NCBI RefSeq assembly: GCF_033025475.1
Contig: NZ_CP130322.1
Coordinates: 2,981,001-3,045,000, forward strand
Source of the DNA: Sphingomonas sp. C3-2
Lineage (GTDB): Bacteria > Pseudomonadota > Alphaproteobacteria > Sphingomonadales > Sphingomonadaceae
Reading direction: 5' to 3'
Length of the DNA: 64,000 bases
Shown: piece by piece, positions 1 through 64,000 of the stretch
Layout: each line of letters begins with the position of its first letter
Numbering within the stretch: position 1 is the first letter of the stretch
The notes under the pieces: generated by a model
What the model was told of the DNA's origin: nothing
Databases searched by the model: none
What the model saw: only the letters and a program-made list of their open reading frames with translations
Translations under genes and position numbers: made by a program

Positions 1-200
1 CGGAAGAATTCGATCGGATCGACTTCGAGTATCGCGGCGATACGTTCGAGCATATCGACCGTCGCGGCGTGTTCTTCACGCTCCAGCATTCCGATATAGT
101 TGCGATTGACACCTGCACGATCGGCAAGCTCCTCCTGCGACAGGCTCTTGGCATGACGCATTTGACGCAAATTCGTGGCGACGATCTCCCGCAGGCTCAT
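1..200 (-). CDS. XRE-family HTH transcriptional regulator (partial, C-terminus off window)
   Basis: Reading leftward from the ATG at 200, the frame stays open to the window edge. It gives about 66 residues of a Cro/C1-type helix-turn-helix: an LRQMR helix, then SLSQEELADRAGV and NRNYIGMLERE, ending in DPIEFF. This is the standard XRE fold used by plasmid and ICE control proteins. The ATG is chosen because the in-frame codons upstream contain no other start; a nearby ATG at 231 is out of frame and stops after two codons. It is probably a regulator of the element and may bind the tandem repeats in its own upstream region. Its size and C-terminal domain cannot be judged. Confidence 0.85.
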   Translation of the reverse strand, partial: MSLREIVATNLRQMRHAKSLSQEELADRAGVNRNYIGMLEREEHAATVDMLERIAAILEVDPIEFF

Positions 201-260
201 GCGGGGGACGTCGCCGCTCTGCCTAACCCATGACCACCCAATATACTAGGGAATCGTAAA

Positions 261-281
261 TACGTATCTGCGCATCTACGC
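261..281. promoter_or_regulatory. Candidate operator: palindrome plus tandem 8-mers upstream of the XRE gene
   Basis: A tacgta palindrome (261-266) abuts two adjacent direct 8-mers, atctgcgc (266-273) and atctacgc (274-281), differing at one base. They lie 61-81 bp upstream of the XRE start. Autoregulation by the XRE protein is an inference from position and symmetry only. Confidence 0.35.
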
Positions 282-303
282 AAAAGCGCGCTTCTGGGTT
301 TCA

Positions 304-333
304 GGAAAGCGGGGCCGACCTGCGGCCCCGCTT
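304..333 (-). terminator. Rho-independent terminator of the 57-aa protein gene
   Basis: A perfect 9-bp stem (gcggggccg / cggccccgc) lies 5 bp past the stop of the small gene at 338-511 and is followed on the minus strand by a short T run. Confidence 0.7.
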
Positions 334-337
334 CGCC

Positions 338-511
338 TTACCAGGCGAAGGGATCAAACTCGCGAACGATGCTCGCCGAGTCGCCGTCCCATTCACTGGC
401 CGGCATTGCGCTGAAAAGACCGGCTTCGGTGCGGAACACGATGATATTGACCATGAGGCTGCGGGCGAGGCTCCAGGCATAGGCGGATACGGTTTTGAGC
501 GACGTGGACAT
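338..511 (-). CDS. Small conserved-looking hypothetical protein (57 aa)
   Basis: A 57-residue protein beginning MSTSLKTVSAYAW. The ATG at 511 is preferred over the longer frame because a strong AGGAG sits at the right distance upstream. The middle (LMVNIIVFRTEAGLF) is hydrophobic but short, and the C-terminus is acidic and aromatic (REFDPFAW). Its own terminator follows, so it looks like a genuine monocistronic gene of the mobile-element backbone. I recognise no domain and assign no function. Confidence 0.65.
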   Translation of the reverse strand: MSTSLKTVSAYAWSLARSLMVNIIVFRTEAGLFSAMPASEWDGDSASIVREFDPFAW

Positions 512-906
512 TTTTGAGCTCCTGTCTTTCGTCGCGGGGGGCATCCCCACTCGACAGGCTCCCGAAGTGTCGGGCGCATGGCCGCAATCACCGCGCAGGC
601 GCAGCCTGAAGGCCGCACGCGAAGCGTAGCGGACCCTTTACGGGTTGATGGCGTCAGGCCTTGGGCCAGACCAAGGAAAGAGCCAATGTGAGCGGGGATG
701 GCGCCGGCGGCGAAGCGAGCGTGATGTCCGTGTCGATAAGCGTCCCTCTGCCTCGAATCTTCCGTGCATGTCCGCTGTCTCGGCTGCGACGTTGAACAGC
801 CCGCGCCATTCGCGATCACCTCGGATGTCGCGCCGACCCGGGAGCCTCTGGCAGCATGTTATGGCGGTGTCGGCGCCGCGCCCCGATCCCCGCGGGCGTC
901 GGCATG
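512..906. other. Intergenic region, no supported gene
   Basis: About 395 bp between the 57-aa gene and the ssb terminator. Several open frames cross it on both strands, but none has a ribosome-binding site or recognisable protein composition. It must hold the promoter of the 57-aa gene. I see no tRNA or other recognisable element. Confidence 0.5.
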
Positions 907-937
907 AAAAAAGGCCCGGCGGATCGCTCCGCCGGGC
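907..937 (-). terminator. Rho-independent terminator after ssb
   Basis: A perfect 10-bp stem (gcccggcgga / tccgccgggc) with a 4-base loop, followed on the minus strand by six T residues, just past the ssb stop. Confidence 0.9.
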
Positions 938-951
938 ATGCTGCGTTCTGG

Positions 952-1368
952 TCAGAACGGGATGTCATCGTCCATGTCGTAGCTGCCGCTGCCGCCTTCG
1001 CCGCCATTGTCCTGAGCGGGCTTGCCCCGGCTGAGGAAGTCGATCGTCTCGGCGATGATCTCGCAGCCGTAGCGCTTCACGCCCTGCTGATCGTTCCATT
1101 CGGTGTAGTGGATGCGGCCGCGCACCAGAACCTTCATCCCCGTGGTACAATGGTCCTGAACCGTCTTGCCCAGGCCGTTGAATGCGGTGATGCGGTGCCA
1201 TTCGGTGTCCTGGAGGCGGCGGCCCTGGTCGTCGCGAAGCGCCTTGCCGGCCGCGTAGCGGGGACGCGAGGTTGCGAGGCGAAAACTGGTGATGTTGGTT
1301 CCGCCCTGGGTGCTGCGGCTTTCCGGCTCGGCGCCGATGTTGCCGGCGAGGATCACGATGTTCTGCAT
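952..1368 (-). CDS. ssb: Single-stranded DNA-binding protein
   Basis: A 138-residue SSB beginning MQNIVILAGNIG. The OB-fold covers residues 1-112, with the usual EWHRI and VRGRIHYTEW strands. A Gly/Ser-rich linker follows and the protein ends in the canonical acidic tip DDDIPF, which recruits partner proteins at forks. The start is fixed by a GGAG 9 bases upstream; the longer frame has no RBS. The body differs from chromosomal SSB in details such as TSRPRYAAGKA, as element-encoded SSBs commonly do. It stands alone with its own terminator. Its likely role is protection of single strands during conjugative transfer or element replication. Confidence 0.92.
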   Translation of the reverse strand: MQNIVILAGNIGAEPESRSTQGGTNITSFRLATSRPRYAAGKALRDDQGRRLQDTEWHRITAFNGLGKTVQDHCTTGMKVLVRGRIHYTEWNDQQGVKRYGCEIIAETIDFLSRGKPAQDNGGEGGSGSYDMDDDIPF

Positions 1369-2044
1369 GATGTATCTCCGTTGCTTCAGATCCGAGGGAC
1401 CGTCCCTCCGACGAAGCCCGGATGAAGGCCGTCCAGAGCCGTCTGCATCGCCGCCCTCGGGCGGCGGCCTGACCCCATAGGCCCGGAGTGGTGCGGGCAG
1501 CCGCTCAGCGGCAACTCGGTCCGGCGCCGCCGGGGTTGCTGGCGGAAATGGAACGGACTTAGGGATTCGCCAGTCGGAGGGAACGAACCCTCGATCGACG
1601 CATGACGGCGATAACCGCGAAACCACGGCAACTCTGGCGCATTGGCTCTGAGCCGAAATGACGCCTCATCTGAAAGACGAACCCGTTCCAACCTCGCGCA
1701 CCCGACCGCCCAGGCCTTACGGCACATGTCTTCGCAATTCAGGCCGCCGCTGATCGCCACCCTACGCCATCACGCAGCGACAGCCGCGACAGGTCAGACC
1801 AGGCAACAGGCGTTAAGGTGGTGCGGACGCCTCTTCCACGACCTTGGACCTGACAGCAGGGAGAGGACGCTGTGATGCACGATGCGAGACACAGCACTGG
1901 GACCGAACTGCCCGTTCACGAATAGCGGCGACGCTGCGGTGCGCGTCCAACGTAACGAGACACTGTGATGGCTCTGATCGGAATGCAGCAGGGCTGGCGG
2001 CTCGATCCGTGCTGCCTGCTTATCTGGCCGCGCCCGTGTATCGA
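1369..2044. other. Long intergenic region, no supported gene
   Basis: A 676-bp spacer between ssb and the thermonuclease gene. Open frames here are arginine- and proline-rich shadows without start signals. A short GGAGGGAC/GTCCCTC inverted repeat at about 1396-1411 lies upstream of ssb and could be a regulatory hairpin in its leader. I see no other structure. Confidence 0.45.
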
Positions 2045-2755
2045 TCAGCGCAATGCTGGACGCCAACCGGCACGCCGGGCCTCCGCGATCGAACAGAACC
2101 AGCGTTCGCCCCGCGCGGTGTCGATCCTGACGGCGGCATAGTCGCGCTGGCCGGGTGCATGGACGATCCGGCGTCCATCCGCATTGATGTTGCCTTTGAA
2201 CGGGCAGCGCGGATTTGGCGGCGCGGCCGATGCCCTGCGTCGCTCGTCTTCGCGGGCCACGCGCCATTCCCAGGGCGGTGTGATCATCCCGGCCCAGACG
2301 CCGATGCGGCGACGCCGGGCGCCCTGTTCGGCGGTGCGATAGGCGCCTTCACTGTAGCGCGGAAAATCGAGCGCCCAGCCATTCTCGACCAGCCAGCCTC
2401 CTATATCGCGGCCGCGGGCGGTGCAGCGCGCGACGGGACGGCCGCCCTGGGCGCGATAGGCCGGAACGCAGCGAACGGAGGCGCTGCCGAGCCAGGTCCG
2501 CAGGGCCGCCTTGGCGCGCTGACCGCATGGCCATGACCGACCTGCTGCATCGGTACAGGATTGAGCCAGCTCCGGGGCGTCGATTCCCAAAATCCGCACC
2601 CGTTCCCGGCCGAGATCGAACGTGTCGCCGTCGATCACGCTGGCCCGGCCCTCGATGGGCGGGGCCGCGTAACTCGCAGCCGGAAGGCCGAAGGATAACG
2701 CCGCGAGAAGGCCAGCAGCTATGTTGCACATGATGTTCATGATCGAGGGCACCAT
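2045..2755 (-). CDS. Secreted thermonuclease (SNase-like) family protein
   Basis: A 236-residue protein with an N-terminal signal peptide: a hydrophobic core at residues 10-28 and a probable cleavage after SYA. The staphylococcal-nuclease-like domain starts near residue 35. The metal and catalytic motif is intact: DGDT at 42-45 and RVRILGIDAPE at 52-62. A C-terminal segment with two Cys (CPFKGNI and WFCSIAEAR) resembles the excalibur-like or Ca-binding tail found on some family members, but I cannot confirm this. Such secreted nucleases are common cargo on alphaproteobacterial conjugative elements. An alternative start is MNIM at 2740. Confidence 0.85.
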   Translation of the reverse strand: MVPSIMNIMCNIAAGLLAALSFGLPAASYAAPPIEGRASVIDGDTFDLGRERVRILGIDAPELAQSCTDAAGRSWPCGQRAKAALRTWLGSASVRCVPAYRAQGGRPVARCTARGRDIGGWLVENGWALDFPRYSEGAYRTAEQGARRRRIGVWAGMITPPWEWRVAREDERRRASAAPPNPRCPFKGNINADGRRIVHAPGQRDYAAVRIDTARGERWFCSIAEARRAGWRPALR

Positions 2756-2791
2756 ATCGCCCGATCGAGAGAATGCGAGGATGGGCGGCGC

Positions 2792-3730
2792 TTACGCGCC
2801 GCCCAGGTGACGGAAATCCCAGACCTTGATGCCGAGCGCCTTGGCCTTGTCGCGGATGTTCGACTGGATGCCGGTGCCCGGAAACACGATCAAACCCTTC
2901 GGCATGGCGGCGAGCACTTCGTCATTGCGCTTGAACGGTGCGGCCTTGCCGAGTTTCCAGTCGGGCTTGATGGGGACGCTCGGCACGCCGCGCTGGTCGG
3001 CCCAGAGCACTGCGATATGTTCGCCGCCGCTTTCGGTCGCGCCATGGATCAACACCATGTCGGGAAATTTGGCCCGGATCTTGTCGAGCGTCGACCAGAT
3101 CAGCCGCGTATCGTTGAAGGTCGTACCCGACGATACCGCGATGCGAACACCCTTGGGCATGAGCACCTGCTTGTCGGCCCATTTGCGGTCGTTGATGAAG
3201 TCCTTGCTGGCGATGACCGCCGAGGTCAGCGCCTTGCGATTGACCTTCGAACCGGACCGGGGAAGCCAGGGTTTCTTGATAAAGCTGCGGTACTGGTCGG
3301 CGGCGGCGTCGCGCAGATATTCGAACGTATCGCGCCGCTCGATCATGGTCACGCCCTCGGCGATCGCGCGCTCGAGTTCGAACGACTTCACCTCCGAGCC
3401 GTCCTGTTCGCGCTGCATCCGCTTCTGCGCCACCTCGTTATCATCCAGTTCGCGTTCGACGCGATTGATGCCGCTCTGGAAGACGTTGACCAGTCCCCAG
3501 AGGATGTCTTCGAGGTCGGGTTCGATCCGCGTGTCGACCAGCGCCGAGACCATGCCGTCGAACATATCGGCCACCGCGCCATCGACGAGACGGGATTCGG
3601 GCAGTGGGCGCTGATCGGGTTCGTCCTCGAAGGGACGGTAGCCATAGAGCTGCATTTCTTCGAGTAGATAGGCCATCTGGGATTGGGCGTGTTCGGGCTC
3701 GTCAGCGGGAATATCGTTGCTGTCGTTCAT
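2792..3730 (-). CDS. DUF2493 (YspA/SLOG-type) domain protein
   Basis: A 312-residue protein. The N-terminal half (1-190) is charged and helical with no motif I recognise. The C-terminal third is a DUF2493/cpYpsA-like Rossmann domain. VRIAVSSGTTFNDTRLIW, then MVLIHGATESGGEHIAV, and finally GLIVFPGTGIQSNIRDKAKALGI give the nucleotide-binding turns expected of this SLOG-superfamily group. Proteins of this build recur in sphingomonad and rhizobial mobile elements next to the Toprim and strawberry-notch genes seen here. The biochemical role is unknown; nucleotide or nucleotide-derivative binding is expected from the family. Confidence 0.85.
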   Translation of the reverse strand: MNDSNDIPADEPEHAQSQMAYLLEEMQLYGYRPFEDEPDQRPLPESRLVDGAVADMFDGMVSALVDTRIEPDLEDILWGLVNVFQSGINRVERELDDNEVAQKRMQREQDGSEVKSFELERAIAEGVTMIERRDTFEYLRDAAADQYRSFIKKPWLPRSGSKVNRKALTSAVIASKDFINDRKWADKQVLMPKGVRIAVSSGTTFNDTRLIWSTLDKIRAKFPDMVLIHGATESGGEHIAVLWADQRGVPSVPIKPDWKLGKAAPFKRNDEVLAAMPKGLIVFPGTGIQSNIRDKAKALGIKVWDFRHLGGA

Positions 3731-4095
3731 GGGATGTCGCCTGTTCTAGTCTGGGAGCCGCGACCCTCGCGGCCTTCATGGCGACGAAAGGCAGCGGGCC
3801 GGACGGCGCGCACACCGCCAAGCGCCATGCGTGCGCGCGCCCCTTTCGGGCGCGTGATGGCGGCCGGAGCAAAGCGGAGGACGGACAAGAGGGGGCTATT
3901 TTGCTTCGCGATGCAAAGCGGCCGCTCGCGGGCGCGGCGGGAAATAGCCCCCGGCGTCCGTTGTGCTCGCTGGACGCCTGCTGCTTCTGTCGCCCTCTAT
4001 GAAGGCGTGGGCGCGGCCTCTTCAGCGGAAATGGCGCCTATGACGCGACATAGCTTCGCCGGTGACGACAAAGCCGAACTCCCACTTCCCGGCCT
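3731..4095. other. Intergenic region upstream of the DUF2493 gene
   Basis: 365 bp with alternating GC-rich and purine-rich patches. It should carry the DUF2493 promoter. No supported coding frame and no clear terminator were seen. Confidence 0.4.
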
Positions 4096-5148
4096 TCAGC
4101 CGGACAGGAGAAGGTGACGCTCGGCATCTTCGTCCCGCAGTTGAGGCGCCAGATGCGTCCGCAGCCGATCCGCCCCCAGACCATGCAGGTCCGAGTTGAA
4201 ATCGTCGAGCATCGGCGCCAGCGGGATAGCCTCGATCCCGGCTGCGGCAGCCCTGCGGGTCAACAGGCTTTCCGCAGCGGCTCCCGTGGAATCCTCGTCG
4301 CGAGCGATATAGAGGCGCCGAAGATCCGGCGGGAACCGTATGGCCGCGAGGTGGGCGCCCGATAGCCCGGCGATTGCGGGTAATGCCGGCATGATCGTGC
4401 GGAGCGACAGGATCGTCTCAATGCCTTCGCCGGCGACCATCACCGGACCAGCGCGCCCGGAGCGAACGCCGTGGCCGAGAAGATGGCCCATCGCCCGGCG
4501 GGGATAGGCGACCGGCGCTTTATCGATCGTCGTGGGATCGAGCCAGGTGCGATGCACGCCCGTGATCGCGCCGGCCAGATTGGTGACGAGAGCGATCATC
4601 GCCGGCCAGGCCCGACGCGTGCCCGGGCGATCTTTCCGGGATGCTCGATAGTAGCAGCGCGGATGGAAGCGGAGCGGATCGCCGGCTTGCAGCGGTGCGA
4701 TGCTTCGCCCTGTGAGATAGTCCGCGACAAGGGTGCCGTGAACGGCAAGCGATGCTGCGGCCAGACGCTGGGCAGCCTCCGGCGTTCCGGACGGCGCTTT
4801 GGGTTCCCGCCGCGATCTGGCCCCCGCATGCCGGGGCGATGGCTGCGGCAGGCTGAGGAAGCGCCGGGCTTCCTCCAGCGTATCGCGCAGCCGCGCATGG
4901 CCTCCCGCGATGGTGATGATATCGAGCAGATCGCCATGATCGCCGGTCGCGGCATCGGTCCATTTGCCGGCCGCGCCTCCATCGGGAGAGGCGACCAGGC
5001 GGACATAGAGGCTGCGACCGGGCGTGTTGCGGGCATCGCCCACCAGCCAGTAGCGGCCTTCGCGATGCCCTGTCGACAGATAGCGGCGACAGACACTCTC
5101 GGCATTATCAGCGAGACGCTGCGCAATGTCGGTGGCGGAGTTTTTCAT
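4096..5148 (-). CDS. Toprim domain protein (primase/relaxase-associated type)
   Basis: A 350-residue protein from the ATG at 5148, preceded by a purine-rich GGGATGTGAG. The N-terminal half (20-100) reads like the zinc-finger-less primase-like region of phage and plasmid Toprim proteins (GRYWLVGDARN, WTDAATGDHGDLLDII). The Toprim core is clear: VAGEGIET at 238-245 supplies the catalytic Glu and ARDEDSTG at 282-289 the DxD metal site. It lies 14 bp downstream of the strawberry-notch gene on the same strand, so the two are probably co-transcribed. A role in priming or processing DNA of the element is inferred. Confidence 0.85.
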   Translation of the reverse strand: MKNSATDIAQRLADNAESVCRRYLSTGHREGRYWLVGDARNTPGRSLYVRLVASPDGGAAGKWTDAATGDHGDLLDIITIAGGHARLRDTLEEARRFLSLPQPSPRHAGARSRREPKAPSGTPEAAQRLAAASLAVHGTLVADYLTGRSIAPLQAGDPLRFHPRCYYRASRKDRPGTRRAWPAMIALVTNLAGAITGVHRTWLDPTTIDKAPVAYPRRAMGHLLGHGVRSGRAGPVMVAGEGIETILSLRTIMPALPAIAGLSGAHLAAIRFPPDLRRLYIARDEDSTGAAAESLLTRRAAAAGIEAIPLAPMLDDFNSDLHGLGADRLRTHLAPQLRDEDAERHLLLSG

Positions 5149-5162
5149 CTCACATCCCTCCG

Positions 5163-8100
5163 TCACGCCGCATGGCGCTCGCCGACCCGCTGAAGCGGAT
5201 ACCGCTCCAGCAGTCGGGCGAGCACGGTGGGGCCGTCGCTTCCGGTCGGGATGAACAGCCGCAGCTTCCAGGAGATGATCTCCGAGATCAGTCCCATCGC
5301 CTTCAGCCGATCCCGCATCGTGTCGGTGAAACCGTCCAGTTCGATGCGGTGCACGCCCATGACGCGCACCCGGCGAAGCTGGAGCCCTTCGGCGAGATCG
5401 AGGATGGCCTGACCATTCATCAGCGCCGTGAAGGCGGCGTCGGGCGCGAGCACAGGGCCATTGTCGTTCACGGTGGCGGTCGCCGCCCAGGCAGGCGACA
5501 CCCGGCGGCCGACGATGCGCTCGCCGTCGTCGGTCTGGAGCCGGTAGACGCGAGTGGATTCCTGCGGCAGCCGCTTCCAGATCGGCAGCAGAAGCCCGGC
5601 GACGATGTGCATGGTGCTGGTCGCAAACTCCGGCACATCGACAAGTTCCGCCTGCCATGCCCGCTCGAACGCGCCTCGATCGGCTTCGCGCCACTGGGTT
5701 TCCGCCATGGCCGCGAGCGGAAGCGACGTCGATTCCATCGGCCGGACAAGCCGGATGCGCGCTTCCACGCTTCCATCATCTAGTTGCAGGCCGCGCGTCG
5801 GTATCTGCACGGCAGCACGTCCGGACTGCGCGTTGACCAGCAATCTGGCGCGGCGATCGCGCAGATGGTCGAAGGCGTCATCTAGCGTCACCGGCCTGTT
5901 GCGGTCCTTGCGTTCGATGGTCAGCAATCGCGTCTCCGCTCTCGTGCCCGGATGGGTATAGATGGTAGCGCGGTCGACGATCTTGAAGCTCTCGGCCTGG
6001 AGCGTCTCCAGTCCCAGCTCATAGGTTCCACTCGCAATCGCCCCCTCGATGCGGGCGGTCAGCAGATCCTCGAACCGCGTGAACAGGATGTTCTGGAGGT
6101 CGATGGTGAGCGCCAGCATCCGGTTGAGGAAGGTGGTGATCGGGGGCAGTTCGTCCCGAAGACCGCCCTCATCGCCGAGCGTCAGGCCGGTCGCGGCTTC
6201 GAACTCGCCGAGCGAACAGCCCTCGACCTTGCCGCTGAAGATCAGCCGGTAGAGCTGGCGCAGCGCATCGCGCGCATACCAGGATTCCAGATTATCCTCG
6301 GGCCGGAACAGCCCCTGGCCGCCGGTCTGGCGCTGGCCGCGCGTAATCGCGCCGAGGGAATCGAGCCGCCGCGCGATGGTCGAGATGAACCGCTTCTGCG
6401 CCTTCACATTGGTCGTGACCGGCCTGAACAGCGGCGGCTGCTTCTGGTTGGTGCGGTTAGAACGGCCGAAGCCCTGAATCGCATTGTCGGCCTTCCAGCC
6501 CGCCTCGAGCAGATAATGGACGCGCAGGCGCTGGTTCTTCGCGCCGAGATCGGCGTGATAACTGCGCCCGGTGCCGCCCGCGTCCGAGAAGATCAGGATG
6601 CGCTTGGCGTCGCTCTGGAAAGCGTCGGTCTCGGATATATTGGCCGAGCCCGGCCGGTTCTCGACGACGAAGTGGTCGATGCCGTCCGATCCGCGCCGCT
6701 TGACGATGCGCCGCGAGCGGCCTGTGACCTCCGCGACCACATCCGTGCCGAAATGGTGAAGCACCTGGTCGAGCGCGGCCGGAACCGGCGCCAGCGAAGC
6801 GAGCCGCTCGATCATCCGGTCCCGGCGTTCGATGGCATCGCGCGATTCAACCGGATGGCCGTCCTTGTCGGTGACGGGCCGGGACGAAAGGTTGCCTTCG
6901 CTGTCGCTGAAGGGCTCATAGAGCTGCACCGGGAAGCTGTGTTCGAGGTAGGAGAGAACATATTCACGGGGCGTCACATCCACGCGAACATCATCCCATT
7001 CCTCGGTCGGGATGTCGGCGAGGCGGCGCTCCTGCAGGGCCTCGCCGGTCGAGACGATCTGGATGATGGCGGCATGGCCGGCTTCGAGATCGCGTTCGAT
7101 GCTGGCGATCATCGCCGGGGTCTGCATCGCCGTAATAAGGTGATTGAAAAAACGCTGTTTCGCCGACTCGAAGGCGCTGCGGGCGGCCGACTTCGCCTGG
7201 CTGTTGAGGTTGCTGCCGGCGGCGCGCATGGCCGCGTCGAGATTGTTATGGATCACCTGAAACGCCCCGGCATAGGCGTCGTAGATGGCGATCTGGGGCG
7301 CGGTCAGCGCGTGTTCGAGCATCTCATATTCGACGCCGTCGAAGGAGAGCGACCGCGCCGAGTAAAGACCGAGCGCCTTCATGTCGCGGGCGAGCACCTC
7401 CATCGCCGCGACCCCGCCATTCTCGACCGCGCCGATGAACTCCCCGCGGGTGGCGAACGGGAAATCCTCGCCGCCCCAGAGGCCAAGGCGCTGGGCATAG
7501 GCGAGGTTCTGCACGGTGGTCGCGCCGGTCGCAGAGACATAGACGATGCGCGCGTCCGGCAGCGCGTGCTGGAGCCGCAGGCCTGCACGGCCCTGCTTCG
7601 ACGGCGCCTGATCGCCGCGGTCGCTCTTGCCACCGGCAGCATTGGCCATCGCGTGGGATTCGTCAAACACGATCACCCCGTCGAAATCTGCCCCGAGCCA
7701 GTCGACGATCTGCTGGACGCGGCTCGCCTTCTCCCCGCGATCCTGGGAGCGCAGCGTGGCGTAGGTCGTGAACAGGACGCCCTCGTCGAGCATGATCGGC
7801 TTGCCCTGGCGGAAGCGCGAGAGCGGCGTCACCAGCAGACGCTCCTGACCGAGCGCCTCCCAGTCGCGCATGGCGTCCTGGTGCAAGGTCTCGGAGCGGC
7901 TCACCCAGACCGCGCGGCGGCGGCCCTTCCGCCAGTTGTCGAGGATGATGCCGGCGACCTGGCGGCCCTTGCCCGCGCCGGTGCCGTCCCCCAGCATCCA
8001 GCCGCGCCGGAAGCGCACGGCGGCCTTGGCATCGTCCGGTGCGGCGGAGATAACGTCCCAGGTCTTGTCGACGGTCCAGGCACCCGCGAGATGTTCGCCA

Positions 8101-9497
8101 TGCGCTTCGCCCGCGAGAATTATGGATTCGAGCTGGGCGTCGGAGAGGATGCCGTCATCGACCAGATGCGCCGGGAGCGAGGGCCGATAGCTCGGCACCG
8201 GCGGCGGCACCGAAGCCATCGACGCCGACTGGACCAGCGGAGTCGGATGCGGCCGGGCGCCGGGGATGCGGATTGATTGGAGCGCATAGGGCTCGTAGAT
8301 CGCATCGGTCAGATGGCCGTGACCCGGGACAGCTTCAGCGCAGGGCGTATAGGCCAGCTCGATGCCCTCGATCACGGGCGCTGGAACCACGGGCCGGGCA
8401 GCGGCGACGCGGCGTACCGGGCGAGCAGCCATCGTCTGGACGGCGAGCGGCGCGCCGGGCGGCGGGGCATCTGGTGCGGGGGTGCGCGGCGGCACCTGAG
8501 CCAGCACCATGTCCAACAGTGCGGACGTATCGGGGGCAACGCCTGGAGCGTCAGGGAAACGGCGCGGATCATCGGCAGGCGTCCGGTCGATGACGGTGAG
8601 CCGCGTGTCGATCGTGGTCCCGTGCTTGCGATAGACGCGGCCGTCGATCGCCGCCGAGAACAGGACGCGGCCACGCTCCTGGAGTGCGACAAACGCTTGC
8701 GTGAAGGCGGGATTGTCGGGCGCGCAGGAGGCGCCGGTGATAACGACAAGACGGCCGCTAGGCCGCAGGCGGGCCAGCGCCGAGCCGATATGGCGCAGCG
8801 CCGCATCCTTCATCCGGGCATCGACATGGGCGATCGCCGAGAATGGCGGGTTCATCACCACCACGTCGGGCACGGCGGCGGGATCGAGATAGTCGTGGAT
8901 ATGAGCGGCATCGTGCGCGGTGACGCCGACCTGCGGGAACAGCAGGTCGAGCAGTGCGGCGCGGGTTTCGGCCAGCTCGTTGAGCATGAGACGGCTGCCT
9001 GCAATCTCGGCCTGGATCGCCAGCAGGCCTGTGCCCGCCGAGGGTTCGAGCACGCGCTCGCCCGGCTGGAAACCGGCCGCGACGCCGGCGACATAGGCGA
9101 GGCCGGCCGGCGTCGAGAATTGCTGGAGCGCCTGGGAGGTTTCCGAGCGGCGGGTATGGGTGGGCATCAACCCCGCGATCTTCTCGATCAACGCGAGACG
9201 TGCTTGCGGATCAGCGTATTTGCGGAAGAGCGTATTGGCGTATTTCCGCAGGAACAGGGTCTGAGCTGCCTCGCAGGCGTCATAGGCCGCCTTCCAGTCC
9301 CACAGCCCTTCGGCGTCGGACCCGCCGAAAGCGGTTTCCATCGCGCCGCGCAGCGCGGGCGCGTCGACGGGACGGCCGCTTTCGAGGTGAGGCAGGATGA
9401 GCTGCGCGGCGGCAAGCAGCTTCTCGGCGGCATCGGCGAAATGACGCGCAGCGCCAAGCGGCACGGCGGCGAGTGCCGTGGAACGTGTGAAGGTCAT
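5163..9497 (-). CDS. Strawberry-notch-type helicase fused to an adenine-specific methyltransferase-like domain
   Basis: A 1,444-residue protein. An N-terminal Rossmann methyltransferase-like region has QQFSTP (125-130), motif I EPSAGTGLLA (151-160) and NPPF (216-219), the N6-adenine MTase signature. A proline-rich linker (about 340-400) precedes an SF2-type ATPase: a GDGTGAGKGRQ P-loop near residue 505, DESHA near 612, then a SATGATT motif. After this comes the strawberry-notch C-terminal helicase domain with GRSNRTNQKQPP. The start at 9497 has a GGAG 8 bases upstream. It is the largest gene of the element backbone and is preceded by one copy of the shared leader. The biological role of bacterial SNO proteins is unresolved. 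A short internal duplication (LRKYA / FRKYA) lies at 83-95. Confidence 0.88.
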   Translation of the reverse strand: MTFTRSTALAAVPLGAARHFADAAEKLLAAAQLILPHLESGRPVDAPALRGAMETAFGGSDAEGLWDWKAAYDACEAAQTLFLRKYANTLFRKYADPQARLALIEKIAGLMPTHTRRSETSQALQQFSTPAGLAYVAGVAAGFQPGERVLEPSAGTGLLAIQAEIAGSRLMLNELAETRAALLDLLFPQVGVTAHDAAHIHDYLDPAAVPDVVVMNPPFSAIAHVDARMKDAALRHIGSALARLRPSGRLVVITGASCAPDNPAFTQAFVALQERGRVLFSAAIDGRVYRKHGTTIDTRLTVIDRTPADDPRRFPDAPGVAPDTSALLDMVLAQVPPRTPAPDAPPPGAPLAVQTMAARPVRRVAAARPVVPAPVIEGIELAYTPCAEAVPGHGHLTDAIYEPYALQSIRIPGARPHPTPLVQSASMASVPPPVPSYRPSLPAHLVDDGILSDAQLESIILAGEAHGEHLAGAWTVDKTWDVISAAPDDAKAAVRFRRGWMLGDGTGAGKGRQVAGIILDNWRKGRRRAVWVSRSETLHQDAMRDWEALGQERLLVTPLSRFRQGKPIMLDEGVLFTTYATLRSQDRGEKASRVQQIVDWLGADFDGVIVFDESHAMANAAGGKSDRGDQAPSKQGRAGLRLQHALPDARIVYVSATGATTVQNLAYAQRLGLWGGEDFPFATRGEFIGAVENGGVAAMEVLARDMKALGLYSARSLSFDGVEYEMLEHALTAPQIAIYDAYAGAFQVIHNNLDAAMRAAGSNLNSQAKSAARSAFESAKQRFFNHLITAMQTPAMIASIERDLEAGHAAIIQIVSTGEALQERRLADIPTEEWDDVRVDVTPREYVLSYLEHSFPVQLYEPFSDSEGNLSSRPVTDKDGHPVESRDAIERRDRMIERLASLAPVPAALDQVLHHFGTDVVAEVTGRSRRIVKRRGSDGIDHFVVENRPGSANISETDAFQSDAKRILIFSDAGGTGRSYHADLGAKNQRLRVHYLLEAGWKADNAIQGFGRSNRTNQKQPPLFRPVTTNVKAQKRFISTIARRLDSLGAITRGQRQTGGQGLFRPEDNLESWYARDALRQLYRLIFSGKVEGCSLGEFEAATGLTLGDEGGLRDELPPITTFLNRMLALTIDLQNILFTRFEDLLTARIEGAIASGTYELGLETLQAESFKIVDRATIYTHPGTRAETRLLTIERKDRNRPVTLDDAFDHLRDRRARLLVNAQSGRAAVQIPTRGLQLDDGSVEARIRLVRPMESTSLPLAAMAETQWREADRGAFERAWQAELVDVPEFATSTMHIVAGLLLPIWKRLPQESTRVYRLQTDDGERIVGRRVSPAWAATATVNDNGPVLAPDAAFTALMNGQAILDLAEGLQLRRVRVMGVHRIELDGFTDTMRDRLKAMGLISEIISWKLRLFIPTGSDGPTVLARLLERYPLQRVGERHAA

Positions 9498-9532
9498 GGG
9501 GAATCTCCGGAAGAGGTGCGGGATCGCAAACC

Positions 9533-9596
9533 GGCGGACCCTCTCTCTCAACCCGCCAGGCTCACCCCGTTCCGGCTTTCCACTTCCTCTCCGAGA
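9533..9596 (-). promoter_or_regulatory. Shared GA-rich hairpin leader, copy A (strawberry-notch unit)
   Basis: Read on the minus strand: a GA-rich box (CGGAGAGGAAGTGG), then GGTGAGCC, then a hairpin with GGCGG/CCGCC arms enclosing TTGAGAGAGAGG. The start codon follows about 36 nt later. The same layout occurs at 10830-10911, 15165-15257 and 16698-16768. Confidence 0.5.
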
Positions 9597-9673
9597 TTAC
9601 GGGTTCCGAACAATGCAAACTGCGCATCCTGCGCCAGCCCGACCGGATCGATACGAGACTCTGACATGCGAAC

Positions 9674-9707
9674 AAAAAAATGGGCGACCCCATGACGGGG
9701 CCGCCCG
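9674..9707 (-). terminator. Rho-independent terminator
   Basis: A 10-bp GC-rich stem with one mismatch (gggcgacccc / ggggccgccc), followed on the minus strand by seven T residues, immediately past the stop at 9714. Confidence 0.9.
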
Positions 9708-9713
9708 GATTGA

Positions 9714-10520
9714 TCAGACTTCCAGATGCCGGGCCTCGTCGATTACGAAGCCGAAGCGCGCGGCGACATATTCATCGGATGGAACGAGGAAACGCCGCTC
9801 ATCACCGTGATCGCGGCGACCGCCGAGCCGCGCGATGCAATCCGTCATTTCGGGATGCTCGTTTGATCGGATTGCGGACACGACCACCCAGTCGTGCCGG
9901 TGGTTATCGCCAAAAAGCCGCCGGTCATTCTCGACAGATTCACCGGGCGCCAGGAAACGACCGTGGATCGCCTCCCAGCAGTTCGGGTAATAGTCGCGCA
10001 GTGTCTTCTCTGCATGACGCCGTTCATAGGCCGTGAAGAGATCGGGGAAGCCCGTCGCGACCTTCGCCCATTCTGCATCTTCTTCATACCAGCTACCGGC
10101 AACCCTTATGGCCGCTGGCATCCTCGCGTTATGCGCGCGATCGAGCTTGATGCCTCCATGGCTGGCGGTGGAATGGAAGACCACGCCATCGGCGTAGATC
10201 TCGCTGGACTGGGATTTTCCCCAGGGCGTCGCAACCTTTCCGTTACCGCGTTTGCGATCGAGCCTCAGTAATTCCTCCCTGTGCCGGACCAGTTCGGCGA
10301 TTAGGTTATTGAACCCCAGCGCATCCGCGACGACGGCGATTGCGCCATGGAAATCATCGCGCCGCCATTCGCTCATCGGCTTGCGGAGCCGCCAGCGGTT
10401 CGCGACCCGCAGGCCGCTCCGACCTGGAATGGCGGCGTAGGCAGTGTCGTCGACAAGCGCGGCGAGATCGCCATCGACGGTGCGGCCATAGGTGGCCGGA
10501 ACCAAAGGCGCCGCGTTCAT
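9714..10520 (-). CDS. Hypothetical protein of the element backbone (268 aa)
   Basis: A 268-residue protein with no membrane segment or signal peptide. It is rich in Trp, Arg and Asp (WRRDDFHGAIAVVADALGFNNLI, then YYPNCWEAIHG). I recall similar proteins annotated as a DUF family in rhizobial and sphingomonad plasmids but cannot name it with certainty. It overlaps the upstream gene by ATGA at 10517-10520, so translation is coupled, and the unit ends at the terminator at 9674. No function is assigned. Confidence 0.75.
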   Translation of the reverse strand: MNAAPLVPATYGRTVDGDLAALVDDTAYAAIPGRSGLRVANRWRLRKPMSEWRRDDFHGAIAVVADALGFNNLIAELVRHREELLRLDRKRGNGKVATPWGKSQSSEIYADGVVFHSTASHGGIKLDRAHNARMPAAIRVAGSWYEEDAEWAKVATGFPDLFTAYERRHAEKTLRDYYPNCWEAIHGRFLAPGESVENDRRLFGDNHRHDWVVVSAIRSNEHPEMTDCIARLGGRRDHGDERRFLVPSDEYVAARFGFVIDEARHLEV

Positions 10521-10774
10521 GCCGCCCTCCTGAGGGTCGAGACGACGGGTTCATCCTCGACAAGCTGGAGGACGAGATTGGAATAGCGGTTCCGGGAAAC
10601 CCAGCTTTCGGCGTCCGCCATATTGGCGGCAAGATGTTGTAGTTCGTGCTTACCGTTCCAGCGGGTGAGAACCCGCACCATGCCCGGCTGCGGCAATTCG
10701 AGAACGTCGAATCGAAGGTCGGTCGTGACCATATAGTGTCGACGCACGACAAGGACCGGCGTGATGCCGGACAT
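10517..10774 (-). CDS. Hypothetical protein (85 aa)
   Basis: Starts MSGITPVLVVRRH at the ATG at 10774, which has GAGGG 8 bases upstream. A longer frame opens at 10825, but that ATG lacks a well-placed RBS and would bring the protein to within 4 nt of the shared leader hairpin. The compact sequence looks beta-rich and has no recognisable motif. It is the first gene of a two-gene unit with 9714-10520. Confidence 0.6.
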   Translation of the reverse strand: MSGITPVLVVRRHYMVTTDLRFDVLELPQPGMVRVLTRWNGKHELQHLAANMADAESWVSRNRYSNLVLQLVEDEPVVSTLRRAA

Positions 10775-10829
10775 GAAGGTACCCTCGTGGAGCACGAAGC
10801 TTGCCGGGTAGGTGCTGCCGCCCATAACC

Positions 10830-10911
10830 GCCGACCGCTCTCTCTCAAGCCGGCCGGCTCACCCGCTTCCCCGCCGCCCTCTCACTCTGGCCGCCGGTCC
10901 GGAGACGCAGC
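10830..10911 (-). promoter_or_regulatory. Shared GA-rich hairpin leader, copy B
   Basis: Minus strand: CTGCGTCT, then AGAGTGAGAGGG, then GGGTGAGCC. A hairpin follows with 8-bp arms (one mismatch) enclosing a CTTGAGAGAGAG loop. The CTGCGTCT and AGAGTGAGAGGG blocks are identical to those of copy C upstream of the ParB gene. Confidence 0.55.
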
Positions 10912-10925
10912 CGACGACAGACCGA

Positions 10926-11120
10926 TCACTCCCTCAGCGACCCTGCGGCAATATCCGCCAGCCACTCCAGGGCCTCTTCCACGTCTGCGTTATCCTCTTC
11001 GACAAGCCGCGCGAGAGCGACAGCGCCGTTGCGGCCCAATTGGCCAAGGCGCTGAAGTACGGTGAGCAACACAGGCGCAAGCGCCTCCGGGCCGGCGTTT
11101 TCGATGTCGGAAATCTTCAT
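10926..11120 (-). CDS. Small hypothetical protein (64 aa)
   Basis: A 64-residue acidic, helical protein (MKISDIENAGPEALAPVLL, ending in AAGSLRE) with GGAG 9 bases before the ATG. It is the most distal gene of the minus-strand run that starts at the ParB gene, but a terminator lies between it and its upstream neighbour, so it may rely on read-through or its own promoter. No domain recognised. Confidence 0.6.
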   Translation of the reverse strand: MKISDIENAGPEALAPVLLTVLQRLGQLGRNGAVALARLVEEDNADVEEALEWLADIAAGSLRE

Positions 11121-11145
11121 GGGTCAGTCTCCATTGCCTGGGAGG

Positions 11146-11175
11146 AAAAGACCCGAGCGCAGGGCGCCCGGGCGT
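11146..11175 (-). terminator. Terminator-like hairpin after the 251-aa gene
   Basis: A GC-rich stem with two G-U pairs, followed on the minus strand by TCTTTTCC. It lies between the stop at 11210 and the start of the 64-aa gene. Confidence 0.65.
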
Positions 11176-11209
11176 TGATCACCGGCAGAATCCCGCCGGC
11201 CTGCGCGGT

Positions 11210-11965
11210 TCAGCGGGCAGCGAGTTCGCGCTCGGCTGCGAGAGAAATCGCTCGCGTCGCGGCCTTGAAGGCGGCTTCTCCCTCTTCATGGGAGAGATCG
11301 CTCGCCGCCTTCACATCGAGGGACGCCTGACGAATATCCGCGTTGCTCACATCGGCGATCTGGAGACCATCCGGCGCTTCCGTCTCGAAGACCACGTCCA
11401 CTGTCGCGCGGACATGCTCCTCGCAGAGGCGAAGCAGGACATGCGAGCCGAGCCCCGGCTCGACGCCGAGCGGCCCATATTCCGCGATGCCGAGCATTTC
11501 ATCGAGCATGGACTCAGTGCTGCGCACCATGATCTCGTCGGCCGTGATCAGCACGGCCATGCCGCCGAAACCGTCTGGCCGCATTTTCGTGCAGGTCCAG
11601 GCGGACATGGCGGAGACATAAGGAAGTGCGGACGAGCGCCGGACGATGCTCTGGAAAAACACTTCCCAACTGGAATCCGACAGGTCCAGTTGCAGATAGG
11701 CGTCATCATCACCGAGTTCGGCGAGGCCCGCCCGGACCGTGTCTGCTGCCGCGCTTTCAATATCGCCGGACAAGGCGAGTGCTGCGCGGACCTCGTCGAC
11801 AGGATAGGCGGGCATGTCATTGGCGCCCTGTTCGGCATAGAAATAGAGGCCGTCTCCATCAACTTCACTGCTGAAGATGCGCGAGAGGATCAGCCGTTCA
11901 AGCGCGGTCATCGCGCTCAGCGGAATGGTGGGCTGGACCACCGTGGAACAGTAATAATCAGCCAT
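11210..11965 (-). CDS. Hypothetical protein (251 aa)
   Basis: An acidic soluble protein beginning MADYYCSTVVQPTIPLS. It contains LERLILSRIFSSEVDGDGLYFYAEQG and other stretches that read as a mixed alpha/beta domain. A GGAGACC sits just upstream of the ATG. I recognise no catalytic motif. It occupies the region between ParB and the strawberry-notch gene, which is typically filled with hypothetical DUF proteins in these elements. Confidence 0.75.
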   Translation of the reverse strand: MADYYCSTVVQPTIPLSAMTALERLILSRIFSSEVDGDGLYFYAEQGANDMPAYPVDEVRAALALSGDIESAAADTVRAGLAELGDDDAYLQLDLSDSSWEVFFQSIVRRSSALPYVSAMSAWTCTKMRPDGFGGMAVLITADEIMVRSTESMLDEMLGIAEYGPLGVEPGLGSHVLLRLCEEHVRATVDVVFETEAPDGLQIADVSNADIRQASLDVKAASDLSHEEGEAAFKAATRAISLAAERELAAR

Positions 11966-11977
11966 ATCGGGTCTCCA

Positions 11978-12008
11978 AAAACGCGAAAGCCCGGCGCGTG
12001 GCCGGGCT
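11978..12008 (-). terminator. Rho-independent terminator (recycled sequence, copy 1)
   Basis: A perfect 8-bp stem (agcccggc / gccgggct) with a gcgtg loop, followed on the minus strand by TTTCGCGTTTTT. The stem and loop are nearly identical to the terminator at 12905-12932. Confidence 0.85.
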
Positions 12009-12033
12009 CTCGATGAAGGTGATGGGGTATAAA

Positions 12034-12408
12034 TCAGGACGCTGGGGGGCTTTCGATCGCGAAAGGGTCCACCAGCTTGTGGATCGGCTGCGCGCGGCCC
12101 ATCCAGGGCTGCGGCCGGATGCAGCGCACCCAGTCCGCGAAGCTCGGTATGAAGCCGAGATCCTCCAGGACATGTTGTTCACCGATCAAGCGGGCCGGAA
12201 CGACCCGGCCGCTTGTGACCGTGATGGTCGCGCCGAAAAACCGCTCGAGCATGAAAATGCCCTCGGCGTGATGGCGCAGCGCGCGGTGGCGGAAGTCAGC
12301 GGTGATCGCCTTGGACTCGTCGAACCACTGATGCAGTGGCAGATAATCCTCGGCCGAGCCGCCCCATTTCCGCACGGACGAGAGCGCGTGATGATAGCAA
12401 TGGCCCAT
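12034..12408 (-). CDS. Hypothetical protein of the DUF6915-like type (124 aa)
   Basis: Starts MGHCYHHALSSVRKWGG and continues YLPLHQWFDESKA, FRHRALRHHAEGI and PARLIGEQHVLEDLGFIPS. The His/Trp-rich pattern matches what I recall as the DUF6915 family, common in alphaproteobacterial plasmids; the exact family number is from memory. Of two adjacent ATGs, the one at 12408 gives the better spacing to AGGGAGG. Function unknown. Confidence 0.75.
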   Translation of the reverse strand: MGHCYHHALSSVRKWGGSAEDYLPLHQWFDESKAITADFRHRALRHHAEGIFMLERFFGATITVTSGRVVPARLIGEQHVLEDLGFIPSFADWVRCIRPQPWMGRAQPIHKLVDPFAIESPPAS

Positions 12409-12418
12409 CATCGCCTCC

Positions 12419-12889
12419 CTATAATTCGTAATAATGGTTTTCAGACCGTTCGATCCGATAATTGAAATCGATCACGACAGTCCCGGCGGCGACGTCAAAG
12501 GTGAACTCGCCATAGCCGCCTTCATTGTTCTCCCAGCCGCCATGCTTGCTTTCGAGGAGGTCGTAACACATCGCCTCGATCGCATCCGAGAGTGGGACCG
12601 TTACATGCCGGACCTCCTCGTCGTGACATTCACAGCGAGCGAGCACGACAGATGTATCGGGCAGGTCAGCACTGCTCTCACCGGAGCGCGCGTCAATCTC
12701 TTCGATCTGACCGCTGTCACCGCCGCCATCGAACCGCACAGTGACAAGGGTGATGCCAGATCCTGCCAGAACAGACAGGACGGCAGCCTTATTGGCGGGA
12801 AAGATCTCGCTCGCTCGTTTCTCATATTCCGCCTGGCGTGCCAGGAAGGCGGTCATGTCGAACGTGGGAACAAAAGGCGTATTGCTCAT
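12419..12889 (-). CDS. Hypothetical protein (DUF6878-like, 156 aa)
   Basis: Begins MSNTPFVPTFDMTAFLARQ. The ATG at 12889 has CGGAGATC just upstream; the longer frame has none. The C-terminal half (ESKHGGWENNEGGYGEFTF, then VIDFNYRIERSENHYYEL) is a distinctive beta-rich segment I associate with DUF6878, recalled without verification. It is separated from the next gene downstream by only 10 bp, suggesting co-transcription. Function unknown. Confidence 0.72.
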   Translation of the reverse strand: MSNTPFVPTFDMTAFLARQAEYEKRASEIFPANKAAVLSVLAGSGITLVTVRFDGGGDSGQIEEIDARSGESSADLPDTSVVLARCECHDEEVRHVTVPLSDAIEAMCYDLLESKHGGWENNEGGYGEFTFDVAAGTVVIDFNYRIERSENHYYEL

Positions 12890-12904
12890 TGTCGATCTCC
12901 GAAA

Positions 12905-12932
12905 ATGAATAAGCCCGGCGCGTGGCCGAGCT
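12905..12932 (-). terminator. Terminator downstream of the ParB gene (recycled sequence, copy 2)
   Basis: Stem agcccggc / gccgagct with the same gcgtg loop as the hairpin at 11978-12008, followed on the minus strand by TTATTCATTTTC. Confidence 0.65.
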
Positions 12933-13000
12933 GAGAATGGGATTGTAAGAAAGACGGTGCGGGACGAGGCAGCGACTGCCAGCTCGCCCCGCACCAGCAT

Positions 13001-15151
13001 TCAGGCGGCGATATCGTATTCTTCGTCGCCCTCCTGGTCGTTGGCGGCTTCCTGCTCGGCGAAGGTGTCATCCCCGTCGAGGAAGGCCGGCAGCGCGTCC
13101 GCCTCACCCGTCAGCGGCAGCGGCTCATCGATGACCGGGGTCCGCAGCGGCTCGGGGAGCCAGTCCGCATCGGCCAGCAGGCGTTCGGCCTCGCGCGCCA
13201 TGTCGCCCTTCTTCAGATGGTCGATCAGGCCCGCGGTTTGCGGTCCCTTCGCCTCGGCGACCGCCTCGAGGATGCGCGGTTTCGCGACCCGGTTGAGGTA
13301 GTTGTCGAAGGTCGGACGCCAGCCCGCGCCGATCATGTCGAGACCCACCGCACGCGCCAGCACATTGGCATGGTCGATACGGCGGGCGACGCAGCGTACG
13401 GAGACACGGCCACCGCCATGCTTGGGGACCGGCTCCCACTGTGCGTTCACCGAATAGGCGGCGCAATGGGCGAACAGACTGGCCTGTTCGCTGCCGTCGA
13501 GCTGCTGGAGCGCATCCCAGACATCCTTGTCGGCCTGGGGAAGCCGCTCCTTCCAGCGGGCGTGACGCTCCTGGATGGATGCCGCCGACGGACTGCTGCG
13601 CAGGTCAGCGCCCTGGAACGGCATGGAGACGCGGTGGACGCCCAGTTCCATGCAGCTTTCGGTACGGCCGATGTAGAAGACCGAGAGCACCATGGCGTGC
13701 AGCACGGCGGCGAAGGCCACCGAAGGCGACTGCGCGAAGGCATCCTGAAGCGCCAACGTGCGGGCCGCGGTCAGTTCGGCGACGAGCCGGTCCGGGAGCG
13801 GCTTGATGACCTCGCCGTCGTCATCGTCATCATTCGTCGTCGGCGCGGCCGGGGCCGTGCGGGCTTCGGGATCGGCAACTTGCCCGCCGATCTCATCGGG
13901 GGAGTGGTCAGATCGGGCATCGGACGCCTCTTCGGCGCCGTCGTCGGCATCTTCCGCCTCCGGCTCATCCTCGGCGCGGACATAACCGCGATCGATATAG
14001 AGTGTGCCGTCGTCCTCGAGACCGATGAACACACCGGCATTGTCGATCTCGGCAGCATCGAACACCCGGTTGCCCTGGGCGAGAACACCCAGCTCGGCGT
14101 CGATGGCGGAGACCCGCAGCTCCACGTCGGCCGGAATGTCGGGCTTGCCGTCCCATTTGGCCTCAAGAGCATCAGCCTCGGCCCGCAGGGCGACGATTTG
14201 CGCCTCCTGCGCCTCGGACAGCGGCTGCACCTGGCTGGCGATGGCACGGCAGTCCTCGTCATAGCCGTAGGGAAGATCGACCAGCGCCTCGACCCACTTC
14301 CAGCCTTCACCCATGACCGTGTCGGCTTCCACGCGCAGCTTCTCGTCGACCAGACGGTCGAGCAGGGCCGGGTCGGAGAGCCAGCCGCCATCGTCGGGTT
14401 CGAACAGGTCGCGGATGGGACCAGCGCCGCCGGCGGCGATATAGGCGTCCAGCCCGATGAAGCGGACACGCTTGTCCGTCACCTCGACCTTGTCCTCCAG
14501 CAGCTTGGACTTGATGAACCAGGACGACTTGTTGTTGCTTTGCGCGAGTTGCGCCCACAGATCCTCCTGACGCTGGTGACCGTCGCTCACCGTAAACGCC
14601 ATGAGCTGGTCGAGGGTCATGTCGCCTTCGGCATAGCATTCGTGCAAGGCAGGCGAGACTGACGCGAGCTTGAGGCGCTGGCGAACGACGGCAGGCGTCA
14701 CGCGGAAGTGGGCGGCGATCGCCTCCTCCTGCTCGCCCTTGTCGAACAGGGTCTTCATCGCCCGGAATTCATCGAGCGGGTGGAGTGGCTCGCGCTCGCT
14801 GTTCTCGGCGAGCGAATCTTCTTCGGCCGGGACCGGATCGTTCGCCGCCTTGACCACGCAGGGAACCGGCGCATCCTTGGCGAGCCGCTTGCGCTTCACC
14901 AGGATCGCCAGCGCACTGTAGCGGCGGCCACCGGCGGGGATCTCGAACATGCCGGTGTCTTCGCCAGCCTCGTCGAGCACGGGCCGGACGTTGAGGCCGG
15001 TGAGCAGGCCGCGGCGTTCGATATCATTGGCCAGATGCTCGATGGTCACGCCATGCTTCACGCGGCGGACGTTCGATTGCGAAAGGACCAGTCTGTCGAA
15101 CGGAATGTTCTGGGACTGGTTGAGGGTGATCTTCGATGGGGCTTTCGCCAT
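13001..15151 (-). CDS. Large ParB/RepB/Spo0J-family protein
   Basis: A 716-residue protein. The N-terminal ParB/Srx domain (about 10-110) includes SNVRRVKHG, ANDIERRGLLTGLNV and IPAGGRRYSAL (71-81), the CTP-binding-type motif of the family. A helix-turn-helix region follows (AAHFRVTPAVVRQRLKLASVSP). The rest is a long extension with an acidic low-complexity patch (EDEPEAEDADDGAEEA) and a conserved-looking C-terminal domain. Chromosomal ParB is about 300 aa, so this is the oversized mobile-element type. The ATG at 15151 follows GGAGACGTGTC. No parA neighbour is visible, so a role in transcription or replication control is as likely as partition. Confidence 0.88.
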   Translation of the reverse strand: MAKAPSKITLNQSQNIPFDRLVLSQSNVRRVKHGVTIEHLANDIERRGLLTGLNVRPVLDEAGEDTGMFEIPAGGRRYSALAILVKRKRLAKDAPVPCVVKAANDPVPAEEDSLAENSEREPLHPLDEFRAMKTLFDKGEQEEAIAAHFRVTPAVVRQRLKLASVSPALHECYAEGDMTLDQLMAFTVSDGHQRQEDLWAQLAQSNNKSSWFIKSKLLEDKVEVTDKRVRFIGLDAYIAAGGAGPIRDLFEPDDGGWLSDPALLDRLVDEKLRVEADTVMGEGWKWVEALVDLPYGYDEDCRAIASQVQPLSEAQEAQIVALRAEADALEAKWDGKPDIPADVELRVSAIDAELGVLAQGNRVFDAAEIDNAGVFIGLEDDGTLYIDRGYVRAEDEPEAEDADDGAEEASDARSDHSPDEIGGQVADPEARTAPAAPTTNDDDDDGEVIKPLPDRLVAELTAARTLALQDAFAQSPSVAFAAVLHAMVLSVFYIGRTESCMELGVHRVSMPFQGADLRSSPSAASIQERHARWKERLPQADKDVWDALQQLDGSEQASLFAHCAAYSVNAQWEPVPKHGGGRVSVRCVARRIDHANVLARAVGLDMIGAGWRPTFDNYLNRVAKPRILEAVAEAKGPQTAGLIDHLKKGDMAREAERLLADADWLPEPLRTPVIDEPLPLTGEADALPAFLDGDDTFAEQEAANDQEGDEEYDIAA

Positions 15152-15164
15152 GACACGTCTCCAT

Positions 15165-15257
15165 GACGGGCGGCCGGAAGTCTCTCTCCCAGCCTCCAAC
15201 CCGTCACGAAAACCAGGGCCTCCCTCTCACTCTTTCCAGCCGGCAGGCAAGACGCAG
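15165..15257 (-). promoter_or_regulatory. Shared GA-rich hairpin leader, copy C (ParB unit)
   Basis: Minus strand: CTGCGTCT, then AAGAGTGAGAGGG, then GTGACGGGTTGGAGG, a GGGAGAGAG loop and CCGCCCGTC. The GACGGG/CCCGTC arms can pair, and the start codon follows 14 nt later with its GGAGAC Shine-Dalgarno just outside the hairpin. Confidence 0.6.
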
Positions 15258-15275
15258 CGGATTTGCGGAAATCCG
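15258..15275. promoter_or_regulatory. Perfect inverted repeat upstream of the ParB unit
   Basis: cggattt-gcgg-aaatccg is a perfect 7-bp inverted repeat with a 4-base spacer, at the upstream edge of leader copy C. A dimeric repressor site (for example ParB or XRE) is inferred. Confidence 0.4.
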
Positions 15276-15356
15276 TATTGTCGGATCTACGAAAGGACAC
15301 TGCGTAGCTCGTGCTCAAACCGCTGCGGTTCGGTGGGAAGGAGTATTCGGCCACCA

Positions 15357-15713
15357 TCACCGATATTCATCGGGCAAATCCTCCTGGTTGCCCTGCCAGA
15401 TAATCCGGTCACCCTCATAAACGGTGACCATGCCATCATGGGCCGGGACCGACATCGCGGCGTCGGCCTGGAAGTTGAGGCAGGTGAAGCCGGGCGCGGT
15501 GGCGGAAAAGCTCACAGGCCGCCCCTCGGCGATCAGTACCCGATCACACTGGCCGATTGGCTGTTTCACAGGGCGTTTCGTTATACCTGCGCGAAACGCG
15601 TCGAATGCCGCAAGAAGCGTTGCAGCAGGCGCATGCCAGTGACGACAATGGCGGCAGCACCGGAGGCGATGCTGTAGTTCTCGTCCCGCCGGACGGTCCT
15701 TATGGCCGCTCAT
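15357..15713 (-). CDS. Hypothetical protein translationally coupled to ardC (118 aa)
   Basis: The ATG at 15713 overlaps the ardC stop (ATGA). The N-terminus is basic and Cys/His-rich (HRLRCCRHCRHWHA); the C-terminal half looks like a small beta domain (MVTVYEGDRIIWQGNQEDLP). The real start could be internal, because the Arg/Cys-rich N-terminus partly resembles shadow coding. Existence is supported mainly by the overlap and the well-formed C-terminus. Confidence 0.5.
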   Translation of the reverse strand: MSGHKDRPAGRELQHRLRCCRHCRHWHAPAATLLAAFDAFRAGITKRPVKQPIGQCDRVLIAEGRPVSFSATAPGFTCLNFQADAAMSVPAHDGMVTVYEGDRIIWQGNQEDLPDEYR

Positions 15714-16684
15714 GACACGGCACCGTCGACCGCGGAGGATCGAGATCCTGCTCTTCGTTGTCGTTGGGCCGTGGCAAGGACTGGCCGGAATGCGAGAATA
15801 TGACCCGCCGCGCGAGATGCGGCGCTTGCTGCCTTAAGGACCGCTTTGTTGTCTTCGCGCATAAGCGCAAGCCAGGCGCCGATATAGTCGCTGTGACGAA
15901 CGGTGGGCACGATCCCGAGTTCGGCGCAAAGGAAGGCGCCCGAAAGCTCAGCGACCAGTTCTTCGCGGGCATAGGCGTCGGTTCCGAATGTCTCCGCCTG
16001 GTTTCGATCGAGGCGTGAACGGTGGCCGGTCCAGTGCGACAGCTCATGAAATGCTGTTCGATGCCAGTCGATGGGTTCAAAGAAATCCGCAGGGCACGGC
16101 ACCTGCACGAAATCATGAAGCGGATCATAGAAGGCTTGCGTCCCGCCGATCCGGAAATCAGCGCCAGTTTCCTGGATCAGCGCCTCGGCTGCGGGAATGA
16201 TGAGGGAGGTGTCCGGCGCGCGCTGCGAGCTTGTGAACTCAGAGGGCAGGCCATCGCACTGATCGACCGAGAAGACCGTGAAGTGCCGGAGGAACGGGAC
16301 TGAGGCGACCGGCTCACGGCCTTCGTGTTGGGCGCACAGGCGTTCGTCACGGGTGGCGACGCGGTGTGTGTAGATGATATCGGTGCCCTGTTCGCCCCGG
16401 CGAACCGTGCCGCCCAGCGAGCGGGCCTGCCGAAACGTCAGGAAGCCCTGTCCGGAAAGCCCTCTTGAAGCCATCGCGTGCCAAAGGGTCAGGACATTGA
16501 TGCCGCTGTATTTCCGGCCACTGACGATGTTAAAGGGTATGCCCACCGGAGCAGCGGCACTGGCCCAGGGCTGGACCCAAGGCACGCTTCCCGCCTCCAG
16601 TTCGGCGATGATACGATCGGTAATCGTCTGATGTAGATTAGTCCGGGCAGCGCCTTTTCGATGCCCGCGAGAACGATAAGCCAT
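15710..16684 (-). CDS. ardC: ArdC-family antirestriction / ssDNA-binding zincin protein
   Basis: A 324-residue protein. An N-terminal ssDNA-binding ArdC domain (about 15-150: NLHQTITDRIIAELEAG, NIVSGRKYSGINVLTLW, SLGGTVRRGEQG) precedes a C-terminal metallopeptidase-like domain with HELSH at 213-217. These are the two parts of the ArdC/TraC family. ArdC proteins coat incoming single-stranded DNA and shield it from restriction during conjugation. It heads its own unit with a leader copy upstream. The C-terminal tail beyond about residue 300 is basic. Confidence 0.9.
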   Translation of the reverse strand: MAYRSRGHRKGAARTNLHQTITDRIIAELEAGSVPWVQPWASAAAPVGIPFNIVSGRKYSGINVLTLWHAMASRGLSGQGFLTFRQARSLGGTVRRGEQGTDIIYTHRVATRDERLCAQHEGREPVASVPFLRHFTVFSVDQCDGLPSEFTSSQRAPDTSLIIPAAEALIQETGADFRIGGTQAFYDPLHDFVQVPCPADFFEPIDWHRTAFHELSHWTGHRSRLDRNQAETFGTDAYAREELVAELSGAFLCAELGIVPTVRHSDYIGAWLALMREDNKAVLKAASAASRAAGHILAFRPVLATAQRQRRAGSRSSAVDGAVS

Positions 16685-16697
16685 CGCGTGTCTCCGC

Positions 16698-16768
16698 GAC
16701 GGGCGGCGCGAGGCTCTCTCGCACCCCTCAACCCGTCACGGCCGAACCCGGCCTTCCTCTTTCTCTAG
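16698..16768 (-). promoter_or_regulatory. Shared GA-rich hairpin leader, copy D (ardC unit)
   Basis: Minus strand: TAGAGAAAGAGGAAGG, a GGCCGGGTTCGGCC mini-hairpin, GTGACGGGTTGAGG, GAGAGAGCC and GCCCGTC. The GACGGG/CCCGTC arms match copy C and are followed by GGAGAC before the ATG. Confidence 0.6.
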
Positions 16769-16896
16769 GTTCTATGTGGCAGCGTACAATCAGCCGCGCG
16801 GCTCACCGCCAAGAGGGCGGTGTCCCCCTGTGATGCCCAAGCTTTGCGTGTCGTTCTCTCGCTACACTTCAGGTGCGACTTGAGCGATCCAGCATG

Positions 16897-17997
16897 TCAG
16901 TTCGTTACAGGGGTCTGGGTTGGCGCACGTTTAAGTTCGATCTTCTGCCAACGAACATCAGCACGTGAAAGAAGATCAGGACTATCTCCCAAGAGATGAA
17001 CGGCGAGATTTTGTGTCTGTCCTAGCCGGACCACTTCTTCGAAAGATACTGCGTGGATAGAACGCGCCTTGTCAGTCGGGCCAATGCGCAGCGTCAGGTA
17101 AATCGACCCATTTGGGCCAAGCAGCCCGCCAAGACGCTGCAAGGCCTTTGGGCGATCGGCGGGAAGTATGTGCATCCAGACCGCGCTCAGCATGATCAGA
17201 TCATAGCCCCCGCTCGGAACGCTGCGTAAATCCGGCAAGGCGTCATCGATCCACACGACCTTGTCGGACCGATGACGCATTTTCGCGAGCTGTCGCATCT
17301 TGGAGGATGGCTCGACTGCGATGACGTCGTGGCCATGTCCGGCAACCCAGGCAGCATCACGCCCCGAGCCGGCGCCGATTTCGAGTACTTTCAGGCGCGC
17401 ATTCGAGGTCAACAACGGGACAAGGTCAGGATGCGCCGCTTCGAAACTGATCGCCTCATAGCCGTCAGCCAACTCGGCGGCGTGCCGGTCATAATAGGCG
17501 ATCGAGGAGCGGCTGGTCGGATCCGAGGACATTGAAGGACAAAAAACTCCGGCGAGGAATGCTATGACTGCGGCGACGGCGCCGAGCAGCTCCTGGCGAT
17601 AGGTGACACCGATGAGGAAGAGACTGATCGCGGTGGCCAAGCCCAGCAGCCACTGAAACGTGCGCTGGACCAGTCGGCTCCGTGTAAACAGGCTTTCACC
17701 CTTGGCCGAGACATGACCTTCGGGATAGGCGTTCTCGAACCAGGTCAAATAGCAGCCCATGATATAGCGCAGTCGTCCCAGGGCGACGATGAGACCCATA
17801 TTCCCTACTGCCGCCAGAAGCAGCAGGCAGACCTGGAATGCCTTGTTGGCCTCGACTTTTGACACACCGAACCAGAGACCGCCCGTCAGCGTCATTGCGA
17901 TTAGCGGAATCTGCCACATCAGACCGTTGAGCGACCGGAAATGCTCCGCATTCTGGTTGTAGGCGGCCAGAAACTTGTCGTCGTCGAACTTGGCCAA
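16897..17997 (-). CDS. Membrane-anchored SAM-dependent methyltransferase at the end of the dnd operon
   Basis: A 366-residue two-part protein. The N-terminal 155 residues hold four predicted TM helices (about 26-45, 53-76, 114-133, 136-153) in two pairs with a soluble loop between. A class I methyltransferase follows: motif I VLEIGAGSGRD (204-214), acidic post-I EP at 229-230, then DLIMLSAVWMHI (266-277). This MTase type usually acts on small molecules, lipids or proteins rather than DNA, and no NPPY-type DNA motif is visible. The start is TTG at 17997 with GGAAGGAAGCAGG upstream; there is no early ATG. It lies 21 bp after dndA on the same strand, so co-transcription with dndBCDEA is likely. 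I know of no standard Dnd component with this architecture. Confidence 0.85.
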   Translation of the reverse strand: MAKFDDDKFLAAYNQNAEHFRSLNGLMWQIPLIAMTLTGGLWFGVSKVEANKAFQVCLLLLAAVGNMGLIVALGRLRYIMGCYLTWFENAYPEGHVSAKGESLFTRSRLVQRTFQWLLGLATAISLFLIGVTYRQELLGAVAAVIAFLAGVFCPSMSSDPTSRSSIAYYDRHAAELADGYEAISFEAAHPDLVPLLTSNARLKVLEIGAGSGRDAAWVAGHGHDVIAVEPSSKMRQLAKMRHRSDKVVWIDDALPDLRSVPSGGYDLIMLSAVWMHILPADRPKALQRLGGLLGPNGSIYLTLRIGPTDKARSIHAVSFEEVVRLGQTQNLAVHLLGDSPDLLSRADVRWQKIELKRAPTQTPVTN

Positions 17998-18018
17998 GAC
18001 CTGCTTCCTTCCGCCGTG

Positions 18019-19182
18019 TCAGGCCGCGAATCTTCGCAGGGTTTCGACTTCGGACACCAGGCGCCGGGCAAAATCGAGCAGTGCCCCCTTATCCGTAAAA
18101 CGCCCCGGAGCAACGCGGAACGCCTGCCGGGCGCGCGCTGTGTCGCCGAACATCGCGAGCAGGACCGGGCTGGTCTCCACCTTTTCAGTCGAGCAGGCGC
18201 TCGATGCCGAAAAGCTCGCGATGTCATTGAGCTTGTGCATCAAGGCCAGCGGTTCGACACCTTCGATAGAAAGCGAGTTGTTGCCTGCGAGGCGCTGGAC
18301 CGGATGGCCGTTGAAGGAGACGCCCTCGAGATTGGCGGCAACATAGTCCCGGAAGGCCGATGATATAGCCTGCAAGCGCGCCGCATCCGCCGCTCCTTGC
18401 CGCGCGGCGATCGAAATAGCCTCTCCCATACCAACGATCAGGGGAACATTGAGCGTCCCGGACCGCAGGCCCTTTTCCTGGCCGCCGCCATATTGAATGG
18501 GCACCAGTCGCGCACGCGGAGAGCGTGACCGGGCATAGAGCGCCCCCACGCCCTTAGGCCCGTAAGCCTTGTGGCCCGACAGGCTGGCCAGATGCACATG
18601 GTCGGCAATGACGTCGATCTGACCCTGAGCCATGATCTGGGCCAGGTCGACGTGGAATAGAACGCCAGCCTCCTTGCAGACCATTCCAATCTCGCTGATC
18701 GGCTGAATGGTCCCGACCTCATTGTTGGCGGCCATGATCGAGACCAAAAGCGTATCAGCACGCAGCGCTGCCTTCACATCCTCTGGCGAGACCATGCCCG
18801 ACTCGTCGACGGGCAGAATGGTGAGCGACCAGCCCTCGCGCTCCAGTTGCCGACAAGGTTCAATGACCGAGGGATGCTCGATCGCGGTGGTGATGAGATG
18901 TTTCTTGTCAGGCTGCGCGCGCGCAGATCCCAGGATGGCGATATTATTGGCTTCAGTGCAACTGCCGGTGAAGATGATCTCATTCTCGCGGGCACCGATC
19001 GCCTGAGCGACCTGCTCGCGGGCAACCTTCACAGCGGCCTGCGCCCGGTTGCCGTGCACATGTTCAACGCTCGACGGATTGCCGAATATGTCGGTGAAAA
19101 AGGGTAGCATCTTGTCGACCACGCGCGGGTCGGTCGGGGTCGTGGCATTATGGTCGAGATAGAGCGGGGTGACGCTACTCAT
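18019..19182 (-). CDS. dndA: Cysteine desulfurase DndA (DNA phosphorothioation)
   Basis: A 387-residue PLP-dependent NifS/IscS-type enzyme. Residues present: EHPSV with the PLP-stacking His at 103, FHVDLAQ (176-182), the Schiff-base Lys 205 in SGHKAYGPKG, and the catalytic Cys 330 in SSACSTEK. In DNA phosphorothioation DndA takes sulfur from cysteine and passes it to DndC. The ATG overlaps the dndE stop (ATGA at 19179-19182), so translation is coupled. Keeping dndA inside the operon, as here, is one of the known arrangements; many loci borrow a chromosomal IscS instead. Confidence 0.92.
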   Translation of the reverse strand: MSSVTPLYLDHNATTPTDPRVVDKMLPFFTDIFGNPSSVEHVHGNRAQAAVKVAREQVAQAIGARENEIIFTGSCTEANNIAILGSARAQPDKKHLITTAIEHPSVIEPCRQLEREGWSLTILPVDESGMVSPEDVKAALRADTLLVSIMAANNEVGTIQPISEIGMVCKEAGVLFHVDLAQIMAQGQIDVIADHVHLASLSGHKAYGPKGVGALYARSRSPRARLVPIQYGGGQEKGLRSGTLNVPLIVGMGEAISIAARQGAADAARLQAISSAFRDYVAANLEGVSFNGHPVQRLAGNNSLSIEGVEPLALMHKLNDIASFSASSACSTEKVETSPVLLAMFGDTARARQAFRVAPGRFTDKGALLDFARRLVSEVETLRRFAA

Positions 19183-19556
19183 GCCACCATCGCCAGGCGC
19201 GTGAGGTCAGCGGGCGCTTTGGCCCGAACGGCTAGGGTCGCGACACCGCGATGGATATGCGCGCGCAGCCGGGCTACGAGTTCGTCACTTTCGAGCGGCT
19301 CCGACAACCCCGGCTCCACCTCCTCGACATAGCGCAGCAAGGCCGCGATGAGCCCGTTATAGTCGCCTGTCAGTGTGTAAGCGTTGAATTCCTGGCCATT
19401 CTCGTCCGGCCGAGCGCCCGCACCCACCGGGCCTTCCTCGAGCGAAAGCATGATTGCCGCGCGGCACAGGAGATTGGGCGTTAGACCGGTGCGTTGGCGC
19501 AGCGAGCGCAGACGGCTCGTGGCATCGGCTGAGATTTTAAGCTTGTTGAAGCGCAT
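19179..19556 (-). CDS. dndE: DNA sulfur modification protein DndE
   Basis: A 125-residue protein starting MRFNKLKISADATSRLR, with the family-typical RTGLTPNLLCRAAIMLSLEEGP. DndE is a small, basic, essential partner of the DndCDE complex, reported to bind nicked DNA. The start at 19556 overlaps the end of dndD by 20 bp. Upstream in-frame codons lie inside dndD and do not resemble DndE. Length is normal for the family. Confidence 0.92.
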   Translation of the reverse strand: MRFNKLKISADATSRLRSLRQRTGLTPNLLCRAAIMLSLEEGPVGAGARPDENGQEFNAYTLTGDYNGLIAALLRYVEEVEPGLSEPLESDELVARLRAHIHRGVATLAVRAKAPADLTRLAMVA

Positions 19557-21522
19557 CGCTCGCTCCCTCTTCGTCATGAAAATAGCCCGGGCTGACCTTG
19601 GTAGCGCGCAGGTCATGATCATAGTCGAGCCTGAAGCTGTGGCTGATATTCGGTCCAAGCTTTTCGAGCAGCCCATCATCGATTTCGGTGTCTGTCGACA
19701 GCACGATGACCTGATGGCTTGCCTCTGGGAAATAGCGCTCGACCAATGCGGCGCGATGCTCGGTATCGAGGCGGGCCAGCGGGGTGTCGATAATCATCGG
19801 CAACTGGCGACCGCTGGTATGAGCCAAGGCCCAGAGCATGGCGATCGCGTAGATCTGCTTCTCGCCGGCGGAGAGGCTGGACTTGTGCAATTCCCTGCCT
19901 TTGGCATCGATCAGCACCGCATCAAAGGTCGAGCGATCAATCCGCACATCGGCGACGAATGCTTCCTTCCGCGCCAGGTGATTGAAGCGCTGGACGAACG
20001 CGGTCTTGAGCTGGGCGAGCTTCAGATCGAGCAACTGCTCTTCATAACGCTGAAGGACGGTGCCGACGCGCTGGGCAAGACCAGCGCGGCCTTCCGCGTC
20101 ACGGACTTCATTCTGCGCTTCCTCCAGCTTGCGCTTTTCGCGCTGCAAGCTGATCTTGCGGAATTCCAGAACTCGAAGCTCTTCGGTCCTGGCGGTAAGT
20201 TGCGCAGCGGCCGATGCCAGTTGCACTTCTGCCTGGTTGAGCTCTTCGAATACGACACCGGTCGCCTGACCTGCCGCGCGAACAAGTTCTGCCTCGATTT
20301 CGCGCAGCCGATTGGCGTGTGCGTCCAGGTCCGAGGTCAACAGTCGCGCGCGCGCCGAGGTCTGGTCGCGCACTTCCTCAAGGCGGGCGAGCAGGCCGCG
20401 CCGCTCCCCGACTTCGAGCCACGACAATTCGGTATCGGTCGGCGTTGACTGATCGGATGCCAAGAAGCTTTCAAGATCGTCCCAATGCGCCTTCTTCCAG
20501 CCGCCCTTGCGTTCAGGCTGGCCCGTCGCACGCCACTCCAGCAGGCGTTGCCGCATCAAGGCGAGCGCACCATCGAGGCCGGGATCGCCCGCCAGCGCCA
20601 AAGCCTTGGTGAACCGGCCGATGAGCTTGGGTGCCATCGCGAACGGCAGCAGTCCCCCTGCGATTTCCTTCAGCTCATTCTGGCGTCGGGCGATCTGCGA
20701 TTTAACCTCCGTGCGCGCGGCTTCCAGCGACACGCGCTGGCTTGCCGCATCGCCGCCCTCCGCCACGAAACGCTGCCGGATATTCTGGGCGTGGCGCTCC
20801 TGGCCGGCATGAACCGAACGCAATTCGGCGACGTCTTCGGCCATGCGCGCGATTTCAGCCTCCACGGCGCCGATCTCGCGAACGCATTCCTCATAGCGTT
20901 TTGCCGCCGTGCGGTCCTCGCTTCTGGCGTGCCGAGCGAGATAGAGGCCGAGGTCGGTGCGCAGACGCTCGACCAGTTCGATGCCCAGCAGACCGCGAAC
21001 GGCTTCTGCCAGACCTTCATCAGGTCCATCATGGGCGATTTCCGCGATCTTCTCCCCATCGAAGAAGAAGAGCTGCGAGACGCCGGGCGGGATCAGTTCC
21101 TGAAGGAAATTCTGCCATTCCTCGCGCGGAACCTTCTGGACCGGTGCCCCGTCTTTTTCGAGGAGAAGGGTTTCGGTCGTGCGCTTATCGGTGACCGACC
21201 ACCGGCGGATCACGCGGTAGCGATGGACCAGTCCGTCTTCGGTATAGTCGAAATCGAGGCCCACTGAGGCATGGGTCGCCTGTTCATGGGCACCAAGGTG
21301 GATCCGGCGGCGCAAATGTTGCTCGTAGGAAGATTGCGCCACCCGGAAGCCCAGCGCCCGGCGACCGTAGAGCGCCAGACGCACGGCCTCGAGCAAGGTG
21401 GTCTTGCCGGCACCGTTTCGGCCACCCAGAAGAATGACCGGCCGTCCGCGCGGAACCAGGTCCAGCGTCTGCAATCCCGCATAGAGGCCGAAATTCTCAA
21501 GTTGTATGGATCGCAGGATCAT
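19537..21522 (-). CDS. dndD: DNA sulfur modification ATPase DndD
   Basis: A 661-residue SMC/RecN/Rad50-like ATPase. The Walker A GGRNGAGKTT is at 33-42, a long coiled-coil arm covers roughly 200-540, and near the C-terminus come the ABC signature LSAGEKQIYAIAM and Walker B PMIIDTPLARLD. It belongs to the DndCDE complex; its ATPase is thought to open or nick DNA for sulfur insertion. The ATG at 21522 lies 7 bp after the dndC stop; a longer frame upstream overlaps dndC and is not protein-like. Confidence 0.94.
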   Translation of the reverse strand: MILRSIQLENFGLYAGLQTLDLVPRGRPVILLGGRNGAGKTTLLEAVRLALYGRRALGFRVAQSSYEQHLRRRIHLGAHEQATHASVGLDFDYTEDGLVHRYRVIRRWSVTDKRTTETLLLEKDGAPVQKVPREEWQNFLQELIPPGVSQLFFFDGEKIAEIAHDGPDEGLAEAVRGLLGIELVERLRTDLGLYLARHARSEDRTAAKRYEECVREIGAVEAEIARMAEDVAELRSVHAGQERHAQNIRQRFVAEGGDAASQRVSLEAARTEVKSQIARRQNELKEIAGGLLPFAMAPKLIGRFTKALALAGDPGLDGALALMRQRLLEWRATGQPERKGGWKKAHWDDLESFLASDQSTPTDTELSWLEVGERRGLLARLEEVRDQTSARARLLTSDLDAHANRLREIEAELVRAAGQATGVVFEELNQAEVQLASAAAQLTARTEELRVLEFRKISLQREKRKLEEAQNEVRDAEGRAGLAQRVGTVLQRYEEQLLDLKLAQLKTAFVQRFNHLARKEAFVADVRIDRSTFDAVLIDAKGRELHKSSLSAGEKQIYAIAMLWALAHTSGRQLPMIIDTPLARLDTEHRAALVERYFPEASHQVIVLSTDTEIDDGLLEKLGPNISHSFRLDYDHDLRATKVSPGYFHDEEGASDALQQA

Positions 21523-21529
21523 CGTGCTG

Positions 21530-23011
21530 TCACTCGCTTCCTGCCTTGGGATCGCCGGCAATATATTCGGCGTCACCCTCGTCGTCGTCGTCGATGACAA
21601 TCGCGTCATCAGCGTCCTGGCCGATCTCAGCGCGCCGTTCGGCGACAAGCGTGTCGAGGTCGCGCCATTCCAGGCGGAACACATCTTCGATCCGCGTATG
21701 AACCGCATGACGGCGCTTTAAGCCGTGCGACGCGCGTTCCACGTCGAGCAGCTTCACCACCAGGTCGGTCGGCACGTCATGTTCCGCGCACAGACTATCC
21801 AGGAGTTCGTTGTCGTCCTCGGTGAACGCCACCGTATCTTCAGTGAGCCAGTCGAGATCGCGGCCGAGCTCTTCACGCACGATCCGCGGAACGCTGTCGG
21901 GCCAATCACCCCGCTCCGTTCGCCACAGGCGGCGGATTTCATGGAGTTCGGCCTCATGGATAAGGATGGGCGCCTCGCCCGGCGGGGCATCGGCGGCGAC
22001 ATCCTTCTGTGTTTTGAGAAGTTCTCGCAGCAGTTCGCGGCAGAAGTTCATCGTGTATGGGCCAGGCATTACGCGGTCCGTATCGCCGATGAACTGCACT
22101 TTGCCCGAGCGCCGCTTGTAATCACGATACCTGGATTTGAGTTCAGGCTTTTGGGTTTCAGAGAGCTTGTCGCGAAACTCGAGCAGCGGGGTCAGCCACT
22201 CCTCGCCGCTGTCGATCATCGCTTCCATGGCCTTGTCCCGTTCAACGACCGTGCAGACCCAGCAGCCGAACCTCGAATTACCGCAAGAGGGCGTCGTCGT
22301 ATCGACCACCAACGGGCATTCGCCCGATGCAGCATTGCGATACATGGCAACGAGGTCGCGATTGTCGCTGCCCCAAGGCGAGGGATTTTGCAGCAGATAG
22401 GTCCAGACATCGTCCGTCGAGAAGTCGGCGATCGGTGCATAGACGAAGGCGTTAAGCAGACTGGAATGCCTGGAGAGCTTTGAGCCCTCGATGCGGTGAA
22501 GCGACATGACCTGCGCGCGCGTCGCCGATTCCTGCGAGCGGACGCCCAGCACCATGATGACCTCGCCGAATTCGGCGACCCGGCTCTTGATGAAATCGTT
22601 GGCTGGCTCGATCTTCAATCGCTCGGTACACCAGCGAAAGCGGCGCGATGGCGCCGGATAGCCGCGGCCGATCAGATTGACCCAGAAGCTGCGATCGATC
22701 GATGGAATGACCTTCTTGGTTTCCACTGGCATCTTCTGTTCAGCGGCTGCCTTGCTGATCTTTTCCAGCGTTACGTCGATATAATGCGATACGACGGGCG
22801 TTTCGACGAGTGTGTCCGAACTGATGACATAGATGGTCTTGGATCGTTGTTCTTCAGGAATTGCCCGAATAGCTGTCCATATTATTTGCAGGGCGGTGGT
22901 CGAATCCTTGCCGCCGCTGTAACCAACGACCCACGGGCGTGTGTCAGCAAGATATATCTGCCTGATATCTTCATAAAGGCCTTCAAGGAGGCCGGCTTTT
23001 TTGCCTGTCAT
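21530..23011 (-). CDS. dndC: Phosphorothioation synthase DndC (PAPS reductase-like)
   Basis: A 493-residue protein with the ATP-pyrophosphatase PP-loop SGGKDST (32-38) and the Cys cluster expected for a 4Fe-4S centre (CGNSRFGCWVCTVVERDKA, beginning near residue 240). DndC activates the DNA backbone phosphate and receives sulfur from DndA. The C-terminal end is strongly acidic (DDAIVIDDDDEGDAEY). It sits 24 bp downstream of dndB and 7 bp upstream of dndD. Confidence 0.94.
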   Translation of the reverse strand: MTGKKAGLLEGLYEDIRQIYLADTRPWVVGYSGGKDSTTALQIIWTAIRAIPEEQRSKTIYVISSDTLVETPVVSHYIDVTLEKISKAAAEQKMPVETKKVIPSIDRSFWVNLIGRGYPAPSRRFRWCTERLKIEPANDFIKSRVAEFGEVIMVLGVRSQESATRAQVMSLHRIEGSKLSRHSSLLNAFVYAPIADFSTDDVWTYLLQNPSPWGSDNRDLVAMYRNAASGECPLVVDTTTPSCGNSRFGCWVCTVVERDKAMEAMIDSGEEWLTPLLEFRDKLSETQKPELKSRYRDYKRRSGKVQFIGDTDRVMPGPYTMNFCRELLRELLKTQKDVAADAPPGEAPILIHEAELHEIRRLWRTERGDWPDSVPRIVREELGRDLDWLTEDTVAFTEDDNELLDSLCAEHDVPTDLVVKLLDVERASHGLKRRHAVHTRIEDVFRLEWRDLDTLVAERRAEIGQDADDAIVIDDDDEGDAEYIAGDPKAGSE

Positions 23012-23035
23012 ACTCTTTAATCACGCCTAGCAGGA

Positions 23036-24124
23036 TTACGTTCTCGTCTTGTCCCACTTTAGGGCCGGACGCGGAGGAACGCCACCGTCTTGCGAGGCGA
23101 AAATGCTCCAGATCAGCTCGGCCGTCATGAGAACGCTAGTGCGGGACCGATTGACGCGCCCGCCAACCAGTGCGCGCCCTTCCCAAAGGGCCGTATTGCT
23201 GCGGGCCCAGTCGATCGAACGCAGCGCGCTCACATGATCGCGCCAGCGTTCCGGATAGGCCTGGAGAAGACGGGCGCCCGCCACCGCAAGCGCCTCGAGC
23301 GCCAGCCCATGGGCGTGAATCATGTCGCGCCGCAGTTCGGCAGGGTTGAGAGCCAGCCGTGCGGCCGCTTGCCAGTCCGGCATTTCGTCGGCCACCGCCG
23401 TCCAATAGGCCAGCGCCGCCTCCTGTGCGGCATCGCTGTCAGCACCCAGATCACTGAGGAAGGCGCGCATGGCGCTGTGAACGCTGGAAAGACCGAACAA
23501 TTTGCGCGAGCCGGCCCTGGGTGTCACATGGACAAGATCGGTAAGCGCCCGGAACACGGGGATTGCTTCGATGACGGCCTTTGTGAGTTGCGCTGCCTCG
23601 TCCCGATGATCGTAGAACAGGCGCAACGAGCGGGACGGTTTCACCCCGTGCTGGTTGAGGTCGACGAACATCTGCTGGGCATGCTCGATTCCGCGATGGG
23701 GGAACAAGGTGACCGCGACGGTCTCCCGTCCGAGATGGGGCCGCTCGCGCAGCGCTTCGATGATCGCGGCGCGCCGGTGCTGTCCGTCATGCAGCGTCAG
23801 CGTGGCGGCAATATCGATTTCCACGGTGCCGATTGATCGGTCGCCTTCGCCTCCCTCGAACGGGTAGAAGACAAATCGTCCGTCGATCGAGGCGGAGAGT
23901 GCTGCAAGCACATAATCCTCGCCATTGTCCAAAATGTAGTTGGCCAGCGAGGGCACGCGATGGGCAGCCAGCGCTCGCTGGGCCATGAGCTGTGGCGGCA
24001 GCTCCTCTTCCACGGTGAACAGGCGCTCGACCGCACCGAATGGAACCATAATAACATAGTAGGCGCGACCGGCCTGAACGCCGCGGATCGCGGCAAATCG
24101 ATAACAGTTCACAAGCAGCCTCAT
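23036..24124 (-). CDS. dndB: DndB, DGQHR-domain regulator of phosphorothioation
   Basis: About 362 residues from the ATG at 24124. A TTG start at 24163 would add 13 residues and has no better RBS. The family motif DGQHR is at 113-117, followed by the partner motif FVDLNQHGVKPSRSLRLF. DndB represses the dnd promoter in characterised systems and tunes modification frequency. As first gene of the operon, next to the divergent promoter region, it is well placed to do so here. Confidence 0.9.
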   Translation of the reverse strand: MRLLVNCYRFAAIRGVQAGRAYYVIMVPFGAVERLFTVEEELPPQLMAQRALAAHRVPSLANYILDNGEDYVLAALSASIDGRFVFYPFEGGEGDRSIGTVEIDIAATLTLHDGQHRRAAIIEALRERPHLGRETVAVTLFPHRGIEHAQQMFVDLNQHGVKPSRSLRLFYDHRDEAAQLTKAVIEAIPVFRALTDLVHVTPRAGSRKLFGLSSVHSAMRAFLSDLGADSDAAQEAALAYWTAVADEMPDWQAAARLALNPAELRRDMIHAHGLALEALAVAGARLLQAYPERWRDHVSALRSIDWARSNTALWEGRALVGGRVNRSRTSVLMTAELIWSIFASQDGGVPPRPALKWDKTRT

Positions 24125-24395
24125 GCGCCTGCCGCCTGCGCTTGCAGGGGAAGCGTAGCTCAAATCTAAAGGGACGTCCGTTCATCATGCGCGGCTGTTC
24201 GCGCACGGCCGACCACCTTGACCAAGGCGCCGTGGACGAAGGCTTATAGCTGCAAAATCGAGAAAAATCGAAGAATCAAAAATTTTCCCGTTACGTTCCG
24301 TAGGCGTCGCCCACCTTAGTTAGTGAGTGGCCATGACGGCGCTCGATTTTCCGAACGCAAGAGCGCGTTCAGAACCATGGAAAAGGAATGCAACG
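24125..24395. promoter_or_regulatory. Divergent promoter region between dndB and the GHKL ATPase gene
   Basis: 271 bp, with a distinctly AT-rich stretch at about 24250-24300 that contains two near-identical blocks, aaaatcgag and aaaatcgaag. The two genes diverge from it, so both promoters must lie here. A DndB operator is expected on family grounds, but no clean palindrome is visible. Confidence 0.5.
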
Positions 24396-26270
24396 ATGTT
24401 GAATGAGACTGAACCGGCGACGAATCCGCTCCCTAACGACCCCTATCACAGCTGGGGCAATGACGCTCCGAAGGGCGGCCGCGCCGTCCTCCAGCGCATC
24501 CTCAAGGAAGGCACGAAGGTTCCGCTGTTCCTGGGGCAGACGTTGGTCAATTCGCTGCGCGACGTGGGCTACAACAATACGACGTCCGCAGTGTGCGAGC
24601 ATGTCGACAATTCGTTGCAGTGGGGCGCGACCGAAGTCCGGATCTATTTCCATGAGACGAAGGACAAGGCCGGCAAGAGCATCGATGTGATGGTCATCGA
24701 CAATGGCAGCGGCATGGCGCCGCACGTTCTTCAGGTCGCCACCTCCTTCGGTGGCTCGATGGTCTATGAAAACCGCTCCAGCATCGGCCGCTACGGCGTC
24801 GGCATGAAAGCGGCGGCGCTCAGCATGAGCCCGGTCATGGAGCTTTATTCCTGGCAGGAACCGCGCGCCTTCTATCGCATGGTTCTGGACGTTCAGGACA
24901 TCAGCAACAACCGTTCGAACCTCATCGAGCTTCCCGAACCCGAGATGATGGCTGAGCTGCCGGCGACCATCGAGCGCGTCCTCGCCAAGCCGATGATCTA
25001 CCCCAAGAACCCCGCCGATACCCAGGAGCTGTTCGCGTCCAGCGAGGACGATATTTACGAGCGCCTCGGTTCTCACGGCACGATTCTGCTCATGCCAGAC
25101 TGCGATCGTCTGACTTACAAGTCGGCCAAGGGGCTGGTCGATCATGCCGTGCGGGAAATGGCGCGGGTTTACCGCCGCTATATCGAGAAGGGGGTGAAGA
25201 TTTACGTCAACAACCGCCGGCTCGAAGCCATCGATCCCACCTTCTGGATGCTGTCGGCCCGCCATGCCAAGGTCGAGGACCTGGAGGAGAAGCGCAGCCG
25301 GCTCGTGCAGACCTGGAGCCGGATCGAAGTTCCCGTTTCGGAAGGTAGCAGCAAGACCGCGCCGGTCGCTGTTCGCCTCTATCGCCTGCCGATCGAGGAA
25401 TGGAAGAATCTTTCCAAGAAATCGCTCAAGAGCGACATGGGGGTGTTCGACAACCACCAGGTCTCATTCATGCGCGCTGACCGCGAGGTAGCGGCAGGAC
25501 CGAACAGCCAGCTGAAGCTTCCCGCGCATGGCGACACTTTCTGGATCCGCCTTCAGATCGACTTCCCGGCCGAACTCGACGAAGCCTTTGGCGTCTCGAT
25601 GAACAAGCAGGGCGTGCGCCCGAAGGATTATGTCTATCAGGTCATCAAGGCCGCCATCCAGGATGAGATCCAGTCGGTCCGACAGAGCATCCAGAAGTCG
25701 CGCGCGCAGAAGGATGCTGAACAGGGGGGAAGCCCGGCAAGCGAGGCCGAACGCCGCGCGAACGCCGCCGACCCGCTACAAGGACGGCAACTCCCGACGC
25801 CTGCGCCCGAAACGGAGGAAGAGCGCCAGGCGCTGGAAAGCAATCTGCGCGGTCTGGCGGTTGCGCTCAAGCGCGATGGCGAGAGCGACGAGGACGCTTT
25901 CACCCGCGTCACCGGGTCTACCTATCTCACCCAGTTCAAGCATGATGAGTATTGGCCGTTCTACCATGCCGATTTTCAGTATGGGAAGGTGATCCTCACC
26001 ATCAACACGGCGCATCCCTTCTACAGCAAGCTCTACCAGCCGCTGGTGAAGCTGGCGTCGGCCATCGGCATTGAGGGTGAGGATGAAGAGACGACCGGCG
26101 ACGCCGAAGCCAATGAGGTGGTGATCGCGCTCCAACTGCTGCTTCTCAGCCTCGCACGCACGCAGGGCCAGCTCACGAGCGGGCCGGACAGCGAGGATCG
26201 CCGCGACCTGTTCGACAAGCTGCGCCGTGACTGGTCGGAGAACCTGCGCGTCCAGCTCCAGACCAACTGA
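24396..26270 (+). CDS. GHKL-family ATPase (MORC/MutL/Topo VIB-like) divergent from the dnd operon
   Basis: A 624-residue protein with an intact N-terminal Bergerat fold: N-box EHVDNS at 68-73, G1 IDNGSGM at 101-107, and G2 GRYGVGMKAA at 131-140. A transducer-like region follows (RVYRRYIEKGVKIYVNNRRL) with a conserved-type Lys in MNKQGVRPKDY. A charged linker (about 440-490) and a C-terminal domain complete it. There is no histidine-kinase phosphoacceptor or gyrase tail. The start is ATG 24396 after AAAGGAATG. GHKL ATPases of this kind are known in restriction-modification neighbourhoods, so it is a candidate effector or sensor for the phosphorothioate system. It could instead belong to the element backbone. 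Confidence 0.87.
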   Translation: MLNETEPATNPLPNDPYHSWGNDAPKGGRAVLQRILKEGTKVPLFLGQTLVNSLRDVGYNNTTSAVCEHVDNSLQWGATEVRIYFHETKDKAGKSIDVMVIDNGSGMAPHVLQVATSFGGSMVYENRSSIGRYGVGMKAAALSMSPVMELYSWQEPRAFYRMVLDVQDISNNRSNLIELPEPEMMAELPATIERVLAKPMIYPKNPADTQELFASSEDDIYERLGSHGTILLMPDCDRLTYKSAKGLVDHAVREMARVYRRYIEKGVKIYVNNRRLEAIDPTFWMLSARHAKVEDLEEKRSRLVQTWSRIEVPVSEGSSKTAPVAVRLYRLPIEEWKNLSKKSLKSDMGVFDNHQVSFMRADREVAAGPNSQLKLPAHGDTFWIRLQIDFPAELDEAFGVSMNKQGVRPKDYVYQVIKAAIQDEIQSVRQSIQKSRAQKDAEQGGSPASEAERRANAADPLQGRQLPTPAPETEEERQALESNLRGLAVALKRDGESDEDAFTRVTGSTYLTQFKHDEYWPFYHADFQYGKVILTINTAHPFYSKLYQPLVKLASAIGIEGEDEETTGDAEANEVVIALQLLLLSLARTQGQLTSGPDSEDRRDLFDKLRRDWSENLRVQLQTN

Positions 26271-26276
26271 AAAGAG

Positions 26277-26305
26277 GCGACGCCGGCCTGGTTGGCCGGC
26301 GTCGC
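26277..26305 (+). terminator. Strong hairpin after the GHKL ATPase gene
   Basis: A perfect 12-bp inverted repeat (gcgacgccggcc / ggccggcgtcgc) with a tggtt loop, 7 bp past the stop. T-richness follows only about 20 bp later, so it is a probable rather than classical terminator. Confidence 0.7.
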
Positions 26306-26480
26306 TGGCATCGATCCTGATTTTATAGTAACCAACCTGTTCACGAAGGAATCGACCGCTTCGCCGCGATCAGCCCTCACCCCCGGCACAGCGTCCGGGA
26401 ATGAGGACGAGGCCAGGTGGCACGGCCCTTCTTGAGCATCCTGCCCAGCAAGAGCGCTGGCAGAACGATAGGATGAAGAC

Positions 26481-26933
26481 ATGAAGACTTTGCCCGAAGA
26501 ATGGGCTTTCTACGCCCGCGTCCAACGCGGCGCGAACCGCACCCAGATCACCAGCCGCTATTGGGCTGCCGATGAAGCCGCGGACATCGCGCTTGAGATG
26601 CTGGCGGTCCCTACGCCGTCTCTCTCAGAACTGTCCATCGGCCTGAAGAATATCGCCGCCAATCGCGCAGCGAAACATCGCCACCGTGCCCGCATTCTCC
26701 ATGACCAGTTCTTTCCGATGATGCAGGACATGACCATGCCGCCGATTGATCGGCAGGTCGTGGCGATGGCCGAACTGGAGCGCATCCGCCATCGCCTTTC
26801 CCGGCAGGATTGGCACCTCCTGCTCGAAGTCGCCCAAGGCCAGAGCTATGCAACACTTGCCGCGCAGTGTGACGAAACCGTCGGCGCGCTCAAAATGCGC
26901 GTATCGCGCCTGCGCAAGCTCCTGCTTCATTGA
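26481..26933 (+). CDS. Sigma-70 region-4-like HTH protein (150 aa)
   Basis: A 150-residue protein. The C-terminal 60 residues (LSRQDWHLLLEVAQGQSYATLAA, then VGALKMRVSRLRKLLL) match sigma factor region 4. The N-terminal part has helices but no convincing region 2, so it may be a degenerate ECF sigma factor or a stand-alone HTH. AGGATGAAGAC precedes the ATG. It follows the GHKL ATPase after a terminator and precedes the 81-aa gene. Regulation of nearby cargo is possible but not shown. Confidence 0.72.
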   Translation: MKTLPEEWAFYARVQRGANRTQITSRYWAADEAADIALEMLAVPTPSLSELSIGLKNIAANRAAKHRHRARILHDQFFPMMQDMTMPPIDRQVVAMAELERIRHRLSRQDWHLLLEVAQGQSYATLAAQCDETVGALKMRVSRLRKLLLH

Positions 26934-26995
26934 CGGTGCGGGCCGCGGGAGCGCCACACGGCGGCCCGTGGCCAGCGCCAAGAAGGATTTCCGAT

Positions 26996-27241
26996 ATGTA
27001 CGTAGTGTTCGATAGTTTCTGCAAAATACCCACCTGGGATACCAGCCACCCACTCGATGTGGACCGGTTTCGCGCTGCGCTGGCGGAAGTGGTTCACGAG
27101 CCGGATTTCTCGCCCGAAGCCATGGGAGACTATATCCGCGCCAATCACGCCGAACCGATGTGGCCAAAGTCGCCCGCGCACCTCGACCGCGTGATTTCAG
27201 GCTTGGTCAGTGATGCCGCAGCTGCGCTGCACCGTCGCTAA
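26996..27241 (+). CDS. Small hypothetical protein (81 aa)
   Basis: Starts MYVVFDSFCKIPTWD at 26996 with AGAAGGA upstream. The middle (DVDRFRAALAEVVHEPDFSPEAMGDYI) looks helical and acidic. No domain is recognised and there is no membrane segment. It is 62 bp downstream of the sigma-like gene and plausibly co-transcribed with it. Confidence 0.65.
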   Translation: MYVVFDSFCKIPTWDTSHPLDVDRFRAALAEVVHEPDFSPEAMGDYIRANHAEPMWPKSPAHLDRVISGLVSDAAAALHRR

Positions 27242-27395
27242 TCTGCTTTGCAGCAAAATATCGCCAATAGCAGGTAAAAATACATGTTCTCGATGCGTTC
27301 GAGGAATGCTTGATCGGAAGACCTTGCTTGACGATGGTCGGTGTATCAATAACGTTGCTCTTGGGCGACGATGATTTGTCGCATCGGGGGGAATA

Positions 27396-27932
27396 ATGAG
27401 TTCGGGCGAAACCGAAACTGATGCGGGTGAAAATCCATGGGCGATGATAGGCCGACGCCTTAAACGGCCATGTCGGCAATGGACTTTTTATGTCGTTCTG
27501 ATCCTTGGTATTGTGATCCTCGGCTACCTGGCAGTCTGGATCGAGGTGACGCGCGCTTGGAACTTCACGGCTACGCCTGGAGCTCCGCATCTCGATCTCA
27601 ACTCGATCAGGCTTGCCTATGCGACCGCCATCCTGGCCGTTGGCGCACCGTGTTGCATGCAGATTGTGCTGACACTGAACAAGATGGCGATCCTTGCTGG
27701 TATCATTCTCATATTCGTGATCCTCACGCTCGCTTATTCAGTGTCTACAAGCGATCTTAGTCTGACCGGCGTTCATTCTGCGGGACTTTTCGGGTTGCTC
27801 TTCGCAACATTGTCTTGGTGGCTGGCTAACGGCGAGGATGAGCTGTTCCAGGACCGGGTCAATCCGAATGCTGGATCTGGCGGAGACCTGACGCGCAACC
27901 TCTCGGGCGGTAAAAGTGGGGTGAAGGTTTAA
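27396..27932 (+). CDS. Four-TM membrane protein coupled to a DGQHR protein
   Basis: A 178-residue protein with predicted helices at about 30-50, 73-94, 97-116 and 127-145, a short basic N-terminal tail and a Gly-rich soluble C-terminus. GGGGGGAATA precedes the ATG. Its stop shares a base with the next start (TAATG at 27930-27934), so translation is tightly coupled to the DGQHR gene. I cannot place it in a family. Small multi-TM partners in defence cassettes often act as membrane effectors, which is only an analogy here. Confidence 0.75.
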   Translation: MSSGETETDAGENPWAMIGRRLKRPCRQWTFYVVLILGIVILGYLAVWIEVTRAWNFTATPGAPHLDLNSIRLAYATAILAVGAPCCMQIVLTLNKMAILAGIILIFVILTLAYSVSTSDLSLTGVHSAGLFGLLFATLSWWLANGEDELFQDRVNPNAGSGGDLTRNLSGGKSGVKV

Positions 27933-29272
27933 TGGCGTCGAGTATCCCTCCTGAAGCCTTTCCGTTGCGCCTGAAAGCGCTGCGTGTCGATCAGCCAATC
28001 GGCAGCTTCTTCGCGGTTGTCATGACCGCGCGTATGCTGCTCGAACTTTCATACACGAAGGCGGTGTCCGCCGAGCTTGACCCGACTACCGGGGGCTACA
28101 ATGTATCCGGCACGCAGCGTTTGCAGGACCCTAAGCGTCTTTCTGCCATCGCCGATTATATCGATCAGGTTGATGCCACCTTCCCGAACTCAATCATCCT
28201 GGCCGCCAATTTCAGGCGTGATGAAACGCGCATCGAAGGTGATATCGATTCCGATTTGGATGACGAGCCCAACGAAGCGGAAGCGCAGGCAGAGTTCAGT
28301 CGTCGGTGGATTATTGAAGCACAGCCGGTGCTGAATGAGGCCGGTGAAGCGAGCAGCGAGACGTATGAGTTGGTTATCCCGACCGGCGACCAACTCGCTC
28401 GTGTGATCGACGGTCAGCACCGGCTTTTCGCGTTCGCTGAGGCCGAGCCAGATCGGCTCGACACGCAGCTGCTTTGCGCCATTTTCATGGACTTGCCGCC
28501 ACCGATGCAGGCGACAATCTTTGCAACGATCAACTCCAATCAGAAGCCAGTGGACAAGAGTCTCACCTATGAGCTCTTCGGCTACAATGTCTCAGACGAG
28601 CGCGAGACCGAGTGGTCACCTGAGAAACTTGCGGTGTTCTTGGCGCGTCGGCTGGCGACAGACACGGAATCGCGTATGGCGGGTCGGATTGCAGTGGCGC
28701 CCATCAATGATTTCGCGTCAGCACAAGCCATCCCCAAAACTGAGATGAAAATCTCGTTTGCCACCATTGTCGGCGGGATCGTGCGGCTGATCAGCTCCAA
28801 TCCCAAGGCAGACGCCAATAAGCTTAAAAAATCTTTCTTCGCAAAGCGGTCCTCGTTGGGACTCGGCCGGGCTAATGGCCCGCCATTTCGGCAGCTATAT
28901 CTCAACGGCGACGACGTGCTGATTTATGCAGCAACGCGCAATTTCGTAAACGTCGTTGATGAGCTGTTCTGGCGCGAGGCGGATCCGAAGTCCTTCATAC
29001 GGAAAACAGTCGGTGTGCAGGCACTGTTCGACGTCTACCGCGAAATTGCCGGATCATTGTTGGAGGCCGGCGACTTAAGCGAGGACGCATTTCGCGCCCG
29101 GCTCGCACCTGCACGCAAGATCGATTTCGCCAATGTGCGTTTCCAGAACGCATCCGGCTCCAATCGCACGGCGATTCGACGCATTATGCGGGTTAACCTC
29201 GGGCTGATCCCTGCGTCGGAACTGCCGCCTGGAGATGAACAATTCATCACGCAAGAAGCGGTGCTTATATAG
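27932..29272 (+). CDS. DGQHR-domain protein (DndB-related), second copy in the element
   Basis: A 446-residue protein with DGQHR at 160-164 followed by the partner motif FATINSNQKPVDKSLTYELF, the same pair that defines DndB. It is longer than DndB and has an acidic insertion at about 102-122 (EGDIDSDLDDEPNEAEAQAE). Its context with a membrane protein and away from the dnd operon suggests a separate system rather than a second dnd regulator. It is the last gene before the tRNA end of the element. Base composition is slightly AT-richer than the dnd genes. Confidence 0.85.
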   Translation: MASSIPPEAFPLRLKALRVDQPIGSFFAVVMTARMLLELSYTKAVSAELDPTTGGYNVSGTQRLQDPKRLSAIADYIDQVDATFPNSIILAANFRRDETRIEGDIDSDLDDEPNEAEAQAEFSRRWIIEAQPVLNEAGEASSETYELVIPTGDQLARVIDGQHRLFAFAEAEPDRLDTQLLCAIFMDLPPPMQATIFATINSNQKPVDKSLTYELFGYNVSDERETEWSPEKLAVFLARRLATDTESRMAGRIAVAPINDFASAQAIPKTEMKISFATIVGGIVRLISSNPKADANKLKKSFFAKRSSLGLGRANGPPFRQLYLNGDDVLIYAATRNFVNVVDELFWREADPKSFIRKTVGVQALFDVYREIAGSLLEAGDLSEDAFRARLAPARKIDFANVRFQNASGSNRTAIRRIMRVNLGLIPASELPPGDEQFITQEAVLI

Positions 29273-29615
29273 ATTACTTCGCTGAGGAGCTTGCGTGGCT
29301 TCGCATTCTCCAGAAAATGCGAGCTTCACGTACTTGAACTGCAATCTTGCACTTGCCGTCTGATCGCCATCACAACCAGGGTGCCTTCCGTCTGCCCGCA
29401 AGCAGGAAAGGCAGAGCACGATGCTGCTACGGGGCTAGTTGTGGCGGGAAATCCAGTTCGAGATCCGAGTAGCGCGGTTCTAAGCTAAATGTCCCCTCGC
29501 TATTCCGGCCCGTACAACGACCAAGTAGGGGCGACCTTTGCGCCGGTCGGTTCCGAGCTCCGTGATACGCTCGATTCGGCAAAGACGCGGAAGGGCGCCG
29601 TCCGGTCAGAGAGGC

Positions 29616-30039
<424 letters not shown>

Positions 30040-30105
30040 TGGGTGCCTATCGCTTCGCAGCGTGTGATGGCGCTTAGCAAAGCAATTTGCGCTTGGCGAG
30101 AGGGT

Positions 30106-30477
30106 TTAGCGCTTTTCCAGCTTGATCGGCTGGAATTTTCCAAGCCCGCAGGTCGGCCCCTGCACGGCCGGGGGCGTGTGGAGCACCGTGATCGTGTCGG
30201 TCGAGCACAATTGGCTGAGCGAGGTCTTGTAGAGGAAGCGTTCCTCGAAGCCGAGCGAACTGCACTCATAGGGCAGCTCGTTGCGATAGACGCGGTTCCC
30301 GGTCATGTAGAAATCGATCACCTTGTCGCTGCGGACGCGGGTGTTGCGGATCTGGTTGAGCGGGATGCAGCTCACCGCCTCGCCATCGGGCGTGCCGACG
30401 GGGATTTCGGGCTTTTTCGCCGATGCCGCGCCCGTGGCGAGCAGGGCGGCAATCGTTCCAAGCACAAGCGCACGCAT
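30106..30477 (-). CDS. Secreted/periplasmic hypothetical protein (123 aa)
   Basis: An N-terminal signal peptide (MRALVLGTIAALLATGAASA) precedes a mature domain of about 100 residues with four cysteines (VSCIPLN, YECSS, QLCST, PTCGLG). That suggests two disulfides. The VIDFYMTGNRVYRNELPYEC pattern fits the DUF6491 type, recalled and not verified. It follows nth by 3 bp on the same strand. First chromosomal gene past the element. Confidence 0.75.
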   Translation of the reverse strand: MRALVLGTIAALLATGAASAKKPEIPVGTPDGEAVSCIPLNQIRNTRVRSDKVIDFYMTGNRVYRNELPYECSSLGFEERFLYKTSLSQLCSTDTITVLHTPPAVQGPTCGLGKFQPIKLEKR

Positions 30478-30480
30478 CGT

Positions 30481-31152
30481 TCAGTCTCCTGGCTGCAGCT
30501 TTGCCTTACGGTGCGCCGGGGCAGATGACTTGGGCCTGAACGCGCACAGGTCCTCGACCTTGCAGCGCCAGCATTCGGGGGTGCGCGCCTTGCAGACATA
30601 GCGGCCATGAAGGATCAGCCAGTGATGCGCATGGAGGCGAAAGGGCTGGGGCGTCGCCTTGTCGAGCTTCTTCTCCACCGCCAGCGGGGTTTTGCCGCGC
30701 GCCAGCCCGGTGCGGTTGCCGACGCGAAAGATATGCGTGTCGACCGCAAAGGTCTCCGCGCCGAACGCGCAGTTCATCACGACATTGGCGGTCTTGCGGC
30801 CAACGCCGGGCAATTGCTCCAGCGCGTCGCGATCGGCGGGCACCTGGCTGCCATGCTCGGCGATCAGCTTTTCGGACAGCGCGATCACGTTCTTGGCCTT
30901 GGAATTGAACAGGCCGATCGTCTTGATATGTTCGCGCAGGCCTTCCTCGCCCAGCGCGACCATCGCCTCAGGGGTCTGCACTTCCTGAAACAGCAGCCGG
31001 GTCGCCTTGTTCACGCCGACATCGGTCGACTGCGCCGACAGGACAACCGCGACGAGGAGCGTGAAGTCGTTGACATATTCCAGTTCCGTCTCGGGCGACG
31101 GATTGTCTTCGGCGAGGCGGGAATAAAATTCGACGACGTCCGCCTTCTTCAC
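30481..31152 (-). CDS. nth: Endonuclease III
   Basis: A 223-residue base-excision glycosylase/AP lyase for oxidised pyrimidines. The HhH motif [12 protein letters not shown] carries the catalytic Lys, VDTHIFRV carries the catalytic Asp, and [17 protein letters not shown] gives the four-Cys iron-sulfur loop. It starts with GTG at 31152, overlapping the dapB stop (GTGA), so it is translationally coupled to dapB. Confidence 0.95.
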
Positions 31153-31877
31153 AGGCCGAGAACGTCCGACATCTTGTAACGCCCGGCGGGCTTGTCGCGC
31201 AGCCAGAGCGCGGCCTTCACCGCCCCTTGCGCAAAGACCGACCGGTTTTCGGCACGGTGGCCCAGTTCGATGCGCTCCGCATTGCCAGCGAGGATCACCA
31301 TATGGTCGCCTGCAACCGATCCGCCGCGCAGCGCGGCAAAGCCGATATCGCCTTCGCGGCGCGGGCCGGTCATCCCCGAACGCCCGCTGTCGCTGTGGCG
31401 CGAAAGATCGATCCCGCGGCCTTCGGCGGCGGCCTGCCCCAGCAGAAGCGCGGTGCCCGAAGGCGCGTCCACCTTGTGGCGGTGGTGCATCTCGACGATC
31501 TCGATATCCCAGTCGGTGCCGAGCCGCGCCGCGGCCTGCTTCACCAGCGCGGACAAAAGCGTGATGCCGAGCGAGGTATTACCGGTCTGGAGCACGGGCA
31601 CATGGCGTGCGGCATCGTCCACATTCTGCAGATCGTCTTCGCTCAGGCCGGTCGTCCCGATCACGATCGGCTTGCCTGCGGCCACCGCCGCGCCGAGATT
31701 CCCGACAAGCGCTGCGGGTACCGAGAAATCGACGAGCACATCGGCCTGACGGGCCAGCGCAACCGGATCGCCGCCGGCATCGCATCCACCGGCAAACTCG
31801 GCGCCTGCCTCGGTTATGGCCTCGGCAATCGTCTTGCCCATGCGGCCTTCGCTTCCGTAGATACCAATACGCGTCAT
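31149..31877 (-). CDS. dapB: 4-hydroxy-tetrahydrodipicolinate reductase
   Basis: A 242-residue enzyme of lysine/diaminopimelate synthesis. The N-terminal NAD(P) fold is [18 protein letters not shown], and the signature [15 protein letters not shown] carries the catalytic His and Lys. The ATG at 31877 has GAGG upstream; the longer frame overlaps the divergent SMR gene and is not coding. Confidence 0.95.
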
Positions 31878-31916
31878 CGTCTTGCCTCGTTTCTCCTGCG
31901 ATGCTTCATGGGGGAC

Positions 31917-32249
31917 ATGAACGCATATGTCTATCTCATGCTCGCGATCGTCGGCGAAGTCATCGCCACCAGCGCCTTGAAGGCTTCCGAGGGTTTTTCC
32001 AGGCTCTGGCCCAGCCTCATCGTCGTCATCGGTTATGCGTTCGCATTCTACATGCTTTCGCTCACGCTGCGCACCATCCCCATTGGTATATCCTATGCGC
32101 TTTGGTCGGGGATCGGCATCCTCCTCATCACGCTTGCGGCGTGGCTGCTCTATGGCCAGAAGATCGATGTGCCCGCGATGATCGGCATGGGCCTCATCGT
32201 CGCGGGGGTGGTGGTGATCAATCTTTTCTCGAAAAGCGCAGGCCATTGA
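31917..32249 (+). CDS. SMR-family small multidrug/guanidinium exporter
   Basis: A 110-residue four-TM protein of the EmrE/SugE family with the essential Glu14 in [13 protein letters not shown] and the conserved [13 protein letters not shown]. It works as a dimeric proton antiporter in the inner membrane. It is divergent from dapB with only 39 bp between starts, too little for a riboswitch. Confidence 0.92.
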
Positions 32250-32271
32250 AACTGTGATCTTGCCGAATGCC

Positions 32272-32294
32272 GATCGGCTGGGTATCAGCCGATC
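32272..32294 (+). terminator. Hairpin after the SMR gene
   Basis: A perfect 9-bp stem (gatcggctg / cagccgatc) with a 5-base loop, 22 bp past the stop. A second hairpin (ggcgg/ccgcc) follows at about 32299-32317. No T run follows. Confidence 0.55.
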
Positions 32295-32340
32295 AGACGG
32301 CGGTGAAAACCCGCCGCCCGATCAGCAGATCCCCGGATTT

Positions 32341-32414
32341 GCGGGTGTAGCTCAATGGTAGAGCAGCAGCTTCCCAAGCTGAATACGAGGGTTCGATTCC
32401 CTTCACCCGCTCCA
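32341..32414 (+). tRNA. tRNA-Gly (anticodon CCC)
   Basis: A 74-nt cloverleaf: acceptor GCGGGTG/CACCCGC, D-arm with AATGGTA loop, anticodon loop TTCCCAA, T-arm GAGGG-TTCGATT-CCCTT, and CCA encoded. Confidence 0.95.
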
Positions 32415-32460
32415 CGGATTTCATCCAGCACATAATCGTAATCAGCCAGCGTGCCGCCCG

Positions 32461-33303
32461 CTATGCGGCGGCAATGTCAACGCGTACCGTTTCAATCGCG
32501 CCGTGGCGCAAATCGCCACCCATGTCGCGGTAATCGCCGGCAAATGTGCAGCAGAACAGCGTGCGCCCGTCGGCGCCGCCCAGCGCGCAGGCGACCGCAC
32601 GGCGGCCTGGCACCGCAACGCGATCGGTAACCACGCCGCCCGCACGAACACGGACGAATTCGTCGGTGTCATAGCACGCAACCCAAAGGCCGCCTTCGGC
32701 ATCGGCGCAGATGCCATCGGGGGAGCGCCCATCCAGATCGGCAAAAATCCGGTGGCCTGACAAATTGCCATCCTGATCGCGGTCAAAGGCCGCGAGGCGC
32801 CGGGCCCAGCTTTCGGCAACAACCAGCGTGCGTCCGCCGTCGATCAGCGCCATGCCATTCGGAAAACTGAGCCCTGAGGTCACGATGCGCGCTGCTCCAT
32901 TCGGCTCGATCGCGATCAGATCGGCGTCTGCGGGCGCAGCGCCGCCATGCACATCGAAGCCGAAATTGCCGACATAGGCGCGTCCGGTTTCGTCGACGAG
33001 CATGTCATTGCAATCGCCACCGACCAGCGCCGACAGATCGGCGTGCAGCACCAGCGCGTCATCCACCACCCGCATCACCCGTCGATCGGCCATCGAGACG
33101 ACGAGTGGCGTGCCATCGGGAAGGAAGCCCAGGCCCGAAGGCCGCTGCGGCACGGTGCACAGCGTCGTGCGTGCGCCGTCCTCGGTGACGCGCAGCACTG
33201 CATGGCCCCACATGTCCGAAACCCAGAGCGCCCCATCACGCCAGCGCGGGCCTTCCAGAAAAACGAAGCCGTTCGCCAGCACTGTGGACTGATGCTCTTT
33301 CAC
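32461..33303 (-). CDS. SMP-30/gluconolactonase/LRE family protein
   Basis: A 280-residue six-bladed propeller. Family motifs visible: FLEGPRWRDGALWVSDM near the N-terminus (metal-binding Glu), GGDCNDMLVDETGRAYVGNFG, LSFPNGMALIDGG, and DGRSPDGICADAEGGLW. Members hydrolyse sugar lactones or related esters; the substrate is not predictable. The GTG start at 33303 has GGGAGAGC upstream. Confidence 0.9.
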   Translation of the reverse strand: MKEHQSTVLANGFVFLEGPRWRDGALWVSDMWGHAVLRVTEDGARTTLCTVPQRPSGLGFLPDGTPLVVSMADRRVMRVVDDALVLHADLSALVGGDCNDMLVDETGRAYVGNFGFDVHGGAAPADADLIAIEPNGAARIVTSGLSFPNGMALIDGGRTLVVAESWARRLAAFDRDQDGNLSGHRIFADLDGRSPDGICADAEGGLWVACYDTDEFVRVRAGGVVTDRVAVPGRRAVACALGGADGRTLFCCTFAGDYRDMGGDLRHGAIETVRVDIAAA

Positions 33304-33353
33304 TGTCGCTCTCCCTGACTATGGCCGCATTTCAGAGGATCGTTTGGTTTGTT

Positions 33354-33391
33354 AGAGGAGACGCCTTGTGGTCGGCGTCGTCCCGTCCTCT
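33354..33391 (-). terminator. Hairpin at the end of the HSDR_N-type gene
   Basis: Inner stem gacgcc/ggcgtc and outer arms agagga/tcctct form a 38-nt structure directly after the stop at 33394. No T run follows, so termination strength is uncertain. Confidence 0.5.
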
Positions 33392-33393
33392 GA

Positions 33394-34452
33394 TTATACT
33401 TCAAGCTCCTGGATGCGCGTTTCCAGATGGTTTGTCAGTTGGTAGATATCGGCCAAATCACTGATTTGGTGACGTGTCTCATCCTTTCCTGAAAAGGTGC
33501 TCACGTATTTTACGGTTGCAGCATTGAAGTGCAATCGTGCCAATGATTTGCGATTGTTGTCATCCAGAAGGATGGCTGCATATGATTTGGCATCTCTTAG
33601 GTGGATACGCTTCGGATCGACCAATTTGGCTGCAATCGCTTGAACGATTCGAAAGCCCGAAATTTCTTCTTCCGTCGTTACGATTTCATCATTTGAATTT
33701 TCAGCGGCGGAGGCACTGTCGGGTATATCATTAGGCTCGGACACTTTCAGGGCGGATGATAACCTCTCGGTGACGAGTTCACGCACAATGGAATTGATTG
33801 CCGCTGCAACGTGTTTTGAAAAGTTTTCGCGGATCGCAGGAGTAAGGCGTCCGTCGTGAATCCTTCTGGCCAGCATGGTAACGAATTCATCAGACGGAGC
33901 AGAAAATTCCTTTTCTATCTCCAGCCGCAATTGTGATTGGATTTTTAGTCCGGCCGCTTCCTGAACAATCAGGTCGATATCGAAAGCGGGTTTGGTGAAG
34001 CGTTCAATGATGCGCGTATCGCTTTGCTTAAGGGCATCCAAGCTGAATGTGAAAAATGGCTTCTCGTCCATTTTGTTGGGCTGTTCGATATCTGAATAGA
34101 ATTGATAGACAACGCCATTCGTGAGAATGGCCAACCGCGCTTCAGTGACGCTGAAATAGCGAAAGAGCTGGCTGGCATGGTTGATGTTGAGTGCGATAGA
34201 GACTGGCTTGCATTCAACTAAAATGGAAACCTTTCCCTCCCGGCATACAGCGTAATCGACTTTTTCGCCCTTCTTCGTGCCGACGTCGCACGTAAATTCC
34301 GGGACGACCTCAGAAGGGTTGAACACATCATAGCCGAGCGCCTGGATGAACGGCATGACCAGCGCGGTTTTTGCAGCTTCTTCCGTAAGCAGAACTTCAC
34401 GATGTTCAGTGGCGCGTTTTTGAAGGTCAGCTAGGCGCGTGGCTAATTCCAT
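33394..34452 (-). CDS. Solitary type I restriction HSDR_N-domain nuclease-like protein
   Basis: A 352-residue protein. The N-terminal HSDR_N/PD-(D/E)XK domain carries its catalytic set: Asp66 in KVDYAV and Glu80-x-Lys82 in ILVECKP, preceded by TEEAAKTALVMPFIQALGY. The C-terminal half (about 230-352) is a separate domain with no helicase motif. No hsdM, hsdS or helicase lies nearby. Base composition is visibly AT-richer and codon use is unlike the neighbours, which indicates recent acquisition. RBS GGGAGGGG precedes the ATG. Such lone proteins are widespread; whether they cut DNA is unsettled. Confidence 0.87.
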   Translation of the reverse strand: MELATRLADLQKRATEHREVLLTEEAAKTALVMPFIQALGYDVFNPSEVVPEFTCDVGTKKGEKVDYAVCREGKVSILVECKPVSIALNINHASQLFRYFSVTEARLAILTNGVVYQFYSDIEQPNKMDEKPFFTFSLDALKQSDTRIIERFTKPAFDIDLIVQEAAGLKIQSQLRLEIEKEFSAPSDEFVTMLARRIHDGRLTPAIRENFSKHVAAAINSIVRELVTERLSSALKVSEPNDIPDSASAAENSNDEIVTTEEEISGFRIVQAIAAKLVDPKRIHLRDAKSYAAILLDDNNRKSLARLHFNAATVKYVSTFSGKDETRHQISDLADIYQLTNHLETRIQELEV

Positions 34453-34465
34453 GAATAATCCCCTC

Positions 34466-34488
34466 CCAATATTATTGGTTAGGCTAAC
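34466..34488. promoter_or_regulatory. Two abutting palindromes upstream of the HSDR_N gene
   Basis: ccaatattattgg (34466-34478) and gttaggctaac (34478-34488) are both perfect odd-length palindromes sharing one base, 14 bp before the start codon and touching the RBS. They suggest an operator or a structured 5' end. Confidence 0.45.
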
Positions 34489-34606
34489 AGATAGAAAACT
34501 CTTTTCAACTTTCAGGTGATCATTGATTTAGATTGAAAATGGTCGGGCATTTTCTGTTTCGTGATGGGCCTGGTTGGCTCATCGCTTGCCGTGGCGTCAT
34601 TTGTTT

Positions 34607-36751
34607 TTAGCCGAAATTCGGCACAGCCCCGCCAATCGCCGCCGCAGCCCGCGCCGCGCCGCGCATCGCGCCTTCGATATAGCCGACACCGGTGCAATCG
34701 CCCACTTCGTGCACGGCAAAGCCCGCCGCCTTCAGCTGGTCGGCAAGGGTGAGGTCGCCGGTTGCCCCCTTGGCGACGATGACATGGTCGGCCGGGGCGC
34801 TCTGGCCGGCGCCCTGATTGTCGGTGAAGCGCACCGCATCGCTATCGATCCGGATGTCGGCCGCTCCGGGGTAGAGATCGATTCCGTGTTCCTTCAACTC
34901 GGTGATCAGCCGCATCCGACGGACGATCGTCAGCCCCGCACCAAAGCGCGGTGCATCGTCGACCACGGTGACGGTGCGGCCGCGCTCGGCGAGGAATTCA
35001 GCGAGTTCGAGCCCGACCAGCTCGCCGCCGACGATCGCGATATTCTTGCCCAGCGGCATCCATTTGTGCGTCGCCTGGCGAACGAGATCGAGATTGTCGG
35101 TCAGCCCCGTCGCGGCGCCGATCTTGGTTGCGATACGCGTCGTCCAGCTCGTCTTCGCCTTCAGCGCGTCGGAACTTTCGCCCAGCATCAGCTTGCGCAT
35201 ATCGTCGCCGCTGAACACATGCGGGTGATCATTGCCGGGAATATCGGGGAGCGCACGGCGCGCGCCGGTCGCCACCACCACGGCATCGGGGTTGAGTGAT
35301 TTGAGCAACTCCGGGGTTGCCTGTGTGCGCAGCCGCACGTCGATCCCCGCCTTGTCCACCTGCGCGCGCAGCCAATTGAGCAGCCGTTCATTGGCGGGAT
35401 AGGCGAGCGACGCAAACCGCAGCGTTCCGCCCAGCCGCTCGCCCTGTTCCAACAGGATGACATGATTGCCCGCAGCTTTTAGCCGGCGCGCCGATTCCAT
35501 CCCGCCCGGCCCGCCGCCGATGACGACCACGGTCTTGCCGCTGGCAAGGCTCTTGGGCTGGAGATGCTCGAACCCGGTTTCGGGGCGCACCGCGCAGCGC
35601 AGCGGCTGGCAGACATAGATCGCGCTGATGCAGGTATAGCAATAGATGCAGGGCAGCACCTCGTCCGCGCGCCCCTCTGTGAGCTTTTTGGGCAGCGCCG
35701 GGTCGGCGAGCAGCTTGCGCCCCATCGAGACGAAATCGATCGCACCGCTCGCGATATGCGCGTCGCCCACTTCGGGTTCGATCCGGCCAGATGCGATGAC
35801 GGGGATGGTCAGCGCCTTGCGCAGCTGCGCTGCAAAGGGAAGGTTCAGTCCCGGTTCGTGCGGGGTATGCGATCCCGAATGAAGCTTGGGCTTGCCGGCA
35901 TCGTGATAGGCGGTGGCGGTGATCGCGTCCGCGCCCGCGGCTTCCACCATCTGCGCGGCGCGCACCGCGTCCTCGATCGTGATCCCGCCCTTCTTGCCTT
36001 CCTCGCGCGTGTCGAGCTTCACCCAGACGGGGAAATCGGGGCCGACAGCGGCGCGCACTGCGGCAATCACTTCGAGGAGAAAGCGCATCCGGTTTTCGAG
36101 CGAGCCGCCATATTCGTCGGTGCGCCGGTTCGATTTTGGCGAGATGAAGGACGAGAGCAGATAGCCGTGTCCGGCATGGATCTCGGCCCCGTCAAAGCCG
36201 GCGCGCTTGGCGCGGTCGGCGGCGGCGGCGAACTGGTTGACGACGAAGGCGATGTCCTCGGCGGTCATCACCTTGAAATCGACGCTGCGAATCCGGCCGA
36301 ACGGGGCAGCGGCAAGCTCTTCGGCAAGGAACATCTCGGTAAAGTCGCCCGAGGCCGGCTCGGGAAGCGAGGGACACCAGATCGGGCGTCCGGCGAGCAT
36401 GTCCTCCATCGCAACCAGCCCGCCATGGTGCAGCTGCGGCGCGATCTTGGCGCCGTGCGCATGCGCCGCGCGCACCAATGCTTCGAGCCCGGGGAGAAAA
36501 CGATCGTCCGAAATCGCGATCTGGTTCACCTGATTGCCGCCCACCGGCCAGGCCACGCCCGCCACGCCGGTGATGATCAGCCCGACCCCGCCCTCGGCCT
36601 GCGCCTCGTGATAGCGGATGATGCGTTCGCCGCAGTGGCCGTCAATCTCGGCCAGGCTCGCGCCCATCGCGGTAACGGCAATGCGGTTGCGCAGCTCCAT
36701 CGAACCGATGCGGCCGGGGGAAAGCAGGTGGGGCAGGTGGGTGCGGCTCAT
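34607..36751 (-). CDS. NADH:flavin oxidoreductase / 2,4-dienoyl-CoA reductase-type enzyme
   Basis: A 714-residue protein with FadH-like architecture. An N-terminal OYE-type TIM barrel (1-370) is followed by a Cys cluster for a 4Fe-4S centre (CIYCYTCISAIYVCQPLRC) and an FAD/NAD(P) module with VVIGGGPGGMESARRL and a second Rossmann motif IAIVGGELVGLELAEFLAERG. Family members reduce C=C bonds of enoates or dienoyl-CoA; bile-acid enzymes BaiCD/BaiH share this architecture. It is divergent from the AraC gene at 36970, which is its probable regulator. Confidence 0.9.
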   Translation of the reverse strand: MSRTHLPHLLSPGRIGSMELRNRIAVTAMGASLAEIDGHCGERIIRYHEAQAEGGVGLIITGVAGVAWPVGGNQVNQIAISDDRFLPGLEALVRAAHAHGAKIAPQLHHGGLVAMEDMLAGRPIWCPSLPEPASGDFTEMFLAEELAAAPFGRIRSVDFKVMTAEDIAFVVNQFAAAADRAKRAGFDGAEIHAGHGYLLSSFISPKSNRRTDEYGGSLENRMRFLLEVIAAVRAAVGPDFPVWVKLDTREEGKKGGITIEDAVRAAQMVEAAGADAITATAYHDAGKPKLHSGSHTPHEPGLNLPFAAQLRKALTIPVIASGRIEPEVGDAHIASGAIDFVSMGRKLLADPALPKKLTEGRADEVLPCIYCYTCISAIYVCQPLRCAVRPETGFEHLQPKSLASGKTVVVIGGGPGGMESARRLKAAGNHVILLEQGERLGGTLRFASLAYPANERLLNWLRAQVDKAGIDVRLRTQATPELLKSLNPDAVVVATGARRALPDIPGNDHPHVFSGDDMRKLMLGESSDALKAKTSWTTRIATKIGAATGLTDNLDLVRQATHKWMPLGKNIAIVGGELVGLELAEFLAERGRTVTVVDDAPRFGAGLTIVRRMRLITELKEHGIDLYPGAADIRIDSDAVRFTDNQGAGQSAPADHVIVAKGATGDLTLADQLKAAGFAVHEVGDCTGVGYIEGAMRGAARAAAAIGGAVPNFG

Positions 36752-36969
36752 CGCATATAGTCCGTTTTGGGGTGATCGAACCGCGAGCCTGCCGCTAAAT
36801 ACGAGTGATCACTATCCACGTATTTTACGCAAAACGATCATTTTTGTGGGAAATGGTGTAAGAATAGGAGGTGTCAAGCGCGAAATTCGATTGAATCATG
36901 TTGAATCTTGGCTAGCCTGCCCCGCAGACAAGGTCGGGCGAACCGCCTGTCGGAGGGAGAGCGTAGACG
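36752..36969. promoter_or_regulatory. Divergent promoter region, oxidoreductase / AraC
   Basis: 218 bp with an AT-rich centre. Candidate sites are the palindrome gtgatcac at 36805-36812 and cgta-ttt-tacg at about 36819-36829. An AGGAGG-like RBS precedes the AraC start. Which protein binds is not known. Confidence 0.4.
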
Positions 36970-37833
36970 ATGAAGTCCTGGCAGGAAGGGCGTGTCGAAA
37001 CGGTGGCGGTGGACGGTATGGTCGTCCGGCTGTGCAAACCGTGGCTGCTCAATGCTGACACTCCGGAACTGAGCGGGTGTGAAACCACCTATCAGGTCGG
37101 GCTGTGGACTTCGGAAAGCTGCCGTCCCAAGGGCCAGTTCCGCTTCGGCGCCCATGCCGACAGCATGCCGATGGGCCGGATCAGCTATGTTCCCGCAGGC
37201 GTGAAGTGGAGCGCCACGATTGAATCGCAGGAAGACGCGCGTGCCGCCTTGTTCTGCGATTTCGATCCCGGCCGCTTCCGCAATGTCACGGGGCTCGATC
37301 CGGACGAGGGCAGCCGCCATCTTGTGGCCTGCCACACCGTCACGACGCCAAGAATGCAACAGGCGCTGTGGGCGCTGCTCGAGGAAGTGAACATGCCGGG
37401 ATTTGGGCACCACATGTCGGTTGAGGCCCTTGGCCAGCTCATCATGGTAGAGGTCGCCCGCTATTTCCGGGGCGTCGAAACCATCGACGAACGGCGCTGC
37501 AAGGGGTTGTCCGACGTGCAGGTCGCGCGGATCCGCGGGTTTATCGAGGAAAGCAGCGGTCAGCGGATCACCATCCGCGCGATCGCCGATCTCTGCGGTA
37601 TCAGTTCCTCGCACATGCGCCGCGTGTTCAAGGAGACGACGGGGCTCAGCCTTGGCGCCTATGTTGAACAGGTGCGCATCGCACGGGCCAAGGCTCTGCT
37701 CGGGGAAAACCGTCTGCCGCTCAAGCAGATCGCGTTCCAGCTGGGTTTTGCCAATCCCAGTGCGTTCTCGGCGGCCTTCCGCCGGGCAACGGGCAGCACA
37801 CCGCGCAACTATCGGCTCGCACTCGCAGCCTGA
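36970..37833 (+). CDS. AraC-family transcriptional regulator
   Basis: A 287-residue protein with an N-terminal ligand-binding cupin-like half and a C-terminal double HTH (IRAIADLCGISSSHMRRVFK, then PLKQIAFQLGFANPSAFSAAFRRATG). GGAGGGAGAGC precedes the ATG. It is transcribed away from the oxidoreductase gene and toward the TonB-dependent receptor, so it probably controls one or both. Its HTH closely resembles that of the AraC protein at 41454-42299. Confidence 0.9.
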   Translation: MKSWQEGRVETVAVDGMVVRLCKPWLLNADTPELSGCETTYQVGLWTSESCRPKGQFRFGAHADSMPMGRISYVPAGVKWSATIESQEDARAALFCDFDPGRFRNVTGLDPDEGSRHLVACHTVTTPRMQQALWALLEEVNMPGFGHHMSVEALGQLIMVEVARYFRGVETIDERRCKGLSDVQVARIRGFIEESSGQRITIRAIADLCGISSSHMRRVFKETTGLSLGAYVEQVRIARAKALLGENRLPLKQIAFQLGFANPSAFSAAFRRATGSTPRNYRLALAA

Positions 37834-38118
37834 TCGAAGATCGTACGCGCGCTGATTATTGCGCCTTCGCATCAATTCTGACGAAAGCTGCTCGCCGCGC
37901 TTGCGGGAGGCAACGGGCATGGGCAACGGCGGCGCCTGACAACACGGCGCCGCAAGCGCCTGTCGCTGTCACGGCATAACAGAGGCGGAAAAATCCGTCC
38001 GCCGCCACCGCGCCGCAAATGTGCAGGGCGTGTTGGCCGATCCGGCTTCTGCTGACGCAACGTCACGGGGCCACTGCATATCGAAAACAGCCCATTTTGA
38101 ATGGAGAGGGGCCTTTCA

Positions 38119-40356
38119 ATGAAGAGTCTTGGTAATCTGTTGCTTGCATCCGTCGCATTTCTGCCAGCCATGGCACAGGCGCAGGACGCGCCTTCCGGGA
38201 TCGAGGACATCGTCGTCACCGCGCAGAAGCGCGCAGAAAACCTTCAGGACACGCCGATCGCGATCACCGCGTTCACGGCGGATTCGCTTGCGAACATGGG
38301 CACCAGCAACGTGTCCGATCTCGCGCGCAACACCCCCAGCCTCTATGCGGCGCCTTATCCCAGCTCGTCGAACACCGTGACGCTCTATATCCGCGGTCTC
38401 GGCGTCAACGATCCGATGCAGATCACCAAGGACGGCGCAGTCGGCGTCTATGTCGACGGTTTCTACATGTCGCGCCCGCAAACCTCGACGGTCGATCTCG
38501 CCGATGTCGAGCGCGTCGAAATCCTGCGCGGCCCGCAGGGCACGCTGTACGGCCGCAACACCACGGGCGGCGCGGTCAACATCGTCAGCCGCAAGCCCAC
38601 GGGCGAATTCGGCGTGCGCCAGACGCTTACGCTCGGCAATTACGATCATGTCCGCAGCCTGACGAACATCGATCTGCCCGCAGTGGGCGATTTCGCGGTC
38701 AAGCTCACCTTTCTCGGCAGCGCGCGCGACGGCTGGGCCCGCAATCCGCGCGGCAATGATTTCAACAAGGAAAGCCAGATGGCGGGCCGCGCGGCGGTGC
38801 GCTGGACGCCGTCGTCCGATGTCACCGTCGACTATGCGTTCGACAAGGGCCGCGTTGAAAGCACGCCGATCTATTATGTGAACGATTCGCTTGTCGGCGT
38901 GTATCCGGGCTACACGGCGGATCCGAAGCGCCCGTACCGCGAATTCGATCTGCCCGAAAGCGTCACCGAATTCGAAGGCCACTCGCTCACCGGTGAATGG
39001 CAGGCTTCGAACGATCTGACGCTGCGTCTCCTGCTCGGCATGCGCGATCTCGATTTCCTTGCGGTGCAGGATTATGCCGAGGCATTCGGCGTGCCCTTCC
39101 GCTCGCGCGATGTGCTCGACAGCCGTCAATATACCGCAGAGCTTCAGGCCGTCGGCTCGCTGGGCGACCGGATCGATTATGTCGCGGGTCTCTATTATTT
39201 CCGCGAAAAGGTCGGCCACCCGCAATATGTTTCGATCCTCGACGGGGCTATCGAAAATAATCGCGACGTGAATGCGCGGGCACGCTCGCTGGCCGCCTAT
39301 ACCCAGGTCACCTGGACCCCGGACATGCTCGACGATCGCCTCGCCCTTACCCTCGGCGCGCGCTACACCAATGATCGCCGCAGCGCGACGCGCGACCTGA
39401 CGTCGGTCTTCCACGCGGCCCCCGGCGTCGATGTCGATCTGCGCCCGCGTGAAGATGGCATCAGCAACGCGCAGAAGTTCAGCCGCTTCAATCCGTCCTT
39501 CACCGCCAATTTCCGGGCAACCGAGGACGTCACCGCCTATGCCAAGGTGTCGACCGGCTACCGGGCGGGTGGTTCGAACGAATCCGGCATGGATTTCACG
39601 CGCACCTTCGGCCCTGAAAAGGTCATCAACTATGAAGTCGGCCTGAAGACCGATCTGTTCGACCGGCGCGCGCGTATCAATCTTGCCGCGTTCATGCTCG
39701 ACTATAAGGCGCTTCAGCTCGATACCTCGCCCAGCGAGACCGATCGTTCGATCACCGATACGATCAATGCGGGCAACGCCAAGATCAAGGGGTTCGAGGC
39801 CGAAGTCACGCTGGCTCCGGTCAGGGATTTCACGATCACCGGCTCCTATTCGTTCCTCGACGCCAAGCTGCGCGACATCTACGTCACGCCGGGGTCGACC
39901 TTCGATCCGAACATCAGCCCGCTCGCGGCGTCGATGGGCTTCCAGATCGGTGACGACGTGTCGGATCGCTATGTGCTCTCCTTCGCGCCGCGCCACAGCT
40001 ATTCGATCGCGGGTGACTGGACCTTCCTGCGCAACGACAATGGCAATTTCGCCGCCCATGTCGATTATGTGTGGAAGGATTATGCCTATACCACGGCGGG
40101 CGCGGGCTCGGCGGTGCCGGGGCACGAGATTTACCGCATTCCGGCTTACGGCCTGCTCGGTGCGCGTCTCACCTACACGCACGAATTGTCGGACGATCGC
40201 AATGTCCGCTTCTCGATCTGGGGCCGCAACATCACCGATAAGCGCTACAAGTCGCACGTCGTTGGGAATGGCGATATCGTGCAGGGTTATTTCAGCACGG
40301 CCTATTCAATGGGGACGCCGGCAACCTACGGGATCGAATTCGGCTTCGATCTTTAA
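38119..40356 (+). CDS. TonB-dependent receptor
   Basis: A 745-residue outer-membrane receptor. Signal peptide residues 1-21 (ends MAQAQ), TonB-box-like DIVVTAQKR, plug motifs LRGPQGTLYGRNTTGGAVNI, a 22-strand barrel, and a C-terminal strand ending FGFDL. The ATG at 38119 is preferred over 38101 because GGAGAGGGG then falls upstream. This sphingomonad-type receptor commonly imports hydrophobic or aromatic compounds. Confidence 0.93.
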   Translation: MKSLGNLLLASVAFLPAMAQAQDAPSGIEDIVVTAQKRAENLQDTPIAITAFTADSLANMGTSNVSDLARNTPSLYAAPYPSSSNTVTLYIRGLGVNDPMQITKDGAVGVYVDGFYMSRPQTSTVDLADVERVEILRGPQGTLYGRNTTGGAVNIVSRKPTGEFGVRQTLTLGNYDHVRSLTNIDLPAVGDFAVKLTFLGSARDGWARNPRGNDFNKESQMAGRAAVRWTPSSDVTVDYAFDKGRVESTPIYYVNDSLVGVYPGYTADPKRPYREFDLPESVTEFEGHSLTGEWQASNDLTLRLLLGMRDLDFLAVQDYAEAFGVPFRSRDVLDSRQYTAELQAVGSLGDRIDYVAGLYYFREKVGHPQYVSILDGAIENNRDVNARARSLAAYTQVTWTPDMLDDRLALTLGARYTNDRRSATRDLTSVFHAAPGVDVDLRPREDGISNAQKFSRFNPSFTANFRATEDVTAYAKVSTGYRAGGSNESGMDFTRTFGPEKVINYEVGLKTDLFDRRARINLAAFMLDYKALQLDTSPSETDRSITDTINAGNAKIKGFEAEVTLAPVRDFTITGSYSFLDAKLRDIYVTPGSTFDPNISPLAASMGFQIGDDVSDRYVLSFAPRHSYSIAGDWTFLRNDNGNFAAHVDYVWKDYAYTTAGAGSAVPGHEIYRIPAYGLLGARLTYTHELSDDRNVRFSIWGRNITDKRYKSHVVGNGDIVQGYFSTAYSMGTPATYGIEFGFDL

Positions 40357-40421
40357 TCTGAAGCGATTTCGAAGCAGATGGATGGCATCTGCTGACTTGG
40401 AAATCGCGGCATAACGAAAAA

Positions 40422-40453
40422 GCGGTGCCCGATCCCATCGGATCGGACACCGC
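40422..40453 (-). terminator. Rho-independent terminator between convergent genes
   Basis: Stem gcggtg-c-ccgatcc / ggatcgg-a-caccgc with a 4-base loop, followed on the minus strand by TTTTTC. Serves the hydrolase gene at 40510-41364 and may also stop the receptor gene. Confidence 0.88.
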
Positions 40454-40464
40454 GCGAGGGGAGG

Positions 40465-40497
40465 GCCGCCGCGGACCTGAAAGGGAACCGCGGCGGC
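40465..40497. terminator. Second hairpin between the convergent genes
   Basis: A perfect 10-bp inverted repeat (gccgccgcgg / ccgcggcggc) with a 13-base loop, 12 bp past the hydrolase stop. No T run on either side. Confidence 0.5.
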
Positions 40498-40509
40498 TGA
40501 ACCGCAGCT

Positions 40510-41364
40510 TTAAGCGCGCGTCAGATATTCGAGCGCGATCGACTGGAATTCGTCGCGGCGCTCGATCATCGCCCAGTGGCCGCATTTCGGGAATACGTGC
40601 AGTTCGCAATTGGGGATGAGCCGCATCGGCAGCAGCGCGCCGTCGAGCGGGTTCACCCGGTCATCGCGGCCCCAGGTCAACAGCGTCGGCGACTGGATAC
40701 GCGGCAGATGGGCGAAATGCTGCACGGCGTCCATCCCGCGCTGCATCTCGGCGATCGCGTTCAGCGCCTCGCGCGTATAGATTTTCCGGCTCGTTTCCAT
40801 CGTCATCGGCTCGATCGCGGCGTTGTAGCGCAGGTCGATCAGTTCGTCGGTGACAAGCGCCTGATCATAAACCATCGAGCGCAGCCAGCTTTCGATCCGC
40901 GCGCGGGTCGGGTCCTCGATGAAATCGACAAGCCGGGTCAGCCCTTCGCCTGGAAAGCTCGAAAAGATGTTCACGCCGATCCCGCCGATCGCGATGAAGC
41001 GTCCGGCCTTTTCGGGGAAGCGGGCGGCAAGGTGCGCGGCGATGATCGCGCCATAGGAATTGCCGATGAGATGCGCGCTTTCCAGTCCCATCGCGTCGAT
41101 GAAGCGCGCGATCGCGTCGACTGTCGCGGGGATGGGGATGCCGGTCACCGGATCGCTGCGGCCATAGCCGGGCAGATCGGGGACGATGCAGCGGAAATGC
41201 GGCGCGAAAAAGTCGAGGTTCCCGCCGAAATTGGCCCAGCCGGTCACCCCGGGCCCCGATCCGTGGAGCAGGATCAGCGCGGGGCCTTCGCCCGCTTCGT
41301 GGTAATGCATGGTGCCGGTGCCGATCTCGATGGTCCGGCTGGTAGTGTCGAATGAATAGGTCAA
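40510..41364 (-). CDS. Alpha/beta hydrolase, meta-cleavage-product (C-C bond) hydrolase type
   Basis: A 284-residue enzyme with the oxyanion segment HGSGPGVTGWANF (34-46) typical of BphD/HsaD-type hydrolases, nucleophile Ser103 in GNSYG, Asp in GRDDRVNP, and His in CGHWAMIE. Family members split C-C bonds in ring-cleavage products of aromatics or steroids (HsaD/TesD). The start is TTG at 41364 behind an excellent GGAGGATGTT. No ring-cleavage dioxygenase is visible nearby, so the substrate is unknown. Confidence 0.87.
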   Translation of the reverse strand: MTYSFDTTSRTIEIGTGTMHYHEAGEGPALILLHGSGPGVTGWANFGGNLDFFAPHFRCIVPDLPGYGRSDPVTGIPIPATVDAIARFIDAMGLESAHLIGNSYGAIIAAHLAARFPEKAGRFIAIGGIGVNIFSSFPGEGLTRLVDFIEDPTRARIESWLRSMVYDQALVTDELIDLRYNAAIEPMTMETSRKIYTREALNAIAEMQRGMDAVQHFAHLPRIQSPTLLTWGRDDRVNPLDGALLPMRLIPNCELHVFPKCGHWAMIERRDEFQSIALEYLTRA

Positions 41365-41453
41365 AACATCCTCCGTGCGCGCCGTGCTTCGGCGTCTTGG
41401 GGAGGGATCATTGGCGTCCGTGCCAGAAATGCAATGCTTCAGCGTGGCAACAT

Positions 41454-42299
41454 TCAGTTTTTCAGCATTTTTCGATAATTTCCGGGGCTCGTCCCGGTCA
41501 GTCGGCGAAAGGCGATTGAAAAGCTTGCCGGGTTGGCAAAACCCATTCGTGCGGCGATCTGCTTCAGCGGCATCGCGGTGCCCGCCAACAGCGCCTGGGT
41601 CTGCTCCAGCCGGATCTGTTCGACGAAACTGTGCACCGTCGCGCCCATGCTCTGCTTGAATGCGCGCATGAAATGGGCGCGGCTCAGCCCGGTCAGCGTC
41701 GCCAGATCGGTCACCTTCACCCCGCCGACCGGCCAGTCGCGCACATAATCCTCGATGGTGCGCAGCTGGTGCGGGGTCAGTCCGCCGCGCGCCAGCGGCT
41801 CGTCTCCGCGCATCGTGTGGAATAGCCGCGCCAGTTCGATCGGCAGCACGCTGGTCAGCGCATCCACCAATATGTCGCTGCCAAAACCGGGGGTGATCAC
41901 TTCCTGCCCCAGCCGGCGCATCGTGTCGGTGATCCGGCCCGATCGCAGATCATAACAGCGCGCCAGTTCGCGCCGATCCAGGCTTGTCTCGAAATCGGCC
42001 AGCGCGTCGATCTGGCCGGGGGCAAAGGAACAGGCCACCATGTCCTGCGGGCCACCGGGGCCGCTGCCATACAGCGCATGGCCGGCGGGCACGAAGATCA
42101 GTTCGCCCAGTTCGGCAAGGCTGTTCTGGGGCCCCGCCTGAAACTGGCCGACATTGCGGCGCTGCGGCGTGGTCATCAGCGTCAGCGTATGGTTGGACGG
42201 CAATCCCACCATTTCAGACGGTTTTTCATAATGATAGGTCTGAACCCTTATGCGGGTGGGCCCATTGTGCATCTCGGCCCGGACGATATTGCGACTCAT
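41454..42299 (-). CDS. AraC-family transcriptional regulator
   Basis: A 281-residue protein from the ATG at 42299 (GGAGAGG upstream). N-terminal cupin-like sensor; C-terminal HTH pair VTDLATLTGLSRAHFMRAFK and PLKQIAARMGFANPASFSIAFRRLTG. It is divergent from the receptor at 42575, which it probably controls along with the downstream catabolic genes. Paralogue of the regulator at 36970. Confidence 0.9.
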   Translation of the reverse strand: MSRNIVRAEMHNGPTRIRVQTYHYEKPSEMVGLPSNHTLTLMTTPQRRNVGQFQAGPQNSLAELGELIFVPAGHALYGSGPGGPQDMVACSFAPGQIDALADFETSLDRRELARCYDLRSGRITDTMRRLGQEVITPGFGSDILVDALTSVLPIELARLFHTMRGDEPLARGGLTPHQLRTIEDYVRDWPVGGVKVTDLATLTGLSRAHFMRAFKQSMGATVHSFVEQIRLEQTQALLAGTAMPLKQIAARMGFANPASFSIAFRRLTGTSPGNYRKMLKN

Positions 42300-42574
42300 C
42301 CACCTCTCCACACGCGTCAGGGCCCTTTGCCGGGCAAACCTTGTCCGCTTGCAAAGGCTAACACGGGCTTTGCGGTGAAAACAACTCGCATGGCGCAATC
42401 TCCGGTCGCGGCACGGCTTTCGCACGAATCATTTTGTGTCACGATCGGATAATCAGAGCACTTTTGGAAAAGACGTGCCCGGTGCGTCCGGGCCCCCAAT
42501 CGTTACTCTCTGCGCGTACGAGAAATCAGACGCTCAGGACCCGAAATCGGGCCGGGCAGCAAGGGGAGGACTTT

Positions 42575-44875
<2,301 letters not shown>

Positions 44876-44882
44876 TGGGCGC

Positions 44883-44909
44883 GGGCGGAACGCATCGGTC
44901 GTTCCGCCC
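44883..44909 (+). terminator. Hairpin after the receptor gene
   Basis: A perfect 9-bp stem (gggcggaac / gttccgccc) just past the stop, without a T run. It may attenuate rather than end transcription into the downstream catabolic genes. Confidence 0.6.
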
Positions 44910-44939
44910 GTCCGCCTCGCACGTTGTACGGGTGATTGC

Positions 44940-45812
44940 TTGAACATTATCGAAAGAATGAGTTTTCGGGGGCAGGGCGGTCTCGCGCTTGCCGCCGATC
45001 GGCGCGGGCCGGAAGATGGGCCTGCGGTTCTGATGCTCCACGGCGGCGGCCAGACGCGCGGTTCGTGGAATATGGCGGCGAATGCGCTCGCCGCGCGCGG
45101 CCTCTCGGTCACCACGCTCGATCTGCGCGGCCACGGTGAAAGCGCCTGGTCGGCGGACGGTGACTATCAGCTTCACATGTTCGCAGAGGATCTGCGCGAA
45201 GTGGTCGATCAGCTCGGCACCGCGCCGGTGCTGGTGGGCGCGTCGCTCGGCGGCATCGCCTCGATGCTCGCCTGCGGGGAAAGCCCGCACGCCAGGGCGG
45301 CGGCGCTCGTCCTGGTCGATATCGTTCCGCGCATGGAAAGCAGCGGCGGCAACGCCGTGGTCGGTTTCATGCGGCGCACCGCCAGCGGGTTCGATACGCT
45401 CGATCACGCCGCCGATGCGATCGCCGAATATCTGCCGCATCGCCCGCGTCCGCGGTCCAACGAGGGGCTAGCCAAGAATCTGCGGCAGGGCGATGACGGG
45501 CGCTATTATTGGCGCTGGGATCCGGCCTTCGTCACCCCGCGTGAGGGATGGGATCCCGATGCCAGTGCCCGCCGGATCGAGGCGGCGGCGCTCGCCATCA
45601 CCGTCCCCATATTGATGGTGCGCGGCATGAAGAGCGATGTCGTCTCGCAGGAAGCGGCGGAAAGCTTTCGCCAATTGCTGCCACATGCTGAAATCGCCGA
45701 GGTCGCCGATGCGCACCACATGGTCGCCGGTGACGACAATGACGCCTTTCTGGATGCGATCACGGCGTTCGTGACGCGCCACGCAAGGCAGGGAGAGAAT
45801 GCAAATGGGTGA
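44940..45812 (+). CDS. Alpha/beta hydrolase
   Basis: A 290-residue hydrolase with HGGGQTRGSW oxyanion region, nucleophile GASLGG, Asp in the MVRGMKSDVV region and His in ADAHHMVAGDD. The start is TTG at 44940 (GGGTGA upstream) or ATG at 44958. It overlaps the acyl-CoA ligase gene by 8 bp, so it belongs to the operon. It may hydrolyse an ester or a CoA thioester intermediate. Confidence 0.87.
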   Translation: MNIIERMSFRGQGGLALAADRRGPEDGPAVLMLHGGGQTRGSWNMAANALAARGLSVTTLDLRGHGESAWSADGDYQLHMFAEDLREVVDQLGTAPVLVGASLGGIASMLACGESPHARAAALVLVDIVPRMESSGGNAVVGFMRRTASGFDTLDHAADAIAEYLPHRPRPRSNEGLAKNLRQGDDGRYYWRWDPAFVTPREGWDPDASARRIEAAALAITVPILMVRGMKSDVVSQEAAESFRQLLPHAEIAEVADAHHMVAGDDNDAFLDAITAFVTRHARQGENANG

Positions 45813-47622
45813 ATGGATCACGCCGAGCCGTGAGGAATCCATGGCGCGCCTCATGCGTGGTTATTCGCGCGTCGCGGGCTTCACGCGCGACATGGATTAC
45901 AGCGTCGCCGACCGGATCGAGGAACGCGCCGCCGATCATGCCGATACGCCCTTCATCCTGTTCGAGGATGAAAGCATCAGCTTCGCCGCCGCCAATGCGC
46001 GCGCCAACCGCATCGCGCACGCCGCCGCCGCAGCTGGCCTGAAAAAGGACGATGTCGTTGCGCTGATGATGCTCAACCGGCCCGATTTCGTGCTGATCTG
46101 GCTGGGCCTTGCCAAGATCGGCGTGGTCACCGCGCTCATCAATACGTCGGCCACCGGCACGGTGCTCGCCCATGCCATCAACCAGGTCGGCGCCAAGGCG
46201 CTCATTGTCGATTCCGAGCTGGCCGGCGCGGTCGCCGATCTCGATCCCGCCGATGTGCCGGCACTGCTCTGGGAACAGGCAGAGGCGGGCCGGGCGCTGT
46301 CGGGCCTGCGCGGCGCGGTCGATCTCGAACCCGTGCTTGCTGGCCAGCCCGATCATAACCCCGACCGCACTTTACGCGCGGGCGTGGTGCTTGCCGATCC
46401 GCTTTATCTTATCTTCACCTCGGGCACGACCGGCCTGCCAAAGGCCGCGCGGATGAGCCATCTGCGTTTCCTGAACGCCGGCGAAACCATGACCGGTCTC
46501 ATGCAGATCGGGCCCGACGACGTCTTTTACTGCGTCCTCCCGCTCTATCACGGCGCGGGCGGCATGGTGGTGCCCTCGGTGGCGCTCGCCAGCGGCATTC
46601 CCTTCGTGCTCCGCCGCAAATTCTCGTCCAGCGGTTTCTGGGCGGATGTCCGCCGCCACAAGATCACGTGCTTCTACTATATCGGGGAAATCTGCCGCTA
46701 TCTGCTCGCCGCGCCCGAACGCGCCGATGACGGCGACAACAGCCTGCGCGTGATGACCGGCGCTGGGCTCAAGCCCGATGTCTGGGAAGCGTTCATGCGC
46801 CGCTTCGACGTCGCCAATGTCCTCGAAGGGCTCGGCTCGACCGAGGCGAATTACGGCTTCACCAATGCCGATAACAAGATCGGTTCGGTCGGCCGCGTGC
46901 CCTATCCCGAACACACCAATATGCGTTTCGTGGTCTATGACGTCGAAACCGACGATCATGTCCGCGATGCCGATGGCAAGCTCGTCGATGCCAAGCCCGG
47001 CGAGGTCGCCGAGGTGATCGCCGAGGTGCTCGAAGGCACCGGCGTCGGCGGCTATTTCGAAGGCTATACCTCGCGTGAGGCAACCGAGCAGAAGCTGCTG
47101 CGCAACGTCGTGAAGCCTGGCGACGCCTGGTTCCGCTCGGGCGATCTCATCCGCTTCGACGAGGATCATTATTTCTATTTCGTCGACCGGATCGGCAACA
47201 CCTTCCGCTGGAAGAGCGAGAATGTCTCGACCGAAGAGGTCACCGCCGTTCTCACCGGTTTTCCGGGGCCCGAAATCGCCAATGTCTACGGCGTCAGCGT
47301 GCCGCGTACCGAAGGGCGCGCAGGCATGGTCTCGCTCACCTATGCCGATGCATCGGCCTTCGATCCCGTCGCCTTCTACCGCTTCGCGACCGAAAAACTT
47401 GCCCATTATGCAGTGCCCGTCTTCGTTCGCATCAGCGGTTCGGCGGACATGACGACCACCTTCAAGCTGCGCAAGGTCGAGCTTCAGAAGGAAGGCTATG
47501 ATCCCGGCTCGGTGGGCGGCGATCCGCTCTTCGTCGCCGATCCTGAGGCCGGTCGCTACGTCCCCCTTACGCCCGAGACGCTCGATCGCCTCGGCATCGC
47601 CCCCTTCAAACCGGAGAATTGA
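45805..47622 (+). CDS. Acyl-CoA synthetase (long-chain/steroid carboxylate type)
   Basis: A 605-residue ANL-superfamily ligase with the P-loop-like IFTSGTTGLPKAA, SYR-type motif GLGSTEANYGF, WFRSGDLIRFDEDHYFYFVDR and the late Lys in TTTFKLRKVEL. The overall sequence resembles the FATP/FadD6 branch. GGAG lies 9 bases before the ATG at 45805; the ATG at 45799 is too close to it. It activates the carboxylate substrate for the beta-oxidation genes that follow. Confidence 0.9.
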   Translation: MGEWITPSREESMARLMRGYSRVAGFTRDMDYSVADRIEERAADHADTPFILFEDESISFAAANARANRIAHAAAAAGLKKDDVVALMMLNRPDFVLIWLGLAKIGVVTALINTSATGTVLAHAINQVGAKALIVDSELAGAVADLDPADVPALLWEQAEAGRALSGLRGAVDLEPVLAGQPDHNPDRTLRAGVVLADPLYLIFTSGTTGLPKAARMSHLRFLNAGETMTGLMQIGPDDVFYCVLPLYHGAGGMVVPSVALASGIPFVLRRKFSSSGFWADVRRHKITCFYYIGEICRYLLAAPERADDGDNSLRVMTGAGLKPDVWEAFMRRFDVANVLEGLGSTEANYGFTNADNKIGSVGRVPYPEHTNMRFVVYDVETDDHVRDADGKLVDAKPGEVAEVIAEVLEGTGVGGYFEGYTSREATEQKLLRNVVKPGDAWFRSGDLIRFDEDHYFYFVDRIGNTFRWKSENVSTEEVTAVLTGFPGPEIANVYGVSVPRTEGRAGMVSLTYADASAFDPVAFYRFATEKLAHYAVPVFVRISGSADMTTTFKLRKVELQKEGYDPGSVGGDPLFVADPEAGRYVPLTPETLDRLGIAPFKPEN

Positions 47623-47624
47623 TC

Positions 47625-48800
47625 ATGCGCGTTGAACCCAGCGCGGAACAGGCCGCCCTGCGCGCCGAATTTCGCGCCTATCTGGCGGGCATCATGACCG
47701 ATGAGGTCCGCGCCGCGACGCAAGGCGCCGAAAGCGGCACCGTCTACCGCGATGTGATCCGCCAGATGGGCCGCGACGGCTGGCTCACCCCCGGCTGGCC
47801 CGTCGAATATGGCGGCCGTGGCCTCGATCCCTCGATGCAGAAGATTTTGCTCGAGGAACTCGTTCTGGCCGAAGCGCCGTTCCCCTTCGTTACCGTGAAC
47901 ACCGTCGGCCCCGCGCTGATGCGGCTCGGCACCGAGGAACAGAAGCGCGAGATTCTGCCCCGCATCGCTACCGGCGATCTCATCTTCGCCATCGGCTATT
48001 CCGAACCAGGCGCAGGCTCGGACCTTGCCGCGCTCAGCACCCGCGCGGTCCGCGACGGCGACGATTTCGTCATCAACGGGCAAAAGATCTTCACCAGCGG
48101 TGCCGAGGGCGCGGATTATGTCTTCCTCGCCGCGCGCACCGATGCCGATGCGCCCAAGCACAAGGGCATCACCATCTTCATGATGGATACCAGGCTGCCC
48201 GGCTTCTCGGTCTCGCCGATCTGGACCGTGGGGGGCGTGCGCACCAACGTCACCTATTATGAGGATGTCCGCGTTCCCGCGTCGATGATCATCGGGCAGG
48301 AAAATGGCGGCTGGCGCCTGATCGCCGAACAGCTCAACCATGAACGCATCGGTCTGGCCGCGCTCACCTACGGCGCCAATGGCTGTTTCGACGAAGTCGT
48401 CGAATGGGCGCGTGGCGTCGATGCGGCCGAGGGCGGCAAGCTCATCGATCTGCCCTGGGTCCAGCTCGCGCTCGCCGAATGCTACACGCTGCTCCGCGCG
48501 ATCGGGCTGATGGGGGACCGTGTCGGCTGGGAAGTGTCGCAGGGCGTCACCCGCCCCGAACTCGCCAGCGGGCTCAAGGTCTTCGGCACCGAAGGCATGA
48601 TCCGCGCGATCCGCCTGCTCCTCGATGTCATGGGCCCTGCCGGGCTGGTGCGTGACGGGTCGCCCGGCGCCCAGCTGCGCGGCCGGATCGAGCGTGAATT
48701 CCGCAAATGCCAGATCAACACCTTTGGCGGCGGCGCCGTCGAGGTTCTTCGAGACATGGTTGCCCAGATGGGCCTCAATATGCCGCGCGCGGCAAGATAA
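47625..48800 (+). CDS. Acyl-CoA dehydrogenase (first of two; ChsE-type subunit candidate)
   Basis: A 391-residue protein with ACAD motifs IGYSEPGAGSDLAAL (FAD/substrate loop), NGQKIFTSGAEGADYVFL and the C-terminal INTFGGGAVEVLRDMVAQMGL. The ATG at 47625 has GGAG 8 bases upstream and lies 3 bp past the ligase stop. A second, diverged ACAD lies two genes on. In actinobacterial steroid side-chain degradation two such genes encode a heterotetramer. Confidence 0.9.
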   Translation: MRVEPSAEQAALRAEFRAYLAGIMTDEVRAATQGAESGTVYRDVIRQMGRDGWLTPGWPVEYGGRGLDPSMQKILLEELVLAEAPFPFVTVNTVGPALMRLGTEEQKREILPRIATGDLIFAIGYSEPGAGSDLAALSTRAVRDGDDFVINGQKIFTSGAEGADYVFLAARTDADAPKHKGITIFMMDTRLPGFSVSPIWTVGGVRTNVTYYEDVRVPASMIIGQENGGWRLIAEQLNHERIGLAALTYGANGCFDEVVEWARGVDAAEGGKLIDLPWVQLALAECYTLLRAIGLMGDRVGWEVSQGVTRPELASGLKVFGTEGMIRAIRLLLDVMGPAGLVRDGSPGAQLRGRIEREFRKCQINTFGGGAVEVLRDMVAQMGLNMPRAAR

Positions 48801-48808
48801 GGACGACA

Positions 48809-49753
48809 ATGACCGAGCAAAGCGATCTGCTGACCCGCGCCCGGGAGTGGCTGGGCCGCGAAGCGACCGCCGCCACCACGGCGCGCGATCCCGTCAATCA
48901 GGCGATGATCCGGCGTTGGGCCGAGGCGATGGGCGATGCCAACCCCTTGTGGCACGATCCTGCTGCGCGCGCCGAACAGGGTTTCGACACCCCCGTGGCG
49001 CCGCCCGCCATGCTCGAAGTGTGGACGATGGCGCCCTACCGCCCCGCAGGCCGGACCGAGGAAGAGGGGATGGCCGTCCTCAAGATCTTCGACGATGCGG
49101 GCTATTTCGGCGTCGTCGCCACCAATATCGAACAGGAATATATCCGCTATCTGCGCGAAGGCGATGTGATCAGCTATCGCACCGTCATCTCGGAAATTTC
49201 GGACGAGAAGAAGACGGGGCTGGGCACCGGCCATTTCGTCACGATCGATTACGAATTCACCGACCAGAACGATGAACTGGTCGGCCGGATGAAGTTCCGC
49301 GTGCTCAAATTTCGCCCGCCCGAAAAGGCTGCCGCGCCAGAAAAGGATACCAAGCCCAAAAAGTTCGCGCATCCGCGCCCCGCGATCACGCACGACAATG
49401 CATTTTTCTGGGACGGGCTGAAGGAACGCAAGCTGCTCATCCAGTCCTTTGGCGGTCGGCTCGTCCACCCGCCGGTGCCCGCATGCCCTGAAACCGGTTC
49501 GTTCGACTGGACGACGGTGGAGGCCAGCGGGCGCGGCACGATCCACAGCTTCGTCGTGATGCACCATCCGCAGCTGCCGGGCTTTGCCTATCCGCTGCCG
49601 GTCGCCCTCGTCGAGCTTGCGGAGGGTGTGCGCATCGTCGCCAACATGATTGCTGGCACAAAGGTGGAGGATGTCGCGATCGGCAAGCCGGTCACGCTCG
49701 ATTTCGTCGAGGTGGAGCCCGATTACGTGCTTCCCGCCTTCCGTCTGGCCTGA
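48809..49753 (+). CDS. MaoC-like N-terminal domain fused to a DUF35 OB-fold (ChsH2-like)
   Basis: A 314-residue fusion. Residues about 10-165 are a hot-dog MaoC/FAS1-DH-like domain (RRWAEAMGDANPLWHD, FDTPVAPPAMLEVW). A charged linker rich in Pro and Lys (165-185) precedes a DUF35 OB-fold (about 190-314) with its rubredoxin-like zinc knuckle degenerate: ACPETG keeps only one Cys. MaoC-DUF35 fusions are known as ChsH2, which pairs with ChsH1 and docks the aldolase Ltp2. The context here supports that analogy. Confidence 0.85.
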   Translation: MTEQSDLLTRAREWLGREATAATTARDPVNQAMIRRWAEAMGDANPLWHDPAARAEQGFDTPVAPPAMLEVWTMAPYRPAGRTEEEGMAVLKIFDDAGYFGVVATNIEQEYIRYLREGDVISYRTVISEISDEKKTGLGTGHFVTIDYEFTDQNDELVGRMKFRVLKFRPPEKAAAPEKDTKPKKFAHPRPAITHDNAFFWDGLKERKLLIQSFGGRLVHPPVPACPETGSFDWTTVEASGRGTIHSFVVMHHPQLPGFAYPLPVALVELAEGVRIVANMIAGTKVEDVAIGKPVTLDFVEVEPDYVLPAFRLA

Positions 49754-49765
49754 GGGGAGGGGGAT

Positions 49766-50908
49766 ATGGATTTCGCACTCAGCGAAGAACAGCAAAGCCT
49801 GCGCGATCTCGCCGCGCAGATTTTTGGAGACCGCGTAACCGACGAAAGCCTGCGCGCTTTCGACCGGGACGGGCACGCCTATGACGCTGGCTTGTGGCAG
49901 ACCTTGGCCGAGGCCGGGCTGCTCGGCCTTGCCGTGCCCGAGGAACAGGGCGGACTAGGTTTCGGCATGGCCGAACTCGCGCTCCTGCTCGAAGAACAGG
50001 GCCGGGTGCTCGCGCCTCTGCCGCTCCACGCCACGCTCGTCGCCGGCGCGCTGCCGGTCGCAGCCTTCGGCACCGATGCGCAAAAAGCGGTGCTCGCCCG
50101 CGTCGCCACCGGGCAGGCGGTGCTCACCGCCGCGCTCGAGGAACTGGGCAACACCGATCCCGCCGCCCCCGTGCTCCGCGCCGCGCGCACCAATAGCGGC
50201 TGGACGCTTGACGGGGTGAAGATCGCGGTGCCGTACGGCGCCGAGGCCGATCTGCTCCTCGTTCCCGCGCGCTGCGACGGACAGATCCTCGTCTTCCTCG
50301 TCGATCCCGCCGCTGCGGGCGTCGAGATTGCCGGCCAGCGGTCGACGAGTTCACAGCCCCACGCCGAAATCCGCTTCAACGGTGCCGCCGTTGCGGCCGA
50401 TGCGCTGTTGGGGGGCGAGGAACAGGGCGGCGCGGTTGCGCGCTTCCTTGTCGATCACGCCCGCGCCGGGCTCGCCGCGCTCCAGCTTGGCATTTGTCAG
50501 GATGCGCTGCGCCGTACCGCCGCCTATTCGAGCGAGCGGATCCAGTTCGGCCGTCCGCTCGGCTCGATGCAGGCGGTGCAGCAGCGCGCCGCCGACGGCT
50601 TTATCGATGTCGAGGCGATGCGCTCGACGCTGCAACGCGCGGTCTGGCTGCTCGACAATAAGCGTGAGGCGCGCGCCGAAATCGCCACCGCCAAATATTG
50701 GGCGGCGATGGGTGGCCACCGCGTGTCGCACAGCGCCCAGCATCTCCACGGCGGGCTCGGGGCCGATATGGATTATCCGATCCACCGCTATTTCCTCGCC
50801 GCCAAGCAGGTCGAGCTCGCCCTTGGCGGGGCCCAGCCGCTGCTCTCCGAAATCGGCCGCGCCATCGCCGCTGGCCGCACCGCACCCCTTGCCGGAGCAA
50901 ATGCATGA
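49766..50908 (+). CDS. Acyl-CoA dehydrogenase (second of two, diverged)
   Basis: A 380-residue ACAD. The N-terminus MDFALSEEQQSLRDLAAQIF and the C-terminal HLHGGLGADMDYPIHRYF are family-typical. The mid-region substrate loop is degenerate: ALEELGNTDPAAP replaces the usual TEPxxGSD. That is the pattern expected of the non-catalytic or half-site subunit in ChsE-type heteromers. It overlaps the next gene by ATGA. Confidence 0.88.
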   Translation: MDFALSEEQQSLRDLAAQIFGDRVTDESLRAFDRDGHAYDAGLWQTLAEAGLLGLAVPEEQGGLGFGMAELALLLEEQGRVLAPLPLHATLVAGALPVAAFGTDAQKAVLARVATGQAVLTAALEELGNTDPAAPVLRAARTNSGWTLDGVKIAVPYGAEADLLLVPARCDGQILVFLVDPAAAGVEIAGQRSTSSQPHAEIRFNGAAVAADALLGGEEQGGAVARFLVDHARAGLAALQLGICQDALRRTAAYSSERIQFGRPLGSMQAVQQRAADGFIDVEAMRSTLQRAVWLLDNKREARAEIATAKYWAAMGGHRVSHSAQHLHGGLGADMDYPIHRYFLAAKQVELALGGAQPLLSEIGRAIAAGRTAPLAGANA

Positions 50909-51306
50909 AGTTCAACGACATCACGGTCGGTCAGGCGCTGCCTGAACTGTCCTTCCCGATCACGGCATCGGCCATTGTGGCGGGTGCGCTCGCCACCAAT
51001 GATTATGAAAATGTCCATCACGACAAGGCCGCCGCCCAGGCGCGCGGCGTGCCGGATATCTTCATGAACATCCTCACCACCAACGGCCTCGTCCAGCGTT
51101 TCGTGACCGATTGGGCGGGCCCGTCGGCGCGGATCAGGAACATCGCCATCCGCCTCGGCGCGCCCAATTTCGCGGGCGACACGATGGTGGTCAACGGCAC
51201 CGTCGAGTCCGTCGATGCCGCCGCGCAGACCGCCGCCATCAAGGTGTCGGGTCGCAACGGGCTGGGGGAACATGTCACCTCCACCGTCACCATCGGTTTT
51301 GCTTGA
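50905..51306 (+). CDS. MaoC-like hot-dog protein (ChsH1-like)
   Basis: A 133-residue single hot-dog domain. The hydratase-type motif is NDYENVHHDKAAAQARGVPDIFMN, with the Asp and His spaced as in R-specific enoyl-CoA hydratases. The ATG at 50905 overlaps the preceding stop. Probable partner of the MaoC-OB fusion for hydration of the enoyl-CoA. Confidence 0.88.
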   Translation: MKFNDITVGQALPELSFPITASAIVAGALATNDYENVHHDKAAAQARGVPDIFMNILTTNGLVQRFVTDWAGPSARIRNIAIRLGAPNFAGDTMVVNGTVESVDAAAQTAAIKVSGRNGLGEHVTSTVTIGFA

Positions 51307-51319
51307 AGGAGAAGGGCTG

Positions 51320-52489
51320 ATGGGAACGATCAGCAACCAGGCCGCGATTGTCGGCATTGGCGCCACCGAATTTTCGAAGAATAGCGGGCGCTCCGAACTG
51401 CGCCTCGCGGTCGAGGCCACGCTCTCTGCACTGGAGGATGCGGGCATCGACCGGGCGGAAGTCGACGGCCTGTCGACCTACACCATGGATAACAATCCCG
51501 AGATCGAGCTTTTCCGCGCGATCGGCGGCAAGCAGCTGAAATTCTTCAGCCGCATCCATTATGGCGGCGGCGCGGCCTGCGCGCCCATCGCCCATGCCGC
51601 GATGGCGGTCGCCACCGGCGTCGCCAATGTCGTCGTCTGCTACCGCGCGATGAACGAACGCTCGCAATATCGCTTCGGCACTGGCCACACCCCGCCGCCC
51701 GTGCCCACCGCCGAAACCGCGCATTATGGCTGGTACACGCCGTACGGCCTGATCTCGCCGGCTTCATGGGTGGCGATGCAGGCGCAGCGCTACATGCACG
51801 ATCACGGCGCCACGACCGAGGATCTCGGCCGCATCTCGGTCGCGATGCGCAAGCACGCCGCCACCAATCCCAATGCGTGGTTCTACGAACAGCCGATCAC
51901 GCTCGCCGATCACCAGGCCAGCCGCTGGATCGTCGAACCGTTGCGCCTGCTCGATTGCTGCCAGGAATCCGACGGCGCGGTCGCGGTCGTCGTCACCTCG
52001 CTCGAATATGCCAAGAAGCTGAAGCAGACGCCCGTCGTCATTCGCGGCGCGGCGCAGGGCGCGGGCGACGACAGCCAGATGATGACGAGCTATTATCGCA
52101 AGGATATCGGCCGCATCTCCGAAATGAACATCGTCGCCGAACAGCTTTATGCCCAGTCGGGTCTGCGTCCGGACGATATTCAGGCGGCGATCCTCTACGA
52201 TCACTTCACCCCCTTCGTCATGCCCCAGCTCGAGGCGTTCGGTTTCGCCAAGGAAGGGCAGGCCAAGGATTTCATCCGCGAAGGCAATATCGAACTGGGT
52301 GGGCGCCTGCCGATCAACACGCATGGCGGCCAGCTGGGCGAAGCCTATATCCACGGGCTGAACGGCGTCGCCGAGGGGGTTCGCCTCGCGCGCGGCACCT
52401 CGGTCAACCAGCCGGGGCCGGTTTCCAACGTGCTCGTCACTGCGGGCACCGGCGTGCCCACATCGGGGCTCATTCTCGCGCCCGCCTGA
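51320..52489 (+). CDS. SCP2-type thiolase / Ltp2-like aldolase
   Basis: A 389-residue thiolase-fold protein starting MGTISNQAAIVGIGATEFS after GGAGAAGGGC. C-terminal NTHGGQLGEAYIHGLNGVAEGV is the lipid-transfer-protein version of the thiolase HGG motif. The region of the nucleophilic Cys reads YGGGAACAPIAHAAM, unlike degradative thiolases. That fits the Ltp2 retro-aldol enzymes, which need the DUF35 protein for activity. Last gene of the operon. Confidence 0.87.
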   Translation: MGTISNQAAIVGIGATEFSKNSGRSELRLAVEATLSALEDAGIDRAEVDGLSTYTMDNNPEIELFRAIGGKQLKFFSRIHYGGGAACAPIAHAAMAVATGVANVVVCYRAMNERSQYRFGTGHTPPPVPTAETAHYGWYTPYGLISPASWVAMQAQRYMHDHGATTEDLGRISVAMRKHAATNPNAWFYEQPITLADHQASRWIVEPLRLLDCCQESDGAVAVVVTSLEYAKKLKQTPVVIRGAAQGAGDDSQMMTSYYRKDIGRISEMNIVAEQLYAQSGLRPDDIQAAILYDHFTPFVMPQLEAFGFAKEGQAKDFIREGNIELGGRLPINTHGGQLGEAYIHGLNGVAEGVRLARGTSVNQPGPVSNVLVTAGTGVPTSGLILAPA

Positions 52490-52676
52490 TTATTGGAATA
52501 CGAACGGGGCGGTGCGGCGCATCGCCCCCATTTGGTGGGGCTGGAACTTCGGCTCCAACACCGCTAGGTGACCAAAATCCAAGCGACTAAAGCTGGATTT
52601 TAGCAGCACAACTTTTTCTATCTTTGTGATAGAGAATGTCTTCGCTAGCTGCATCCCCAATTAAAGGGGGATAAAA

Positions 52677-55613
52677 ATGTCCATTTCGTTGAGTTTTGTT
52701 CGTTCCGCTGCGGCCGCGCATATCCTGGCGCGCAGCTCGGTCATCGCGCTTGCCGTCGCCGCCGCTCCCGCCGCGTTCGCGCAAGATAGCGCCGATGCCG
52801 CCGAGGCACCCGCCGCCGCCGACATCGTCGTCACCGGTTCGCGCATCGCGCGCCGCGATTTCTCGTCGGATTCGCCGATCACCACGGTGGGGCAGGATGC
52901 GATCAAGAACACCGGCCAGCTGACGCTCGACAAGTCGCTGTCGCAGCTCCCCCAATTCGGCCTTGGCGAAAACTCGACGCAGACCGGCTACAACACCTCG
53001 GGCCAGGCCTCGGTCAACATGCGCGGCCTCGGCACCTTCCGTAACCTCGTCCTGCTCGACGGCCGCCGCATGCAGCCCTCGAACATCCAGCAGGTCGTCG
53101 ATCTCAACACGATCCCGACCGCGCTCATCGAAAGCATCGAAGTCATCACCGGCGGCGCCTCGGCGGTTTACGGCTCGGATGCGATCGCCGGCGTCGTCAA
53201 CGTCCGCACCAAGCAGAAATTCGAAGGGCTGAAGCTCGACGCGCAGTACGGCATCACCGAACAGGGCGATGGCGCGACGTCGGATATCAGCCTCACCGCC
53301 GGCACCAACTTCGCCGGTGGCCGCGGCAATGTCGTCGTATCGGGTTCCTATTCGCACCGCGACACGATCAACTATCAGTCGCGTTCCTTCTTCCGCAAGA
53401 ACGAGGGCGGCACCGATCTGCGTCTGCCCACCGGCGTCTATGCCCCCGGTTCCAACCGCCCCAGCCAGGCCGCGCTCGACGCGCTCTTCGCGCAGTACGG
53501 CGTCGCGGCGGGCAGCGTTGTTCCCGCCTCGGGCATCAGCTTCAACGATGACGGCACGCTCTTCAGCGCGTCGAACGGCGTGTTCAACTATCGCGGGTCG
53601 CAGGGCGGGCTGCTCTACAGCACGGGCAATCAGGTCAACAATCTCAACACCTTCCTGACGCTCCAGTCGCCGCTCGAACGCTATTCGGCCTTTGGTCGCG
53701 CCACCTTCGACATCACCGACAGCGTCACCGCCTTCGCCGAGGCGAATTATTCGCGCTACGACACGACCATTTTGGTCGAACCGGGCAACGCCTCGCTCAG
53801 CATTCCGGTGAACAACGCCTTCATCCCGGCCGATCTGCAGGCGCTGCTCGCCTCGCGCGCTGATCCGAACGCGAACCTCACGCTCGAAAAGCGCTTCTAC
53901 GAAGCCGGCCCGCGCGTCACCGAACGCCGTCTCGACATGCTTCAGGTCACCGCCGGCCTGCGCGGCAAGCTTTCGGGCCTCGATGGCAGCTGGGAAATCT
54001 ACGGCTCGCACGGCCGCACCAAGATCGACGAACGCTCGCCGGGTTCGGTGCTCAAGACCTCGCTCGCCTCGCTCATCAACGCGGCCGATGGCGGCCAGAG
54101 CATCTGCGCGGGCGGCTACAACCCCTTCGGCGTCAACCCGCTCTCCGCCGAATGCTACGCCTATCTCGTCGCCTCGCCCGAACGCGCGGTCGAGCTGGAA
54201 CAGGATGTGATCGAAGCGAACCTGCAGGGCCGCCTGTTCGCGCTGCCCGGCGGCGATGCCCGCTTCGCGGTGGGTGCGGCCTATCGCCGCAACAGCTATT
54301 CCAGCCAGCCCGATGCGATCCTCTCGGCGGGCAATGTCGTGGGCGTTCCCTTCACCAGCGCCAGCGAAGGCGAAAGCAATGTGAAGGAAGGTTATGTCGA
54401 GCTGTTCCTGCCGCTGATCGCGGACAAGCCGTTCATCCACCGTCTCGAAGCCAGCTTCGGCTATCGCTATTCGGATTATAACCTCGCCGGCGGCGTCCAC
54501 ACCTACAAGGCAGAGGGCAACTGGCAGCCGGTCGAATCCTTCCGCATCCGCGGCGGCTATGCCCGTGCGGTCCGCGCGCCTTCGGTCGGTGAGCTTTTCG
54601 TCGCGCCCAGCGGCTCGACGCCGGGCCTCGGCCGCGTCACCAACGGGCAGGGCGATCCGTGCCACGGTGCCAACCCGATCCATAGCGGCCCCAACGCCGC
54701 CGCGATCCGCGCGCTCTGCGTGGCGCAGGGCGTGCCCGATGCGCTCGTCGACGGCTTCGTCAACCTGCAGGATGACAGCAACGCCACCAGCGTCGGCAAT
54801 CTGGGTCTGAAGCCCGAAAAGGCCGATACCTTCACCCTCGGCGCCACCTTCAATCCGCGCAGCAGCTCGCCCTGGCTGTCGGGCCTCGCGCTCTCGGTCG
54901 ATTATTATGACATCCGCCTCAAGGGCGCGATCGGCGTGGTCTCCTCGCTCCAGAGCGTGCAGAAATGCTTCAACCTCGACGGCTCGAACCCGAATTACGC
55001 GGCGGACAATTTCTTCTGCGCCAATATCGAGCGTGATCCCACCACCGGCCGGATCGAAAACGTGCTGCAGCCGACGCTCAACCTCGGCGGCTACAAGACG
55101 CGCGGCATCGACTTCCAGGTCGACTACCGTCTCGGTCTCGATGCGCTCGGCGCGTCGGATCGGTCGTCGATCGGCCTGAACAGCGTCGTCACCTATCTTG
55201 ACAGCTTCAAGGTGCAGACGACGCCGGGCGGCAGCTGGGCCGAATATGCCGGCACCGTCGGCGGCACCTCGACCAGTCAGCCGGGTTCGCTGCCCAAGTG
55301 GAAGGCGGTCACCACGCTCGATTACCGTGCCGAAAGCTTCACGCTGGGTGGCCGCTGGCGGTTCATCGACAGCATGAAGGCGGCGGCGCGCGCCACCAAT
55401 CCGGCCAGCACCACGCCGGGCGTGCCGTCCTACAGCCTGTTCGATCTCTTCGGTGAACTGCGCGTCACCCCCGATTACACGCTGCGCGCGGGGATCAACA
55501 ACCTCGCGAACAAGCAGCCGCTGGTTCTGAACGGTGTCATCGGCACCACCGAAGCCAGCACTTATGACGTCATCGGCCGCAGCTTCTATGTTGCGCTGAG
55601 CGCCAAGTTCTGA
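52677..55613 (+). CDS. TonB-dependent receptor (large, 978 aa)
   Basis: Signal peptide ending AAFAQ, TonB box-like DIVVTGSRIARRDF, plug with LLDGRRMQPSNIQQVVDLNTIP and ITGGASAVYGSDAIAGVVNV, long barrel, C-terminal SFYVALSAKF. The VTGSRI and GGASAVYGSDA motifs mark the oligosaccharide/peptide-type Caulobacter family, different from the other two receptors here. AGGGGGATAAAA precedes the ATG. The 187-bp upstream region holds its own promoter. Confidence 0.92.
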   Translation: MSISLSFVRSAAAAHILARSSVIALAVAAAPAAFAQDSADAAEAPAAADIVVTGSRIARRDFSSDSPITTVGQDAIKNTGQLTLDKSLSQLPQFGLGENSTQTGYNTSGQASVNMRGLGTFRNLVLLDGRRMQPSNIQQVVDLNTIPTALIESIEVITGGASAVYGSDAIAGVVNVRTKQKFEGLKLDAQYGITEQGDGATSDISLTAGTNFAGGRGNVVVSGSYSHRDTINYQSRSFFRKNEGGTDLRLPTGVYAPGSNRPSQAALDALFAQYGVAAGSVVPASGISFNDDGTLFSASNGVFNYRGSQGGLLYSTGNQVNNLNTFLTLQSPLERYSAFGRATFDITDSVTAFAEANYSRYDTTILVEPGNASLSIPVNNAFIPADLQALLASRADPNANLTLEKRFYEAGPRVTERRLDMLQVTAGLRGKLSGLDGSWEIYGSHGRTKIDERSPGSVLKTSLASLINAADGGQSICAGGYNPFGVNPLSAECYAYLVASPERAVELEQDVIEANLQGRLFALPGGDARFAVGAAYRRNSYSSQPDAILSAGNVVGVPFTSASEGESNVKEGYVELFLPLIADKPFIHRLEASFGYRYSDYNLAGGVHTYKAEGNWQPVESFRIRGGYARAVRAPSVGELFVAPSGSTPGLGRVTNGQGDPCHGANPIHSGPNAAAIRALCVAQGVPDALVDGFVNLQDDSNATSVGNLGLKPEKADTFTLGATFNPRSSSPWLSGLALSVDYYDIRLKGAIGVVSSLQSVQKCFNLDGSNPNYAADNFFCANIERDPTTGRIENVLQPTLNLGGYKTRGIDFQVDYRLGLDALGASDRSSIGLNSVVTYLDSFKVQTTPGGSWAEYAGTVGGTSTSQPGSLPKWKAVTTLDYRAESFTLGGRWRFIDSMKAAARATNPASTTPGVPSYSLFDLFGELRVTPDYTLRAGINNLANKQPLVLNGVIGTTEASTYDVIGRSFYVALSAKF

Positions 55614-55644
55614 TCGATTTCAAACTGTTAACAGGAGGATTGAA

Positions 55645-56151
55645 ATGAAGTTTCTGTCTCGCGCCGCGCTTGCGCTCGTTGGCGCCGCCGTGCTTGCCCC
55701 CGCAGTCATCAGCACCCCGGCACAGGCGCAGGCCATGTCGGGCCGCCAGCTCGAAGATCGCCCCCGGATCAGCGTCAGCTATTACAAGACGCCCCCGGGC
55801 AAGCAGGATGAGTGGCTGGCGCTCTACCTCAAATGGCACCGTCCGATCATGGACTATCAGATCAAGAACGGCGCGACCGAAAGCTCGACCATCTATGCCA
55901 ATTCGGGCCACGCGCTCGCCCCGGCATGGGATTTCATGATCATCAACATCACGCCGGTGAAGGCCAAGAAGCTCGACAAGACGCGGGGTGAGATCATCCA
56001 ACTGCTCTATCCCGATCTCGACGCCTATACCGCAGGCGAAAAGAAGCGCTGGGAAATGACCGAATCCCACTGGGATCAGAGCGCGATGGAAATCGACCTC
56101 ACGGCCGAGCATCCGGGCATCTACTACCCGATTCTCCCCAAGAAGAAGTAA
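55645..56151 (+). CDS. Secreted NIPSNAP/dimeric alpha-beta barrel-like protein
   Basis: 168 residues: signal peptide 1-29 (ends AQAQA), then VSYYKTPPGKQDEWLALYLKWHRPIMDYQIKNGATESSTIY. This resembles one ferredoxin-like unit of the dimeric alpha-beta barrel (NIPSNAP/EthD) group. The fold assignment is by eye. It lies 31 bp after the receptor gene with an AGGAGG RBS and before a terminator, so the two are co-transcribed. It may bind the imported ligand in the periplasm. Confidence 0.75.
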   Translation: MKFLSRAALALVGAAVLAPAVISTPAQAQAMSGRQLEDRPRISVSYYKTPPGKQDEWLALYLKWHRPIMDYQIKNGATESSTIYANSGHALAPAWDFMIINITPVKAKKLDKTRGEIIQLLYPDLDAYTAGEKKRWEMTESHWDQSAMEIDLTAEHPGIYYPILPKKK

Positions 56152-56177
56152 GCGCGTTTAACCGCAGCTTAATTCGG

Positions 56178-56212
56178 CCCCCGTCCTTCCCTAGTGGAAG
56201 GGCGGGGGTTTT
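56178..56212 (+). terminator. Rho-independent terminator after the receptor operon
   Basis: Stem ccccgtccttcc / ggaagggcgggg with a ctagt loop and one G-U pair, followed by TTTTC. Confidence 0.88.
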
Positions 56213-56371
56213 CGTTGCAAATCCGCCCTTTTCCAGCGAGCCTGCGGAGGCTGCTGCGACGAAAATTGTCAAATGCGCGGTGAGAGGCAGAATCGCGCTT
56301 GCATTTTGATAGTTTTGCGGTGAGTATCCTCGTCATAATAATATTTCATAAATATTCGCGAGGAGAGAGGG

Positions 56372-56479
56372 ATGCGCACGCTGAAAGCCATTCGGGATCG
56401 ATCGGATTGCATCATGGTTGTTGGTTTTGCCACGGCGGTATGGACCGGCCTGATCGGCAGCCTGGTCGGAAAGTTCTGA
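56372..56479 (+). CDS. Small membrane protein (35 aa)
   Basis: A short frame beginning MRTLKAIRDRSDC with a very strong GAGGAGAGAGGG RBS. Residues about 14-33 are hydrophobic (MVVGFATAVWTGLIGSLVG), making a single TM helix with a basic N-terminus. The upstream 60 bp are AT-rich and promoter-like, and a terminator follows at 56536. Function unknown. Confidence 0.6.
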   Translation: MRTLKAIRDRSDCIMVVGFATAVWTGLIGSLVGKF

Positions 56480-56535
56480 TCCGAACATCCTGAAGCGCCC
56501 GTTTCCTACACGGGCCATTCAGCGTAAAACCGAAT

Positions 56536-56563
56536 TGCGCGGGCATCTGGCCCGCGCATTTTC
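56536..56563 (+). terminator. Rho-independent terminator of the 35-aa gene
   Basis: A perfect 8-bp stem (tgcgcggg / cccgcgca) followed by TTTTCGTTT, 57 bp past the stop. Confidence 0.85.
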
Positions 56564-56668
56564 GTTTCAGGGCTTTGTTTTCCAGAAATTCAAAAACGAC
56601 ATTCCAGCGAATGTCATGGCGCATATGTCGCCTTTACGGGGGCTTTCCCGAACCGTGCAGGCGGGGGC

Positions 56669-57580
56669 TCAGTCCACCCAGTCCAGCCCGATATCGCGGT
56701 AAAGGCTGCGGTCTTCTTCCCAGTCGGGGTTCACCTTCACGTGCAGATACAGGTGCACGCGCACGCCCAGCAATTCGCCCAGCTGCGCGCGGGCGCGGCT
56801 GCCGATTTCCTTCAGCCGCTGGCCGCCCTTGCCCAGGATGATCGCGCGCTGGCTCGTGCGGCCCACCAGGATCTGCTGGTGGATCTCCACCGAACCGTCC
56901 TCGCGTTCCGAATATTTCTCGGTCTCGACCGCGCTGTCATAGGGCAGCTCGGCGTGCAGTTGCAGATAGAGCTGCTCGCGCGTCACTTCGGCGGCCAGCA
57001 TCCGGTCGGTCGCGTCCGACACCTGGTCCTCGGGGAAGTGCCAGGGGCCCTCGGGCATCGCCATGCCCAGTGCGGTCTTCAGCTCGGGCAGGCCGTCGCC
57101 GGTCGCCGCGCTCACCATGAACACCTCGTCGAACGCCACGCGCTCGGTCAGCCGCTGGGCGTGGACCAGAAGCTTGCCCTTGTTGGCGACATCCACCTTG
57201 TTGAGGATCAGGATCTTCGGCTCGCGGCGATCCTTCAGCGCCTCGACGATGCTTTCCACCTTGGGGCCAAGCCCGGCCTTGGCATCCACCACCAGCGCGA
57301 TCAGGTCGGCATCCTGCGTCCCGCCCCAGGCCGCCGCCACCATCGCGCGGTCCAGCCGGCGGCGGGGTTCGAAGATGCCGGGGGTGTCGACCAGCATGAT
57401 CTGGTTGTCGCCGTCGATCGCCACGCCCATCAGCCGCGTGCGCGTCGTCTGCGCCTTGGGGCTGACGATCGCCACTTTCTGGCCGACCAGCGCATTGACG
57501 AGGGTGGACTTGCCCGCATTGGGGGCGCCGACCACGGCAACAAGGCCGCAGCGCTGGAGGGGAAGGCTGTTCATGGTCAT
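56669..57580 (-). CDS. era: GTPase Era
   Basis: 303 residues: G1 GAPNAGKST, switch region TTRTR, G3 DTPGI, G4 NKVD, then a C-terminal KH domain with ILGKGGQRLKEIGSRAR. It binds the 3' end of 16S rRNA and is needed for 30S assembly. Last gene of lepB-rnc-era, the common alphaproteobacterial order. Confidence 0.97.
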   Translation of the reverse strand: MTMNSLPLQRCGLVAVVGAPNAGKSTLVNALVGQKVAIVSPKAQTTRTRLMGVAIDGDNQIMLVDTPGIFEPRRRLDRAMVAAAWGGTQDADLIALVVDAKAGLGPKVESIVEALKDRREPKILILNKVDVANKGKLLVHAQRLTERVAFDEVFMVSAATGDGLPELKTALGMAMPEGPWHFPEDQVSDATDRMLAAEVTREQLYLQLHAELPYDSAVETEKYSEREDGSVEIHQQILVGRTSQRAIILGKGGQRLKEIGSRARAQLGELLGVRVHLYLHVKVNPDWEEDRSLYRDIGLDWVD

Positions 57581-57641
57581 AATATCCGTATCGGGGGCGG
57601 CAATGTCGAGCCGCCCGTTCTGATGTTTTTGTGGCGCGGGC

Positions 57642-58310
57642 TCAGCCCAGCTGCTCCAGCAGCGCGCGGGCCGCCGCAGTCTCGGCTTCCTGCTTCGACG
57701 TGCCGGTCGCGCTCGCTTCGGCCAGCGTGCCGATCGATACCTTCACGGTAAAGCGCGGCGAATGGTGCGGGCCGGAACGGTCGGTGATCTCATAGACGGG
57801 CGGGCGCCGGTTGTTCGCGGCGGCCCATTCCTGCAGCGCCGATTTGGGGTGCTTGGGCGCGGTGTTCTGGGTCTTGACGATCGTCGACCACGCCTTGCGG
57901 ATAAAGGCGCGCGCGGCATCCTGTCCGGCCTCGATATACAGCGCGCCGATCAGCGCCTCGACAACATCGCCCAGCACATTGTCGCTCTGTGCGGCGCCGT
58001 CGTCGCGCGCCTGCTTGCCCAGGCGCATATAGGAAACGATGCCGATCTGGCGGCCGATCTCGGCGCAGGTCTCGCGCGTCACCAGCGCGTTCAGCCGGCG
58101 CGAAAGCTTGCCCTCGGGTTCGTCGGGGAACAGCTCGAACAGCCATTCGGCCATCAACAGCCCCAGCACCCTGTCGCCCAGAAATTCGAGGCGCTCATAA
58201 TTGGGCGCGTCGAGGCTGCCATGCGTCATCGCACGCGTGAACAGCGCGACGTCCTTGGGCTTGTGGCCCAGCGTCCGTTCAATCCAGACGGGGAATTCGG
58301 GGGTGCTCAA
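57642..58310 (-). CDS. rnc: Ribonuclease III
   Basis: 222 residues with the signature ERLEFLGDRVLGLL, the second acidic pair in DVVEALIGALYIEAG, and a C-terminal dsRBD. The TTG start at 58310 overlaps the lepB stop, so translation is coupled. Processes rRNA precursors and double-stranded RNA. Confidence 0.96.
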   Translation of the reverse strand: MSTPEFPVWIERTLGHKPKDVALFTRAMTHGSLDAPNYERLEFLGDRVLGLLMAEWLFELFPDEPEGKLSRRLNALVTRETCAEIGRQIGIVSYMRLGKQARDDGAAQSDNVLGDVVEALIGALYIEAGQDAARAFIRKAWSTIVKTQNTAPKHPKSALQEWAAANNRRPPVYEITDRSGPHHSPRFTVKVSIGTLAEASATGTSKQEAETAAARALLEQLG

Positions 58311-59146
58311 AACCCTTCTCCAATCCGGCTCCAGCGCGCCGCCGTCACCCAGGTCCAGGGCTTCAGCCAGTCGGCATTGCCGTCGGTCGAAAACACGCTC
58401 ACCCAGGCCTTGCCGACAAGATTGTCGACCGGAACCATGCCGATCGCGCCATTGTCGGCGGCGGGAAATCGGCTGTCGGCGCTATGGTCGCGGTTGTCGC
58501 CCATCAGGAAGATATGGCCTTCGGGCACGGTGAACAGTTGCGTGTCGTCGCCGGCGGTGCGCGGCGTGGTGTCGAGCACGAAATAGCTCTTTCCATTGGG
58601 CAGCGTCTCGCGGAAGCGCGGGTAACGGCACATCACCCGGCCGTCCTTCTGCTGCTCGATCGAGGCCGCGGTCAGGCAGTTGCTCGTCGGGGTTTCGGGC
58701 AGGACGATATCGTCCATCTTCACCCGCGACACGGGTTTGCCGTTCAGGATCACCTGTCCGTCGCTGATCTCGACGGTGTCGCCCGGCAGGCCGATCACGC
58801 GCTTGATATAATCCTGACGCTGATGGGGCGGCGCCTTGAACACCACCACGTCGCCGCGCTCGGGCGTGGAGGGCAGGATGCGGCCGGGGATCAGCGGCAC
58901 GTCGAACGGCAGGCTGTAGTTCGAATAACCATAGTTCCATTTCGACACGAGCAGATAGTCGCCCACGAGCAGGCGCGGCATCATCGACTCGGACGGAATG
59001 TTGAACGGCGCGGCGATAAAGCTGCGGATCACGAACACCAGGATTCCGAGCTTGAGCAAAAAGCCAAGGAAATCCAGCGTTTCCGATTTTTTCTTGGTCG
59101 CCGGGCCGGCCATGGGCTCGGCGGAAGCCGGGGTCGTATCGTTCAT
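58307..59146 (-). CDS. lepB: Signal peptidase I
   Basis: 279 residues. One N-terminal TM segment (about 28-46), catalytic Ser in NIPSESMMPRLLVGDY, catalytic Lys in DYIKRVIGLPGD, and the C-terminal GDNRDHSADSR box. First gene of the lepB-rnc-era operon. Confidence 0.96.
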   Translation of the reverse strand: MNDTTPASAEPMAGPATKKKSETLDFLGFLLKLGILVFVIRSFIAAPFNIPSESMMPRLLVGDYLLVSKWNYGYSNYSLPFDVPLIPGRILPSTPERGDVVVFKAPPHQRQDYIKRVIGLPGDTVEISDGQVILNGKPVSRVKMDDIVLPETPTSNCLTAASIEQQKDGRVMCRYPRFRETLPNGKSYFVLDTTPRTAGDDTQLFTVPEGHIFLMGDNRDHSADSRFPAADNGAIGMVPVDNLVGKAWVSVFSTDGNADWLKPWTWVTAARWSRIGEGF

Positions 59147-59204
59147 CGGTGCGCTTTGCGGCGGAAGGCGCGCAAAATCAAGCGCAGCGGCCCGGAATAG
59201 GCGA

Positions 59205-59330
59205 TCAGAAGCAATAGGGGGTAAAGCCCGAAAGCCAGATCAGCGCACCCTGATCGCGCCACAGCATCAGGCCGATGGCCAGCAGCGCCGCGACGCCCAG
59301 CGCAATGAGCAGGGGGGCGGCGCGCTTCAT
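59205..59330 (-). CDS. Small membrane protein coupled to the MFS gene (41 aa)
   Basis: A short frame starting MKRAAPLLIALGVAALLAI, with one hydrophobic helix and a tail ending GFTPYCF. Its ATG overlaps the stop of the MFS gene (ATGA at 59327-59330), so it is probably translated by coupling. It lies 58 bp upstream of lepB on the same strand. No known family. Confidence 0.65.
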   Translation of the reverse strand: MKRAAPLLIALGVAALLAIGLMLWRDQGALIWLSGFTPYCF

Positions 59331-60547
59331 GCCGGCTGCGCCCGCATCAAGGGCGCATCGCGGATCGGCAGGTGGACCAGCGCGGCAAACAGGCTGAGCA
59401 CGATCGAGGCACCCCAGGCGAAATTGTAGGAACCGCTCGCATCATAGGCGATGCCCGCCAGCCACGCGCCGAAAAAACTGCCGATCTGGTGGCTCATGAA
59501 GACGAGGCCGCCCAGCATCGACAGATGACGCACCCCGAAAATCTGGCCCACCAACCCGTTGGTGAGCGGCACCGTGCCGAGCCATAGAAACCCCATGACC
59601 GAGGCAAAGACCATCGCCGATGCGTTGGAGAGCGGTAGCGCCAGGAATATGAGGATCGCCACCGCACGGGCGACGTAGAGCCCGGCCAGCACATGATGCT
59701 TGCGAAAATGATCGCCCGACACGCCAAAGGCATAGGATCCGAAGATGTTGAACAGGCCAATGAGCGCCAGCGCGGTCGCGCCGATCATCGTGCCGAGGCC
59801 ATGGTCGTTGAGATAGGCGGGGAAATGCGTGCCGATAAAGGCCAGCTGGAACCCGCAGACGAAATAGCCGGCGTTCAGCAGCAGATAGCTGCGCTGCCCC
59901 AGCGCTTCGCGCAGTGCCTCGCCGGCGCTCTGTTCGGCATGGTCTTGCTCACCGCCTGGATGCCCGGCAATGCCGATGGCAAGCACGGCGCCGATGGCGA
60001 CCAGCCCGGCGAGCGCAATCAGCGAAATGTGATAGCCGTAATCGGCGAGCATCATCTGCGCGCCCGGAACGACGAGAAACTGACCAAGCGAGCCGCCGGC
60101 GGTGACGATCCCAAAGGCCATGGTGCGCTTGTGCATCGGAACGACACGGCCCACCGCGCCCAGCGTCACGGTAAAGGTGCATCCCGCCATCGCAAGACCC
60201 ACGAGCACGCCAAGCGACAGGTGCATGCCGATCGCGCTGCCCGCATAGGCCGCCGCCGTCAGCCCGGCAGCATAAAGCAGCGCGCCGCCGGCGGCGACAC
60301 GTCCCGCACCGTGGCGGTCGGCCAGCGCGCCGACAAAGGGCTGCGCCAACCCGAAGACGAGGTTCTGGATCGCGATGGCCAGCCCGAATGACGATCTACC
60401 GATATCGAGCGCCATGCTCATCTGCGGCAGGAACAGCCCAAAGGATTGCCGCGCGCCCATGGCCAGCGTCACGATCGTGGCGGCACAAACGATCACGATC
60501 CATGCGGACTTCATCGGCCGAAGGGGCGTATGGGCTGGGCGGTTCAC
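59327..60547 (-). CDS. MFS transporter
   Basis: 406 residues, about 12 TM helices, with the motif ALADRHGAGRV between helices 2 and 3. The general pattern is of the oxalate/monocarboxylate-type (OFA/NarK-like) MFS branch. The GTG start at 60547 has AAGGA 7 bases upstream; an ATG at 60514 lacks an RBS. The substrate is not predictable. Confidence 0.9.
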   Translation of the reverse strand: MNRPAHTPLRPMKSAWIVIVCAATIVTLAMGARQSFGLFLPQMSMALDIGRSSFGLAIAIQNLVFGLAQPFVGALADRHGAGRVAAGGALLYAAGLTAAAYAGSAIGMHLSLGVLVGLAMAGCTFTVTLGAVGRVVPMHKRTMAFGIVTAGGSLGQFLVVPGAQMMLADYGYHISLIALAGLVAIGAVLAIGIAGHPGGEQDHAEQSAGEALREALGQRSYLLLNAGYFVCGFQLAFIGTHFPAYLNDHGLGTMIGATALALIGLFNIFGSYAFGVSGDHFRKHHVLAGLYVARAVAILIFLALPLSNASAMVFASVMGFLWLGTVPLTNGLVGQIFGVRHLSMLGGLVFMSHQIGSFFGAWLAGIAYDASGSYNFAWGASIVLSLFAALVHLPIRDAPLMRAQPA

Positions 60548-60769
60548 TGGTTGATCCTTGATACGCTGTATAGATGCTGGGCCTCAGGCGCGCACGCACA
60601 TCTGGGGCGGCAACCGGGCTTCGCAGCTGGCGCTTCCTAACAGAATATCGCGCCAATGAAAGGATTGAACGCGAACCACTAGCGCTGAACCGCGGGTGGA
60701 GAAAAACAGGATTAAGTTCGTTCCGGAACTGTTCTAGATAGTGCCATCATTCTGCGGAGATCGAGTTAC

Positions 60770-62272
60770 ATGACCAGCACCTCATCGGCCTGGGGGCGCC
60801 TTCAGGCCGCGCAAAGGTTGCCTTTGTCCGCACTGTTCGCTGCGCATCCCGATCGGTTGAGCCGCTTCACGCTCGACGAATGCGGCATGCATTTCGACTG
60901 GTCGAAAACGCATGTCACGCCCGAACTGATCGCCGATTTCGTCGCGCTCGCCGAAGAGACCGGTCTTGCGGCTGCGCGCGAGGCGCTTTTCTCCGGCAAG
61001 ACCATCAACCAATCCGAAGGGCGCGCCGCGGAGCATACCGCCGAGCGTGGCGAGGGCGCGCCCGACAGCGTGGCCCAGGCGCGCTTCTTCCATGCCCGCA
61101 TGCGCGCGATCATTGATGCGATCGAGGCGGAGGCGCTGGGGCCGGTGCGCCATATCCTCCATGTCGGCATTGGCGGTTCGGCGCTGGGCCCCGCGCTGCT
61201 CGTCGACGCGCTTGGCCGCGATGCCGGCCGGTATGACGTGGCTGTCGTCTCCAATGTCGACGGCGTGGCGCTTGAGGATGCGTTCCGCAAATTCGATCCT
61301 TCCGCGACGCTCTTGGTGGTTGCGTCGAAAACCTTCACCACGCGCGAAACCCTGCTCAACGCGGCGAGCGCGCTCGAATGGCTGGCCGATGGCGGCGTCG
61401 AGGATCCTTACGGCCAGGTCATCGCGCTCACCGCCGATCCCGACCGCGCGGTGGAATGGGGCGTCGACGAAACGCGCGTTCTGCCCTTTTCCGAAACCGT
61501 GGGCGGGCGTTTCTCGCTCTGGTCGTCGATCGGCTTTCCGGCAGCGCTCGCGCTGGGGTGGACGCAGTTCGAGGAACTGCTCGAAGGCGCCGCCGAAATG
61601 GATCGGCATTTCCGGCTCGCGCCGCTCGATCACAACGCGCCAGTGCTCGCGGCCTTTGTCGATCAATATTACGCGCGGCTGCAGGGGGCGACCACCCGTG
61701 CGGTGTTCGCCTATGATGAACGGCTGAAGCTGCTGCCCGATTATCTTCAGCAACTGGAGATGGAATCGAACGGCAAGAGCGTCCGTATCGACGGAAAGCC
61801 CGTCGAGGGGCCCTCCGCGCCGATCACCTGGGGGGGCGTTGGCACCGATGCCCAGCACGCGGTTTTCCAGTTGCTGCATCAGGGCACGCATTTCGTGCCG
61901 GTCGAATTCCTGGCGTCGATCGAACCGGGGCACGGGCTGGACGAGGCGCATCACCGCCACCTGCTCACCAACTGCTTCGCGCAGGGCGCGGCGCTGATGA
62001 CGGGGCGGGCCAATGACGATCCCGCGCGCGCCTATCCGGGGGATCGCCCGTCGAGCACCATATTGCTCGACCAGCTCGATGCCCGCACGCTCGGCGCGCT
62101 TATCGCCTTTTACGAGCACCGCACCTTCACCAACGCCGTTCTGCTCGGGATCAACCCGTTCGATCAGTTCGGCGTGGAGCTGGGCAAGGAGATTGCCCGG
62201 TCGATCGAGGGCGCCGATATCCAGCATTTCGATCCGTCGACCCGTTCGTTGATCGAACGCGCCTTCGGCTGA
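60770..62272 (+). CDS. pgi: Glucose-6-phosphate isomerase
   Basis: 500 residues with the sugar-phosphate sites KTFTTRETLLNA and GGRFSLWSSIG, the PGI signatures QLEMESNGK and GGVGTDAQHAVFQLLHQGT, and the C-terminal GINPFDQFGVELGK with the active-site Lys. GGAG lies upstream of the ATG. Links glucose to the Entner-Doudoroff and gluconeogenic routes in sphingomonads. Confidence 0.96.
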   Translation: MTSTSSAWGRLQAAQRLPLSALFAAHPDRLSRFTLDECGMHFDWSKTHVTPELIADFVALAEETGLAAAREALFSGKTINQSEGRAAEHTAERGEGAPDSVAQARFFHARMRAIIDAIEAEALGPVRHILHVGIGGSALGPALLVDALGRDAGRYDVAVVSNVDGVALEDAFRKFDPSATLLVVASKTFTTRETLLNAASALEWLADGGVEDPYGQVIALTADPDRAVEWGVDETRVLPFSETVGGRFSLWSSIGFPAALALGWTQFEELLEGAAEMDRHFRLAPLDHNAPVLAAFVDQYYARLQGATTRAVFAYDERLKLLPDYLQQLEMESNGKSVRIDGKPVEGPSAPITWGGVGTDAQHAVFQLLHQGTHFVPVEFLASIEPGHGLDEAHHRHLLTNCFAQGAALMTGRANDDPARAYPGDRPSSTILLDQLDARTLGALIAFYEHRTFTNAVLLGINPFDQFGVELGKEIARSIEGADIQHFDPSTRSLIERAFG

Positions 62273-62393
62273 GGCGATTTCAGTGATGCGGAAAAGGCGT
62301 TTGTCTGTTCCGCATCCGCTGCCTACATCGCGACAGGATGAAACTGGCCGTCGCGTGCCGCGTGCGGCCGTGTGCAATGGATAAGGATGGAAC

Positions 62394-63740
62394 ATGCCCG
62401 GCTTCGACTATGATCTTTTCGTGATTGGAGCCGGGTCGGGCGGTGTCCGGGCCTCGCGCATTGCGGCCGCGCACGGCGCCAGGGTGGCGGTGGCCGAGGA
62501 ATACCGCGTCGGCGGCACCTGCGTCATTCGCGGCTGCGTGCCCAAGAAGATGCTCGTTTACGGCGCGCATTTCGCCGAGGATTTGGAAGATGCTCGCCGG
62601 TTCGGCTGGGATGTCGGCGAACCCAAATTCGACTGGGCAACGCTGCGCGACAATGTGCTCGCCGATGTCGATCGGCTGAACTGCGCCTATACGGATACGC
62701 TCAACAACAACAAGGTCGAGATTATCCTCGAGCGCGCGACCATTGCGGGCCCCAACGCGGTGCGCCTTGCCTCCGGCCAGACGGTGACCGCAGGCAAGAT
62801 CCTGATCGCGACGGGCGCCTGGCCGATCATTCCGGATGTGCTGGGGGCGGAACATGGCATCACCTCGAACGAGGTGTTCCATCTGGAAGAACTGCCGCGC
62901 CGTGTCGTGATCGCCGGGGGCGGCTATATCGCCAATGAATTTGCGGGCATCCTGCACCAGTTTGGCAGCCATGTGACCATCGTCAATCGATCGGACACCA
63001 TCCTGCGCGGCTATGACGAGCAGATCCGCGACCGATTGCTTCAGATTTCGATGACCAAGGGCATCGAATTCCGCTTCAACGCGCCGTTCGAAAAGATAGT
63101 GAAGCAGGAGGATGGCTCGCTCCGCATCTTCCTGAAGGGCTGCGAGCCAATCGAGGCCGATGCGCTGCTGTTCGCAACGGGGCGCCGCCCGCATACCGAG
63201 GGACTTGGCCTCGAAAATGCCGGCGTCGCGGTAAACGAAAAGGGCGCGATCGTGGTCGGTGCGGACAACCGCACAAGCTGTGACAGCATCTACGCGGTGG
63301 GCGACGTTACCGACCGTATCCAGCTGACCCCGGTCGCGATCCGCGAGGGGCAAGCCTTTGCCGACAGCGTGTTCGGGGGCACGCCGCGCCAGGTCGATTA
63401 CAGCTGCATTCCCTCAGCCGTGTTCAGCCATCCGCCGATCGCGGGTGTGGGGATGACCGAGGGCGAGGCGCGCGAGAAAATCGGCGAGATTGCGGTCTAT
63501 CAGTCGGATTTCCGACCGATGAAGAACGTCCTTGCCGGTCGCAACGAACGCTCGCTCTACAAGATGATCTGCAATGCCGAGACGGGCGTGGTCGTCGGGC
63601 TCCACATGATCGGCCCCGATGCGCCCGAGATCCTTCAGGCAGCGGCGATCGCGGTGAAGGCGAAACTCACGAAGCAGGCGTTCGACGACACCGTCGCGCT
63701 CCACCCGAGCATGGCGGAAGAATTGGTGCTGATGCGCTAA
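62394..63740 (+). CDS. gor: Glutathione-disulfide reductase
   Basis: 448 residues. FAD motif VIGAGSGGVRASRIAA, redox-active disulfide GGTCVIRGCVPKK, NADPH motif VIAGGGYIANEFAG and the C-terminal active-site His-Glu in LHPSMAEELV. It follows pgi on the same strand after 121 bp. Confidence 0.95.
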   Translation: MPGFDYDLFVIGAGSGGVRASRIAAAHGARVAVAEEYRVGGTCVIRGCVPKKMLVYGAHFAEDLEDARRFGWDVGEPKFDWATLRDNVLADVDRLNCAYTDTLNNNKVEIILERATIAGPNAVRLASGQTVTAGKILIATGAWPIIPDVLGAEHGITSNEVFHLEELPRRVVIAGGGYIANEFAGILHQFGSHVTIVNRSDTILRGYDEQIRDRLLQISMTKGIEFRFNAPFEKIVKQEDGSLRIFLKGCEPIEADALLFATGRRPHTEGLGLENAGVAVNEKGAIVVGADNRTSCDSIYAVGDVTDRIQLTPVAIREGQAFADSVFGGTPRQVDYSCIPSAVFSHPPIAGVGMTEGEAREKIGEIAVYQSDFRPMKNVLAGRNERSLYKMICNAETGVVVGLHMIGPDAPEILQAAAIAVKAKLTKQAFDDTVALHPSMAEELVLMR

Positions 63741-63787
63741 GATGCGTCCGGGCGCCCAAGCTTAAAGCCCGGGCGCCTGGTACAGCA

Positions 63788-64000
<213 letters not shown>

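Follow-up and report, generated by a model that had tools for sequence, protein, structure and literature searches.

Cis-regulatory leaders of the riboswitch or autogenous type sequester the Shine-Dalgarno sequence (SD) in a helix formed with an arm further upstream, and the radC RNA (RF01754) lies upstream of DNA-handling genes. Switching of establishment genes in conjugative elements has been described for few systems. The radC motif is listed in the part of PMC2864571 that we consulted. Establishment gene regulatory sequences (EGeRS1) of the pLS20 plasmid family of Bacillus occur in several copies per element, directly upstream of the ribosome-binding sites of establishment genes including ardC, and have a predicted fold; in the consulted sections of the source no promoter was found in EGeRS1-B, the sequence reads as a gate, and the authors leave open whether single-stranded DNA or RNA is the relevant form (PMC8708921). 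The establishment switches named there are single-stranded promoters, a system based on a repressor, and EGeRS1 itself, which is left unexplained (PMC8708921). Frpo/ssi hairpins precede the leading-region genes of conjugative plasmids, and Frpo, as the available text describes it, contains -35/-10 elements from which single-stranded DNA is transcribed (PMC11541004).

We analysed a stretch of 64,000 nt from Sphingomonas sp. C3-2 (the window), in which four minus-strand leaders precede mobile-element genes, namely ardC, a ParB-like gene, an 85-aa gene and a strawberry-notch-type helicase gene (Table 1). All four, proposed in an earlier sequence-only reading, proved real on reading the sequence and in model searches, as did the GA-box 12-mer shared by the ParB and 85-aa copies, the GAGAGAG loop in 4/4 copies and the arms that differ in letters and remain complementary (GACGGG/CCCGTC in ardC and ParB, GCCGGCCG/CGGTCGGC in 85-aa, GGCGG/CCGCC in strawberry-notch). 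The GTGA..GGGTTG string claimed for all was found in three of the four, the 85-aa copy having GGCTTG, and of the single common layout the recurrence of box, loop and arms stands, while the copies split into two architectures (types 1 and 2).

Table 1. Leaders, their parts and the genes of the window (all positions are those of the window).
Feature	Position	Strand	Evidence or remark
ardC leader, type 1	16679..16771	minus	sequence; R1 match, 87.2 bits; z -2.99
ardC leader GA-box AGAGAAAGAGG	16766-16756	minus	
ardC leader outer-stem 5' arm	16741-16732	minus	
ardC leader GAGAGAG loop; 3' arm CCCGTC	16720-16714; 16703-16698	minus	
ardC leader SD GGAG; ATG	16695-16692; 16684	minus	
ParB-like gene leader, type 1	15146..15238	minus	sequence; R1 91.5 bits; z -4.25
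ParB-like leader GA-box AGAGTGAGAGGG	15233-15222	minus	
ParB-like leader arms GACGGG / CCCGTC; loop	15205-15200 / 15170-15165; 15188-15182	minus	
ParB-like leader SD GGAG; ATG	15162-15159; 15151	minus	SD paired in single-sequence MFE fold
85-aa gene leader, type 2	10786..10892	minus	sequence; R2 65.5 bits; 3' part diverged
85-aa leader GA-box AGAGTGAGAGGG	10888-10877	minus	
85-aa leader stem GCCGGCCG / CGGTCGGC; loop	10858-10851 / 10837-10830; 10846-10838	minus	
Strawberry-notch gene leader, type 2	9495..9594	minus	sequence; R2 74.2 bits
Strawberry-notch leader GA-box AGAGGAAGTGG	9590-9580	minus	
Strawberry-notch leader CCGGAA / complement TTCCGG	9575-9570 / 9512-9507	minus	TTCCGG overlaps SD GGAG 9508-9505
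Strawberry-notch leader stem GGCGG / CCGCC; loop; ATG	9557-9553 / 9537-9533; 9549-9541; 9497	minus	
ardC, 324 aa	15710..16684	minus	Pfam PF08401 (ArdcN), PF18818 (zincin-like metallopeptidase)
ParB-like gene, 716 aa	13001..15151	minus	ParB_N E 0.0023, under Pfam cut-off
85-aa gene	10517..10774	minus	no Pfam match at E 0.01
Strawberry-notch-type helicase gene, 1444 aa	5163..9497	minus	Pfam AAA_34, Helicase_C_4
SSB gene	952-1368		

The pattern GGGTTG-N0-14-GAGAGAG occurs three times in the window (0.04 expected), and with the spacer widened to N0-20 these three are the only copies on the chromosome; the heptamer GAGAGAG by itself is no commoner than expected (8 against 8.01). We then used two covariance models, R1 (94 positions, 12 sequences including the ParB and ardC leaders) and R2 (102 positions, 18 sequences including the strawberry-notch and 85-aa leaders). 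In the own genome, R1 matched the ParB (E 1.3e-19) and ardC (E 1.6e-18) leaders, the next two matches having E 9.88, and R2 matched strawberry-notch (7.1e-14), 85-aa (7.8e-12), ardC (0.127) and ParB (0.247), with the next at 4.87; across the 3.53-Mb genome only the four window leaders, by which the models were partly seeded, rise above noise. Folded singly, the ardC and ParB leaders are better than shuffles, and the 85-aa (z -0.99) and strawberry-notch (z +0.21) leaders are not.

The 67 leaders of the type-1 set were scored in a CM-fitted and a sequence-only alignment, each against shuffles that leave the relatedness of the rows in place. In the former, two-sided change was found in 13 of 18 pairs (5.8 in shuffles), with a covariation score of 0.357 (0.213 in shuffles, reached in 0/500). 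The latter gave two-sided change in 13/22 pairs (8.5 shuffled, 1/500 as high) and 88 cells (28 in shuffles, 0/500), with all 8 inner-stem pairs compensated and 91.7% of cells pairing, as opposed to 40-48% when slid. Compensatory change is present in both stems, and stem cells hold 221 G-U against 12 A-C, which favours a fold of the sense strand. The covariation that the sequence-only reading had wished to see in homologues therefore exists in type 1, and these figures support its preference for RNA structure over a protein site on DNA. An operator for a DNA-binding protein could explain why a conserved site recurs ahead of genes that lie together, but the arm letters drift with complementarity kept, the G-U bias distinguishes the strands and the position is fixed relative to SD and start codon, leaving this account scarcely credible. 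The same bias bears on a single-stranded DNA promoter of the Frpo/ssi type, active on the transferred strand after it reaches the recipient, since a template-strand fold predicts the reverse. Such a promoter would suit leading-region gene kinds (ardC, ParB-like, SSB) with hairpins directly upstream, but it is highly improbable: the window leaders lack -35/-10 elements, the single promoter-like site in 9000-17500 falls inside ardC, and the hairpin stops at the SD, some 10 nt short of the ATG.

The type-1 outer stem (CCGUGACGGG / CCCGUCGCGG) continues into the SD, a feature overlooked at first reading, such that a single helix joins the 3' arm and the SD to the segment immediately following the GA-box. 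The G-G-A-G columns of the SD are base-paired to the 5' arm in 60, 63, 46 and 58 of the 67 leaders, respectively. Own 5' and 3' segments co-fold at -25.7 kcal/mol against -24.3 for permuted ones (sd 0.26, 0/5000), and the 5' arm fits the SD-to-ATG stretch of its own leader more closely than it does permuted ones (0/5000). In reduced folds (2/72 rows dropped), at least two of the four SD bases are paired in 67/70 and all four in 44/70. Pairing of the SD toward its 5' side amounts to 0.77 in the 67 leaders and 0.39 in 58 other genes (p 2e-7); overall pairing is 0.84 versus 0.67, high in control genes too because the genomes are GC-rich. Across type-1 relatives the SD is kept in a helix with the upstream arm, and at the SD letters this takes the form of conserved pairing with mostly one-sided changes (G-U; two-sided counts of 0-2 of 67 for the SD-side outer pairs, columns 29-36 with 79-85). 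No column-by-column extension of the helix beyond the SD was found (best pairing excess over expectation 0.15). A 5' hairpin with the GA-box in its loop, drawable for some ParB leaders, was rejected for lack of support from group folds.

The case for SD sequestration is weaker in type 2, where own segments again outperform permuted ones (2/5000, 27/30 rows), the SD is often incompletely paired and 3/30 leaders have no SD-like word. The strawberry-notch CCGGAA:TTCCGG helix is present in both MFE and centroid (probability about 0.56). The GA-box is able to pair with a CU-box (CUCUCC) adjoining the SD, as it does in most single folds; RNAalifold instead matches the CU-box to the GAGAG loop, and the predicted type-2 fold is tentative.

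In type 1, the AGAG-N2-AGAG box and the GAGAGAG loop are nearly invariant (GA-box columns 8-9 in 67/67, columns 12-15 in 64-66 of 67); they are predicted to be paired about 43% of the time, so that 'unpaired' is not absolute. We think it probable that these sequences constitute a cis-acting mRNA leader family that gates translation of establishment-type genes and is read by a putative common factor. Each leader spans about 85-110 nt and ends at the start codon, in the order AGAG-N2-AGAG box, anti-SD arm, GAGAGAG-capped stem, outer 3' arm into SD, ATG. As the type-1 outer stem takes in the SD, the default fold would hide the ribosome-binding site and presumably lower translation; the factor, protein or RNA, may read the near-invariant box and loop and open or lock the fold, whereby backbone genes would respond together, probably at establishment in a new host. 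An antisense RNA was rejected as candidate: the window has two sites for CTCTCACTCT, the 10-mer complement of the GA-box, at up to 1 mismatch (2.08 expected), and both are GA-boxes of the leaders themselves read in antisense.

No shared small regulator gene was evident in a rough ORF clustering of 40 loci. That neither this clustering nor the complement search gave a regulator candidate would fit an unregulated structural leader, whose hairpin and GA-box would only adjust or shield translation, through ribosome standby or mRNA stability, and would not act as a switch. Both box and loop are rich in purines, resemble an SD and might retain a 30S subunit next to the true one: against an assumed 16S tail of alphaproteobacterial type, two exact patterns of which have no match in the own genome, the loop reaches -10.2 kcal/mol (shuffled -8.4) and the box -9.6 kcal/mol (shuffled -8.8). 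The gain is small for the box, however, which as AGAG-N2-AGAG is not a perfect anti-SD complement, and the fact that the sequence hardly varies from one gene family to the next points to specific recognition; we rejected 16S pairing as explanation on its slight gain for the loop and lesser one for the box, and consider an unregulated leader rather unlikely.

Terminator-like hairpins between leader-bearing genes (12 on the two strands together, against 6.1 expected with sd 2.5), which recur in 14/40 loci, raise transcriptional control, either by antitermination past them or by a read-through block like that reported for EGeRS1-B in the consulted sections of PMC8708921. The leader stems, however, have the SD and not a U-run after them (a search for intrinsic terminators, stem then U-run, found none in the leaders), one terminator-like match (16702-16681) covers the ardC SD and ATG and not the leader stem, and a fold coupled to both the SD and the spacer before the ATG is typical of translational control. 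We regard this route as improbable. In three leader-gene families in other elements, a terminator-like hairpin abuts the SD in place of the leader; such an alternative on homologous genes fits a gating role.

In one genome sample the family was detected in 27 of 385 genomes of the class (own included), which represent 21 alphaproteobacterial families; one leader alone matched 131 plasmid records at E <= 0.001. It sits before like gene kinds on plasmids and chromosomes of many alphaproteobacteria: ArdC and Antirestrict (Pfam), two antirestriction families unrelated to each other, ParB-like, DUF932-type, strawberry-notch, RadC, toprim, nuclease and DUF6878. ORF clusters over the 40 loci comprised ParB-like, toprim, DUF2493, strawberry-notch, ardC, DUF736, DUF6878 and DUF932, named from annotated members, Pfam or recall and with antisense ORFs counted too; the window ParB-like gene falls into one cluster with an L015 gene that is annotated as ParB. 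A 102-aa ORF (10517-10825), in frame with the 85-aa gene, starts inside its leader. In L075, L073 and L077 (AAGTGAGAG in the last) a GA-rich box directly follows the TGA of the preceding leader-bearing gene, which leaves little room for a promoter.

The Rfam comparison suggested by the sequence-only reading, run with Rfam 15 at gathering scores, gave two tRNAs in the window and no leader match; in E-value mode, six matches in 9000-17500 all lay off the leaders, which were also unmatched in L014 (14900-28700, E-value mode) and in loci L008-L017. The radC RNA was rejected, its 17 own-genome matches at E <= 10 all lying outside the window and reaching at most 25.8 bits (cut-off 40); across the class 0/190 genomes matched at E <= 0.001, but as the controls were likewise without any match, this count alone is no sign of absence. 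Among 50,697 phage records one weak, partial match was found, and viral_contigs held 0 exact pattern matches. The leader is nowhere described in the literature searched, a scope that excludes most subscription journals and all preprints and does not prove absence.

A compact structured leader acting as RNA in 21 alphaproteobacterial families would be a further route to establishment control, would mark genes of obscure function (DUF932-type, DUF6878, the 85-aa gene) as members of one regulon, and its covariance models are a means to find such elements. A bolder version, which we hold possible though doubtful, is an RNA-level establishment regulon in which the leader tags anti-restriction, partition-like and DNA-handling genes and hides their SD, and one reader of AGAG-N2-AGAG plus GAGAGAG frees them on host entry with no shared promoter.

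Compared with SD-sequestering leaders generally, the SD helix is the same, whereas here one family is common to many different mobile-element genes and carries a repeated AGAG box. Frpo/ssi, as far as the available text goes, shares the hairpin upstream of leading-region genes and differs from the window leaders, which abut the SD and have no -35/-10. On the consulted sections of its source, pLS20 EGeRS1 is the closest known system and appears analogous in logic: the leaders too are multi-copy, precede establishment-type genes and lie next to the ribosome-binding site. EGeRS1 is far longer and several-branched (420-750 bp, against about 90-105 nt), and two-sided covariation and SD pairing set the leaders described here apart from it.

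On the minus strand of the window, between 9.5 and 16.8 kb, related leaders precede the ardC, ParB-like, 85-aa and strawberry-notch helicase genes, and all four share one order of parts: a GA-rich box, GTGA, a stem with a GAGAGAG loop and the Shine-Dalgarno (SD) sequence. In pattern counts over the window, the combined leader patterns occurred well above chance frequency and GAGAGAG alone at chance level. The pattern GGGTTG-N0-20-GAGAGAG had its sole occurrences in the strain's genome (3,529,048 bases searched) at three of the window leaders; all four leaders together were the top four matches in a search of that genome with a type-2 covariance model (see below). A promoter-pattern scan found no sigma-70-like site on the window leaders. 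Adjoining this backbone is a dnd (DNA phosphorothioation) gene set comprising DndB, PAPS-reductase-like DndC, SMC-like DndD and an aminotransferase-V desulfurase (DndA role). Two partial tRNA-gene copies further along could mark an integration site (see table).

Two architectures were distinguished by alignment. Type-1 leaders (ardC, ParB) run from the GA-box through an arm CCGUGACGGG, a bulge UUGAGG or UUGGAGG and an inner stem with the GAGAGAG loop to the arm CCCGUCGCGG, whose end is the GG of the SD, followed by AG, a short spacer and ATG. Type-2 leaders (strawberry-notch, 85-aa) keep this order, and their GA-box is able to pair with a CU-box (CUCUCC) adjoining the SD; some members also allow CCGGGA-UCCCGG pairing at the SD. 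Because each covariance model detects leaders of the other type (the type-1 model picks up type 2 weakly), the two look, by sequence, like a single superfamily.

The proposal of the sequence-only reading that these leaders are RNA structure rather than a protein site is borne out by compensated stems over 67 type-1 leaders in two alignments, and the leaders match no Rfam family. In the model-fitted alignment 96.2% of cells were paired, with two-sided changes in 13 of 18 pairs (5.8 in shuffles). Since such an alignment leans to its model, we repeated the test on a MAFFT alignment made from sequence only, with the helix extended across the SD: 91.7% of cells were paired (40-48% when slid), two-sided changes occurred in 13 of 22 pairs (8.5 in shuffles; 1 of 500 as high) and in 88 cells (28 in shuffles; 0 of 500), all eight inner-stem pairs were compensated, and RNAalifold recovered both stems unaided. 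G-U cells exceeded A-C cells (221 versus 12), a supporting sign that points to folding of the sense strand, to which purine-rich 5' arms add a G-U bias of their own.

The aligned SD letters G, G, A and G were paired with the 5' arm in 60, 63, 46 and 58 of the 67 type-1 leaders, respectively. Swapping 5' and 3' segments between leaders raised the mean energy from -25.7 to -24.3 kcal/mol (sd 0.26), and none of 5000 permutations matched the original pairing, so that in the modelled folds each 5' segment fits its own 3' partner; in some leaders the fit runs beyond the SD into the spacer, as at locus L052, where GGGAUUUCC pairs with GGAGAAAUCCC. SD pairing toward the 5' side was 0.77 in the 67 leaders versus 0.39 in 58 other genes of annotated loci (p 2e-7), and overall SD pairing 0.84 versus 0.67 (p 2e-4). 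Type 2 likewise showed a preference for the own partner (2 of 5000 permutations did as well), but the SD was often paired only in part. Separately, a second small hairpin (CGCGG/CCGCG) is possible between outer stem and ATG, mostly in ardC leaders, where it would occupy part of the SD as an alternative to outer-stem formation. Upstream of the GA-box of ardC and DUF932-type leaders lies conserved sequence resembling CCCCTTCTGCGGGGAGACCCCGCAACGCCCC, with slight variants; it forms a strong hairpin, and the 3' half of this hairpin may compete with segments further downstream.

The 67 type-1 leaders (E <= 1e-6, 40 sources) precede 34 ParB-like, 16 ardC, 11 DUF932-type and 6 other genes, sorted by N-terminal motifs with three assigned by hand and a few genes truncated; at L017 a transposase lies downstream. 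The type-2 model gave 27 matches (E <= 0.001, 41 sources), 18 of them sequences used to build it, most commonly before strawberry-notch genes. Three leader genes tested had no Pfam match. In 52.4 of 61 comparisons (24.8 expected) the most similar leader at a different locus stood before a gene of the same type: leaders travel with their gene, which makes them look, on these similarities, like old paralogues rather than recent copies.

By BLAST, one ardC leader matched 131 plasmid records (E <= 0.001; at least 80% coverage in 68); at a loose limit (E <= 1) the window ParB leader matched 202 (31 covering 80%) and the window ardC leader 129 (59 covering 80%). The organisms recognised among the plasmid records listed are Alphaproteobacteria. 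With strict filters, which may have lost weak matches, the type-1 model (E <= 0.01) matched 27 of 385 class genomes (own included), which represent 24 of the 277 genera and belong to 21 families, at 1-4 places per genome. In a phylum sample whose outside-class share is not stated, 34 of 398 genomes matched (E <= 0.001), all from the window's class, including 4 of the 19 listed from its family (own included). Presence is thus patchy, as expected of carriage by mobile elements.

Features at the leader loci and in the window (L-numbers: other plasmid or chromosome loci with leader matches)
Feature	Location	Strand	Remark
Terminator-like hairpin	window 12012-11984	minus	
Terminator-like hairpin	window 12932-12912	minus	window scan only
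Terminator-like hairpin	window 11173-11151	minus	window scan only
Terminator-like hairpins, other loci	L008, L009, L013, L015, L016, L055, L056, L058, L059, L063, L066, L075, L078		
DUF6878 gene, terminator kind	window, start 12889		
251-aa gene, terminator kind	window, start 11965		
RadC	behind leader, L065		Pfam-confirmed
DUF6878	behind leaders, L060 and L071		Pfam-confirmed
Toprim	behind leader, L016		Pfam-confirmed
Antirestrict-family protein	behind leader, L056		Pfam-confirmed; family distinct from ArdC's
Nuclease (SNase)	behind weak leader match, L075 4233		Pfam-confirmed
DUF932-type	L058		under Pfam's cut-off; name rests additionally on annotated plasmids
Possible second small hairpin	L054 12480, L055 12640, L060 5857, L012 10560, L017 14996 (GTCGCGGAGATCCGCGATG)		
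CCCCTTCTGCGGGGAGACCCCGCAACGCCCC-like stretch	L013, L015, L052, L053, L056-L058, L062, L063, L068		
dnd gene set	window 18019-24163	minus	
Second DndB-like protein	window 27932-29272	plus	
50-nt partial tRNA-gene copies	window 29785-29834 and 29997-30046		90% alike; first within tRNA at 29761-29834
ar14 sRNA (RF02344)	L016 9204-9327		Rhizobium plasmid; loops CUCCUCCC; ~5.7 kb upstream of GA-leader

With ORFs called by a crude criterion, a same-strand ORF lay at most 100 nt upstream of 28 of the 72 leaders. At L075, L073 and L077 a gene of 120-128 aa, with its own leader-like match (E 0.0003-0.0009), ends in a TGA immediately upstream of the ParB-like gene's leader. At 17 genes in 14 of 40 loci (a raw count), the SD is abutted by a terminator-like hairpin that has a perfect stem, often GCCCGGCC..GCCGGGC, and a T-run. 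DUF6878, DUF932-type and toprim genes have this hairpin in some elements and a GA-leader in others; because one gene can carry either device, the two may do a similar job, keeping expression low by default.

In the GA-box (AGAG-N2-AGAG) columns 8-9 were invariant (67 of 67) and columns 12-15 conserved in 64-66 of 67, and the loop GAGAG was nearly as constant. As the stems leave this constancy unexplained, a partner recognising box and loop is likely. The window holds no second complement of the GA-box, gene clustering of the leader loci made no shared regulator gene evident, and an alphaproteobacterial 16S tail fits only weakly. Building on the computed leader family, fold and SD pairing, we infer an effect on translation, a factor and its timing: most likely the outer stem would conceal the SD, and a factor reading the AGAG box and loop would determine its opening. 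A switch at entry into a new host, as the sequence-only reading envisaged, is possible.

Our literature search, which covered few subscription journals and no preprints, found no description of these leaders. Compared with Frpo promoters (PMC11541004), the window leaders lack the promoter elements. Closest in logic is EGeRS1 of pLS20, described (PMC8708921) as repeated sequences immediately 5' of the RBS of establishment genes, ardC among them, with no promoter found and read-through blocked. Because EGeRS1 is 420-750 bp long and comes from Bacillus plasmids, the leaders are its functional analogue and not a member.
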